NCBI GenBank assembly: GCA_947247005.1 | Contig: OX365947.1 | Span: 33,002,760-33,066,759, forward strand | Source of the DNA: Spisula solida | Lineage: Eukaryota > Mollusca > Bivalvia > Venerida > Mactridae | DNA: 64,000 bases | Direction: 5' to 3' | Part shown: piece after piece, positions 1-64,000 of the stretch | Numbering within the stretch: the first letter of the stretch is position 1 | Layout of the letters: every line of letters starts with the position of its first letter | Made by a program: the position numbers and the translations under genes | Notes under the pieces: generated by a model | What the model saw: the letters and a program-made list of their open reading frames with translations, nothing else | Told to the model about the DNA's origin: nothing | Database searches by the model: none

Positions 1-275
1 GTATATTAGCGGATAATAAGTATTGCTGTTAAAGTGAGAGGGTATATATATTAGCTGATAATAATTATTGCTGTTAAATTGAGAGGGTATATATATTAGC
101 TGATAATAATCATTGCTGTTAAATTGAGAGGGTATATATATTAGCTGATAATAATTATTGCTGTTAAATTGAGAGGGTATATACTAGATGATAATAATTA
201 TTGCTGTTAATTTGAGAGGGTATATATATATTAGCTGATGATAATTATTGCTGTTAAATTGAGAGGGTATATATA
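1..275. repeat. 45-bp minisatellite
   Basis: About six tandem units of roughly 45 bp are visible, each containing TTAGCTGATAATAATTATTG followed by CTGTTAAATTGAGAGG and a TATATA run. Units differ by a few substitutions and by length changes in the TA run. The array begins at or before the window edge, so its full size is unknown. Confidence 0.9.
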
Positions 276-742
276 GGCGGGTATAGTTTTCCATATTTGG
301 AAACAGCCAAAGTGTCCAAATGAATCAATTTACTTCATGAAGCACTTTATAGACATTGTGCATATTGCACAAATATATGAATAAGTGGTCAAAAAATTAG
401 AAAATCCTTGGCTTTTCATTGGACAAAAAGGAAGGGTAAACTACAAACCGATCCATCATCATTTAGCAATCTTAAACGTCAACAACTGTTTAAGACAATT
501 ATGTAACATGTTAATACGGGGAGAACACCCTTTTCAAAAGAGCATGTATTGTGTCAACTACGATTACCTTAGAAACTTGATAAATTAGTCTTCTAAGTTC
601 ATTTGTCTACACTCAGTGTTGTGTGAAGGGTAAAACAACATAATTTGAATGTTGTTGTTATTATTTGAATGAACATAAGTTCAATTTCATACTAAGGCGT
701 GCACTTGTTGCCTTCAAAAAGCCTTAAGTTCATTTTCTCGTT
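276..742. other. No recognised feature
   Basis: AT-rich sequence. A 67-codon open stretch at 385-588 has no recognisable motif and no support as a gene. Confidence 0.6.
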
Positions 743-840
743 CAGTTGTGTTTGTCATTGTACCGTGTAATTGTGGTTTGTGTTGCTTAATGTTTTCTGG
801 GCTCTTCTATTTCAGGGCTGCCTTCCCCGTCCGATTTTTT
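743..840 (-). repeat. Dispersed GGGAAGGCAGC-family repeat
   Basis: On the minus strand this reads GGACGGGGAAGGCAGC, then AGCCCAGAAAACATTAAG, then a CA-rich stretch. The same order of blocks recurs at 3304-3380, 42050-42188 and, more weakly, about 44210-44350 (minus). It is a short dispersed repeat of roughly 100-160 bp. The copy near 42.1 kb is missing from the matching site in the other palindrome arm, which suggests mobility. Confidence 0.65.
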
Positions 841-1111
841 AATATGGTTTGATACCTGCACAAATAAATGCAGCTAACAAATTTAACCGAGGATCTACAG
901 TGTTTATTTACGGACACCTTGGTACTTCCTCCGTGTACGCAATGTACTCTTAGCATGTTGAGCGAACCTTTTGATGGGGTCGCTTTCATGCAGAGGAAGC
1001 AATTTGTAAACTGTTCTCTTTTATTCCTTTCGTTCTCTGTTGATTCTCTTGAATAATGCATTTCATGTCCGATTTGTTATTGTCTTTTGTTTTTAGTCCT
1101 TTTTTGTTTTT

Positions 1112-1290
1112 GACCGGAGGGGACTATAGGTTTGCCCTCCGTTCGTCTGTCTGTCCGTTCGTCCGTCAGTCCGTCCGTCAAACATTCTGGATCCTGACAT
1201 AACTCCAGTTTCCAAGCTAGGTTTATGAAACTTGATATGTGGATAGGAGACAATAGGGGGATTATGCACGTCTAAACATATTTTGATTCT
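1112..1290 (+). repeat. GTCCGTCC-rich dispersed repeat
   Basis: A run of imperfect GTCCGTCC/GTCTGTCC units is followed by AACTCCAGTTTCC and TTTATGAAACTTGATATGTG. This arrangement resembles dispersed repeats of mollusc intergenic and UTR sequence (recalled, not searched). No other copy of comparable length was seen in the window. Confidence 0.55.
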
Positions 1291-1299
1291 GACAAAAAT

Positions 1300-2050
1300 T
1301 GTGGTTGCTATGGCAACAGAAACATTGAAAATCGCTTCAAACCGGTGGGGACTTCTGTATTGCTTGCAATTCTTAATTACTTGTTATCACTTCTCTGCGA
1401 TAAATCCAGATGTCGCCCATTATCGGCCATTGGCTGAAGTGCAACGAGATGTTAGCATTAGATGTTATTTATCATTTTATGGCATGCTATTCAATCGGTA
1501 GTGAGTTCACTACAAATTCGCAATGAGTGTTACAATAAGATCATTAAAGTGCAATGATAAAATTACTGTTCTCAAATTTATTGAATTTATTAAATTTTCT
1601 TTCAATCGTAGAAATGACCTAATTAATAGGTAATACGATAGTGTTTACTAGTAACTGACTTGTCGAATGTTCTTCCTTACTTATTGTTTATTGTCTGAAA
1701 CATAATTTAGAATATGAATTTATCTTGGTACATTCTGAGTGTTGTAAGGAACTGCACATTTAACATCAATACTATAACTAAATATAACAGACGATAGTGT
1801 GGAAACTTTCTAAAATAATCTCCGTGACAATACCTCCTTTGCCCTACAACTATTACTCTATCTCGTCTTGCGTCTCACTGTCAGGAAGAGTGATACGATA
1901 TTAATGGATGGATACTTATGGCACCTAAACACTCACCATGTTTCCACAACTATTATATTGACTCTAAAAGCTATGCATTAAATATTTCTTTGTATTGCAT
2001 ATTCAAATTTAAAACAAAACATTTGCTCTTTTTACCAACATCGATGATAT
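1300..2050. other. No recognised feature
   Basis: AT-rich sequence with short open stretches only; nothing with a recognisable domain or repeat. Confidence 0.55.
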
Positions 2051-2052
2051 AA

Positions 2053-2250
2053 CGGTGATAGCTCAGTGGTAACGCATTGGGCTGTCATCCAGATGTCGTG
2101 GGCTCAATTCGCGAACTGAACATTTCTGAAATTCTGTTCTTAGTACTTCCAGCTATATCTGATCATGTGAACTGCAAATGATTTTGTTAAAGGTAACAGT
2201 AAACTGTGTTACAAACGGTGTTATAAATCTGTTCGAAATAAGTACCCCTG
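2053..2250 (+). repeat. tRNA-derived SINE head or tRNA relic
   Basis: TAGCTCAGTGG at 2059-2069 matches a Pol III A box, and GGGCTCAATTC at 2100-2110 resembles a B box, about 30 bp downstream as in tRNA genes. The middle contains GGGCTGTCATCC, compatible with a GTC anticodon arm. No convincing acceptor stem closes the molecule, so a SINE head or decayed tRNA is more likely than a working tRNA. The 3' limit is a guess. Confidence 0.5.
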
Positions 2251-3303
2251 CAGCGCCGGACATACCTGCATTAAGTCCCTCTTACCCTTCATTTGCCATC
2301 CCTCTGGTCAGATAATGGTGTAGTTGCAATGGTAGAGGATGCACATGTGCCCTTGTGGTTGCATCACTATATTTAATGCGCATTTGATCGTGTGTGGTGC
2401 AGGAAACGGGCGCTATATATAAATTATATATTTTATACAAAGAAATTATTTCTCAATTTAATTAACGTGAGTAAAACGTTTTTAATAAAAAAAAAACAGG
2501 ATTTATGAAAATTAAAACGGGCAATAAACTTCATATCGATGAATTGCAGTAATGGCGGACGGGTCACGTGACAATTCAATTGCGGCTATATTTTATTCAG
2601 TAATTTGATTTAATGGATCACAAAGGCATCATATCAGCAGGAAACTGTCCAATGTAAAACTAATGTGTTCGCTTTTCTTTAAGAACTATTTCAGATTGTA
2701 TATGGATCGTAATGTCCTAAGTACTAGATTTTTATTTGAGAGAAGATCTGTTATTCAATAGATAAAGCATAAATCTCTACTATAGTGCAGAGGTAATCTG
2801 AAGATGAAGACAGAATAACCGCTCCGAATTAAACGAATCCAGTTTTATTTCGTCTTCACACAATCAATCATGCTCACTTCAATCCTGAAATGCTAGGTCC
2901 AAAACGTACAACTTATGTATTCTCATGGATTTGTTATCAACCTCATAGAACACACCTAATGACATAGTTAATATTTCTAGCTCGCCCGGGCTAAATTACA
3001 GGAATAACTATATAACTCTTTATGCCTATGTGCATGTTTCAACTTGAGGTAGCTAAGTGTTTTGTATCTAATTTAATAGTATTGTGTAGTTTCTCCATAG
3101 TCATTTGATAAGCAACTGATACTAGTGGTTGCTTGTAGCAGTGTAAAACGATCTGCCACTTCAACGAAGTCATCACTGGTATACGCTGTCATTTTTCAGC
3201 ACGATTGAATCACGTGATGATACGCATGCGCACTGTAATAAAAATACCTACCGTTGTAAACACTTATAAACTTGCAACGCATTCATAAAAAATAAATTGA
3301 AAC
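2251..3303. other. No recognised feature
   Basis: AT-rich unique sequence; no long open frame and no repeat structure recognised. Confidence 0.5.
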
Positions 3304-3380
3304 GCCGGACATGGAAGGCATCACTCAACTGAGCCGAGCACAGAAAACATAAAACAACACAGAACACAATTACACAGCAT
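3304..3380 (+). repeat. Dispersed GGGAAGGCAGC-family repeat
   Basis: GGACATGGAAGGCATCACTC, GAGCCGAGCACAGAAAACAT and a CA-rich tail repeat the block order of the copies at 743-840 (minus) and 42050-42188. Confidence 0.6.
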
Positions 3381-3439
3381 ATATAGCTGACCACAAAGGT
3401 TTTCTCCAGCGGTACCTACGCCCTACCAAATGCAATTTA

Positions 3440-4221
3440 AGTATAGTAACTCAAAATTAGTCGCATGGGCGAGGTCTAAAGAACAGATTTAATGGTCAGA
3501 TACAGTTACATATGCTTTTTGGCCCAAAACAGTCTGACCGTAGATACCTTGTGTAAGGATGCATTGTCACGTGTAAGGTACTTTTGTTCAATTTCATTAA
3601 ATATACGTCGACTCATGAAATATTTCTCAAATTGTTTCCAATATCACTTGAGTATGATGCCCATTATCATTTTGATAACTAGCATATGGACACATTCAAA
3701 ATTTAAGGTAGTACTTAAACCCGTTGTGTAAGGAGTGGAATTTTATTCTCCATTACGACATGAACAAGGAATAGGCGTCACACAGAACGAATCTAGGATT
3801 TCAGATGAAACTGTTTTAACCATAGTGGTTAAATTCATAGAATAATGCAAAAAAGATCTAACATACTGAATAACCTGTAGTTTCCTATTATTCATGATTG
3901 CGACTTAATGCATTTAGATCAGAAACGGAGGAAATCTATTTGATTGTTTTGGTTTTACTCAGAAAACCCATTAAGATTGGCAAATATGTCTGTTTCCTTA
4001 ACCACATCACTTGTCTGGCCTTTGATAAATAGTTTTTGAAGGCTACAAAACGAACTAAACGAACTAAACAAGAACTATGCTAGAATTATTTCAAGGACAC
4101 TACAGTACTCATCAGATACACTGAACGTTACATACCAATGGCACTGCTTTGTCACAAGTGCATCATTCAGCTTTAAAACATGCATTCCGTTCCTAATAAT
4201 ATACATATATCCAGTATTAGT
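3440..4221. other. No recognised feature
   Basis: A 79-codon open stretch at 3492-3731 has no recognisable motif. The segment ends where the LINE 5' region begins. Confidence 0.5.
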
Positions 4222-4949
4222 ACCAGAACAGTTCCGTCCGATTCACTGAGAGTTTGTAAACATTTTATTTTAGTTATTATGTTCATAAAATAATGTTTGA
4301 ATCTGAAAATTAGTATTGATTTTGTTTATGAAGATTTGTTTTGTACTGCTTATGTTTCGGTTACAATTTAAACGAATACAGAGTGTAAAATCACGATATG
4401 TCCATCTGGACGTTGTGTAACTGAGACAGTCGTAGTGAGTGGCCATTAGGTTTTCCCCTCCCTAATTGGTCAATATCCTCTGGGTTCTAAGGAGCTGTAT
4501 CAACTATTAACATAGACACCCACGGTTTATCGGTGATACTCGTACACCGGACCCACCAAAGAAGCAAGGGGTATGTATGGAAAGAGCTAGGGTAGCGCAT
4601 GTGGACTTTATATCACATAACTGCAAATGACCTCTTTCGAAGTCGGAGCTCATTGGCAGATAGTACAGGGAACAAAACGGAACGATCAGGCACATATTGT
4701 TAACTAGGACTGACGGATAAATCACCACCAGACGGGTAGGTATATAGGTAGCATATTTAGATACCGCCCGTTGAATGTCTAGTTGTATAACTCTAACGCT
4801 ATAATTTTCAATGCCAATCTGAACAAAAATCACAGACCTTTACATCGATTTAGGTAAAGCATTAATAAGCATAAATAATTAAAAATTACATAACGAACTG
4901 TGGCTTTACATTGAATTTTCTATTTAAAAATAATAAAAACATAATGTAA

Positions 4950-5015
4950 GGCTGGAACCTCGTGTCTGCATTGGATGAAAATTCAACATTTTCCAATTGC
5001 TAAACCACTAAGCTA
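4950..5015 (-). promoter_or_regulatory. tRNA-like A and B boxes, antisense
   Basis: On the minus strand TAGCTTAGTGG (5015-5005) matches the Pol III A box, and AGGTTCCAGCC (4960-4950) resembles a B box. About 44 bp separate them, within the tRNA range. Both are kept in the second copy (12203-12193 and 12149-12139). It may be a decayed SINE head absorbed into the LINE 5' region or a Pol III promoter; no stems of a functional tRNA are seen. Confidence 0.4.
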
Positions 5016-5142
5016 TTTTATCAGATGAGATGGGTGGTCATTTTTATTGACCAAGTCAATTGAATTTACGATTCTCCTTTTTGCTCCCTATATGTATATA
5101 CCTAATCTACCTGTTTACATTTAGGTGCACAGATCCCAACAC

Positions 5143-5225
5143 CGCGATAGAGTTATATTTGAGAGTACACCGTTCGTATAAAACGATCGTGAGTTGGTCA
5201 TTGACCAATATATAACTCTAGCGCG
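5143..5225. promoter_or_regulatory. Nested hairpin in LINE 5' region
   Basis: CGCGATAGAGTTATAT (5143-5158) pairs with ATATAACTCTAGCGCG (5210-5225) with one mismatch. Inside it TTGGTCA (5194-5200) pairs with TGACCAA (5202-5208). The second copy keeps most of it with small changes. Possible roles are RNA structure of the transcript or a fossil palindromic insertion. Confidence 0.6.
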
Positions 5226-5640
5226 ATACATTGCAATACAAAAACACACACACAATCCACTATATTTATCGCTTCTGAATATTTAGGAGCTGAGCATGCA
5301 AACTTTATTTGGTGTGCTAAATGTTTTAATGCTTTCATAGGCAAATGTTACGGTCCTTGAATTTAATTCATAACAAAAATATAGGCGATATTGTGTTTGT
5401 ACTGCAATTTATTTACATACAATAAAAGAACATTAAAGCAGACAACAATCAACAAAAAAGGTTGAACGACAAGTAGAACGTCGCAATGCACTTAATCTTA
5501 CTAGTAATACATACACTTACGACCTTTGAAACGCACTACTTTTAAGGGACCCGTAATCTTTCGTTTGAACTATTCAGTCAACTTTGTACAAATGAAATGA
5601 CGTTCCTAGGTAATAACCTTTTCCAGTAGAGAACATCGGA

Positions 5641-5680
5641 CACGTGTTTTATCACGCAAATTACACGTGGTAACCACGTG
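5641..5680 (+). promoter_or_regulatory. CACGTG cluster before ORF1
   Basis: Three CACGTG palindromes lie at 5641-5646, 5664-5669 and 5675-5680. The last two form an inverted repeat with a 3-bp spacer (CACGTGG TAA CCACGTG). They end 36 bp before the ORF1 ATG. All three recur in the second copy at 12830, 12853 and 12864. CACGTG is the canonical E-box for bHLH factors (family knowledge), so a promoter role is plausible but unproven. Confidence 0.5.
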
Positions 5681-5916
5681 GTCAAATATCATTTTTCACT
5701 CGTGGATCTCGCGTGAATGAAAATATCCAAAGACAGTATACCATCTTCAGAGGCAAAAACTAAACCTACCACTGATACGGACTACGGAAACGGTATACGA
5801 CACCATGGTTATTCTTCAGCCACGAACAATAACGACTTCGTTAGTGCAAAACGACGTAAAAATGTATCCTATTTCATAGGCAACATTGACTCTAATGTAA
5901 CGGAAAGTGATATATA

Positions 5917-7135
5917 CACTTGACGAATGTTCTAAGTACACACTTTTAGAACTAGAATAAATCAGGCACATAATTATCTAAACTCACTAAAACTGTATAG
6001 ATATCATATGTGGATGATTGTCTTTAATACAGAAAAAGAAAAATCAAGATCTACGTAAAAATCATTGATGCGTGACGAAAATGATAAAATCACATTCTTC
6101 TCGCACACACATCTCAAATATGTGTAAATTTGCTCAAAGCATTTCATACACGATCAATGTTCGACCCCCAAACATAAAGCCATAAAAATATTTCGTATTA
6201 TATGACGTAAATGACGATTGAGGAGTGCGCAAGTGCGATAGGAATGCTTGAAAGCGGCATGTCAATAAGACGGGTAAGATTTAACCCATTAATTGTCTGT
6301 TTTGGGGTTCTTAACTCATGCACATAATTATTATTATGGTAGCTGCATTTAATTTACGAAAGAAATGCATGTTTATATTGACTCGATTAAAAATTGAGAC
6401 GTCACATGACGTCATTTACATTTAGTCGTCGAATGCGTCAAAACATGATTATGACAACATCTGACTGATAGTTGTATCACTTTAAGATCGTAAAATAAGG
6501 AGGAATCGTTGAACTGAACAGAATATGTCCATTCATTTGTATGGAGCAATTTGAGTTTGAGCATAGAAGTAACTTTCAATAGGCATTTATCATCCGAATT
6601 ACTACTACAGTTTAACAAAACTCACTTTTTTCTATCAATCATGTCTTTTGTAAGATACGAACACATTTTCATCATATGGACTTTGATTGTAATGCAATTT
6701 TTTAATTAGGTTGTACGATGGTATGGCCGCCTTGTAGCCCGGACCTAAATCCGATAGAATACATCTGGGATGAGTTTGGGCGACGCATCCGAGCACGACC
6801 GTATAGGAACTCGTAACGCACCCTTTACTTGAACTGAATGCACTCTCGCAGCAATTGGTACACATCTTTATCAATTCAAAGCCTCAGATATGTCAGGCTA
6901 TCAACAGGGCAGACTGTGGTCATATAAGATATTGATGTGCGACTTCGTTGTTTTAAGCAGTGAACTTAATGGTCGTTTTCTAATATGTTGTTATTATATT
7001 TTAGAATGGTAATCAACGCAACGTGATAGACAATAGTTTCCTGATTCCAATGGTATATTCGATTCACAGATAGGTCTAATATATTTTCAATTAAATGAAA
7101 AATACAAAGTGTGTACTTAGAACATTCGACTAGTG
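5917..7135. mobile_element. Tc1/mariner-type element inserted in LINE ORF1
   Basis: The ends are inverted repeats: CACTTGACGAATGTTCTAAG at 5917-5936 mirrors the sequence ending at 7135, and the pairing continues through TACACACTTT. TA flanks both sides (5915-5916 and 7136-7137), the target duplication of Tc1/mariner elements. It is 1219 bp long and carries a transposase relic at 6718-6935. It cannot encode an intact transposase. Confidence 0.88.
6718..6935 (+). pseudogene. Tc1-like transposase C-terminal relic
   Basis: Reading from 6718 gives WPPCSPDLNPIEYIWDEFGR, the hallmark block around the last catalytic acidic residue of Tc1-like DDE transposases (SPDLNPIE; the E is the third catalytic residue). 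The frame stops at 6814-6816. After a shift, the next frame shows LNALSQQLVHIFINSKPQIC, continues through an A-I-N-R-A block and ends GHIRY-stop at 6935, which matches the usual family C-terminus (GHTRY). The N-terminal two thirds are not recognisable. It moved with the 5917-7135 element. Confidence 0.85.
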
Positions 7136-7741
7136 TATAATCACTTTAAATCGAACAATGCACATGTATCGTTTATACGCTTGTTTCACCGGCGTAACGG
7201 ATCATCGGCTAAGATCAACATCCCGCAAGAGTTAGAGCCGATTATAGACGACGCATATTTCTGGCCAGACGGCATAACCTGTCGAAAATGGGTTAATAGA
7301 GACGAACACGAAAGGGAACGACAGAAGCACCAGCGCTCTCGTTACCAGGCGCGTTTCCAACGTGACGACATCGATGCTAACCACGATACATGGGATTCTA
7401 CGGAACAATTCAGGTCTGCTAGCCATAACGAAAGTTTTACACGATGGAACAATAACACTCGATACGAACACTACCCAGTGCGAAATGGCGGTAGTTATGC
7501 CAACGGAAATTACTACGTCGACAACGATCGAGAACGGGACGAGTATCAAAACGAAAGAACAATTGACAACCAGACTCGAGCGCCCGACTCCTGGTATAAT
7601 ACGAAGCCTAGTAGTGCCTGTTACTAGCAGACTATATACATGTATAATGTGTTATCCTTGTATTTTCGCTAATTTACGCTTGCAATTATGTTTGGTAAAA
7701 TTACTTTCATTTATTTGTACTACAGTTATCTTAGTGTAATC

Positions 7742-10700
7742 ATGTCATTATCAATATTATGTTGGAATTGTAGAGGGATTATGTCATCGTCATACCCCCT
7801 AACTAATCTACTAGATAAGTACGATGTTGACATTGCTCTAATAAGTGAGCACAAATTGCAACCCAGATCAACCATGTTTTTTTTCAAAGTATACACTCAG
7901 ATTACTACAGTATTGTAAATGAGGATAAAAATGTCGACAACTTTGGATCAATTAAGTGTGGCAAAGCAGGAACAGCAATCATGTATAAGAAAACACTGTC
8001 ATTTTGTATTAATGAATTACCATATGTTGATAATCATCGTATTCTGGGCGTTGAGCTTAAATGTATTGATAAAATGTCACTGTATATATTTTGTGTTTAT
8101 ATGCCTGCTAACAACGATGTAGAATATTATAAATCTGTATTAAGTGAAGTGCAGTCATTAGCAACGCATTATTGCCAGATTGGTAACTTTATTATAGCAG
8201 GAGATATGAACGGACAATGTATAGTGAACTCAGATAATCACCGATATAATGTGAAATCTCAGATACTTACGTGGTTTCATAACGGACAACAACCTAACAT
8301 CAGTACAACATTCACTCGGCTTGGACAATCAAGGTACTTATATCTCTACCGGGAGGATCATCGACCGGGTGCTAGTTGAACCGACATTCATTAATATGGT
8401 AGACAATTTCGTGATCGAAGATAGTGCAAATATTCTGACATCAGATCACTTACCACTCATTATCAACGTATCAGCGTCGCCCCTGAAAATATCGGACCAG
8501 CCTATTCGTACCAACATAGCTTGGAATAAGTGTAGTAGTGAGCATTTGACTCTTTATAGACAAGTTCTGAACGAAGAATTAAACTGTATCCTGTGTACGG
8601 ACACTAGGAGGTGTAGCCCAGACTTCATTAACAGCATATTTGTTAATGCCATTCATAAAGCTAGTCATGTTTTCCCGATTAGCCGTTTTAATAAGAAGGC
8701 AAAGCCATATTGGTGTCCGGAAGTGAAATCCGCTCACACAAAAGCGCGCCAACTACGCCGGGTATGGATTAACGAAGGTCGTCCAAGAGGAAATATCAAC
8801 CAAACTTACCGCGCATACAAAGACGCAAAACGATGTTTAAGAAAGATACAGCGCACAAAGCAACGTGACCAAGAAGAGAAAACAATAGATGATATAGCGA
8901 AAGCTGCATCAGAGGTAGACTATCGCCTGTTTTGGAAGCTATTGCGAAGACATAGTGGTAAATCTCCCACCATATGTAACGAACTTACTGTTAATGACGT
9001 CCCTTACAACAACGAAAATGTAATTCACGGCTTTGAGTCTTATTTCTCAAGTGTGTTTGATACCAATCCTGAACAGAGTGATAATTCAGTGATAAATGAA
9101 CTTCAGCTGCTGCTTACTCAAAAAGATAATGAACTCACCAATGAAATAACTAAAACGGTGCTGAATGAAGAAATCAAATTTGTCGTAACGAGTCTGCAAA
9201 TGAAGAAAAGTCCAGGAGTGGATAATGTTTTCAACGAACACGTGCAATGTGGTAGCAGCACTATTGTGGAAGCACTAACTATATTATTCAATGCCATACT
9301 AGTTCATGGAAAGACACCACATCAATGGGGAACCAGCATATTACTCCCAATCTACAAAGGAAAGGGGAACCCTAAGGCGGATCCAAACAGCTACAGACCA
9401 ATCTCCCTTAGCCCTACATTCAGTAAAATCTTCGAAAAATGATCCTTAACAGAATAAACAGCTCAATTGTCACGAACAATATCGACTTTCCATCAGAACA
9501 ACAACAAGGATTCCGCAAAAACTGAGTTGCATAACGACATCCTTCAATATGCAAGAAACCGTCTACCAGCAAGTTGAGCGTAACAGTAATGTATACGTTG
9601 CGATGCTGGACCAAAAAGCCGCATTCGATTCAGTATGGCACGACGGTTTATTCGTGAAAATTGGTCAATTTGGTTTGGTTTGCAAATTACTACGAACACT
9701 AAAATCGTCATATGAAGACCTTACATGTATAGTGAAATTTAATGGAGAACTATCGAATCCCATTCATGTACGGAAATCAGTGCGTCAGGGCGGGGTTTTA
9801 TCCACGTTCTACTACCTTATCTACGTTGACCAACTATTGCGAACCCTTGAGAACAGTAATAATGGCTGTACAGTATTAACCACCAAGACAGGAAATCCAT
9901 CATATGCAGACGACTACAGTTTGATAGCGTTATCACCCCTAAATATACAAAGAATGATGGACATAGTGTATCAATACTGCAAATTGTGGACAATAGACAT
10001 AAATGTTACAAAATCTGAAGTAATTGTTTTCTCCAAGAAAAAAGATCTACCCAACGTAGCAATTATGTACGGACGTGATATCATTAAACAGTCTAATAAC
10101 GTGAACCATCTTGGAGTCCGACAAGATTCAAACATGAAGTGCAACAAGAGAATAGAAGAACGTTGCCAAAAAGGGAAAAATGCGTTTTTTGCAATGGCTG
10201 CACAAGGTGTCCATCCATTTGGTTTAAACCCCCTTATCTCATGTCAACTTTATGTTAAAATAATTATTCCAATTATATTGTATGGTTGTGAACTGTGGAA
10301 TAATCTGACTAAATCCGATATCAATACCATTAACAGAACTTTTATTGTTAAGAAAATACAGGGTTTCAATATTCGTACTAGATCTGATATGTGTGAAGCT
10401 ATGTTAGGGTTAAACAAGTTGTACTCAAATGTTGTTATAAGAAAACTAATGTTTTTGCACCAAATCTTAAGTATGAACACAAAATGTGTTGCTAGAAATA
10501 TATTCTTACGAAGATATTTTCAATTTGTTCAAGACAGAAATGTTAAGTTGGGATTTATTCCTGATGTATGTAATATACTGTGCTCTCTTGATTTAAGAAA
10601 TTTTATCAATGACTGTCTGATACTTCATGAATCTTTACCAACCAAGACACAGTGGAGAACCACCATAAAACAATTGGTATTGACACGTGAAACTTCCTCC

Positions 10701-11060
10701 TGGACAGAGAGAACCATGTCCAACGAGGACTTTACACGTTTTAGACAGATACATCCAACTATTTCAAAAGCAATCCTGTACCGAGTGTTAAATGCAAATT
10801 CTCTTAAACATATCAGGCTGCTCATATCTAAGTTATGGTGCAAAATACATAAAAACAGTAATGAACAGTGCAACAAGTGTACATTAGTCGTTAATGATAT
10901 GGAAATTCATTGTGTATGTGCATGTATCGGAAACCAACAAGAACGGTGGAATTTCTACTCTGACGTTACTCAAATAAGCACCAATCTTGCTAATGAACTG
11001 TTCAGAATGACCCCCGAATGTTTCTATCTCACACTTCTTGGTGCCGAGATACTCTCGTAA
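7742..11060 (+). pseudogene. LINE ORF2: APE endonuclease and reverse transcriptase, frameshifted
   Basis: ORF2 nicks target DNA and primes reverse transcription of the element RNA there. Endonuclease motifs in order: NCRG near residue 9, SEHK near residue 36, AGDMNGQ (about 8198-8218) and SDHLPL (about 8441-8458). Reverse-transcriptase motifs: SYRPISLSP (about 9391), LDQKAAFDSVWH (about 9606-9641), RQGGVLS (about 9783) and YADD (9903-9914). A Cys/His cluster (CNKC, HCVCAC) lies near 10870-10925. The frame changes at the T8 run 7877-7884, near 8318-8335, at the A5 run 9435-9439 and near 9517-9525, and resumes homologous sequence each time. About 1100 codons in total, normal for this type. The downstream domain looks intact from 9549 to 11060. 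Confidence 0.9.
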
Positions 11061-11397
11061 GACGAATACATATACGAGAGGGATGTGTTTCTCAAACGCG
11101 CATACTTATATGTATATCGATGTTTAAAGACTAGCTGGTAATTACTTTGTGTATTGATAATATATCAAATTAGAGTACTCGGTGAGACAATTGCATTATA
11201 CATTATGCACCCATATGATTGGTGAATTAGAATTCATACCTATCTCTAGATACCCCATAGCTTACATAACAAATAAGTTGTTGTTATTATGTACATGTAT
11301 ATAGTGTTATAATTACTCATGTTATATAGTTCTTGTATATACATATATCATATCATCATTTATGGTGGAAATAAAGATATTGAATTGAATTGAATTG
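11061..11397 (+). other. LINE 3' region and TTGAA-repeat tail
   Basis: Non-coding sequence follows the ORF2 stop. It ends in AATAAAG and about three TTGAA units just before the second 5' region begins. Short tandem tails of this type are known from several non-LTR families (established knowledge). Confidence 0.7.
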
Positions 11398-12916
11398 ACC
11401 AGAACAATTCCGTCCGATTCACTGAGAGTTTGTAAACATTTTATTTTAGTTATTATGTTCATAAGTTGAACAAGGAATAATAATGTTTGAACCTGAAAAT
11501 TAGTATTGATTTTGTTTAATGAAGATTTGTTTTGTACTGCTTATGTCTCGTTAAAATTTAAACGAATACAGAGTGTAAAATCACGATATGTCCATCTGGA
11601 CGTTGTGTAACTGAGACAGTCGTAGTGAGTGGCCATTAGGTTTTCCCCTGCCTAATTGGTCAATATCCTCTGGGTTCTAAGTAGCTGTATCAACTATTAA
11701 CTTGGCCCCCCGGTTTATCGGTGATACTCGTACACCGAACCCGCCAAAGAAGCAAGGGGTATGTATGGAAAGAGCTAGGGTAGCGCATGTGGACTTTATA
11801 TCACATAACTGCAAATGACCTCTTTCGAAGTCGGAGCTCATTGGCAGATATTACAGGGAACAAAACGGAACGATCAGGCACATATTGTTAACTAGGACTG
11901 AAGGATAAATCACCACCAGACGGGTAGATATATAGGTAGCATATTTAGATACCGCCCGTTGAATGTCTAGTTGTATAACTCTAACGCTATAATTTGCAAT
12001 GCCAATCTGAACAGAAATCACAGACCTTTACATCGATTTAGGTAAAGCATTAAAAAGCATAAATAATTGAAAATTACATAACGAACTGTGGCTTTACATT
12101 GAATTTTCTATTTAAAAATAATAAAAACATAATGTAAGACTGGAACCTCGTGTCTGCATTGGATGAAAATTCAATATTTTCCAATTGCTAAACCACTAAG
12201 CTATTTTATCAGATGAGATGGGTGGTCATTTTTATTGACCAAGTCAATTGAATTTACGATTCTCCTTTTTGCTCCCCATATGTATATACCTAATCTACCT
12301 GTTTACATTTAGGTGCAAAGATCCCAACACCGCGATGGAGTTATATATGAGAGTACACCGTTCGTATAAAACGATCGTGAGTTGGTCATTGACCAATATA
12401 TAACTCTAGCGCGATACATTGCAATACAAAAACACACACACAATCCACTATATTTATCGCTTCTGATTATTTAGGAGCTGAGCATGCAAACTTTATTTGG
12501 TGTGCTAAATGTTTTAATGCTTTCATAGGCAAATGTTACGGTCCTTGAATTTAATTCATAACAAAAATATAGGCGATATTGTGTTTGTACTGCAATTTAT
12601 TTACATACAATAAAGGAACATTAAAGCAGACAACAATCAACAAAAAAGGTTGAACGACAAGTGAAACGTCGCTATGCACTTAATCTTACTAATAATACAT
12701 ACACTTACGACCTTTGAAAACGCACTACTTTTAAGGGACCCGTAATCTTTCGTTTGAACTATTCAGTCAACTTTGTACAAATGAAATGACGTTCCTAGGT
12801 AATAACCTTTTCCAGTAGAGAACATCGGACACGTGTTTTATCACGTAAATTACACGTGGTAACCACGTGGTCAAATATCATTTTTCGCTCGTGGATCTCG
12901 CGTGAATGAAAATATC
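11398..12916 (+). repeat. LINE 5' region, second direct-repeat copy
   Basis: Matches 4222-5727 from ACCAGAACA to just past the ORF1 start codon; the ATG is at 12907. After 12916 the sequence is unrelated to ORF1. Either this is a second element, head-to-tail, that lost everything downstream of its 5' region, or the 5' region acts as a long terminal direct repeat. Confidence 0.9.
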
Positions 12917-14120
12917 AGAAATGTGTAAATGGAAATGTGTACACGATACATTGACATGCAAAAAAATCACAGTTTCAATCATTCAAAAGCATTAGTTGGT
13001 ACATAAATGTATGTCACGTTCTCCCAAAAATGATGAGTCTAGAGGTGTATCAATGTTACATACCGGAAGTAGCAGCCACGTCGTTTTCGCACGATTCCGT
13101 TGACATAATTTAACAAATATTATTCCACATGAACGTTTTATGTCCACTGACATAGTCACTGACCGTCCATGGCAGGATAAAAGGCCAAAAACTGCTATTT
13201 ATACGGATGTATTAATGCGCAGCCGACGAAACAGCTTCCGGTCGGCAACCATGACTGTCAGAGTAATACTTGGTCACCATGGGTATGCAAAATGATTAAA
13301 TGAAAGTTTAAATACGGTCGATTATTTCTAAAAGGCATTTTGATTTAGTACAGTTCGACAGCTCGTGTTCAATCTAACGTCGATGCTGTTCTTCAATCTG
13401 TAGCCATTCCCTTCTTGTATCACTATTTTTGGCGACAACGATGTTAACTTTAAACAGCATAATACTAATCATTCGCATAGGTTACTGAAAATAATCATTT
13501 TTATGGACGAAAAGAACATCAACGTGACGAATACTCCAATTTTATCCTCAGATGTTGCACTCATTAAAAATATGAAACGCTCTTACAAAGACGTGTCCAA
13601 GGGTAAGAGCCGGTTCTCAATCTGCCCGCGGGTTTCTTCAGACCTTTGTCCAATAATGGTGGAAAGTTCCCACAGCAGCACATTTAAAATGTGATGTTGT
13701 TTATGAGTAGTCGTAAGTTGACCCTCCTTGACTCTGTAACTTTTTTATTACTGAATGTAAACATGTTATGTGGGGATTCATTTTCTAAGTTAGAATATTT
13801 GCTACAAGTTTAATGCAAAAATCTCAAAAAAAGTCATTTTCGCATATTTCACAATAATCCAATATGGCGGATTTTGAATTGAAAATATGAATGGAATAAC
13901 GTATTCATCCGCAGTGGTAATTTGACATAAATAGTTTCAATTTTTGACACCAGATAAGCATTTGAATTGATTGAATATGGTTAATATCTCATCTTTTGTT
14001 ATAAAATTTTAATATTTTCATGATTGCGTAGCCATTTTGAGAACTTTAGTAGAGTTTAGAACAAATTTATCAGATTTGATCCTCCTATTTATTGGTATCA
14101 AATATTCGATTCTAAAGATC
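12917..14120. other. No recognised feature
   Basis: AT-rich sequence. A 63-codon open stretch at 13503-13694 has no motif. No repeat shared with the rest of the window was seen. Confidence 0.5.
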
Positions 14121-14252
14121 AACTTACGACTGAGTTTGAACCTGAAACTGAGACTGAAGTTTTTGTGAGCACCAAAAGTTGAGCTTGGTCTCAAAGTTGA
14201 GACCAAGCTCAACTTACGACTGAGTCTCAGTCTCAAATAGTTTTGTGAGCGT
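14121..14252. repeat. Repeat with perfect 18-bp inverted repeat
   Basis: AGTTGAGCTTGGTCTCAA (14177-14194) is followed after AG by its exact complement (14197-14214). On either side a direct repeat appears: AACTTACGACTGAGT ... TTTTGTGAGC at about 14123-14170 and again at 14210-14252. It looks like a small composite interspersed repeat. Confidence 0.7.
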
Positions 14253-14657
14253 GGGGCCTGGAGAACTTAATACATGTAGGTCATCTGATCGCCATATATG
14301 ACAGAACAAGTGTTGTAAAACCGGACAAGGGCACGATAAGAAGTTAAAAACACTTCCAACTGTACTTAATGTTACCTATGGCGTTTGCGAAAATATAAGG
14401 TTTTCATTCCCAAAACATTTCCTGGGACATGAAATCGCTCGATGTATTTACATTCGTCTTCGGCTATAAACGTCTCTAACAGGCCTAACCTTTAGATGCA
14501 TTCTGTAGAGCACTCGATCATTAACCACAACAATGAAACACAATCTGTTTTGTGAATACTCAATATTGAAGTATACAACGCAATATCATTAGAAAATGTT
14601 TGCTATATCACAATGCTTCAAACGCATTGATGAAGGGGTTTAACAGTTATAACGGGA
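14253..14657. other. No recognised feature
   Basis: Nothing recognised up to the MITE. Confidence 0.5.
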
Positions 14658-14661
14658 TTAA

Positions 14662-15196
14662 AGGTGCTGCCTCAGATATTGGTGTATTGCAAAAATAAAA
14701 TAAAATTGTCAAATATTCACGTAAATTTGGTACAGTTGCCTGTATATGCCATAAACAACCACATTGGCATTAATTTCATAATAACTTGCGAAACAACGAC
14801 ATTTATTATTTATTTCGTATTTTTTTATCCAAAAGTCTATAGAATTAACACTACTACCCTTTAAATTGTCTGGAAATTATTTTGCATTCGATAAAAACGA
14901 ATTGCAAAACGAACCGAATACCTCACTGATGTTTACGCTGTTGGTTTTTGATGTTTCCATTTCGAACACATGAGAATTAGATAAATAATATAAATTCGCA
15001 TAGCATGTTGGACGGGAAATCTGCATTATTTTTAAAAGAACTACCGAGTGCGCGATACCAAGAGTGTTTTATATTGCTTTTTCGCCATGAATCTTTCATA
15101 AAGCAACTGTCAATAGATTTCTATTACAGTAATACTTGGTTAGGTAGGAAAATTACGACATTCAAAACTTTTAGCCCAATCTGTGAGGCAGCACCT
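14662..15196. mobile_element. TTAA-flanked MITE
   Basis: The 535-bp element begins AGGTGCTGCCTCAG and ends with the complement, TGAGGCAGCACCT. It is flanked by TTAA at 14658-14661 and 15197-15200. A TTAA duplication is typical of piggyBac-like and Kolobok-like transposition (family knowledge). The two short open stretches inside are not recognisable transposase. It sits just outside the first unit of the tandem 15-36 kb array. Confidence 0.8.
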
Positions 15197-16478
15197 TTAA
15201 ATGTTAGTTATGATTCAAGTTAAAGTTCTTACTAACTTTTCTACAGAATAAATTTTGTAATTTGATTTTGGGTATTCGGTGTGCTGGAATTGAAGTGTGA
15301 ACATTCTCTCGAGTCGCACATCTGTAATTCGTCAGATTTCGTATAAATGGTGTACCAAGTAGGAGCCGCTTGTTCTTGCCAAACATATTCGACACAGTTA
15401 ATGGCCCAAGGCAAATTTCGTTTCTTCGCATATTATTACGAGATGTCGTCTTGTATGTATTGATTGTAGTCTTAGTATGGTTTGAAGTCCATGCATATAC
15501 TAACTCATGCAAATATGACAATATAGTATGAAGGCCTCCATATCAACTGGAATGACTACTTCTGTTTTTATTGCACCTTCTTTGTTTTCAAACCATATGT
15601 CAATGAACTAGACACAGTCATACTTGTTGGTATTTCTGCCATGTAAATGTTAATAACATTCCATAACATAGTACATGTTGATTCACTAAGTCTGGGATAT
15701 TAAGTTCGGATTACAGATAAAGTACTGAGATACACAGTAGCATGCAGATGCGCTATGTACATCATTTGTCAGTTACATCGCGTGTAAACTGTAGTATAAT
15801 CTGAGTAATACAATACTACAAAAACAACATGTTTACTTCAGTTCTTAATACAACAGTCTCTCAATGTGGCATTTTCCGCATCCAGTTACAGTGTTTAATA
15901 CCCCTTTATTAACACAATCTGACAATTCGCTTGCTTAGAATGAGAAGGTCGTAAGTAGTACTTAAATGGCTCATGCATTATAAATCCGAATCTCAAGGCG
16001 CATCTTCTGAGCCTATTTTCATTAAAATGTTGATCATGTTGATCAAACGGAAGTTTAAAAAGTAAAGAGTAGTTTTCAGACAGTTTTTTTGTTTTCTTAA
16101 AATATTACTTTTGTACTTACCTCCTTCTAAATTTAAGCCATCGAATTGACAATTTTTATCTATTGGTTCAACTTCCAAATTAATCTTAACAATTCCTAAA
16201 ATTTCACCATCAGTCGTATTTCTCCAGATATTGGAGAAAATAGTGGAAACATTTTTTCTTTATATTTGAGTTATCAAGTCTCATTATCAGGAGGAATGAC
16301 AAATGGCATGCTTGTAGAGATGACAGGATAATCAACTATAATTAAAGAAGATAAGAATGTGCTGGATACTAGAACTTAACGAGTATTTTGTTGTAACAGC
16401 ATCTCAGACTTGGTGCGATAAGCATACAAATGTATGAAAAATCGTTAACAGAAGCTCGTGAATTTAATAATCAGGAAT

Positions 16479-16826
16479 GGATTGATGGAACAATGACACT
16501 CCCGACTACAAATCCAGAGTTCTCTGGTTGGAATCTCGACCGTGCCACTGGAAATTTCAGATTTTTTTTCAGTGCTTCCCACCCAACTGGAGATGAACTG
16601 GTTTGGAAACGCAGAGGTAGTTTCGCGTGAATCGGTGCTATACTACGGGCACATTACAGAGCCAAGGAGTATTTTCGGAAAAAGATAGGGCAGCGTTCCC
16701 GGATTCCTTGTAACACAAATGTTTTCTGCATCTTCCCTCGAAGCCGGAAGTCATTGGCCAGTTAGGCAGGGATAATACCGGATGACCTCGACTGTCTCAG
16801 TCGAACGCAAAAAAGTAAGAAACGAA
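16479..16826. mobile_element. 348-bp insertion in unit A, unclassified
   Basis: AGGAAT occurs at 16473-16478 and again at 16827-16832. Unit C has the uninterrupted sequence (AATCAGGAATTTGCCC-like, near 28080-28095). So this is an insertion with a 6-bp target duplication. Its right half (CGAAGCCGGAAGTCATTGGC) resembles part of the LINE 5' region near 4638, and CTGTCTCAGTCG also recurs there. A 66-codon open stretch running into it is not supported as a gene. Confidence 0.6.
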
Positions 16827-19800
16827 AGGAATTTGCCCTTAACGTCAACAATATCCCCCACCAACACTGACGTTCTAACCACTAAAACACTTAGCCACAG
16901 ACCCTTCTACGCATTCAAACTTCAGTAGAGCTGCACCTACAAACCATCTATTAAATATTCATTTAAATCGCAATATGATCCCGAGATAATTGAACAGTGA
17001 TGCTAAAACTCAATTTAAAAAGTAATATAGTATACTATGACAGTAATTCCATATAATCTGAGATTGTTAATTTTTTTCTGTAACATCACAACTCTGTTGT
17101 ACGTTAACCTGGTTTCATTTTTGGCAAAGGTGACATCTTCGATAAGAGTACAACTTTGTCATTTCGGACAACGGATCGAATCTATTTTTGTTAAAAGTGC
17201 TTAAAAACACGTTTCTATAATTGTACTACCCTTGTAGTACCTGAACGCAGGTCCTCTGAGTGTATGTGGATTATGTGAAATGAAAACCAGTAATAATGTA
17301 TTATTCAGCTTAAGATAATCCAAGGATTTTATGTAGTACTTTCTGATGGTAAAATGTAGAGTTTGAAAAATCTTCACAGAGCAGGTCAGTTGGCTTTCTA
17401 CTGTTCGCTATTAATCCGATTAGCTCTTTTGTCCAGTTTCTTTCAGACAAGTTTAACTACGTTAGAAAATTACATCATTCGGCAAGCTCGTCAACAAGCC
17501 GTTTAACGTGCAGTTTTGGCTGTTTTGTTGTTGATACATACGATGCACTACATTTTACAACCAGTAAATAGATAAGGTTGGTTAAGAGAGGCAGCCACTC
17601 CAGATAGTTTACATGATCCCATTTTTATCAAGATTTAAGGTTACAAAACTTATCTTCGAAACATAGGTGTGTCATTCACCAACATGTTAAATCTCAACAT
17701 ATTGTATTGATTGAAATTAGCAACTGTCACAATAAACGCACGGTTGTGGTGGTCCAAAAACGTGCTATAAAATGTAAAATATTCATTCCTGACTAGTTTA
17801 AGGAGGAAATGGTTAACACAAAACGTATTATGGAAAAACGACATTTAAGCTATAAATTTGTTTTCTCGACCTGATTTTGGGTTAGCAAGACAATGGTGCC
17901 GACAGAAACTCTTTTGTCAATCGTGTTTTACGTAAGAATATTAAATAGACTTAACAAGTTCTCATATTTTCCCGCAAAGTAGCCTGCTTTTCACCCTTAA
18001 TTAGTAAAACCTTCTCAATAAAGATTATTTTATATTATATAGAAAGCAACCATCATTCAAAACGTATTTGTGTCGCCACTATCACACTTGTTCAACTGTA
18101 CAACGCAAGTGTTTTTCGATAACGAAACAATTTGTGTAGGCGATTAAAGTGTACGGATAGTTTGAGGACCGATTATCCAAATGTCGTGATAATATGTACG
18201 GGTTAATTAAAATGACTGTAATGATCTGAGCCGGGACTTCACACTAAACACTTATGAATGATACATCACACATGTCACTACCAATCACTTCGTCCGTCAT
18301 TTTCAGACAATGAATACATCTTATTCAGGGGATATGGTGTCTATTGAGGATTCCTCAGTCAACTCATGCCAAAAATGTTCAACAACAAGCGAACAAAGTC
18401 TGAATGTATTCCGTTTATGCCACCATGCATGTTTCTTGGCCGCCAGCTAGATACATGAATAGACATTACAATGTGTCAAACTCTAAATGTCTGTCAGAGT
18501 AGATGGACAGGCGTGAAGCTATGACAACGTAAACAATACCCGTCAAGACCATGCCAGTTTTCATGTTTAGATAATACTGTAATTGACCAGATGACATATG
18601 TTTACGTATGTAAATCGAGAATTGAGTTGGATAATGAAAGGATTGTATCATGGTGTACTAATATTGTCAATGCTGCACATGTCTGCATAATCAAATTAAT
18701 GCGCTTAATAAACTTCGGCAAAAACGTCTGTAGACTGACTGCACAGGGAATTAGGTCAATTGCCAACCCTAATGAATTATATACACAACATGTATACATG
18801 AAGCTGATATAAAATCGATAATTTATAATACATTAGGGTCAAACTGAAGCCACTGATTATCAATTGTAGATCCCCGGAGTGTCTGTTAGACTTCTATTTC
18901 CTAGTGCCTATATCAGAGAACCTATATCAGAGCCTTCTATAAATGTCGCATGTTAGCTGTGTAGATACTGTCTTAATGACCTATGCCATTCTGATAAACT
19001 GAGCACTATCGCAGCGACACTTGCTAAACTTATGGTACCTCAAGGACATCTGCTGGTCAGGACTTTACGTGTACAAGTATATGGACTTACATTATTGAAA
19101 AGGTTAATAATATCAAATAAAACATGAAATCATAAATTTGACCTCTATGTTTTCTGCCATAGCAAAGTTAACGGCATGATCATATTTCAATTCAGAAACG
19201 GTACATGTTGAGTCGAGTAGAGAGGAATGTGCGTTAGATTTCTGGTCACAACAAACTTACTAACAAGTTAATGAATAATCTGCTCGGCGTAAGAATGGCC
19301 CATGGTGAAAGCACATACACCGGGGAGCAAACTTATGTTATAACCCATTGTAATATTGATGTGTTACCGTACACCATCGATTTTCATATGAACGAGAAGT
19401 TACGGTATAATTTTTGAACCCATACCTAACACTTATAAAGCCACGGATGATTCGTAACCCGGCGATCCGGGTTAGATTCCCGATCGCGGCAGGTGACAAA
19501 ATATAGAGGTTCCTTCAAATGTGGAAAGCTAGGTTGCTGGTTCCTTGTGGAAGAGTAAATTAGTACTGGTTAGCATACAGTTACAGTCCAGGAAACCAGG
19601 TTAGGTGAATCGGCCGCCGTATACACTGTAATTGAAACAAAATGAGTAACTGCGTTAAATCGGAATAAACAGACAACAAACAATTATAAACATTGTGTAT
19701 ATCAACAAATGCCAATCATAGCGTGCGTGGACATTATTATTATCAGTATACGTGGTGTAATTGGGAACATGGCATTAGCCTATTGTCAGTTTCAATAGAG

Positions 19801-20037
19801 ATTATAATAATGCATAGAGAAATAAGAAAGAAATAAGGTATGTGTATCGAATCATGAATACTTTGCGTGACAGTTTTCGCTTATCTTGGACCAGGCATTA
19901 TGGGAAATGATCAAATGGGTTTGGACGCTTTAGCGTCTATAGTAACAGCACCAATTACTACATATGACAACAAAAGCACTGCTTAAGACAGATGGATAGG
20001 AACATGTGTACGACGCTTGAATCATGCTGTACATGTA

Positions 20038-21058
20038 CGAGGGTCGTTCACTTAATTCCCGGACGATCGGTATTGCTGAAAAACTAATAGACTGTTATTG
20101 ATGAAAACTTACAGGAATACATTCACACCATTCCTGTATTTGCATACGAAATTTCAACTTGTTGCGACGAAGGGTTTACATACTATTAGTGTTTTAACAA
20201 GTACGTGTAACGCGAATCGGCCCAAGTCGACGTCAAAATATTGTGACGTTACGCCATTTTCGCTCCTTAAACGCGACACTGCTTCTCCATTTAAGGATCG
20301 TTTTGGAGCAATAAAGTCATGCGTGCACACTAATTTAACATGTTAAGATGTTCGGTAGTGATGTTAAATGCTATATCAACGATAATTTCGCATGATCTCG
20401 TATTTACAATATGAGTTTTTCTTCAAGTAGTGTTTACCATCCAACAGGTGTTTAACCGACAACACTTTCCTGTATCTGACGTAAGATTGGCCGGGCCTCG
20501 GATCATCGCAAGATGATTCTTGTCATCATGGAACCGTTTAAAAGCAGAAATCCACCGATACAAATATTCCCATGCGGCTTCTCTAAAATAGATTCTTTAG
20601 TTTTATAGGTGTATGACCAATATTTTTACGAAATAGTATCATAATCCGTTTTTTCCTAATATATTCGATTCCATTGCATTATTTACGGAAACACACCCGT
20701 TGTCACTAAACAACGTTTCAAACACAGTAACAGTACAGAAATTACAACAAACGTTATAAAAACGTTACGTAGATGTAGACATAATGTTATCAAATATTTT
20801 CAGTTGAAAATAGGCAACCATACCACGAACCCTGCCACATCAACACTCTACAGTTCACAAAGAACTTGGGTTGGGCCGGGTAGCCCTTTGTTGGGTTACT
20901 ATAGTAACCACAGTTTGTATTCGGTTGGATGAAATTATACCAAGTTTTGTCAAATATTCAAGTTTGTGTGTAAGTCTTATTAAACGAAAATTCATTACCA
21001 TTGCATGTTTCAATCAAGCGCCATGGAGATAGTCCGGATATTAAATGAACGACCCTCG
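20038..21058. mobile_element. Mariner-type element, 1021 bp
   Basis: The ends are inverted: CGAGGGTCGTTCACTTAAT at the left and its near complement ATTAAATGAACGACCCTCG at the right. TA flanks at 20036-20037 and 21059-21060. Unit C has the empty site near 33700-33708 (ACATGTATGTGCAC). GAGGGTCGTTCA-like ends with a TA duplication fit mariner elements (family knowledge). I could not recognise transposase motifs, so it is probably non-autonomous. Confidence 0.83.
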
Positions 21059-22667
21059 TATGTGCACATCTGAATACATGTATCAGTAATAATGTTAGAA
21101 CATGAGCCTTACCTAAAAATGCATGCATGGATATACAACAATATTGAATCTTCACTAGCAAATTGTACATCAATTTGTTTGTGGTACCTCCATTGCACTA
21201 AATATTGTTATGGTCCCGAGAGTACCCGGTCCTTTTGTCATCGATCAGCCGCATATGTTCGATAATTGTCGGGGACGTGCCAGAAGTATATGTTATACCT
21301 TCATTTTATCAAGTATTATTTTGACCCGGGAGATTTCGATCCATTGTTTGCTTGATCGGCCGCATTTCATCGCACTGAACCTTCGGGGAGAACTTTCACA
21401 TTCGCTTCAGACCTTCTAGGCATAATAAAGAGTAGCCGATCAAAAGCCGTCGGTATGGGGTCGTACGTGTCCGAGCGTCACCCGAAGTTCAAATTGGATC
21501 TTTCGTATAGCCTCTGTCACCCATTGGAGCTTCATATAATCCCTGCTGCTATCTACTGTAGGTCGATAGTAGGAGTATAGGTGGATTGTAAGCAAGCAAA
21601 ATAATTATAAATGATAAGAACTTTATACTGAAAACCTGATTGCTGAAAAAAACGAACCTAGACGTCATGGTAACTTTATTGTTAAGATCGACCTCCATTG
21701 CGAACATTTACGTCACAAAATGCAAGAATATAAAACTGCAGGTTGGGTAATAATCTCCTTCAGACAACATTCGGCTTCTTGTTACAGTTGTTCATTGTCT
21801 GATCCATCTAAAGATTATTCACTTGTAGTTGCCTGTAAGGTTTAAATATTAAGTTATTACCGAGTAGGCCATGGAGATTATGGGGACAATGACTCTACCA
21901 AGGAGTTCAGGAAAACAACAGTATATGATACCATGACTATGGGTAACCGTTTATACTTTTAAATATTGCGGATATTATTCAGACGATAAATGCAAGCAAC
22001 ATTTGTCGTATAATTCGGTATAAAAACAAAACGCATGAACGCCACAAAATTGTTGATTTTTGTGCAAACTGAATTGCAAATATAATAAACTCTAAGTGTA
22101 TATGTTGCTTGGCGCATTATTTGACGATGTGGAATAGAAACAGCTAGATTATATCCTGCCAGCATGTAAATGATGGATGTTAATCTCTCAATAGACTTAC
22201 ATTTTACTGTTAGGATTTAAATTTGAATATTTTACCAACTTTTTTACAGGATAATTTCTGGTTATTAGATTTTTAGGATTCGTTGTACTGCATTTGAAGT
22301 GTGAATATTCTCTCGAGCCGCACATCTTTTGGCATGTGTCAACTGTAATTCGTCAGATTTTGTATACATGGTGTACCCAGTAGGAACCGCCTATATACTC
22401 ATAACAGATTCGAAACGGTAACTGACAAAAGGCAAATTTCGTTTCTTCGTATTTTGTGGGAGAAGTCGTCTCGTATGTATTGATTGTAGACTCTGTGCCT
22501 TAGTATGGTTTGAAGTACATCCATGTACTATCTCACAAAAACATGACAATATTAGATTTAGCCTCCATTATCCCATGGCAAGACTTATTTTTATTGCATC
22601 TTTTTTGTAAAGAAACCAAATGTCAATGAACCAAACACAGTCAAACTAGTTAACTTGTTGGTATTTA

Positions 22668-23755
22668 AAGGTTGTTAAGAAAGTTTCGGTTTTTGAAAGG
22701 CCTTTGTGCACAAAAACAAATGGACACATTTCGATCAAAGTCTCCTTATAGAATGACATCAATATGTATAACAGTTTTAACTGATTTTGCTGTCAATAAA
22801 TTTTCAAAAAAATATGAATAAATATGTTGATCTTCTTTCGAGGACGAAATTAATGTCGTCGCGACCGGGTGAAGTTCGAAATACTGTTATCCACTCGCTG
22901 TATCGTTTTGTATGTTTTCAACTTGAAATAAACTAAACTAATGCTTTTCCTTATATAAGAAGAAAACATTATTCAAGTTGTGAGGCTGTTCTGCATATAA
23001 ATGCGTTTTGTTTCCCAATGTAGATATTTCTTTCTAAATGACGCGTTTTGTCTTTTCAGATTTGTCTTTAATTTTAGAATTATTAAGTTACTATTTACAT
23101 GACAAACGAGACACCTCTTCGCGCATGTCTTTTGATTTTTCGAGAAGTTGTTATTGTAATTTTCTGATGTTATATTATACACTGTCGGCCATTTTCTTTA
23201 CCCTACCCTCATTTTCATCACGTCATTCTCGTCGAAATCGATACCCTGTACTTGAAAATTCATAGTTGTGCTCTAATTATTTGCATACCTAGTCCGGCCC
23301 GAAATCCCCGAAATTTGACCGAACCTTGCATTGGAGTATAAAGTTTTTTTCTTTGGTGATTTCAGTAGCCAAGACATTTCAAATGGAATTTCTGACGGGT
23401 GACATTGTGTCACCCTTGAGCATTTTGAGAAATTGGGGTAAAAGTTCCAAAATATAAACGAAACTGCGAATTTTTGGAATCGGTGAACTACATTGTTATT
23501 TATAGTCATTTTTTATAATAAATCACATTTATATGTAGTTATTAAGTTGCGGTTCTATAAATCCATGACAACAGTGCCCATCAGACTATTTTCCAGACAA
23601 AAATAAATCCTCGGTTCCTAAATGTACTACTTTACCTTCATTCCAAATTACATAACATTTCGATCGGTAAAATTAAAAATACACCAAACTTTCAGACCGG
23701 AACGAACTTTCTTTACATCTTTATGTCATTTTAAATTCATAACTGTTAGTTCATT
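22668..23755. mobile_element. Insertion of about 1.1 kb in unit B
   Basis: Units A (about 15640-15690) and C (about 27550-27620) run straight through GTTGGTATTTCTGCCATG into the 'tagtaca ... ttcacttaag' block. In B this is interrupted by about 1.1 kb starting AAAGGTTGTTAAGAAAG. No clear inverted ends or target duplication were seen, and the short open stretches inside are unrecognised. Edges are approximate. Confidence 0.5.
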
Positions 23756-25159
23756 CCACATTATAGTCCAGGTTATTCACTTAAGTCTGGAATCTATTCA
23801 CGTTTTTGCCAAGTAACCTGTTTTTTCACCCTTCAATGATACAAACACCTAAATAAAGATTATTTTATCTAGAAATCAACCATCATTCAATACGTATTTG
23901 GGTCGCCTCTAATTCGCACTAAGCCTTGTTCATATCTGCAATGCATGTTTTCTTCAATTACCAAGCGATTGTTGTAAGAAGCTGCAGGGTAACTGTTAAC
24001 CAATTTACTTTCGCGAATACTAACTTTCGCGTTATGCTGATCGTGGGCATATACGGAACTACATATTTTCGCGTTTTTAAGTTTCCTGCAGTGTCCATAT
24101 TAATGTTTTAGCACTTCCGCGGCGAGTTAATTTCGCGAACAGGCTATATTAAGCATACTTGTATTTGTTTGATAGGAAACGATGTATCGCAAAATGGTAT
24201 AAATAATTGTCTTTTTGTAGGCGAATAATGTGTACGTATAGTTTGAAGAACGATTATCCTAACATCTTGATTATATGTATGTCCGTTGTTATTAAAATGA
24301 CAAAAAATGCTATCAGCTGGGACTTCACACCAAACACTAATGAATGATATTACTTACTTGCCTCTGCCAATTACTTCATCCGTCATTTTCAGACAGTGTA
24401 CACATCCAATTCAGAGGATATGGTGACCATTGATGATTCCTCAATCAACTCATGACAAGCATGTTCAACAAAAAGCGAACCAAGTCTGAATGTATTCCGT
24501 ACATGTCCCCGCTGTTTCCTGACAGCCAACTTGATACACCGTACATTGAATAGACAACACAATGTGTATCAGAGAAGATGGTCTGGTGTGAAGTTATGAC
24601 AACGTTAACAATATCCGATTGCCGTCACAGCCATGACAGTGTTCGCATTTAGTTAATACTGTAATTGACCAGATGACATATGTTTACGTATGTAAATCGA
24701 GAATTGAGTTGGGTAATGAAAGGATTGTATCATGGTGTACTAATATTGTCAATGCTGTACATGTTTGAATACCGTAATCAAATGAATGCGCTTGATAAAC
24801 TTCGGCCAAAACGTGTAAAGACTGACTGCACAGGGAATTAGGTCATTTGTCAACCCTAATAAATTCTATACATGTATACATGAAGCAGATCTAAAATCAA
24901 TAATTATGATACATGTACATTTAGGTCAAACAGGTACCAGAGATTGTGAATCGTAGATCCCCGGAGTGTCTGTCAGACTTGTATTTCCTGTTTCCTTTAC
25001 CAGAGAACCTATACCAGAGTATTCTATTAATGTCGCATGTTCGCTGTGTAGATAGTATCTTAATGACCTATGTTATTCTGATAAACGAACTAAACTCATA
25101 GTATCTAAAGAACATCTGCTGATCAGGAGTGTAAATGTATACGTATATGGTTAATCAGG

Positions 25160-25571
25160 GTAGCAATACCACGTGGCTTTTGGCTACAGTTACAAGTAGA
25201 TATTTGTCAACATTGGAACACAAATATAGCCATAAGTATTTTATTTCTCCATCGATTTCTCTAAAATATACGCCACGCTAAGGGGAAAATTATTTGCTAA
25301 CCGTAAAATATAATATATTTTTCAGCAGATTATCGATTTTTCCATTACCCTGTGAAACCTACACATTCCACGGTTTCACAAGGTAATGGACAAAACGGCA
25401 CAGCCGCTGAAAAAGATTTTATATTTCATGGAAAGCAAAACATTGTCCCCTTAGCGTGGCGTATATTTCATAGAAATTGATGAAGAAATAAATTACTTAC
25501 GGCTAATTTATTTTCCAATGTTTACAAATTTCTTCTTGTAACTGTATTCAAAAGTCACGTGGTATTGCTAC
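25160..25571. mobile_element. Fold-back element with near full-length inverted repeat
   Basis: GTAGCAATACCACGTG at the left and CACGTGGTATTGCTAC at the right are the ends of an inverted repeat. It continues inward almost to the middle: CGCCACGCTAAGGGG near 25270 pairs with CCCCTTAGCGTGGCG near 25447. The loop lies around GGTTTCACAAGGTAATGG (25371-25388). TTAAT flanks the element at 25151-25155 and 25576-25580, a candidate duplication. Units A and C lack it. Confidence 0.8.
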
Positions 25572-26120
25572 ACTCTTAATGCTACCGAATAAAACACGAA
25601 TACATAACATTGACCTCTGTCTTGTCGATTATAACAAAGTTAACGTCAACTTAGTTAGCGATGACCAGATTTCAATTAAGAAATGGTACATAATTATGTT
25701 GAGTCGAAGGGAGACTAGTGTGCGTTTTAACAAGTTAATACCAATGATTGCTTCTAGTTAGTGTACAATTGATAATGCTCGGTGCACATGGTGTAAGGAT
25801 GGTCCATGTTGAAAGCATATTGACCGGGGTGGGGCAACCATAACCCATTCAAAATAATGATGTGTTACCGGACATGTCGATTTTTATATGAAAGTTTTAT
25901 TAAGATACTTCGAAATTCCACATAATTTTATAGCAAACATTGTAGTAAGTATAGGAAACTACTAACGGAGCAATTCGTTGACAAGCGATGTCAAGAACGC
26001 TAGTTGATAGTTATTACGCGTGTAGCCAATTCCGCCATAGGTAGAAACCTTGGATCCCACCAGTCATTTACCTTTGATAAATTGTTATAGCATACACGGC
26101 TGTCTGTTTGTTCAAATGTG

Positions 26121-26192
26121 GCCTCCGTAGCTCAATGATTAGCGCGCTTGCCGTCTAATATGGCGACCCGGGCTCAAAACCGGGTGGAGGCA
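26121..26192 (+). tRNA. tRNA-like sequence, probably pseudogene or SINE head
   Basis: 72 nt: the GCCTCC acceptor end pairs with GGAGGC at 26186-26191, with A at 26192. The T arm CCCGG/CCGGG pairs, with B box GGCTCAAAACC; A box TAGCTCAATG. Defects: one mismatch in the D stem, an anticodon loop that is too long if the stem TTGCC/GGCGA is used, and an 8-nt T loop. No identity can be assigned. A decayed tRNA or SINE head is likelier than a working tRNA. Confidence 0.5.
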
Positions 26193-29100
26193 CACATATA
26201 TATGCCTGCCATATTTCAGCGGAAAGCTGACTGGCAAACAAAGGCTATGTTCGGCATTTAAAACAAAATCGGAGTAAGTTCGGCTTACAGTCGTCGAAAT
26301 CTTCATGCCCGTCACTTTAACGTTTAAAGCTAGCGAAATGACAATACCTTTAAGCATGTAAAGTTCAATTTATTCCATGTTAGTAAGATAAAAGTGTGGT
26401 TTCGGGGTCTGTAGAAGTCATACTGGTGCACACTCATTTTTTTATTACGGTGCATTGCTTGACGTGCGTGACTGGCAGCGTTCATGAACATACTGGAAAA
26501 GAATACAAAACTGCAGGCTGGCAGCGTTCAGGAACAACCTTGAGAAGGATATAAAACTGCAGACTGGGTAATAATTTCCTTCAGACAACATACGGCTTCT
26601 TGTTAAAGTTGTTTGTTGACTGATCTGTCTAAAGGTTATTCATTTGCAGTTGCCAGTAAGGTATTATGCCGCTTCTTGACAAAGTTATTCGTTGACTGAT
26701 CCATATAGAGGTTGTTCACCTGTAGTTGCCTGTAAGGTATGGATATTTAGTTCTTATCGGGTAAACCATTGAGATTCCCAGGACAATGACTCTACTGCCA
26801 AGGATCGCTCGAAAACATCAGCATATGATACAATGACAATGGGTAACCGTTAATAATTTTAAATATTGCGGATACTACAGACGAGAAATGCAAAAAGCAT
26901 AAATCGATTTGTTTGGTATTAAAAAACAAAAACAATGCCAATTGCTCTAAACCCAATTGCAAATATAATAAACACAGAGTGTACGTGTTGTTTGATACAT
27001 TATTTGACACGGTGGAATAGAAACATTTCGATTATATCTTGCCAGGATGAAAATATTGGGTTATAAGACTGTTCAAATATATGGTCATTGCGTGGTACCT
27101 CTCGTAATAGGCTTACATCTTACCGTTAGGATTTCAATTTCAAATTTTAACCAACATTTCCATAGGATAAAAGTGGTTAATTAATTTATGGGATTCGTTG
27201 TGCTGCATGTGTAGTGTGAACAATATTTTGAGTCGCACATCTTTTGGGATGTGTCCATTGTCATTCGTCAGATTTCGTATAAATGATGTGCCAAGTAGGA
27301 GTCGCCTGTATACCTCGACACAGTAAATAACACAAGGCAAATTTCGTTTCTTCTTACATTGTTATGAGATGTCGTCTTGTACGTATTGAGTGTAGACTCT
27401 GTGTCTTAGAAAAGATAGAAGTACGTGTTTGTACTATCTCATTCAAATATGACAATATTACAATTAGCCTCGGTTGAAAGCTACTTCTTTTTTATTAAGT
27501 ATTCTAACCAAATGTCAATGAACCAGATGCAGTCAAACTTTGAAACATGTTAGTATTTCTGTCATGTAAATGTTGATAATTTTAAGTTTATCTCATAATA
27601 TAGTACAGGTTTATTCACTTAAGCCTGTTATCTGGATGTACTCTAATCTGAGTAATACAATAATACAAAAACAACATGTTTACTTCAGTTCTTTACCGCA
27701 AAAGTCTCAATTTGTGGTAGTATGTGCATTTTTCGCATCTAATCACAATGTTGAATTTTATCTACTGGTTCAACTTCCACATTTTTGCAATACAAAACAT
27801 CGCCCAAATTTCACCGTCCGTCTTGTTTCTCCATATATCGGAAAAAACAGTTTAAAACATTTTTGTTTTATATTTGAGTTATCAAGTCTCATTATCACGT
27901 GGAATTACAAATGACATGCTTGTAGAGATGACAGACTAATCAACCATAATTAAAGCAGACAATAATGTGCTGGAGACTTGAACTTTGCGAGTATATGCTT
28001 CGAAGTATCTCAGACTTTGGGCGATTTGCAATCAAAATGCATGCAAAATCTTTTAATAGAAGCTCGTGAATTTAGTTATCAGGAATTTGCCCTAAACCTC
28101 AACAAAAGCCCAGTCCCGCGGCTGACGTTCTAAACACTAAACACTGAATCCCCGACCCCCTCTAAGCATTCAAACAGCAAAAACATCTGCGCATACAAAC
28201 CGTATCTTAAATATTCATTTAAATCGCAATATGATCTCGATAATGGAATGATGCTAAAACTCAATTTCAAAAGTAACCTTTTTACTGTGATAGTAATTAA
28301 TTCTATATAATCTCTTACTTCCCAAATCTGTTGTGCGTTAACATTGTTTCATTTTGTCAAATGTCGCTTCTTCGATAAGAGTTCATTTCGGACAACGGAT
28401 CGAATCTATGTTTGTCACTAGTGCATAAATAAATGTTTCTATAATTGAACTCCTCTTGTGGTACTGTCTTATATCATTGTTCAACGAAATGTGATGGGTT
28501 TCGTCGAAGCATTTGCAAGACAATGTTGCTGACGGCCGCTCTTTTGTCAAACTTAATTTTACGTAAGAAAATTAAATTGCATTTAACTCGTTCACATTTT
28601 TTCTGCAAAGTAGCTAGCTTTTCAACCTTTAATAGTACAAACTCATTAATAAAGATGATTTTATATAGAAAGCAACCATCATTCAAAACGTATTTGGGTC
28701 GCCCTTAATTCGCACGTGTTTAATTGTACAACGCATGTGCTCTTCAATTATGAAACCCGATTATCACAATGTCGTGATAATATATAAGGGATTGTTAAAA
28801 TGACTGTAATGCTGGCAGCATTGAAAAGACAATACAATGTTTCAAACACTAAATGTATATCAGAGAAGATTGTCTGGCGTGAAGCTATGACAACGTTAAC
28901 AATATCAGATTCCCGCCAAAACTATGACAGTTTTCTTACTTAGTTAATACTGTAATTGACCAGATGACACATGTTTACGTCTGTAAATCGATAATTGAGT
29001 TGGCTAATGTAAGGATTGTATCATGTATCAGCGAATCAGCAATCAGCAGATTATATTTAGCATACTATTATTTGTTTGACAGGAAAAATGTATAGCAAAA

Positions 29101-29909
29101 TGTAAAACTGGTATCATTAATTTCCTTTTTGTATGCGATGAATATGTACGGATAATTTGAAGACTGCTTATTCTATTGTCTTGATATTATGTAATACTAT
29201 GTGGTTATTAAAATGACTCAATAAAATGAAAAGTTATTAAAATGACTGAAATACTGGCAGCTGAGGCTTCACACCAAACACTATAATGGAGCAGTAATGC
29301 TAAAACTCAATTTTAAAAGTAATATTTTTTACTGTTACATTAATTCCTTATAATCTGAGATTACTATTTTTCTGTAACATCTCAATTCTGTTGTACGTTA
29401 ACCTGGTTTCATTTTCTCAAAGGTGACTTCTTCGATAAGAGTACAACTTTGTTATTTCGGACAGCGGATCGAGTCTATGTTTGTTACTAGTGCATAAATA
29501 TACGTTTCTATAATTGGATAACCCTTGTAGTGCCCCAACGCTGGTCCTGTGAATGTATACAAGTTATATCAAATGCAAACCAGTAATAATGTATTCTTCA
29601 GCTTGAGTATTCAAGACTTTCATGTAGTACTTTCTGATGGTAAAAGATGGTGTTTTAAAGATCTTCACAGAGTAGGTCTCCTTGTGTATATTCCAGTTTG
29701 AGATTACCTTTATATTCAGTTGGCTTTCTCATGATCGCTTTAAATTCGATTAACTCTTCAGTCCGGTTTCTTTCAGACAAGATTAACTACGTAAGTCAAT
29801 AACACAATTCGGTAACCACGTCAAAAAGTCGTTGAATTGGTTTGACGTACAGATCGGCTGTTTATCAGCGTGTTCTTGGCATTGATACATAGGATAAATA
29901 CATTTTATA

Positions 29910-30180
29910 GCCTCCTCGATAGACTAGTGGTTGAGCGTTTGCATCGAGTGCGGGAGAGTCTCTGGTTGGACCACTGGCCGCGTCATACTAAAGACGAAAT
30001 AAAAATGGTACCAGAAATTCCCTTGCTAGACGCTCAGCATAAAAGGGAAACTGGCTTCTCTTCTCTCATACCCTCGTGGCGATGGATACCATCAGGAATG
30101 AGGTGTCGAGAGTGATTAATATCAGTTGAAAAAACTTGTTTCACAATCGACCTTTAATAAATTAGTATTAACTAGCCAGT
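29910..30180 (+). mobile_element. tRNA-derived SINE
   Basis: The head GCCTCCTCGATAGACTAGTG followed by GTTGAGCG resembles a tRNA with an A box. The body contains AATGGTACCAG, GGGAAACTGGCTTCTC and CAGGAATGAGGTGTCGAGAG. The same sequence occurs at 47540-47804 (minus) and 54853-55120 (plus). Unit A lacks it at the equivalent place (near 17555), so it inserted after the units separated. The tail is TTTAATAAATTAG-like, not poly(A). The B box is degraded in this copy. Confidence 0.85.
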
Positions 30181-30306
30181 AAAATAGATAAGTTTGGTTA
30201 AGAGAGGCAACCACTCCGGACAGTTTGCATAGTACCGTAGTATCAAGATTTAAGGTAACAAAACTAATGTTCACTACATGTGTGTGTGTCATTCATCAGA
30301 ACATAT

Positions 30307-30530
30307 TTATATCACTAGGTTAAATAGGTTAATTATTTATTTTATAACATTGTGTATGTAAGTATATTTTGCGTATAAATTTATAAATATAACAGGTTTT
30401 GTATATATGAGTACATGGCTTGGTACACAAGGTATTGAATTTTACTTCCATTTTATCCGATAAAAATGTTTAAAACAATAAAAGATTGTACACTAGTGAC
30501 ACACCTGAATAAACAGACTATACCACTCAA
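30307..30530 (-). repeat. Dispersed repeat, third copy of the 45.9/55.9 kb sequence
   Basis: The minus strand contains GGTATAGTCTGTTTATTC, TAAAACATTTTT-like and AATACCTTGTGTACCAAGC blocks. These match 45920-46080 (plus) and 55800-55958 (minus). Unit A has no counterpart at the equivalent position (about 17690), so this is an inserted sequence. In the palindrome arms the translation is Cys-rich (CIQCN, YCLKHS); here it is broken. Confidence 0.6.
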
Positions 30531-31470
30531 CATATTAAAATGTTTGAAATCAGCAACTGTCACAATGAACACTCAATTATGGTGGTCCAATAACTATATT
30601 AAAATATAAAATATATTCAACATTGACACTTAACTAGTCTATGAAGGAAATGGTAAGCGCAAGACGTCTTATAGAGAATTGACATTTCCTCTTTGACTTT
30701 CTCCAACTGTCTAAAAGCATTGTTCAACGAAATGTGATGGATTTTGTCGAAGCATAAGCTGACAATTGAGCAGACAGCAGCTCTTTTGGATTTAACGCGT
30801 TCACAATTGACTGCAAAGTTACTTGCTGTTTACCGTTTAATAATACAAACTCATCAATAAAGATTTATTTTATATAGAAAGCAACCATGATTCATTTTGG
30901 GTCGCCTCTAATTCGCACTTGTTCAACTGTAAAACGAATGTGTTCTTCAATACTCAAACGGTTTTTGTATGCAATCAATGTGTACGAATCGTTTGAAAAC
31001 TGATTGTCCTAATATCGTGATAATATGTATGATACTATTAAAATAACTGGGACTTCACACCAAACACTAATAAATGATGTATTACACATGTCACAACTAA
31101 TCACTCTGTCTTTCATTTTCAGACAGTGAACACATCTTATTCAGAGGATATGGTGTACATTGCTGTACGTGTTTACATAATCCAATGAATGCGCTTGATA
31201 AACTTCTGCAAACATGTCTCTAGATTGACTGCACAGGGAGTTAGGTCAATTGCCAACCCTAGTCAATCATATACAACATGTATACATGAGGCTGATCTAA
31301 TATCGTTAACGTATAATACCTTTAGGTCAAACAGGTGTCACTGATTGCCAATCGTAGATCCCCGGAGTGTCTGTCAGACTTGTATTTCCTGTTTCCTATA
31401 TCAGATAACCTATCTCAGACCCTCTGTTAATGTCGCATGTTAGCTGTGTAGATATTGTCTTAATGACATA

Positions 31471-32629
31471 CACTCCCCAAAAGTTCTAACCCGCCAGTTT
31501 ATATTTTATTCCCTATTTGTGAAAAATGCATGTATTCACCTGAAATTTCGCATACCGATACATGACTTAGAGTTGCTGCTGCAATTGGTTTATTTTTACC
31601 GTTTTGCAGTTAATTTAAGTGCATTCGGTGCATTGCGTAATAAAGCATTTTTGCACGTGCAATGCATGGGGACCAGAATTCACGCGCCCATAAACAAAAT
31701 CGGGATACTGATGACTGTTCATCTTGAAAAACACATAAATTGCCGAAACTGACTCGAGAGGGACACTCATGAGATTACGCAAAACCACTGTGAACACAAT
31801 TCCTGGTTGACGTTTTTTATGTTATTAATATTTTTTTAATAATGCATTTATTAACACGAAATTTCACATAATGACATATAAATATCCAATGAAGCCAACT
31901 ATTTGTTTATTTTGGCCTACTTACAGTCTAATTCCCCGTTTTAGACGTGTTACGTTATCTATAATAATTTACACGTGTAATGCATGCGCGTCGAAAAGAA
32001 CGTGTTTTATGCACGGTTTTTGGTGTTAGTGAAGATTATCCTACGCGAAAAACACATGTTGAATTTGGCACGAACAGAACACGGTTGACCTGCAGGGTTG
32101 TCATCAGTTTGGATAAGTTAAGGCCCTTAGTTTTGCATTTTATTACAAAAATGATTTTCTATTTCGTTTGAAATTGTTATTTTAATGATTATTTCCTTTT
32201 TTCATTCACAGGAACCTTCAATTTTTTAAATCAACACTCAAGCAAAATTTGCAAAATTGACATTTCATTGAAATGGCCTTTGTGAATTTTTTTTCTAAGA
32301 TTCTTACACTTCATTCAAGTTCGTTTTGCGTCAATCTTGGCATGTTACGTGTTTTTCAGGGAGGGCAGACATCGGTTGTGCTAAATGTTAATTTATACGT
32401 GTTTGTTGCGTTGCAGTACGCACGTATTCATGAACAATTTGTGTGAAATATGTTGTGACTTTATAAAATCGACTTCATTACGTAACGCGCCTGTAACGAG
32501 TAACATGACTGTTTATCTGCCAACATGAATCAATAATTAAATGCAAGTATTATTCAAGTATTGGTACGTGCAGTATTAACAAAATTAGAACACATAATTA
32601 TGGTGGCGGGTTAGAACTTTTGGGTAGTG
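31471..32629. mobile_element. Mariner-type element, 1159 bp
   Basis: CACTCCCCAAAAGTTCTAAC at the left is mirrored by TTAGAACTTTTGGGTAGTG at the right. TA flanks at 31469-31470 and 32630-32631. The empty site is seen in unit A (about 18975, TTAATGACCTATGCCATTC) and unit B (about 25060). Several short open stretches lie inside but none shows transposase motifs. Part of the same family, rearranged, lies in the palindrome spacer at 51265-51556. Confidence 0.87.
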
Positions 32630-34204
32630 TATGTCATTCTAAAAAACAAACTAAACGTATGGTATCTCAAGGACATCAGCTGATCAGGACTGTACGTGTA
32701 CGAGTTTATGGACTTACATTACTGAAAAGGTTAATAATATCAAATAAAACATGAAAACATTAACTTTATCTCCAATATTTTCGATCACAGCAAAAAAACG
32801 TCAACTTTACTTAAATGCGACGTTCAGATTTGAATTAAGAAACGGTACATAATTATGTTGCGTCGAGAAGAGATGAATGTGCGTTTGAACACTGACTAAC
32901 AATTTAGTGCCGACCCATGCTTCTAGTTACTGCCAAATTAATAATTTGCTCGGTGCACATGGTTCAAGAATGGCACATGGTTAAAGCATATGGACCGCAG
33001 GCAACCATATGTTATAACAAATTCAAATTAATGATCTGTTACCGGACATGTTGATTTTCAAATGAACTCGAAGTTACGGTATCTTTTTTGCGCCCATACC
33101 TAACACTTACAAAGCCACGGATGATTTGTAACCGGGGTAGATTCCCCATCGCGCAGGTTATACTGTTCCGTGCAAATTCGACAAAAAACTATGCGTTCCT
33201 TCACAAGTGGAGAGCTAGGTTGCTGGTTCCTTGTGGAAGGGTAAGTTACTACTGGTTACAGTCATGGAATCGAGGTTAGGTGAATCGGCCGCCTTATATA
33301 CTGTAATTGAGAAATATATAAAAAAAACTACGTTAAACCGGAATAAACAGACATCAAACAATTACAAACATAATGTATATCAACGAATGCCAATCATAGC
33401 GTGTGTGGACATTATTTATTATCAGTATACTTGGTGTAATTGGGGACATTGCATTAGCTTCCGTTTCCATAGAGATAATAATAACGCATAAAGAAATTGG
33501 AGAAATGAGATATGTGTATCGAATAATGAATACTTTGCATGACAGTTTTCACTTATATTGGACCAGGCCTTATGGGAAATAATAGAATATGTTTGGACGC
33601 CTTTCTTTCTAAAGTTACAGCTCTAATTACTATATATGACAACAAAATCACTGACTAAGACAGATATATGGAAATTTGATACGACGCTTGAACAACGCTG
33701 TACATGTATGTGCACATCTGAATACATGTATCAGATATAGTGTTAGAACATGAATTATCTTATTGCGTGAATTTATAACCAGGATGAATATTCGCTAGCG
33801 AATTGCACGTCATTTAGTTTCACAAAACAATGTTTTAGTCGTCCCGAAAGTATCTGGCCCTTGTAAATCGATCGGCCGCATTTGTCTGAAAATTGTCGGG
33901 AACGTGTCAATAATAAAATAGCAATTTTGTATCTTACATCTCTAAACACCGCGGATGATTTTTCCCGAGAGTTTTCGATCCATAGTTTGCTTGATAGGCC
34001 GCATTTGCTCCTAAATATACTAGTAGGAAAGAACCAGCTTTTATCCTCACACACCGCACTGTACCTTTCGGTTGAGCTTCGCTTCAGTCCGCCTAGGCGC
34101 GGGTACCGAAACCAAAATATTGGCTAATGTTTTTCAGCATATTGTAAACAGTAGCCGACCAAAAACCGTCGGCTTGAGGTCACAAGAGCGTCTGCCGAAG
34201 GTCA

Positions 34205-34405
34205 CTTTCACCCTCTGGAGTTTTCTTATAGCCTCCGCCACCCTTTGGAGCTTTCGTACAGCCTTTATCACCCTGTAGAGCTTTCGTACAGCATCTGCCA
34301 CCCTTCAGAGATTTGTATAGCATCTGTCATCCTTTAGAAATTTCGTATAACTTCTGACACCCTTTGAAGCTTTCGAAAAGCATCTGCAACCCTTTGGAGA
34401 CAATC
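34205..34405. repeat. About 39-bp minisatellite
   Basis: Five or so imperfect units of about 39 bp with the pattern CACCCTTTGGAGCTTTCGTA then CAGCATCTGC. Unit A has only one or two equivalents near 21485-21545, so the array expanded in unit C. Confidence 0.75.
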
Positions 34406-35311
34406 TACTGCAGATGTCCTATGGAAATGTTTGTGTGCGGATTTTGCAAACTGGTGTTTGTGTGTACATTTGTATATTGATTACAGGTCGGTCGTAATTT
34501 TCGCTAGTGAATGTGTTCGCGATAATAGGCCATTCGTGAAATACGCAAAGATTTTAGCGCCGCGACTTTAACCACTTGCCTCTATCTACTGAAGATTGAG
34601 ATAAGTGTTGGTGGATTGTAAGCAAGGAGTACAATGTATATACAAACTTTTAATGATAGGAAATTTATAAAGGAACAATTATAAACTTTGACTATATACT
34701 AGTGCTCAAGTATTGGATAAACCGCGGATGTTTAAAAATTGTAGTTTTTAGACTGCTACATAACGCACCAAGCTGTCATTATAATTTGTTTGTTACAACG
34801 ACCTATTTTATGAACATTTACATTCTCGTGAAGTTATCTGAACCTCTTATGAGAATGATCTATGTAAACGGAACACGGTCTGATGATGTTGGATATTCTA
34901 TCAGAAATGTAAAGCAGGTCTGATGTATCAATGGATTACACTACATCATCCGTCAAATGTACCTTCATTAGTGTCCTGAAACCCATTGGTTTTGGTCAGG
35001 GCTCAAGTCATGCTAACTTAATAATGCAGCTTTACATGTACATTTGTATAAAGCCGTTAGATGGTTTCAAAAATTCGTTGTATTGCGCTGTAATGACAAC
35101 GATATCGCTATACATGATATTTATACCTGTATAGAAATAATTCATCCATATGCATCTAGCTGCAGTGAGTGAAGAAATGAAATGAATTAGAAATTGATAT
35201 ATTCAACTTCTACTGTCATCAATGTAGATGTGTCGCCTACATTGGTACACTATATATAAATTCCAACATACTTAATCAAAATAGCTTCATCAGGCGTAGA
35301 TTAATATAGAA

Positions 35312-35334
35312 ATATATATATATATATATATATA
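35312..35334. repeat. (AT)n microsatellite
   Basis: An uninterrupted run of AT dinucleotides. Confidence 0.9.
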
Positions 35335-35885
35335 CATTTGTATAAGATAGAGAACGTATTGTATCGCACGGCACATTCCCTTTTATCAATTTAATTAATA
35401 CAATAATAGGAATAAGTTTGTAAAATTGAAAAGACAATAACGCCATGAAGCAATAGTATTGAGCACAGGCAGAATCAAATAATGATAATATCCGACAGTA
35501 TGACAATGAGTGAAAATCATACATGAAAGACCTATCTCATTCGCTCGGTCAGTAATACTAGTAGATGTAGGTATATTAACCATTTTGATAATATTACTTT
35601 ATGTATGCCCAATGGTTGTGACAAAATAACAACGCATGGCAATATCCTTTTTCAATGCAACTCAATACCTGAGACTTAGTGGTTCCGGTATTTTATTTAC
35701 ATCATAAGCTCTGATCCTGTCTGAGACCTGGTATAAATATTGAACATTTCCAATAAAAGTTCTCCTTGACTAAAGGGTAAAACATCTTTACTAAACCAAA
35801 CAACATTAAGTGTTTAATTCGATGGAAAACATGGCGTCCGCTTCAAAACCACTAAATGCTATCGATAGAATCAACCAGCTTTCAT

Positions 35886-36215
35886 GAACAAACTGGAAAA
35901 AAATATAAAACTGCAGTCTGGGTAATAATCTCCTTTAAGCAACATTCGGCTTCTTGTTAAAGTTGTCCGCTGTCTTATCCATCTAAAGGTTTTTCACTTG
36001 AAGTTTCCCGTAAGGAATAGATATTAAGTTGTTACCGGGTAAGCCATGGATATTCTCAGGCCAATGACTCTCGAAATCATGAGCATATGATACAAAGATT
36101 ATAAGTAGCCGTTTATCGGAGTGATGATGCAAGGAAACTTAAATTATAGTTATTGCAATAAGAAGTACACGTTGAGTTGTATAGTCTTGCAATAAGTCGT
36201 AATGTGATAGAAAAT
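35886..36215 (+). repeat. Tandem unit D, truncated
   Basis: It repeats the opening block of units B and C (AATATAAAACTGCAGTCTGG, then CAACATTCGGCTTCTTGTTA) and the following stretch to about 36215. It then loses similarity. A short direct duplication follows (about 36156-36213 and 36236-36289). Confidence 0.75.
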
Positions 36216-36625
36216 CATCTGGTGTTTCAATCAGAATAAGTCATACACGTTGAATTGTGTAGTATCCCAATAAATCGTACAGTGATTTGGTTTATACAGG
36301 TATAGCAGAAAACAATACCGTGCGCTGTAAGTTATCCTACAAATTATCGTCTTTTTCGTGTAAAAATTATATTTCTCTTCATTCGTGCTTATCTTTCTTA
36401 AGGATTCATTAAGCACATTGATCATAAATACCATGCTGTGCTTGTATTTGAATAATTATGACAGAACATTAACTTCTCCCACCTATTTTAGTCCGTTTTA
36501 TCCTAGGGCTATCGAAATTAGAATGGAAAATGGATATTCTTCTTTGTACCCCAAAGACAAGTTGTCTATTATATTGGCAGCCTGTCGTGTTAGCGCAGTC
36601 GAGCGATCTAGGTCCAAACGTTGTA
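36216..36625. other. No recognised feature
   Basis: Short open stretches only; ends at the minisatellite. Confidence 0.5.
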
Positions 36626-36627
36626 TC

Positions 36628-37072
36628 GGTAAAAATTGCTATATCGGGTAGAATTGCTTTATCGGGTAAAATTTCTGTATCGGATAGATTTGATGTGTCG
36701 GGTAGAGTTGCTGTATCGGGTAGATTTGCTTTATCAGGTAGATTTGCTTTATCAGGTAGATTTGCTGTGTCGGGTAGATTTTATTTGTCGGGTAGAGTTG
36801 CTGCATTGGGTAGATTTGCTGTATCGGGTCAAATTTCTGTATCGGGTAGATTTGATGTGTCGGGTAGAGTTGCTGTATCGGGTAGATTTGATGTGTCGGG
36901 TAGAGTTGCTGCATTGGGTAGATTTGCTGTATCGGGTAAAATTTCTGTTTCGGGTAGATTTGATGTGTCGGGTAGAGTTTCTGTATTGGGTAGATTTGCT
37001 GTATCGGGTAGATTTGCTTAATCGGGTAGAGTTGCTGTATCGGGTAGAGTTGCTGTATAGGGTAGATTATTT
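36628..37072. repeat. 18-bp minisatellite
   Basis: About 24 units of GGGTAGATTTGCTGTATC with variants (GATGTG, GTTGCT, AAATTTCTG). As 18 is a multiple of three, frames stay open on both strands and give hexapeptide repeats. That fully explains the 163-codon and 164-codon open stretches here; they are not supported as genes. Confidence 0.95.
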
Positions 37073-37269
37073 ACTTCATATGAATCATAAATGTGGATTA
37101 CATTTCGACAGGTTTGATTTCTTTAGATAGTTTCGAAACATTTAATCATTCCTAGCTATACTTTGTTTTAATAAGAAGATACGAAATTGAATTGAATGAA
37201 TTCATTTAAAAGACGCAATAATAGTCATTTAAATAAATACCGATTAAAACGATGTACGTTACGCCCATA

Positions 37270-37770
37270 GACTATTTGGCAGCTCCGAGAAGTTAGCAGG
37301 AAGTTGGAAGATGGTAGTTAGAAATTGAATTTCCAGCTGCACGCCTTTAGGGAGCGAGCAGTGAGTTTAATATTAACGTAGCTACGCCAATTTCCAGCTG
37401 GTGTCCAATATCCAGCTATAAGTTCGTTATTCAATTTTCTACCAGCGCGAGTTTCTAGCTGACGTCGAATTTCCAGCCAGCTGGGAGTTCGTTATTCGAC
37501 ATGACAAAAGTTGAATATACAGCTGAGTTCGAATTTCCAGCCAGCTCTAAGTTCGTTATTCGACATGACAGAAGTCGAATTTCCAACTGAGTATGAATTT
37601 CTAACCAGCTCTGAGTTCGTTATTCGACAAGACAAAAGTCGAATTTCCAGCTCAGTTTGAAATTCAAGCCAGCTGTGAGTTCGTTATTTGACTTGACAAA
37701 AAAGTCAAATTTCCAGCTTAGTTCAAATTTCCAGCCAACTCGAGTTCGAATTTTCAGCCAGACTAGGTGT
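37270..37770 (-). repeat. 64-bp satellite, inverted arm
   Basis: Units of about 64 bp on the minus strand: GAATAACGAACTCACAGCTG, GCTGGAAATTCGAACTCAGC, TGGAAATTCGACTTTTGTC. The orientation is opposite to the block at 38097-39325. Confidence 0.9.
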
Positions 37771-38096
37771 CCGTGTGAATAACTAAAATGGTAGGGGACT
37801 GATTTTTTTCCCATGGACACTTACCATTTAGGTTTTCCAACAGAAACCTTGTCCCCTTCCATTTTGGTTTTTCACATGGACGCCTAGTCCGCTACCATTT
37901 TGGTTTTTCACATGGACACCTAGTCCCCTACCTTGTAGGTTTTTCACATGAACACCTATCATTTAGGTTTTTCCTACGGACACCTAGTCCCCTAGCATCC
38001 AGGTTTTTCCTACGGACACCTATTCCCCTACCATTTAGGTTTTAAATGGACACCTAGTCCTCTACATTCTGGTTTTTCACATGGACACCTAGTCCC
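37762..38096. repeat. 36-bp satellite with inversion point
   Basis: About seven forward units of the type CTACCATTTTGGTTTTTCAC then ATGGACACCTAGTCCC, and one inverted unit at about 37762-37801 (ACTAGGTGTCC ... AATGGTAGGGGACT). The orientation switch therefore lies near 37800. Confidence 0.88.
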
Positions 38097-39325
38097 CTGG
38101 AAATTCGAACTCAGCTGGAAGTTCGACTATTGTCATGTCTAATAACGAACTCACAGCTGGCTGGAAATTTCGTTGTCAGCTGGAAATCCGCGATGGTAGA
38201 AAATTGAATAACGAACTTATAAGTGGATATTGGACACCATCTGGAAATTGGCATGGCTATGTGAATATCGAACTCAATGCTAGATCGTTATTTGCGTGCA
38301 GCTGGAAATTCAATTTTGTCTTGTCGAATAACAAACTCACAGCTGGCTGGAAATTCGAACTCAGCTGGAAATTCGACTTCTGTCATATCAAATAACGAAC
38401 TCACAGCTGGCTGGAAATTTGAACTCACCACCTGCAAATTCGACATTTTTGTCAAGTTCAATAACGAACTCACAGCTGGCTGGAAATTCGAAATCAGCTT
38501 GAAATTCGACTTCTGGTTTATCAAATAATGAACTCACAGATGGCTGGAAAAATTCGAAATCAGCTGGAAATTCGACTTTTGTCATGTCGAATAACGAACT
38601 CCCAGGTGGGTGGAAATTTCGTTGTCAGCTGGAAATCCGCGCTGGTAGAAAATTGAATAACGAACTTATAGCTGGATATTGGACACCAGCTGGAAATTGG
38701 CGTGTTTATGTGAATATCGAACTCACTGCTAGATCGTGCAGCTGGAAATTTATTCTCAGCTGGATATTCGACTTTTGTCTTGTGGAATAACAAACTCACA
38801 GCTGGCTAGAAATTCGAACTCTGCTAGAAATTCGACTCTTTGTCTAGTCGAATAACGAACTCATAGCAGGCCGGGAATTTGAACTCAGCTGCAAATTCGA
38901 TATTTTTGTCAAGTCCAATTGCGAACTCACAGCTGGCTGGAAATTCGAACTCAGCTTGAAATTCGACTTCTGGTTTATCAAATAATGAACTCACAGATGG
39001 CTGGAAAAATTCGAACTCAGCTGGAAATTCGAAATTTTTGTCAAGTCCAATAACGAACTCTGAGCTGGCTGGAAATTTAAACTCGGCTTGAAATTCAACT
39101 TTTTGTCAAGTCCAATAAAGAACTTTCAGCTGCCTGGAAATTCGACTTTTTGTTAAGTTGAATAACGAACTCACAGCTGGCTGGAAATTCGAACTCAGCT
39201 AGAAATTCGACTTTTTGTCTAGTCGAATAACGAACTCAGAGCTGGCTGGAAATTTGAACTCGACTTGAGATTCGACATTTGTCATGTCGAAGAACGAACT
39301 CCCAGCTGGCTGGAATTTCGATGGA
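38097..39325 (+). repeat. 64-bp satellite, forward arm with higher-order repeat
   Basis: About 18 units, some shortened. A longer block (TTTCGTTGTCAGCTGGAAAT, then GGATATTGGACACCA) occurs at about 38130-38290 and again at about 38580-38740, a higher-order repeat of about 450 bp. Open stretches here are translation of the repeat. Confidence 0.9.
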
Positions 39326-39878
39326 AGAAAATTAAATAGCACTATTAGTTATCCATTCACAAACGATATTGACTTGTTAACGAAAGACGTCATAGTATGC
39401 CGATAATTCATTATAATTTTTATGCGCGTCCGTGTATTTCCATTTATAAATCAAACTCAAACGCAACAACTAAAACAAATGATACTTGAACATGACATTT
39501 ACGAGTGAGGAATATTTATGGAATTTACTTCTTCGCCAACATCTATACACGTGTTACGAGTGTGGTTCTGATATCTTTTTTGTCAGGTAGTATAAAGGGA
39601 AACAATCAACACTAAACACTTTGGTTTAAAAAATAAAGGGAACCTACTCTTGGAAAAGTTCTCTGGGCATGTACTAAAATATGATTTGGCAGGACCATCA
39701 CATTATATTAATATCATTGGTTTCATTCTCATTATGGATAACATACAAATTTTCCCCACGTTTCATAGTATCCTGTGTGGGCGGACTATAGATCACTGCT
39801 AATGACAATCTTGTTGCCATGGTTTTCATTATAATAATGGGTCTATATTTATCAATGTTAGTTATAAAATTTGATCTA
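39326..39878. other. No recognised feature
   Basis: AT-rich, outside the palindrome; nothing recognised. Confidence 0.5.
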
Positions 39879-40267
39879 CCTTAAAGACATCAGTAAGAAC
39901 TAAAATGTTATGTAAGAAACCACCCTGTAATTAACCATTATCTTACACTGGCCTACATTACGAACACTTCCGGCTCTTGATTAATCTTAACTTTCAAAGA
40001 GATTTTTACTCTGTAGATTATGGAACGTCCGATCTTGTCGGAACAATGTGTCAGGTATGTGGATCACAGACTAATGGATTACTTTATACAATGCAAGCTC
40101 TGTGGAAATACCACGTATCGTATTTATATTAGTACCAGCGTACTGTTTTATCAAAGAACTTACGGAAATATTAACTTACGTTCACATTTAGATTCTTTAT
40201 ATCTCTTTAACAACTATAAAGTGTGGTGAAGGGTTGTTTAATATTAATTACTATTCAGTTAAACAAC

Positions 40268-41326
40268 CCCTACAAATAAAAGCTCCGCGAGTCGCATGTG
40301 CCGCCTGACGACATGCACATTTGCCATGGAAAACTATCCACTATTGGGCTACATATCGACTCACAAAAGTTCTCTATTCATCTGAACCAAAAACGACAAA
40401 GTGATGCTCTGGACAAAAAAATGTTACAGCAAGAAACATGCATACCTATCTTGGAGTCATTAATACTTTTGGTGACAAAGTTATACCACGGACAAGAAAT
40501 GCTTATAAAATCGATCAAAGGGACAAAAATAAAAAAATGATTCTTGTGTACTGCATTTGGACTTTAGGTTAGAAACATGCATACCAAATTTCAAGTCATT
40601 CAACCTCTTGGTTATCCGCCGGACAAGAAATGCTCAAATTAAATCAATCTAAGGGAAATAATTCAAAAACGATGCAAGGCAGAGTTATGGTTCTTGCGCA
40701 TTGCACTTCGGCTTATTGCAAGAAACATGCATACCAAATCTTGAGTCATTTGAACTTAAGGTGACAAAGTTATGCTCCGGTCAAGAAATGCTCTAATAAA
40801 ATCAATCAAAGGGAAATAATTCAAAAACTATGACAGGTAGAGTTATGGTTCTTGCGCACTGCATTTCGGCTTATTGCAAGAAACATGCATACTAAATCTT
40901 GAGTCATTTGAACTTAAGGTGACAAAGTTATGCTCCGGACAAGAAATGCTCTAATAAAATCAATCAAAGGGAAAGAATTCAAAAACTATGACAGGTAGAG
41001 TTATGATTCTTGCGCACTGCACTTCGACTTATTGTAAGAAACATGCATACCAAATCTTGAGTCATTTGAACTTAAGGTGACAAAGTTATGCTCCGGACAA
41101 GAAATGCTCTAATTAAATCAATCAAAGGGAAATAATTCAAAAACTGTGACAGGTTCTTGAGTTATGGTTCTTGAGCACTGCACTTCATCCTATTGTAAGA
41201 AACATGCATATCAATTCTTGAGTCATTTGAACTTAAGGTGACAAAGTTATGCTCCGGACAAGCAATTTATGACGCCGCAGCCGGAGCCGCCGCCGCCAAA
41301 GTAACACCTATATGTCGCCTTTCGGG
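40268..41326. mobile_element. Pearl-like tandem-repeat insertion
   Basis: This 1059-bp stretch is absent from the right arm: 40267 and 41327 are adjacent there (near 59116-59125). It contains about four to five tandem units of 158-161 bp with GACAAAGTTATGCTCCGGAC at 40763, 40921, 41079 and 41240. A GC-rich end follows (GCCGGAGCCGCCGCCGCC, then CGCCTTTCGGGG). Bivalve 'pearl' elements have a core of about 160-bp tandem repeats and have been grouped with non-autonomous Helitron/Helentron elements (from memory). No terminal inverted repeat or target duplication was seen, which fits. Family assignment is inference. Confidence 0.7.
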
Positions 41327-41460
41327 GAACACAAAAATACTGGTCCTCAACGCGTAGGTCTTGAAGAATACTGAGCAATTTAAATTTGAGCGTAAGTAAA
41401 CGATGTCCGTAAGTGCTCTGATCATTAGTGTGAATGTGCGTAAATATGAATTGATCATAT

Positions 41461-41599
41461 TTAAGGTAAAAAAGATACATCACTAAACCAATTAAGGACT
41501 AAACATAGCATTATACGTATAGCGCTCTATAACGTCGATACATACGTATTTCATTTAAGGCTATTTTAATCATTAATTGGTGTATCTTTTTTACCTTAA
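41461..41599. mobile_element. Palindromic MITE, left-arm copy
   Basis: TTAAGGTAAAAAAGATACAT is mirrored by the end at 41599, with inverted repeats of about 40 bp, separated by a short middle (GCATTATACGTATAGCGC). The counterpart at 58839-58984 is in the other arm, so it predates the duplication. TTAA at both ends may be the target duplication. Confidence 0.85.
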
Positions 41600-42030
41600 A
41601 TATCACCAATTCAATTTTTTGAATATACTCAAGAACAAAAGAAAACTTTCACTCTTCTTGGTTATATTGCATAGGAGAGAGCATGTTTGTATACATATGC
41701 ATTCATACCACCAGCTAGCTATTAGTGAAAGGCAGGTTTTCTTTGTTAATTAATCCAATAAATTGTCGGCAGTCATTTTGCATATGAATACGGTAAACTC
41801 TCCTATTGCCCGTTAACTTGTGGCTCGATCCTTTAGTTTGCATGTGATATTGTAAAACTTTCTCTGGTTTAATTTGATGATACAATGTATGCTTCTATTG
41901 TTTATAATCAGTATTATGCATGCAGACCTTTTGTTCTGTTGTTAACATTCATTTCATAAAATACGATTTAACTAAACCCCTAAGCGAAGAAACCAAGCTC
42001 AAACATTGTGAATTTAAACGGCTAATGTAA

Positions 42031-42188
42031 AAAGAGTATATTAAGTCAGACAGGGAAGGCAGCACTCAACTTAACCAGCCGAGCACAGAAAACATTAAAA
42101 ACACACAAAGCACAATGCCCAACTAAACAAGCGCAGATCCGCCCAAGTCCAAGCTGTCGAAAAGTATAATAAATTATAACTAGCTGAA
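42031..42188 (+). mobile_element. GGGAAGGCAGC-family insertion, left arm only
   Basis: About 158 bp lie between AACGGCTAATGTAA and AAGGCCATCATGGAACC; in the right arm these two pieces are joined (about 58408-58436). The insert starts AAAGAGTATATTAAG and contains AGACAGGGAAGGCAGCACTC and GCCGAGCACAGAAAACAT. It is the same dispersed repeat as at 743-840 and 3304-3380. Confidence 0.75.
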
Positions 42189-44209
42189 AGGCCATCATGG
42201 AACCCCAACATGGTCAAGAATTCCAGGATAAACATAGAAAGATTACCGATGACAATAAAGAAAATAAGCTTGCTTTAAGCTGGGTTCAAAACCTTGTATA
42301 TAATAATGAACATCCCAAATATACTGATACCATGCATTTAATGACCTAGGCTACGAACGCTCATGACGAAACGAAGCTTATTTTAAGGATGTTTAAGACC
42401 TTTCTCCGATGTCATCAGTCAAAAATACACTTTTCACCTTATTAAATGAAAATCTCCAGAAATATGCTTTAACATTCTGTTCTTGTTGTGCAGTTTTTAA
42501 TTTTTCAAAATATCGCTTCGTTTCCTAGCAACGTGACTCTATGTACATAGGACGTAAACTTGACGTAATAAAGGGCTAAAGTACTTTTCTTGGTAGTGTG
42601 TTCTAGTTCGATTCGTGTTAACTTGTGAAGGAGCATATAATAGATCGAGTGCTGATTATCAAAGAAGGATTTCTTTTTTACAATAAATGGTCCAATCAAT
42701 GACAGTGTCCCATCATACAGAGGAGGCCATGGTAACATATGCAAGTTCCAGAACCTTAAAGGAGACAAAAATAGATAACTGTGACAACAGAGGATAGCAA
42801 TTACATTATGTCAACATAGTTCAATACCTCCTGTATAAATTATTTCTGATGAATTATGGCGATCAGTTCCCAGACAAACAATAACGTGTCCGCGGTGCTT
42901 TGCAAAGAAATTCTATTATGTCATTAATTCCCATAGGCAATAATCATTGTTTGTTTGAGCTTGTTGTTGCACTTTTGTTGGTTAAATACACGTATAATCA
43001 ATCAGTACACGCGAGAAAGCTATCGGTTTGATCTTGGAAAGGCCGGATTATATTGTCTCTGACATTAAAAGGCACTTGAACATTACACAGGCTGGGTAAA
43101 AAGGATTAAGGGCAGCGTCACGATATCAAGTAGCCTTGGAAACTATTCCTGCTACTACTAGTCCGGCAGAACTTGCAATGGACCGTGCAATGTCTTCTAT
43201 ACAAAATGTTTTTGCATTTTCTTGTTCTCCTGACAATACCATAACATAATCCGGATGATGCCACCTTGTCATCATTGAGCAATTCTCACAATGAGGTCCA
43301 GAAGGGGTACATGAATTTTCATGAATAAGGCAGTATAAGTATATTATCGTTTAGTCAAAGGCAAAGCCAGATACCTTAAATGGTATTTATATTGTGTTGA
43401 ATAATGCATTGCATCAGTAAATACAACATGTGTAGTAGTAACATGTGGAAATAAGGCCCTGCTGGCTGTTTACTTCTTATATGAGGCCCGTTTTTAGACA
43501 AACATATGAATTAAACGAGTAAATGATACATGTTACCATATGTTTCATTATATTGATACTTAATATTGAATTCAGTGTCACTGGCAATCATAAACAACCT
43601 ACATTGCAAGGCTAAATAATTTATTCCATTTAATTGAGGCCCGATTAAGGGTAAATTCAAATGTAGAAAAAAGAGTGAACTTCTACAAACTCAACGTCAA
43701 GAATTTTGTTATTCTCTTAGACTTAAAGGAAAGCAATTTTAATCTTAACTTATATTGTTGTGACCGTGTGCCACCTTTTGAAAAGTAAAATTTGGCGATG
43801 AGGCCCTGCATGCGTGTTAAACTAGAAATAAGACAAGAATGGTAAATAGTCCATAACCATTGTAACATATCAAACATTATATATTACTGATTAATTAAAT
43901 TATAGTACTGATTGTTAAGTATACATAACTTAATAATATATAGAAATAAAATAACCAACTGAGGCCCGTAGGTTGCAGTAATTAGTAGAGCCAGGCATGT
44001 ACATAACCGGCAAGGGCTACTCCCTTTAAATATAAGGTTTGATTGAACTAATGGTGGGTGCCTTACATTACTGAATGTATTGTATAGCTTGATAATATGT
44101 TTTGTCTATTCGTGAATGGCTGCTCTAGGGGGTGGCGAGCTATTGCAGTACATACGAAAACAGTCATGCGGTACTTGCTGGTGATGTAGAGTTAGAAATG
44201 GCGGTCGGA

Positions 44210-44350
44210 ATGACAGTACGTAGTCGGTTGTCATGTGAACCTGATATAACTTGGAATTACCTAATTCGAGGGGTGTTTTGTAGCTGTTAAGTATTTCATG
44301 TTTTGTTGTTTCTTATGAGTGCTGTCTTCCCTGTCGGACTTGTGCTATCC
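44210..44350 (-). repeat. Degenerate GGGAAGGCAGC-family repeat
   Basis: The minus strand has GTCCGACAGGGAAGACAGCA, then CTCATAAGAAACAAC. It is a weaker match to the family at 743-840, inside the GAGGCCC transposon. Confidence 0.45.
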
Positions 44351-45145
44351 TTTTGAATACCATAAAGGTTCTAGCATGACAGTAGTCGGTGATGAATAGG
44401 ACCACATTCAGTATATAGAGACCATAGTGGTATGAAGCTACATGCATTAATATCTCACATAACCTTTATTCATCAAGCCGTAATGGAATTATTATTAGAT
44501 TTCTAAAAGGTTTGTTAACAATGAAATGGTTTGTTGAACTTGGTCTAAGACCTCTTTTGTAGTTTAAATCTCTAGCAGAGACCCACGTCCTCGTTTTACT
44601 ATTTTATAAAAAATAATTGTTTGATTACTAGAGATTTTTGATACATTTTAACATTTGAATTTACCCTTACAAATGAATTCAATTTCATGAAATGTAATAT
44701 TAAACCATGCAATTCAGGTTGTTTATATTTATCGATGTCACTCACTTATAGGCATGTAACGACACATAGACACGTCATTTTTGATTGTCAATACAAGTGT
44801 AAAGAAATGATAACAATTTATTCTTAAAAAAGCATCATTTATATTTCAACACACACGCAGGGCCTCATCTATATTTTACTTATTCAGAACGTGGTACTTC
44901 TATCACTTAATTACACTTATATAACGTCCAGTTATGATTAAATTGTCATTCCCAAAACATAAGAGAAATAAAAAAAAAATTGAAAGATTACATCCTTTTT
45001 CATATATTAAGTTATTAACCCTTATCAGGGCCTCGATTTTCATTAACAAAACTATTAAGCAATGTATTGCTGGTTCCTTATTTTTTTCAATGCCATTGAA
45101 TACATTATTTATTAGCAATATTAAGAAATTTTTACTTTACATGTA

Positions 45146-45170
45146 TTCATTTATTTATTTATTTATTTAA
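45146..45170. repeat. (TTTA)n microsatellite
   Basis: About six consecutive ATTT units inside the GAGGCCC transposon. Confidence 0.85.
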
Positions 45171-45610
45171 TTAACGTTTTTGTGTAATACCGGGCCTCAT
45201 GTTAGTTATAAACCACAAATGGGGCCTAATTTCCACATTTTATTATTACAAAGGCTGTATATATTGATGTAACGTATTATCTAACACATTAAAATTGCAT
45301 TTACGGTGTTTTGATTCACATTTGGTTGAATAGTAATGTATATATATACTGATTTATTCGGGGAAAAACATGTACCCCTTGGGGCCTCTTTGTGAGAATT
45401 GCTCAATGATGACAAGGTGGCATCACCCGGATTCTGTTACAGTGTTGTCCAGAGAACATAAAAAGGTAAAAACATTTTGTATAGAAGACATGGCACGGTT
45501 ACCCTAAAAATTGCCGTTTATCTATACAGTCATGTTCACTTTATAAAGGCTCACGTAGAAGACTTAGTATTAATATTATTAGTATTATTTATAATACTAG
45601 TATATATGTA

Positions 45611-45918
45611 GTCGCTAGCACAAGCACTTTTGCCGAGATGCTTATATAAAGGGTTTCACGTTATTAGTTTCCATTCAATTTAAAGTTAAATTGCGTATAT
45701 TGTATATGCGTAATAATTATATAACATAAGATCTGTCATCCATGTAATAAACAAAACATGTGTTCTGAGTAATTGAATAAGGGAACATTTGAAGGCAACT
45801 TTATAACAATGTTCTGTACTTTAATTTTACTGACGAAAGTTATCAGTGGTATACGTGTCTACAACATTGATAAATAATAGAATCTGCGACACTGCCAATC
45901 AAAATGCGTTCATTGTAG
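45611..45918. other. Left-arm sequence without right-arm counterpart
   Basis: The arms stop matching near 45610/57060 and resume at TTGTATAAACCC (45919/55958). About 310 bp here face about 1.1 kb of unrelated sequence in the right arm. No structure recognised. Confidence 0.6.
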
Positions 45919-46085
45919 TTGTATAAACCCATTAAATGGTATAGTCCGTTTATTCTGGATTGTCACTTGTATACAATGTAATATCAAACCAAACCATTTT
46001 TATTGTTTAAAACATTCTTTAATCGGATATGAAGACAGTGCAAATCAATACCTTATGCACCAGGCCATTTACTGATATAAACAAT
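45919..46085 (+). repeat. Cys-rich-coding dispersed repeat, left-arm copy
   Basis: Translation in the plus frame from about 45925 gives NPLNGIVRLFWIVTCIQCN followed by a YCLKHS block and stops after MHQAIY. The right arm has the same frame open over 86 codons (56061-55801, minus). A broken copy is at 30307-30530. The Cys pairs could suggest a zinc-binding relic, but no family is recognised. Confidence 0.5.
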
Positions 46086-46582
46086 AGATGTTAAATTTAT
46101 TAATTAATAATAGAAATTGCAATGTTTAAGTACAAAATGTTATGTAAACAGGTGACTGACCTGATTAAATGAGTTATATGTCAACATTTTCTACCGTCGA
46201 CCTATTATCAATAGTTGCGTCAGTCTGAAACCAATACTATTGCAATAGTCATTGGTTCAGTATAAACGCACCTAAATTGTCCCAGTACACCCATTTACGC
46301 ACCTAAATAAAGCATTAAGCATCTAAAGAAAGTATCAATTCCAAGGCAATCGGTGACAGAAGCTAACCAGTATTCATTGCAGCAGTAAAATGTATTATCC
46401 GTCTTCATATAACAAATGACATGTAGCAAAACTAGGTTAATGTGTCTGGATATACGCGATTATAGGAGACACCAGGCAGTAGGGATTGGATCTAACTACA
46501 CGAAGTATGTGCTCTTCTCTGTTCCTATTTGTTCTCCCTTGTTATTTTATGTTCTTCTTCATGCACGCCGATCTAGGAATGG

Positions 46583-46768
46583 TGTAGTCTAGTCAGGATA
46601 AAAATCCAGTGACGCAGCGGTACAAAGGCTTATATACTGTACAAACAACTATAATTTCAATGCTAAACTTACATACTAAACTTCGCTCTACCTGTTTAGA
46701 CAACGGTTGTGATTTATGCGTACACATCAACTGCAACGTCACTGTCACAATATCATAACTGGACTACA
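46583..46768. mobile_element. Short MITE, left arm only
   Basis: TGTAGTCTAGT at the left and its near complement ACTGGACTACA at the right. About 186 bp, absent from the right arm, where GATCTAGGAATAGTAGC runs straight into AATGTATATAATTATG (near 55262-55290). The target duplication is unclear. Confidence 0.65.
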
Positions 46769-46807
46769 GCACATGTATATAATTATGTGTATGTATGAAT
46801 TATATAT

Positions 46808-47418
46808 GAGCCAATCTCCAGGAAAACCTGCTATATTGACATTATGTAATTACTGCATGTAACAAGGTTTTGAAAAAACTTTCAAATATGAAAAAATGAC
46901 ATATCTATAGATTCAATTTTAAGTCATTTATCAATATATTACTATATCTTGGCTTTAAAGTGTCTTATGCATTATGTCGAAATCATTTACTTCGTTGCTA
47001 TGGTGATCAATTTCAGAAAAGCACTCTGATTGAGAAAAACGAGGAGTTAGTTGATTAAAACTGTAGTAGCTTTTCTCTAAATGTGAAAATTTACAATTTG
47101 GATATATATTTTAAAACTTAAAACCTCATTCTAAACTTTGATACCATTTTGACCAGTTCATGTAAACAATTGATCAAATGCAGTATTTATAAAGTACTGG
47201 TTACAACGATGTCGAATAACGACTGAATGACGTTTGCGACGTCACACAAAAAAGGTCTGAATAGGGCCTCAACAAAACAGCTGTAACTTCCTAAAAATTC
47301 AAGATACTAACAAAATTTCTTTTGCATTTTGCTTCATTAAGATTACTCTTTTAAATAACAAAAATAATTCAATATCAAATTTTTTGTCAAAATAGCAGGT
47401 TTTTCTGGAGACTGGCTC
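46808..47418. mobile_element. 611-bp element with ATAT duplication, left arm only
   Basis: GAGCCAATCTCCAGGAAAAC at the left and its near complement TTTTTCTGGAGACTGGCTC at the right form inverted ends of about 27 bp with few mismatches. ATAT flanks both sides. The right arm shows the empty site CAACATATATAATTC (about 55223-55237). It includes one AGGGCCTCA, like the motif of the 43.2-45.5 kb element. No coding recognised. Confidence 0.85.
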
Positions 47419-47539
47419 ATATGTTGATTTTTACCAGGAAAACAAAATTAGTTTTTATTTCAATACTTGTGTTTAACTATTGTGTACGTAGAATTCGAAT
47501 CTTTGCTTTCATATACATTGTATGTTAGATTAAGTTTAG

Positions 47540-47804
47540 TTTATTCTAATATATTTTTATGGTCGATTGTGTAACAAGTGTTTTCAAACTTATATTAATC
47601 ACTCTCGACACCTCATTCCTGATGTAACCCATTGCTACGAGGATATGAGAGTAGAGAAACCAGTTTCCCGTTATGCTAAGTGACATTCCCTGGAACGATT
47701 GGTACCATTTTCATTTCGTATTTGGTATGACACGGTCTGGAATCGAACAAGTGCCACCCGCACCGCTCGATGCGGACGCTTAACCACTAGGCTATCTAGG
47801 AGGC
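47540..47804 (-). mobile_element. tRNA-derived SINE, left-arm copy
   Basis: On the minus strand: GCCTCCTAGATAGCCTAGTG then GTTAAGCG (A box), GTTCGATTCC (B box), then the body shared with 29910-30180. The tail is ATATTAGAATAAACT-like. Its pair in the right arm (54853-55120) shows it inserted before the inverted duplication. It has the best-preserved Pol III promoter of the three copies. Confidence 0.88.
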
Positions 47805-48834
47805 GGTTTTCATTTGAGTAGAGGCACTAATACGTGGTATGAAGTCAAATACGTCATTTATACTGCCAGATTACGAAGTAATTGGACATTCGCCGTTTTT
47901 CAACCATTTTCAGTCATTGGCGGATGGACAATACTTGAAATCACAAAAAATAGTTCAAGTAAGGGCATTACAATGTTCTTTATTATTGAGTACATAAACA
48001 TTGCAGACATACTGCCACTAATAAACATTATAATACGCTTTTAAATTTACGACCATGTTAAAAATGCCTCAGACGTCTGTAGAAGATAAATTTGCATATA
48101 AAATACAATTTGCTTTGCTGTCGTAAATTAATTCCAGCAGTTTCAAACCGCCCACTTCAAGCCCGGAGTAATTTTATGGCTGATGGTTTAAACATCACTA
48201 GACTCGTACATCACAATATTCATCAGTTTAACTTATTTTTTTGGATGTAACGTCATGATTGGATTATGCGAATTGATTGTCTTGTTGGCTCAATATCTGA
48301 AGGGCATTGAAATCACCAGTAAGTGGAAAATTGGTTTTGTTTTACCATTCCCATGATTGAACATAAATAGCCCGGACATGCAGGCAACTTGATTAGCATA
48401 GCAAAGGTGCAGTTATTGAAATGCAGAACTATATAAAAATACAAACAGACTTCAGTGAAACTAACAGACAAAGAAAACCAACTATAATTCTCCGGTATCT
48501 GGCCTGACGGATTATAGACTGATCCGGATCAAAGCTGATCCTATAATAATTGCCTATTTTTTAAGGTTTTTGAGATCTTAAGGTAAAACTACTGATAGCG
48601 ATGTACGGAATACAGAAACCACTTCTGATAATATATTGAAAACATTCGAATCTTTTTTAGTTATATTTTCATCCTAAACACTAACGTTAATCCTTTTTTA
48701 ACACAGGGCCTGGGTTCAAGTAAGGTATTTTTAAATAAAATACTCGAGATATAATGCAACACGTATAATACCTAACGAATGCAGCCATCCCAATTGCACA
48801 CTTACCCTGACAACAATTGCAAATACAAAAGGCG

Positions 48835-49110
48835 CGAATCTTATTTTAAGACAGTCAGAGTGACTTCCACTGAATATCAACGCGATAACTCGGTAATACA
48901 AGAGTTACTTTCCTTGAATAAGGGGAAGCAGTTTTGCTTTACTTATTTTAAGTCAGTCAGGGTGACTTTCGGAAAGAACACGGTTATACAAGAGTGGTTT
49001 CCCTTGAATCAGGGGAAACTACTATATTTAGCTTAGTTTAAGTCAGTCAGAGTGACTTCCCCTAAAAATCAAGAGAGAGAACTGGGTAATGCAAGAGTTG
49101 CTTGGGTACA
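48835..49110 (+). repeat. About 100-bp tandem units, left arm
   Basis: CAGTCAGAGTGACTTCC or a near match occurs near 48853, 48953 and 49044. Each is followed by GGTAATACAAGAGTT-like sequence and a TTGAATCAGGGGAA block. The same units recur at 49685-49945 and, inverted, in the right arm. Confidence 0.8.
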
Positions 49111-49684
49111 AGACTAGTGTTCAACAAATCCCAGTCGAGAAACTGACCACAATACTTCGAACACCGACACATTGGATTTACCAACAAACCTTAATAGAAA
49201 ACATGCTATGGTCAAGATTACTTATAGCAACAGTATTTCAGATACCGCCTACTATACTTCACTTTTTATTGTTCACAACTAAAAGCAAAACCATCAATTT
49301 TACTGCCAGGCCGAGGCTAAACAAGCCTTGTTCGACCCGCAGTCAATGCTGGAAGTCTTACAGCTGCTGTTTTTACAGATCTAGACTAGAATTCATTAAA
49401 AATAACATCCCTTCCATCTCTACCGTTATTTTTTTCACAAAATACCTTTGAAATTGAACCATCTAATTTCACTCTAAAAACCATTCAGCTGATCAGCAAA
49501 CGCTTGGTTTCAAGGAGATAAAAAATGTAAACACATTTAATTCGAATCAAGTAGCATTATGGTCACTGTCGTGGACGAAAACCCCAAAACAGCAATGGAT
49601 TATTCTCTAAATATGCAACAGCCCTGTATTAAGTCAAAATCTCCTCTTTTATCATTTTACATGGCCAATTCGTATATGAGAAAC

Positions 49685-49945
49685 TGTGGTCTTGTACCTT
49701 ACATTGAATCAGGGGAAGTAATTCTGCTCGTCTTATTTTAAGACAGTCAGATTGACTTCCCCTAAATTTAAATATCAACGCGATAACTCGGTAATACTAG
49801 AGTTGCTGTCCTTGAATCAGGGAAAGCAACTCTGCTATAATTATTTAAAGTCAGTCAGAGTGACTTCCCCTGATTCAAAGGAATCAGCTCTTTGTTTTTC
49901 CGAGCTCACCTCCTTAAATCAGGGGAAACAACTCTACACCTTTTT
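49685..49945 (+). repeat. About 100-bp units, second block, left arm
   Basis: CAGTCAGATTGACTTCCCC (about 49744) and CAGTCAGAGTGACTTCCCC (about 49852), with TTGAATCAGGGAAAGCAACT between them. A 60-codon open stretch at 49559-49741 is identical in translation to 52578-52396 in the other arm; this reflects arm similarity rather than shown coding. Confidence 0.75.
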
Positions 49946-50111
49946 CCAAAGCCAGATTGCCTATATTATTCGAAATTACCAACAGTATTTTTTTTCGAGA
50001 TGGGGTAAATGAAAATCCTTTTAAGGGCTCTTTTGAAATATGGCTCCTGGCCTATACAGTTCAGTGCAAAAATGCACTACTTAATACATGTAATTCAAAG
50101 CTCATATTTCA

Positions 50112-50684
50112 GATGCACGCTCCATTATCAATTTCATGATAAACGAAATGCACGCTCCATTATCAGTTTCATGATAAACGCAATGCACGCTCCATTATCA
50201 ATTTCATAATAAACGCAATGCATGCTCCATTATCAATTTCATAATGAACGCAATGCACGCTCCATTATCAGTTTCATGAAAAACGCAATGCATGCTCCAT
50301 TATCAATTTCATAATAAACGCAATGCATGCTCCATTATCAATTTCATAATAAACGCAATGCACGCTCCATTATCAATTTCATAATAAACGCAATGCACGC
50401 TCCATTATCAATTTCATAATAAAGCAATGCATGCTCCATTAACAATTTCATGAAAAACGCAATGTACGCTCCATTATCAATTTCATAATAAACGCAATGC
50501 ACGCTCCATTATCAATTTCATAATAAACGCAATGCATGCTCCATTATTAATTTCATGATAAACGCAATGCCCGCTCCATTATCAATTTCATAATAAACGC
50601 AATGCATGCTCCATTATCAGTTTCATGAAAAACGCAATGCACGCTCCATTATCAGTTTCATGAAAAACGCAATGCACGCTCCAT
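50112..50684 (+). repeat. 35-bp minisatellite, left arm
   Basis: About 16 units of CGCAATGCACGCTCCATTAT followed by CAATTTCATAATAAA. It lies at the inner end of the left arm and is mirrored by 51557-52026. Confidence 0.95.
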
Positions 50685-50690
50685 AGTTAA

Positions 50691-51264
50691 GGCAAAATAG
50701 CATTTAGGGTAGAACTTATTGCTACAGAAACTTTTAAGAGATTTTCAGCAAGGTCACCATTGCTTGTAGACAATTTATTTAGTACTGGTGTGATGCTGAT
50801 TACTTGCAGACACGTTATTTAAGGGCTTAAATCCAAGATGGCGTCCAAGATGGCCGCCATAAACTGTAAAACCGCATAAAGCATTAATCATATGTAATAC
50901 AGTGTTTCATACATGGATGTAATTATATTTATTTGCATGAACACCGTTTTTCTGATAGTGTGCATCAAACTGACCTACAGTACTTTCAAGGTCAAAGTAC
51001 GAAAATGCGGCTAGAAAATTGACATTTCCGCTCCATTTTTTACTTTAGCTTACATTTTTCAATTCAGCCAGGCTATAAAAGAAAAAAATAGTTGGCAAGT
51101 GTATATTTCCTCAGTATAAGTTAGAAATTAAATCCATGCAATTTTTGTGAAGACAGCAACTTTATACAAGGTCACTTTTCAATTAAATTATGGTTCGATG
51201 TTAAAATAGATAAGTTACTCATCCTCAGCAAAATTATGACGCTAGTTGAGTTTTCAATAATACG
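50691..51264. other. Palindrome spacer, unique part
   Basis: Present once. It includes the short duplication AAGATGGCGTCCAAGATGGC. No gene recognised. Together with 51265-51556 it separates the arms. Confidence 0.7.
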
Positions 51265-51556
51265 CTACACAAAAGTTCTAAACCGCCACAATAATTATGT
51301 GTAATAATTTTGTTAATACTGCACATATTAATGAGCACGTGTTTGTTGTGTTGCAATATGCACGTGTTCATGAACATTTTGTGTGAAATATGTTGTGACT
51401 TTGTAAAATAGAATTCATTACGTAATGCGCCTGTAACGAGGAACATGGCCGTTTATCTCCCAAAATGAATCAATAATGAAATGCAAGTATTATCCAAGTA
51501 TTGGTATACAAAATTTCATGAGAGTACGTGCAGTATTAACAAAATTATTACACATA
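51265..51556. mobile_element. Mariner-derived fragment in palindrome spacer
   Basis: CTACACAAAAGTTCTAAACC then GCCACAATAATTATGTG is the complement of the right end of the 31471-32629 element. Sequence from ACGTGTTTGTTGTGTTGCAA to CAGTATTAACAAAATTATTA then matches 32397-32598 in the forward sense. The right end is cut off at ACACATAA, exactly where the 35-bp array of the right arm begins. It looks like a deletion derivative whose last end was lost. Confidence 0.75.
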
Positions 51557-52026
51557 AATTGATAATGGAGCGTGCATTGCGTTTTTCATGAAATTGATAA
51601 TGGAGCGTGCATTGCGTTTATTATGAAATTGATAATGGAGCGTGCATTGCGTTTAAATTGATAATGGAGCGTGCATTGCGTTTATTATGAAATTGATAAT
51701 GGAGCATGCATTGCGTTTATTATGAAATTGATAATGGAGCATGCATTGCGTTTATTATGAAATTGATAATGGAGCATGCATTGCGTTTTTCATGAAACTG
51801 ATAATGGAGCGTGCATTGCGTTTATTATGAAATTGATAATGGAGCATGCATTGCGTTTATTATGAAATTGATAATGGAACGTGCATTGCGTTTATTATGA
51901 AATTGACTATGGAGCATGCATTGCGTTTATTATGAAATTGATAATGGAGCGGGCATTGCGTTTATCATGAAACTGATAATGGAGCGTGCATTGCGTTTAT
52001 CATGAAATTGATAATGGAGCGTGCAT
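51557..52026 (-). repeat. 35-bp minisatellite, right arm
   Basis: About 13 units, inverted relative to 50112-50684. The copy number differs between the arms, with one shortened unit near 51650. Confidence 0.95.
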
Positions 52027-52199
52027 CTGAAATATGAGCTTTTAATTACATGTATTAAGTAGTGCATTTTTGCACTGAACTGTATAGGCCAGGAGCCATA
52101 TTTCAAAAGAGCCCTTAAATGGATTTTCATTTACCCCATCTCGTAGAAAAATACTGTTGGTAATTTCGAATAATATACTATAGGCAATCTGGCTTTGGA

Positions 52200-52440
52200 A
52201 AAGGTGTAGAGTTGTTTCCCCTGATTTAAGGAGGTGAGCTCGGAAAAACAAAGAGCTGATTCCCTTGAATCAGGGGAAGTCACTCTGACTGACTTAAAAT
52301 AATTAAAGCAGAGTTGTTTTCCCTGATTCAAGGAAAGCAACTCTAGTATTACCGAGTTATTAAATTTAGATTTAGGGGGAGTCAATCTGACTGTCTTAAA
52401 ATAAGACGAGCAGAATTACTTCCCCTGATTCAATGTAAGG
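52200..52440 (-). repeat. About 100-bp units, right arm inner block
   Basis: The complement of the left-arm block at 49685-49945, including GAAGTCACTCTGACTGACTT at about 52276. Confidence 0.75.
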
Positions 52441-53049
52441 TACAAGACCACAGTTTCTCATATACGAATTGGCCATGTAAAATGATAAAAGAGGAGATTT
52501 TGACTTAATACAGGGCTGTTGCATATTTAGAGAATAATCCATTGCTGTTTTGGGGTTTTCGTCCACGACAGTGACCATAATGCTACTTGATTCGAATTGA
52601 AAGTGTTTACATTTTTTATCTCCTTGAAACCAAGCGTTTGCTGATCAGCTGAATTGTTTTTAGAGTGAAATTGGATGGTTCAATTTCATAGGTATTTTGT
52701 GAAAAAAATAACGATAGAGATGGAAGGGATGTTATTTTTAATGAATTCTAGTCTAGATCTGTAAAAACAGCAGCTGTTAGACTTCCAGCATTGACTGCGG
52801 GTCGAACAAGGCTTGTTTAGCCTCGGCCTGACTGTAAAATTGATGGTTTGGCTTTTAGTTGTGAACAATAAAAAGTGAATTATAGTAGGCGGTATCTGAA
52901 ATACTGTTGCTATAAGTAATCTTGACCATAGCATGTTTTCTATTAAGGTTTGTTGGTAAATCCAATGTGTCGGTGTTCGAAGTATTGTGGTCAGTTTCTC
53001 GACTGGGATTTGTTAAACACTAGTCTTGTACCTAAGCAACTCTTGCATT

Positions 53050-53310
53050 ACCCAGCTCTCTCTCTTGATTTTTAGGGGAAGTCACTCTGACTGACTTAAA
53101 CTAAGCTAAATATAGTAGTTTCCCCTGATTCAAGGGAAACCACTCTTGTATTACCGTGTTCTTTCCGGAAGTCACCCTGACTGACTTAAAATAAGTAAAG
53201 CAGAACTGCTTCCCCTTATTCAAGAAAAGTAACTCTTGTATTACCGAGTTATCGCGTTGATATTCAGTGGAAGTCACTCTGACTGTCTTAAAATAAGATT
53301 CGCGCCTTTT
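53050..53310 (-). repeat. About 100-bp units, right arm outer block
   Basis: The complement of the left-arm block at 48835-49110. An 85-codon open stretch here (53358-53101) differs at two positions from that at 48779-49036. Confidence 0.75.
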
Positions 53311-53547
53311 GTATTTGCAATTGTTGTCAGGGTAAGTGTGCAATTGGGATGGCTGCATTCGTTAGGTATTATACGTGTTGCATTATGTCTCGAGTATTTT
53401 ATTTAAAAATACCTTACTTGAACCCAGGCCCTGTGTTAAAAAAGGATTAACGTTAGTGTTTAGGATGAAAATATAACTAAAAAAGATTCGAATGTTTTCA
53501 ATATATTATCGGAAGTGGTTTCTGTATTCCGTACATCGCTATCAGTA

Positions 53548-54061
53548 CTCTCCAATTGCCTCGCCCGAAACTACATCGTTTCTAGGCTCTGCATTATTGC
53601 TAGTGTATTAGCGCTATTGCTATTTTTAGACAGGAGAATCCAAAACCAGCGTACAGCGAGGCAAATGTGATAATGTAAACGGGTTTTTAAATGCATTGTA
53701 TATAAAACGCTCGTGTGTTAAAAGAATGACTTGTATTATAAATTAAAACTCTCGCACTATCAATTTATCATATTGATTGAAACAAAAAATTATGACCAGT
53801 CAATAGAACCATGAAATATTTAAACCTCATACAGTGTGTACTCGTTTAAACCTTTCAACACGTAGCCTTCATATTCACTATAAACTCTGCTATATAACTC
53901 TCTACTGTCTATACAAACAAGTAAACTTTCATCAGCCAATGAAAATGTGTATCAGGGTTCACAGCAGTTTTGTAAAGGTCAAATATCAAAATATTCTAGT
54001 AGTTTAAGCAGCGTGTGAATGGTAACGGTTAAGTGGAAATCAAAGCGCTGTAGGGAGCGTA
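53548..54061. mobile_element. 514-bp insertion with 11-bp duplication, right arm only
   Basis: CGCTATCAGTA flanks the insert at 53537-53547 and 54062-54072 and occurs once in the left arm (complement near 48590-48601). The insert begins CTCTCCAATTGCCTCGCC and ends CTGTAGGGAGCGTA. There is no poly(A), and the ends are only weakly inverted. An 11-bp duplication is in the range of Mutator-like elements or retroposons; not decided. Confidence 0.75.
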
Positions 54062-54852
54062 CGCTATCAGTAGTTTTACCTTAAGATCTCAAAAACCTTA
54101 AAAAATAGGCAATTATTATAGGATCAGCTTTGATCCGGATCAGTCTATAATCCGTCAGGACAAACACCGGAGAATTATAGTTGGTTTTTTTTTGTCTGTT
54201 AGTTTCACTGAAGTCTGTTTGTATTTTTATATAGTTCTGCATTTCAATAACTGCACCTTTTCTTTGCTAATCAAGTTGCTTGCATGTCCGGGCTATTTAT
54301 GTTCAATCATGGGAATGGTAAAACAAAACCAATTTTCCACTTACTGGTGATTTCAATGCCCTTCAGATATTGAGCCAACAAGACAATCAGTTCGCAAAAT
54401 CCAATCATGACGTTACATCCAAAAAATAAGTTAAACTGATGAATATTGTGATGTACGAGTGTAGTGATGTTAAAACCATCAGCCTTAAAATTACTCCGGG
54501 CTTGAAGTGGTGGTTTCAAACTGCTGGAATTGATTTACGACAGCAAAGCAAATTGTATTTTATATGTAAATTTATCTTCTACAGACGTCTGAGGAATTTT
54601 TAACATGGTCGTAAATTTAAAAGCGTATTATATTGTTTATTAGTGGCAGTATGTCTGCAATGTTTATGTACTCAAAAATAATAAAGTAATACCCTCACTT
54701 GAACTTTTTTTTGTGATTTCAAGTATTGTCCATCCGCCAACGACTTAAAACGGTTGAAAAACGGCGAATGTCCAATTACTTCGAAATCTGACAGTATAAA
54801 TGATATATTTGACTTCATATCACGTAGTAGTGCCACTACTCAAATGAAAACC

Positions 54853-55120
54853 GCCTCCTAGATAGCCTAGTAGTTAAGCGTCCGCGTCGTGCGGTGCGGG
54901 ATTGTACTTGTTCGATTCAAGACCGTGTCATACCAAATACGAAAAGAAAATGGTACCAATAGTTCCAGGGAATGTCACTTAGCATAAAGGGAAACTGGTT
55001 TCTCTACTCTCATACCCTCGTAGCGATGGGATACATCAGGAATGAGGTGTCGAGAGTGATTAATATAAGTTTGAAAACACTTGTTACACAATCGACCATA
55101 AAAATAAATTAGAATAAACT
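54853..55120 (+). mobile_element. tRNA-derived SINE, right-arm copy
   Basis: GCCTCCTAGATAGCCTAGTA, B-box-like GTTCGATTCA, and the same body as 29910-30180. It is paired with 47540-47804. Confidence 0.87.
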
Positions 55121-55800
55121 AAAACTATTCTAACATATGATAACAAAGAATCGAATTCTACGTACACAATATTTTAACACATGTATTGATATAAAAACTA
55201 ATTTTGTTTTCGTGGTAAAAATCAACATATATAATTCATACGTACACATAATTATATACATTTGCTACTATTCCTAGATCGGCGTACATGAAGATGAACA
55301 AAGAAGAACAAAGAAGAACAAAGATGAACAAGGGAGAACAAATAGGAACAGAGAAGAGCACATACTACGTGTAGTCAGATCCATGCCGTACTGCCTGGTG
55401 TCTCCTATAATCGCGTATATCCAGACACATTAACCTAGTTATAATTGCTACATGTCATTTGTTATATGAAGACGAATGATACATTTTACTGCTGCAATGA
55501 ATACTGGTTAGCTTCTGTCACCGATTGCCTTGGAATTGATACTTTCTTTAGATGCTTAATGCTTTATTTAGGTGCGTAAATGTGTGCACTGGGACAATTT
55601 AGGTGCGTTTATACTGAAACAAAGAATATTGCAATTTAGTATTGGTTTCAGACTGACGCAACTATTGATAATATGACGACGGTAGAATATGTTGACATAT
55701 AACTCATTTAATCAGGTCAGTCACCTGTTTACATAACATTGTATACTTAAACATTGCAATTTCTATTATCAATTAATAAATTTAACAGCTATTGTTTATA

Positions 55801-55958
55801 TCAGTATATGGCTTTGTGCATAAGGTATTGATTTGCACTGTCCTCATATCCGATTAGAGAATGTTTTAAACAATACAAATGGTTTGGTTTGATATTACAT
55901 TGTATACAAGTGACAATCCCGAATAAACGGACTATACCATTTAAAGGGTTTATACAAT
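55801..55958 (-). repeat. Cys-rich-coding dispersed repeat, right-arm copy
   Basis: The minus frame is open from 56061 to 55801. The part shared with the left arm (INPLNGIVRLFGIVTCIQCN onward) ends at 55801. The first codons (with RCQTCDN) lie in right-arm-only sequence, so the 86-codon frame is partly accidental or the relic of a longer frame. Confidence 0.45.
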
Positions 55959-57060
55959 TAGTAATATTATCACATGTTTGACATCGCGGTAGCGTAATAA
56001 AGCCATTGTTTATTTTTGATAATACCCAGTCTAGTGTAATAAAGCTTTGACGCGACGTCATTTAAAGTATAGGCGACGTCGTCAAAGTTGCGCGTTTATT
56101 ATTGTGAAAATATGTAGCTATTTTATGTTTCGGCCAGCAAAAGGCCAACATGTGATAAATAGAGGATATTACATGAGTGACTTTCCATATTGAATTTATA
56201 AAACGAGTTGAATAAAATAATAAAATGCGAGGCTCTGCCCGAGTTAAAAATGTATGACATCCTAATGTGTACCCCCTCCTTGTGTGTATCAGCTTGTCCC
56301 ATCTACTAGTATACGGGTATACATCACGAAATATCAAATATCATCGTGCGTTCATCAGCTTGTCCTATCTATACGGGTATCACAAAATATCCCACCGTGC
56401 GTTCATCAGCTTGTCCTATCTATACGGGTATCACAAAATATCCCACCGTGCGTTCATCAGCTTGTCCTATCTATACGGGTATACATCACGAAATATCCCA
56501 CCGTGCGTTCATCAGCTTGTCCTATCTATACGGGTATACATCACGAAATATCCCACCGTGCGTTCATCAGCTTGTCCTGTCTATACGGGTATCACAAAAT
56601 ATCCAACCGTGCGTTCATCAGCTTGTCCTATCTACTAGTATACGGGTATACGTCACAAAATATCCCACCGTGCGTTCATCCGCTTGTCCTATCTATACGG
56701 GTATCACAAATTGACTTGGGGTAGTCTTCGTACCCAGATTTTTGTGGTTTTATTTTCCTTGCGTTAACTCCTTGATTTCTGGTTGTACAGCTATTTTTTC
56801 AACATCATACATTGCGTTATACATTATGAATTGAGCCTCGAATGAGTATGGATAATGATGTATGTAACGACGTCGCGATGACGTTGGGCCGGTGTAGCCA
56901 TAGTGACGTTACGGTTTTTTTCACCAAATATTCAATTGGGCTCAATAATTTTATAGTTATGTATTTGTAATACTCCAATCTATTACCAGACCGATTTTCT
57001 TCAATATTGATAACGTAACAAAGATTTTAGAGCATTATCCCGCGTATTTGTTGATCACCC
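55959..57060. other. Right-arm-only segment with tandem array
   Basis: About 1.1 kb with no counterpart in the left arm. It contains an inverted repeat at 56044-56086 (CTTTGACGCGACGTC against GACGTCGTCAAAG), the 51-bp array, and further CGACGTCG/TGACGT-rich sequence near 56865-56920. Probably one or more insertions; ends not resolved. Confidence 0.6.
56285..56706. repeat. 51-57 bp minisatellite
   Basis: About eight units of CGTGCGTTCATCAGCTTGTC, CTATCTATACGGGTATCAC and AAAATATCCCAC; some units have ATACATCACG added. The length is divisible by three in most units, so three overlapping frames of 122-146 codons stay open; none is supported as a gene. Confidence 0.93.
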
Positions 57061-57876
57061 CGTATATTATAAATAATAATAATAATATCGTGAGCCTTCA
57101 TAAAGTGAACATGACTGTAGTAGCAGGAATAGTTTCCCAGGCTACTTGATATCGTGACGCTGCCCCCCAGCCTGTGTAATGTTCAAGTGCCTTTTAATGT
57201 CAGAGACAATATAATCCGGCCTTTCCAAGATCAAACCGATAGCTTTCTCGCGTGTACTGATTGATTATACGTGTACTTAACCAACAAACGTGCAACAACA
57301 AGCTCAAACAAACAATGATTATTGCCTATGGGAATTAATGACATAATAGAATTTCTTTGCAAAGCACCGCGGACACGTTATTGTTTGTCTGGGAACTGAT
57401 CGCCATAATTCATCAGAGATAATTTATACAGAAGGTTATTGAACTATGTTGACATAATGTAATTTCTATCCTCTGTTGTCACATTTATCTATTTTTGTCT
57501 CCTTTAAGGTTCTGGGACTTGCATATGTTGCCATGGCCTCCTCTGTATGATGGGGCGCTGTCATCGATTGAAGCATTTATTGTAACAAAGAAATCCTTCT
57601 TTGATAATCAGCACTCGATCTTTTAGATGCTCTTTCACTAGTTAACACGAATTGAACTAGAACACAATACATTTGTACCAAGAAAAGTACTTTAGCCCTT
57701 TATAACGTCAAGTTTACGTCCTATGTACATAGAGTCACGTTGCTAGGAAACGAAGCGATATTTTGAAAAATTAAAAACTGCACAACAAGAACAGAATGTT
57801 AAAGCATATTTCTGGAGATTTTCATTTAATAAGGTGAAAAGTCTATTTTTGACGGATGACATCGGAGAAAGGTCTT

Positions 57877-58195
57877 TTTTTTGGTAGAGTTTATTTTAAT
57901 AGCTTATAATAATAAGTTACAAACAAGCTCTAGGGCTTTTTTCAAAGACTATCTTAACAATTGGTAATTGAACTACTTTGACATAAACTGTATAATATGC
58001 TGAATAGAGAGAACAATAAACAAGAGAAGATAGTCAATTCAAACGTATGAACATCTATAGTAATGGTTGTTTCACATAGTTATTATATAAATTATTATTA
58101 TAATGTTCAAGTGTTTTAAGGACTATATGTTATAGAATATAGAATACAGTACATACACATTTAAACACATACATGAAACAAGACACATATGTTAT
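57877..58195 (-). mobile_element. 319-bp retroposon with poly(A), right arm only
   Basis: GGAGAAAGGTCTT occurs at 57864-57876 and 58196-58208 and once in the left arm (complement near 42393-42405). On the minus strand the insert ends AATAAACTCTACC followed by an A run, giving an AATAAA signal close to the tail. Target duplication plus A tail indicates LINE-type retroposition of an RNA 3' end. The source is not recognised. Confidence 0.85.
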
Positions 58196-58838
58196 GGAGA
58201 AAGGTCTTAAACATCCTTAAAATAAGCTTCGTTTCGTCATGAGCGTTCGTAGCCTAGGTCATTAAATGCATGGTATCAGTATATTTGGGATGTTCATAAT
58301 TCTATACAAGGTTTTGAACCCAGCTTAAAGCAAGCTTATTTTCTTTATTGTCATCGCTAATCTTTCTATGTTTATCCTGGAATTCTTGAACATGTTGGGG
58401 TTCCATGATGGCCTTTACATTAGCCGTTTAAATTCACAAAGTTTGAGCTTGGTTACTTCGTTAACGGGTTTAGTTTAATCGTATTTTATGAACTGAATGT
58501 TAACAACAGAACAAATGGTCTGCATGCACAAAACTGATTATAAACAATAGAAGCATATCATCAAATTAAACCAGAGAAAGTTTTACAATATCACATGCAA
58601 ACGAAAGGATCGAGCCACAAGTTAACGGGCGATAGGAGAGTTTACCGTATTCATATGCAAAATGACTGCCGACAATTTATTGGATTAATTAACAAAGAAA
58701 ACCTGTCTTTCACTAATAGCTAGCTGGTGGTATGAATGCATATGTATACAAACATGATCTCTCCTATGCAATATAGCCAAGAAGAGTGAAAGTTTTCTTT
58801 TGTTCTTGAGTATATTCAAAAAATTGAATTGGTGATAT

Positions 58839-58984
58839 TTAAGGTAAAAAAGATACACCACTAAACCAATTAAGGACTAAAATAGCCTTAATGAAATACG
58901 TATGTATCGACGTTATAGAGCGCTATACGTATAATGCTATGTTTAGTCCTTAATTGGTTTAGTGGTGTATCTTTTTTACCTTAA
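58839..58984. mobile_element. Palindromic MITE, right-arm copy
   Basis: TTAAGGTAAAAAAGATACAC ... GTGTATCTTTTTTACCTTAA. The ends are nearly perfect inverted repeats of about 43 bp. Counterpart of 41461-41599. Confidence 0.87.
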
Positions 58985-59512
58985 ATATGATAAATGCATG
59001 TTTACGCACATTCACACTAATGATCAGAGCACTTACAGACATCGTAAACTTAATTACGCTCAAATTTAAATTGCTTAGTATTATTCAAGACCTACGCGTA
59101 GAGGACCAGTATTTTTGTTGGGGTTCTTTGACCGAATAATAATTAATATTGAACAACCCTTCACCAAACTTTATAGTTGATAAAGAGATATAAAGAATAT
59201 AAATGTGAACGTAAGTTAATATTTCCGTAAGTTCTTTGATAAAACAGTACGCTGGTACTAATATAAATACGATACGTGGTATTTCCACAGAGTTTGCATT
59301 GTATAAAGTAATCCATTAGTCTGTGATCCACATACCTGACACATTGTTCCGACAAGATCGGACGTTCCATAATATACAAAGTAAAAATCTCTTTGAAAGT
59401 TAAGATTAATCAAGAGCCGGAAGTGTTCGTAATGTAGGCCAGTGTACGATAATGGTTAATTACAGAGTGGTTTCTTACATAACATTTAAGTTCTTACTGA
59501 TGTTTTTAAGGT

Positions 59513-59879
59513 GATTCCCAACTCTTCAGTTGAGCGGAAGCTTAGAAATCGGTGTAAATAAGACGTATTGGAAGCGTCTGACTACCATTATGAAATAGTA
59601 CGAAAAACTTAAAATTGATGTGTCAGCATGATTGTTATCATGTTTTAATATCGCGAACTTTTTACTATATTATTTCGTATAACTTAAAAATAAAAAAATC
59701 ACATATTTTAAAATATCATTTAAAAACACAGCAAATAGCAATATATGCAAATAGTGTTTTTCATTTTGTTTCTAGCTTGAAATATAACACAATATAAAAC
59801 TATAAAATTTATGATAATATGTTATTTTAAAATGATTGTGTTTAAACATCTTAGAAATTGTAAGCATTTGAGTTTTTTA
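59513..59879. other. No recognised feature
   Basis: Sequence directly outside the palindrome; very AT-rich, no gene recognised. Confidence 0.5.
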
Positions 59880-60210
59880 TGTCTTCGTATCGTAGATGTG
59901 GGGTTTATTACTTAGCACATGCATGTCGATCGGTAGACCAAATGTTTTCCGATCAATGACTGCAGAATGGTCGGACCTAGGACCAACAAACTTTAAGTGG
60001 AGGTTGCTCATCATCTGTATTTGACCCCGATGGATTTTGAGATCACTTGGTTGAAAGGTCACAATTACCATGACATTCGAATGCACCCACAACGTAAGAA
60101 CTATTGATCTTATGATCGTAAAACTTTACAGAGAGGTTGCTGGTCATACGCAGTAGACTCCGATTAATTTGTAGGTCAATAGGTCAAGGGTCAATGTCAG
60201 AATGGCTTTA
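59880..60210. repeat. Decayed GGTCA-rich repeat
   Basis: Two diverged units of about 115-145 bp: GAGGTTGCTCATCATCTG ... TTGAAAGGTCACAATTACC (59999-60070) and GAGAGGTTGCTGGTCATACG ... AGGTCAAGGGTCAATGTCAG (60130-60202). The style resembles the repeat at 62190-63380, but they are not the same unit. Confidence 0.5.
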
Positions 60211-61139
60211 AGTATACATGAATATTCGGCTGTCATGAGATATGATGTTTTACAAACATCTCTGGATCTTTCTGTAATCGGAATTCTTTGGGGTTTGGTA
60301 TTGCTGGACAAGGCATTGTACAACACACAGTGTTGTGCACGTGCGTTTTTCTGAATTTGGAGAGTTCGCGTTTCACTACTTACAACAAGCAGAATACAAA
60401 TATCAAATTATTGGATATTGCTGTGAACACAATGTCATGTAAAAAAATTAACAAGCTAGCATGTATAATAAAAAAGATAACGTTACAAGCGTAACAAGTT
60501 GGTGTACTCATAACTTTAAATGAGTGTATGTTATACTGTTTTTGACATATGTTGAGATGAATATGACGTTTTGTGGACCTGCAAAAAAGAGATAGGGCTA
60601 TTGACCAATGACGAAGTCAGAGGTCAATATAACTTTTTGAAGGCCTGGTTTGGTCGACAGATACGTTACAAGATGACACGTACGTTTCCATACCAGAGAG
60701 TCATAATTTTACACGTTCGTCTGTGTAACCTTGACAACTTTGTGTATACAGCTTGAAGATTAGTATTAATTTTAACGACACAGAATCCATTTTTCAGATA
60801 ACATTATTTTTATATGAATCAAACAGTACTGATAAACCACTCGAAATGAACCAATATGCTAAAGATGTGTTCATTTTAACTTTTTCTGGCTGCCATCATG
60901 TGTAGCCTACGATCAGCAGACTATATAGATAAAGTTCTATAGTCTCTGTGAGTAATTATGGAATATAATATAAAATAGATCTACCACGGATTTTACAGGG
61001 ACAAAATTTTTGATAACTATTTATATCACTTAGTCAAATAATCTAGTCTTTAATACACAGACAGTCTGAAAAGCGAACCATCGAAATTAGTGTTTTGAAA
61101 CTATGCATCATGTAGGTTCCAAATTCTCATCCCAAGTTG
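60211..61139. other. No recognised feature
   Basis: Short open stretches only (up to 68 codons), no motif. Confidence 0.5.
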
Positions 61140-61520
61140 TTCCTCTATCTGTAAAATAAACGTTTTGAGTGTTGCCCTGGCTGGATATCGTAGTAGGCCT
61201 ACTTTAGTTCATGGGATAGGCGTCTAGTTGAGACATATTATCAAAGTTGGGTATTGCCAATATGTCTACTTGGTTTGATTGATCTACTGTATCGAGAAAT
61301 GTCATCGGTGGTCATGACGAACTGTGCATCACACTTGTGCTTTGCTCTAAACCCATGTTGGTTTTCATGGAGAATGTTGTCCCAATGTGATCAGTTGGTT
61401 CATCATGTGTGAGACCCCACTGTGTCCTATCATTTTACTAGCTATGTCGGTTAAATATACCGGCCTGTTTTCGGGTTTTGTGCCGTCTTTTTTTAAAGAC
61501 GGGCACAACATTCGCTTTCT
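61140..61520 (-). pseudogene. CR1-like LINE reverse transcriptase relic, antisense
   Basis: Read on the minus strand from about 61510 down, with several frame changes. ANVVPVFKK (about 61505-61479) comes first. RPVYLTDIASKMIG runs on into SHMMNQLITLGQH. Then QHGFRAKHKCDAQFVMTTDD, and TVDQSNQVDILAIPNFDN. These match in order the region from the fingers to motif A of CR1/Jockey-type reverse transcriptases (SLTS..SK..E, QHGFR..RSC..QL, D.A..DF.KAFD). The catalytic Asp of motif A falls within NFDN. Motifs B and C (QG, YADD) were not found. It is a different family from the 4.2-11.4 kb LINE. Confidence 0.8.
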
Positions 61521-62059
61521 TTAAGTTTCTTCAGATGGTAAATGACCAGAATCCATGGACTACTTGGTGCTTGGCGGGGAAAATAGACTCTATATACGTT
61601 AATGTAGTCAAACCATTGCGACGCAATCTATACAGAGATGCCTGTAGTGGCTGGACCGTCAGAATTTAAAAGCAGCCACTTGCAGACAGCTTATCTGTCT
61701 ATACTTTAATGCTAATCAATTCAATTCATTTCTACCACAGAAGATGATATATGTGCTACATTTATGTATAATGATGAGTCCTTTATATGCTGGCCACTTC
61801 CTTTGCTCGAAAGGGAGATAAACACGGAACCTATCGTTCGAGACGGTCAAAAGACGTAACTGCTTTCCGCGTGACGTCATTTTTGACGACGTTTATAAAC
61901 AGAAGTTCTAAGAAAAGTTCGAAAATTGTCGTACCTTTGCTTTTCAGCAGGATCATTTTGAATATGAAGGTAAAAATGCATCCATGATTGAGTCATATCG
62001 TCGTGTTTTAATAAGCTAATTATATATAACCATCAGAAGTCTTAACTTAAGAGAATATC
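61521..62059. other. No recognised feature
   Basis: May include more decayed LINE sequence up to about 61670 on the minus strand; nothing else recognised. Confidence 0.4.
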
Positions 62060-62114
62060 TTTTTAGCTCACCTGTCACAACACAAACTTTGTGTTGTGAC
62101 AGGTGAGCTAAAAA
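62060..62114. repeat. Perfect 27-bp inverted repeat, 1-bp loop
   Basis: The left arm starts TTTTTAGCTCACCTGTCAC and the right arm ends GTGACAGGTGAGCTAAAAA. They are exact complements around a single C at 62087. The outer part (TAGCTCACCTGTCACAA) is also the start of the repeat at 62190, so two ends of that repeat family meet head to head here. Confidence 0.93.
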
Positions 62115-62189
62115 ACTTTGTGACAAAGTTATTTATGGACGGATGTTTAAAATATTTATATCAAAGTAAAGACGAAGCTCTCAAGTTTT

Positions 62190-63380
62190 TAGCTCACCTG
62201 TCACAAAGTACAGAGTAAGCTTTTGTGATCACTCTTCGTCCGTCGTATGTCGTCAACAATTTGCTTGTGTAGACACTAGAGGTCACAATTTTGGCCCAAT
62301 CTTTATGAAACTTGGTCACAATGATCATCTCAACAAAATCTAGGCCAAGTTTGATATTGGGTCATCTGTGGTCAAAAACTAGGTCACTAGGTCAAATCAT
62401 AGAAAAACCTTGTGTAGTCACTAGAGGTCACAATTTTGACTTATACCATTTGCTGGTATTCTCGCGTTAAACCTATCCTCGCGGTAATTAGATTTTTTAC
62501 GAAGATCTCAGAACAGCGCCATCTTTTGTAAACATAAGTGACCTACTGTACATAGATTCAGCATCACTTTGAATGACATAATACCGATATGGATGTAAAC
62601 AAAATGGCACATGGAACATTCGTTATGTAACGGCGATTTTAATTGGGCAAATCAAAAGCACCTTGCATAACGCTCAGAAATACCCCAGTTTAGTAGAATT
62701 CTTAAATTATTAATAAAATCAAACTTGCTCCAAATTGTAGTGCATTAAATGTTTAATAAATTGCATTAGATATGTTGAGACCCTGAGTTGTTTTCAAGCT
62801 GTTGTGTGTGTAAAAGATTTTTGCCACGAGAATACAATCAACTTTTTTCCAATGTCAAGGTTATAAATGATACATGTTTTAAAAATGGCCGAAAATAAAA
62901 TTGTGTCGATCTGACCAATATTTTGTCCATATAAATAAATCATTTAATGACCAAATTGGGTGAAGAAAAAAAAACAAGGCAATTATTTTATTTGTCATTA
63001 TATGACTTTATTTTCTTAGTGACGCGAGAATACATCCAAACAGGGTAATCTTTATGAAACTAGGTCACAATGATTATCTCATCAAAATCTAGGACAAGTT
63101 TGATTTTGGGTAATCTAGGGTAAAAAACTAGGTCACATGGTCAAGTCGTAAAAAACTTGCAAAAATAACATAATCTAGAACAAATTAGATATTGGGTCAA
63201 AAACTAGGTCACTAGGTCAAATCATTGAAAAATCTTGTGTTGTCAGACAATGGAGGTCACAAATTTGGCCTACAAGTATTCACAAATAAACTTTGTCAAA
63301 ATGATTACGGTTATTACCTCAATAAAATCTAGGTCAAATTTGATATTGGGTCATCTGGGGTCAAAACCTAGCCTTACTAT
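62190..63380 (+). repeat. GGTCA-rich dispersed repeat, interrupted
   Basis: It begins TAGCTCACCTGTCACAAAG and has internal units with ATCTTTATGAAACTTGGTCA, CAATGATCATCTCAACAAAA, TTTGATATTGGGTCATCTG and CTAGGTCACTAGGTCAAATC, repeated about four times. I recall this as a common bivalve repeat; no search was possible. A 576-bp insert at 62457-63032 splits it. Confidence 0.75.
62457..63032. mobile_element. Insertion with TATTCTCGCG ends
   Basis: TATTCTCGCGTTAA at the left is mirrored by TGACGCGAGAATA at the right. The surrounding repeat resumes afterwards at AATCTTTATGAAACTAGGTC. An internal CACGAGAATACA lies near 62825. No open frame of note, so it is probably a non-autonomous DNA element. Confidence 0.6.
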
Positions 63381-64000
63381 GTCACTACCCATCGAAATGG
63401 CCCCCTACTAAATTTTTGTTCAGCCCAATTCCTTATATAGCTATATCCATCCAAAAAATTCTATACAAAAAATTAAAATTCGACCTCAGTGATTTTCTTG
63501 GCTATTTTAGGGGCCAAATACAGGCACCTTCTCTAGCAAAATAACCTCCATTTTTCCCCAAAGGTCATAATTTTTTCCCAATAAGAAAGCATATTTCCCC
63601 CTTTTCAGTTTTGTTCTTGCAGCATGCTGGTTTAAAAGCAATTAACGGCATGGCTGTTTTAAAGTCAAAACAATAGACTTTTAAACTTGCAAAAGTCTTT
63701 GCTACATATGACTCGGAGTAAATGATCAGTAGAAAATAGCAAAATATGAAAAATTTTAACCAATCAAATCATTTTTAACAATTCCCAATTTGGCCAATTG
63801 TCGTGCTAAAATTTCCCAATTTTATGGGCATAGGCTGTTTCATTTTGTTCAAGAAAAATCACTGGGCCTATATACCTACCCACCTTAAAAATCTTGGGTT
63901 GCTTTACTGTAAACAAACAATTTTTAAGGATGGCCTAATTTTAAATCTTAATCAGAAAATGTTAATGATTTGTACAAAGTGTTAAAGGACATCAACAGGG
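63381..64000. other. No recognised gene
   Basis: Sequence rich in CCCAATTT/TTTCCCC blocks (63530-63600, 63780-63830). A 60-codon open stretch near the end has no motif. Confidence 0.45.

Follow-up and report, generated by a model that had tools for sequence, protein, structure and literature searches.

Human inverted duplications, in the portions of the published account used here, have a single-copy spacer that measures 766-70,466 bp; of 21 sequenced junctions, 13 show inverted microhomology of 2-8 bp, which is 2 bp long in 7 of the 13 (PMC3907307). As far as the same portions describe them, these fold-back duplications were rearrangements in patients, mostly far larger than the one reported here, and lay beside terminal deletions or translocations or in ring chromosomes. 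In Anopheles gambiae, low-copy repeats of 14.6 kb, with inverted arms of 5.3 kb about 4 kb apart, lie at both breakpoints of the chromosomal inversion 2Rj; the verdict of the authors, in the part of the paper relied on, was that the repeats are segmental duplications and not mobile elements (PMC1952172). Long inverted arms around a spacer are also seen in sex-chromosome palindromes, as described in the sections cited for willow (PMC7023750) and apes (PMC11168930). According to those sections, mammalian palindromes carry reproductive genes and their arms are kept alike by gene conversion (PMC7023750).

The window analysed in this study is the whole stretch of 64,000 nucleotides of Spisula solida DNA, a part of contig C4 in a genome of 932 Mb on 36 contigs. 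Self-comparison of the whole locus showed that 39878-50690 (left arm, + strand) and 51556-59512 (right arm, - strand) are collinear inverted copies, which flank a spacer of 865 bp at 50691-51555. Like the human cases, as they appear in the portions cited, the locus combines inverted copies with a single-copy spacer; its spacer junction has 2 bp of inverted microhomology, which chance could also give, where the human junctions have a few bp. Unlike the human cases, it is small, interstitial and 3.6% diverged (PMC3907307). The Anopheles repeats, on the part of the account relied on, are a close natural parallel in having inverted arms around a spacer, but here there is one locus and no inversion is known (PMC1952172). 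Unlike the mammalian palindromes in the sections cited, the present arms are 2.2% to 6% diverged, and no gene was found among the 11 scanned of 19 open frames (PMC7023750). In the part of the literature covered by a search without the species name, no description of this locus was found.

The inverted homology consists of eight collinear blocks. From the outer edge to the centre, these are 39878-40276/59512-59114, 41331-42031/59118-58414, 42187-42407/58416-58196, 42395-43163/57876-57113, 45916-46559/55960-55311, 46768-46808/55266-55226, 47419-48600/55230-54062 and the innermost block, 48590-50588/53547-51556. Between the blocks, a further match of 72 columns at 74% identity joins 45525-45596 to 57119-57065. 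The common sequence amounts to about 6 kb, namely 6106 of the 10,813 bases of the left arm (56%) and 5975 of the 7956 bases of the right arm (75%). An earlier note on this DNA had stated that nearly all of the left arm recurs as its complement in the right; the inverted collinear homology was borne out, but its extent is smaller than was claimed. The identities of 94-98% given there agree with those of the eight blocks by BLAST (93.5-98.2%), as does a spacer put at about 870 bp with the measured length. When the two arms were compared in direct orientation, 280 bp of the left arm was shared. The inverted chain, built from pieces of at least 85% identity lying at most 25 kb apart with the low-complexity filter on, reached 6024 bp, versus 1185 bp for the runner-up chain in 304 kb of compared DNA, a small and non-random background of the 164-kb neighbourhood and seven 20-kb loci.

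The outer edges, at 39878 and 59512, are as sharp as the earlier note had described them. Its statements that the flanks are unrelated and that no target duplication is visible also held: the 3-kb and 20-kb stretches outside the arms showed no mutual homology on either strand, and direct reading of both edges revealed no exact target duplication at 39878/59512 and no microhomology at the outer junction. In the 50-kb outer flanks there were 5 inverted and 11 direct matches, and the 13 that were listed are short (52-266 bp) and scattered. No N was found in the 164 kb around the locus, and the joins are gapless.

The copy number of the arms was analysed by searches of the 932-Mb genome with the segments 39879-40400, 41331-43163, 47419-48600 and 48590-50110. 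Among the best 40 candidates of each search, the left and right arms alone matched the shared part at high identity. The right arm matched bases 1-398 of the first segment, as far as the left-arm insert, and its match to the second was split into three pieces. The remaining genome matches fell on inserts present in a single arm (91-100%), on older repeats that the arms contain (69-90%) or on inverted pieces inside the locus. Because the best 40 of 982-3654 candidates were scored in each search, and most of those scored with the first two segments were one-arm repeats, diverged copies could escape; a third high-identity copy, however, should have ranked first. The pair is thus collinear, inverted, at least 1 kb long, at least 90% identical and of low copy number, as in an interstitial inverted segmental duplication.

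The locus contains 19 open frames that are 80 aa or longer; in the 11 that were scanned, no Pfam family reached the curated cut-off, in agreement with the earlier note, which had seen no coding region that would explain the conservation. Genes split into short exons would escape such a scan. Sub-threshold matches to MukE, zf-BED and Dis32-like_C were put down to chance, and a gene-bearing palindrome was rejected on the result of the scan of these 11 frames. A structured RNA was likewise rejected, as no Rfam family reached the gathering score in the window, and neither tRNA nor tmRNA was found in the sequence. Elsewhere in the window, an open reading frame for a reverse transcriptase (9450-11057) gave 97 protein matches. 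The 15 matches that named an organism comprised 8 bivalves (Magallana, Pinctada and Mytilus; 26-42% identity), 2 bivalve-associated bacteria, 1 invertebrate metagenome, 3 moths or butterflies and 1 brine shrimp.

One-arm insertions account for much of the sequence that the arms do not have in common. Six clean one-sided gaps, with four insertions in the left arm and two in the right, separate the shared blocks. In five of the six, the insertion site is present once in the uninterrupted arm and twice in the interrupted arm. The left-only insertion at 40277-41330, which contains 158-bp tandem repeats, has a 5-bp target duplication (ACAAA), and its first ~125 bases recur genome-wide at 91-97% identity. 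A 155-bp repeat at 42032-42186, also left-only, has copies of 99-100% identity on many contigs; its site overlap of 3 bp (AAA) is weak. The 610-bp left-only insertion at 46809-47418 has terminal inverted repeats of 33 bp, a 5-bp target duplication and an 81% relative on contig C4. Those in the right arm are 514 bp (53548-54061; 11-bp target duplication) and 319 bp with an A-rich end (57877-58195; 13-bp target duplication). The sixth, a left-only insertion of 2361 bp at 43164-45524, has inverted ends of ~650 bp at 70% identity; the alignments overlap by 7 bp there, with no clear target duplication. A seventh, probable insertion of a dispersed repeat into the left arm lies at 46585-46766, with relatives of 76-91% on C8, C9 and C15. 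One gap differs on both sides: the right arm has sequence with 51-bp tandem repeats at 55961-57064, opposite which the left arm holds 319 unrelated bases (45597-45915). Since the insertions are confined to one arm and five have exact target-site duplications, the elements appear to have landed after the copying.

Over 5399 aligned sites, a count that omits the 35-bp array described below and the block overlaps, the arms differ by 196 substitutions (3.6%; 85 transitions and 111 transversions) and by 19 gap events. The arms are thus not near-identical, as arms maintained by gene conversion would be. Divergence was unequal among the blocks (chi-square, p = 0.002). It was lower in the innermost block, with 33 of 1516 sites (2.2%), than elsewhere, with 163 of 3883 (Fisher, p = 0.00025, for a block picked post hoc), and it reached up to 6% in 500-base stretches outward of that block. 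The lower central divergence could be due to conversion near the centre, to constraint or to chance. With a copy on C4 as the outgroup, 877 columns of one inner stretch gave 8 derived changes in the left arm, 9 in the right arm and 5 ambiguous ones, so that neither arm has an excess of errors.

The spacer consists mostly of dispersed-repeat sequence and was not duplicated with the arms. It occurs once in the locus, and all 646 bases that were searched matched in full only there; other matches in the genome are partial relatives of 67-95%, which marks the spacer as repeat-derived. An old dispersed repeat makes up its first part, and several genomic relatives of that repeat start at spacer base 1. 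An element flanked by inverted terminal repeats forms its last part, 51260-51555; this element breaks off inside its right terminal repeat, at the point where the right arm begins. In a relative at 32397-32632, the one longer relative in the compared DNA, the right terminal repeat runs 37 bases past the point at which the spacer element stops, and the left terminal repeat of the spacer element itself predicts a continuation that matches this relative. A second relative, at locus L030, is partial and silent on the right end. The element ends where the inverted array starts, and AA at 51555/51556 fits both sides, a microhomology of 2 bp that is compatible with chance. These features suggest that 51555/51556 is a breakpoint, and that the left arm with the spacer is probably the source and the right arm probably the copy. 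A late insertion of the spacer into a perfect palindrome was considered and dropped, since the last element of the spacer is cut short at the junction instead of reaching its own end there.

The inner part of the left arm (48840-50690, + strand), with its counterpart in the right arm at 51556-53297 (- strand), belongs to a dispersed family; it includes a minisatellite that forms hairpins, as well as a tandem array of 35-bp units. Related segments of about 67-91% identity were found at seven other loci, which were chosen because they matched the inner-arm query in several pieces; the array is present at four of the seven (C4, C8, C15 and C17). Upstream of the family segment at C17 there is an open frame that matches RVT_1 (39.2 bits; cut-off 29.6), and the sequence bearing this frame is nearly whole in C9, partial in C4 and C8, and absent from C3 at that place. 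This sharing suggests that the family is probably linked to a retroelement. The stretch at about 49116-49699 also stands as a separate repeat at many other places in the genome. Two minisatellite stretches folded as single-stranded DNA better than 200 of 200 shuffles (z = -4.3 and -5.2); this did not hold for the 35-bp array (z = +1.1), two spacer stretches (-1.0 and +0.5) or an arm control (-1.9). C11, one of the seven loci, also has an inverted pair of the family (29863307-29864596/29868065-29869119), about 3.5 kb apart, which matches over 610 bp (88% identity) and 513 bp (86%); an inverted pair of 1185 bp at 91% on C17 lies outside the family segment. It is conceivable, but we consider it improbable, that hairpins of the family minisatellite have repeatedly seeded fold-back duplications and hence palindromes genome-wide, this locus and C11 being two independent cases. 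The junction at the present locus sits in the poorly folding array, not in the hairpin-forming minisatellite. Moreover, the C11 pair lacks a match to the array and may stem from two insertions that occurred separately, and the comparison covers seven other loci.

We consider it likely that the locus is a real interstitial inverted segmental duplication, formed by fold-back or by template switch. The observed geometry, divergence, one-arm insertions, truncated element and 2-bp overlap would be explained if a broken or stalled strand ended within the terminal repeat of the last spacer element. By folding back or by a template switch, such a strand would then have paired, through some 2 bp of homology, with the opposite strand inside the nearby 35-bp array, and would have copied the left arm backwards as far as 39878. 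The copy would have been joined, without visible homology, to the sequence now at 59513, and both arms would later have diverged independently and gained mobile elements. Some observations do not favour this mechanism. The 2-bp microhomology is weak evidence, as 134 of 1000 simulated random junctions reached at least 2 bp in the relevant part of the human study (PMC3907307). The 35-bp array, the presumed pairing site, folds no better than shuffles, and the outer junction has no microhomology. A somewhat different origin, as a by-product of a small inversion with staggered breaks, would give the same layout of arm, spacer and inverted arm and could also truncate an element at the junction. In that model the sequence between the breaks is duplicated, and its two copies, which face opposite ways, flank the inverted stretch on either side. 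A stagger of ~6 kb around a spacer of less than 1 kb would be required, and we regard this origin as highly improbable, although it is otherwise indistinguishable from fold-back.

The other explanations differ in what the arms are taken to be. The assembly may have joined end to end a pair of divergent haplotypes, or both orientations of a polymorphic inversion, in which case the arms would be alleles. A divergence of 3.6% with presence and absence of elements could also mark two haplotypes of a highly variable bivalve; the similar numbers of derived changes suit alleles as well as paralogues and argue solely against a poorly polished copy. Since the sequence is gapless and the 20-kb flanks are unrelated, however, such an artefact would need two false gapless joins, and we consider it unlikely. 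Chimeras produced by amplification or from hairpin reads are a known artefact, as noted in the part of the source cited (PMC6218980). A chimera of this kind was rejected, since arms from one molecule should be near-identical, unlike those seen here, and since it would not account for insertions with target duplications in one arm only. The whole could also be a giant or foldback-type mobile element with the arms as its very long inverted ends: in foldback elements such ends are long and contain internal tandem repeats, and the arms do terminate in the 35-bp array. Against this, each of the four arm segments has two high-identity places only among the best 40 candidates per search, rather than the several copies expected of such an element. 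There is no exact target duplication at the outer edges and no transposase in the 11 scanned of 19 open frames, and the inner junction cuts through an element. An origin as a mobile element therefore seems most improbable. Among the three readings offered in the earlier note, the true inverted duplication is thus the best supported, while the giant element and the haplotype join are disfavoured.

The locus is probably an old inverted duplication in which no gene was found among the scanned open frames, ordinary in kind and legible in its details. No sign of function was seen, and it is most likely neutral. By itself it settles no open question, being a rearrangement of an ordinary kind in apparently non-coding DNA of ~6 kb. 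If the duplication is real, the source arm, the copy, the spacer and the breakpoint can be told apart in one inverted duplication of a mollusc. The arm-specific insertions would then record mobile elements that have been active since the duplication, and the locus would illustrate how a palindrome decays as elements interrupt it.

A reverse-transcriptase ORF (RVT_1, 9450-11057) was located between two 1.5-kb direct repeat copies in the same orientation (4222-5727 and 11398-12916), which differed by substitutions at 2.2% of the 1503 sites compared. Upstream of this ORF, also between the repeats, lay an endonuclease-like ORF (7849-8376), the score of which was below the cut-off. Direct repeats on both flanks are unusual for non-LTR elements.

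A succession of differing tandem arrays (36636-39321; units of 18, 64, 36 and 66 bp) stopped about 0.6 kb short of the point where the left arm of the inverted duplication begins and contained an inverted pair (37328-37740/38750-38341) with 82% identity. The dispersed minisatellite-bearing family showed a second inverted pair at C11:29863307-29869119 (L023/L024), the arms of which were about 1.1-1.3 kb long, 86-88% identical and separated by about 3.5 kb. One related locus of the family, on C8, was adjoined by a 479-aa C2H2 zinc finger open frame on the minus strand (G000:C8:14420381-14421817, corresponding to L028:3882-5318).

Since many contigs carry 99-100% identical copies of the 155-bp repeat inserted in the left arm only (42032-42186), this repeat has probably been active recently.
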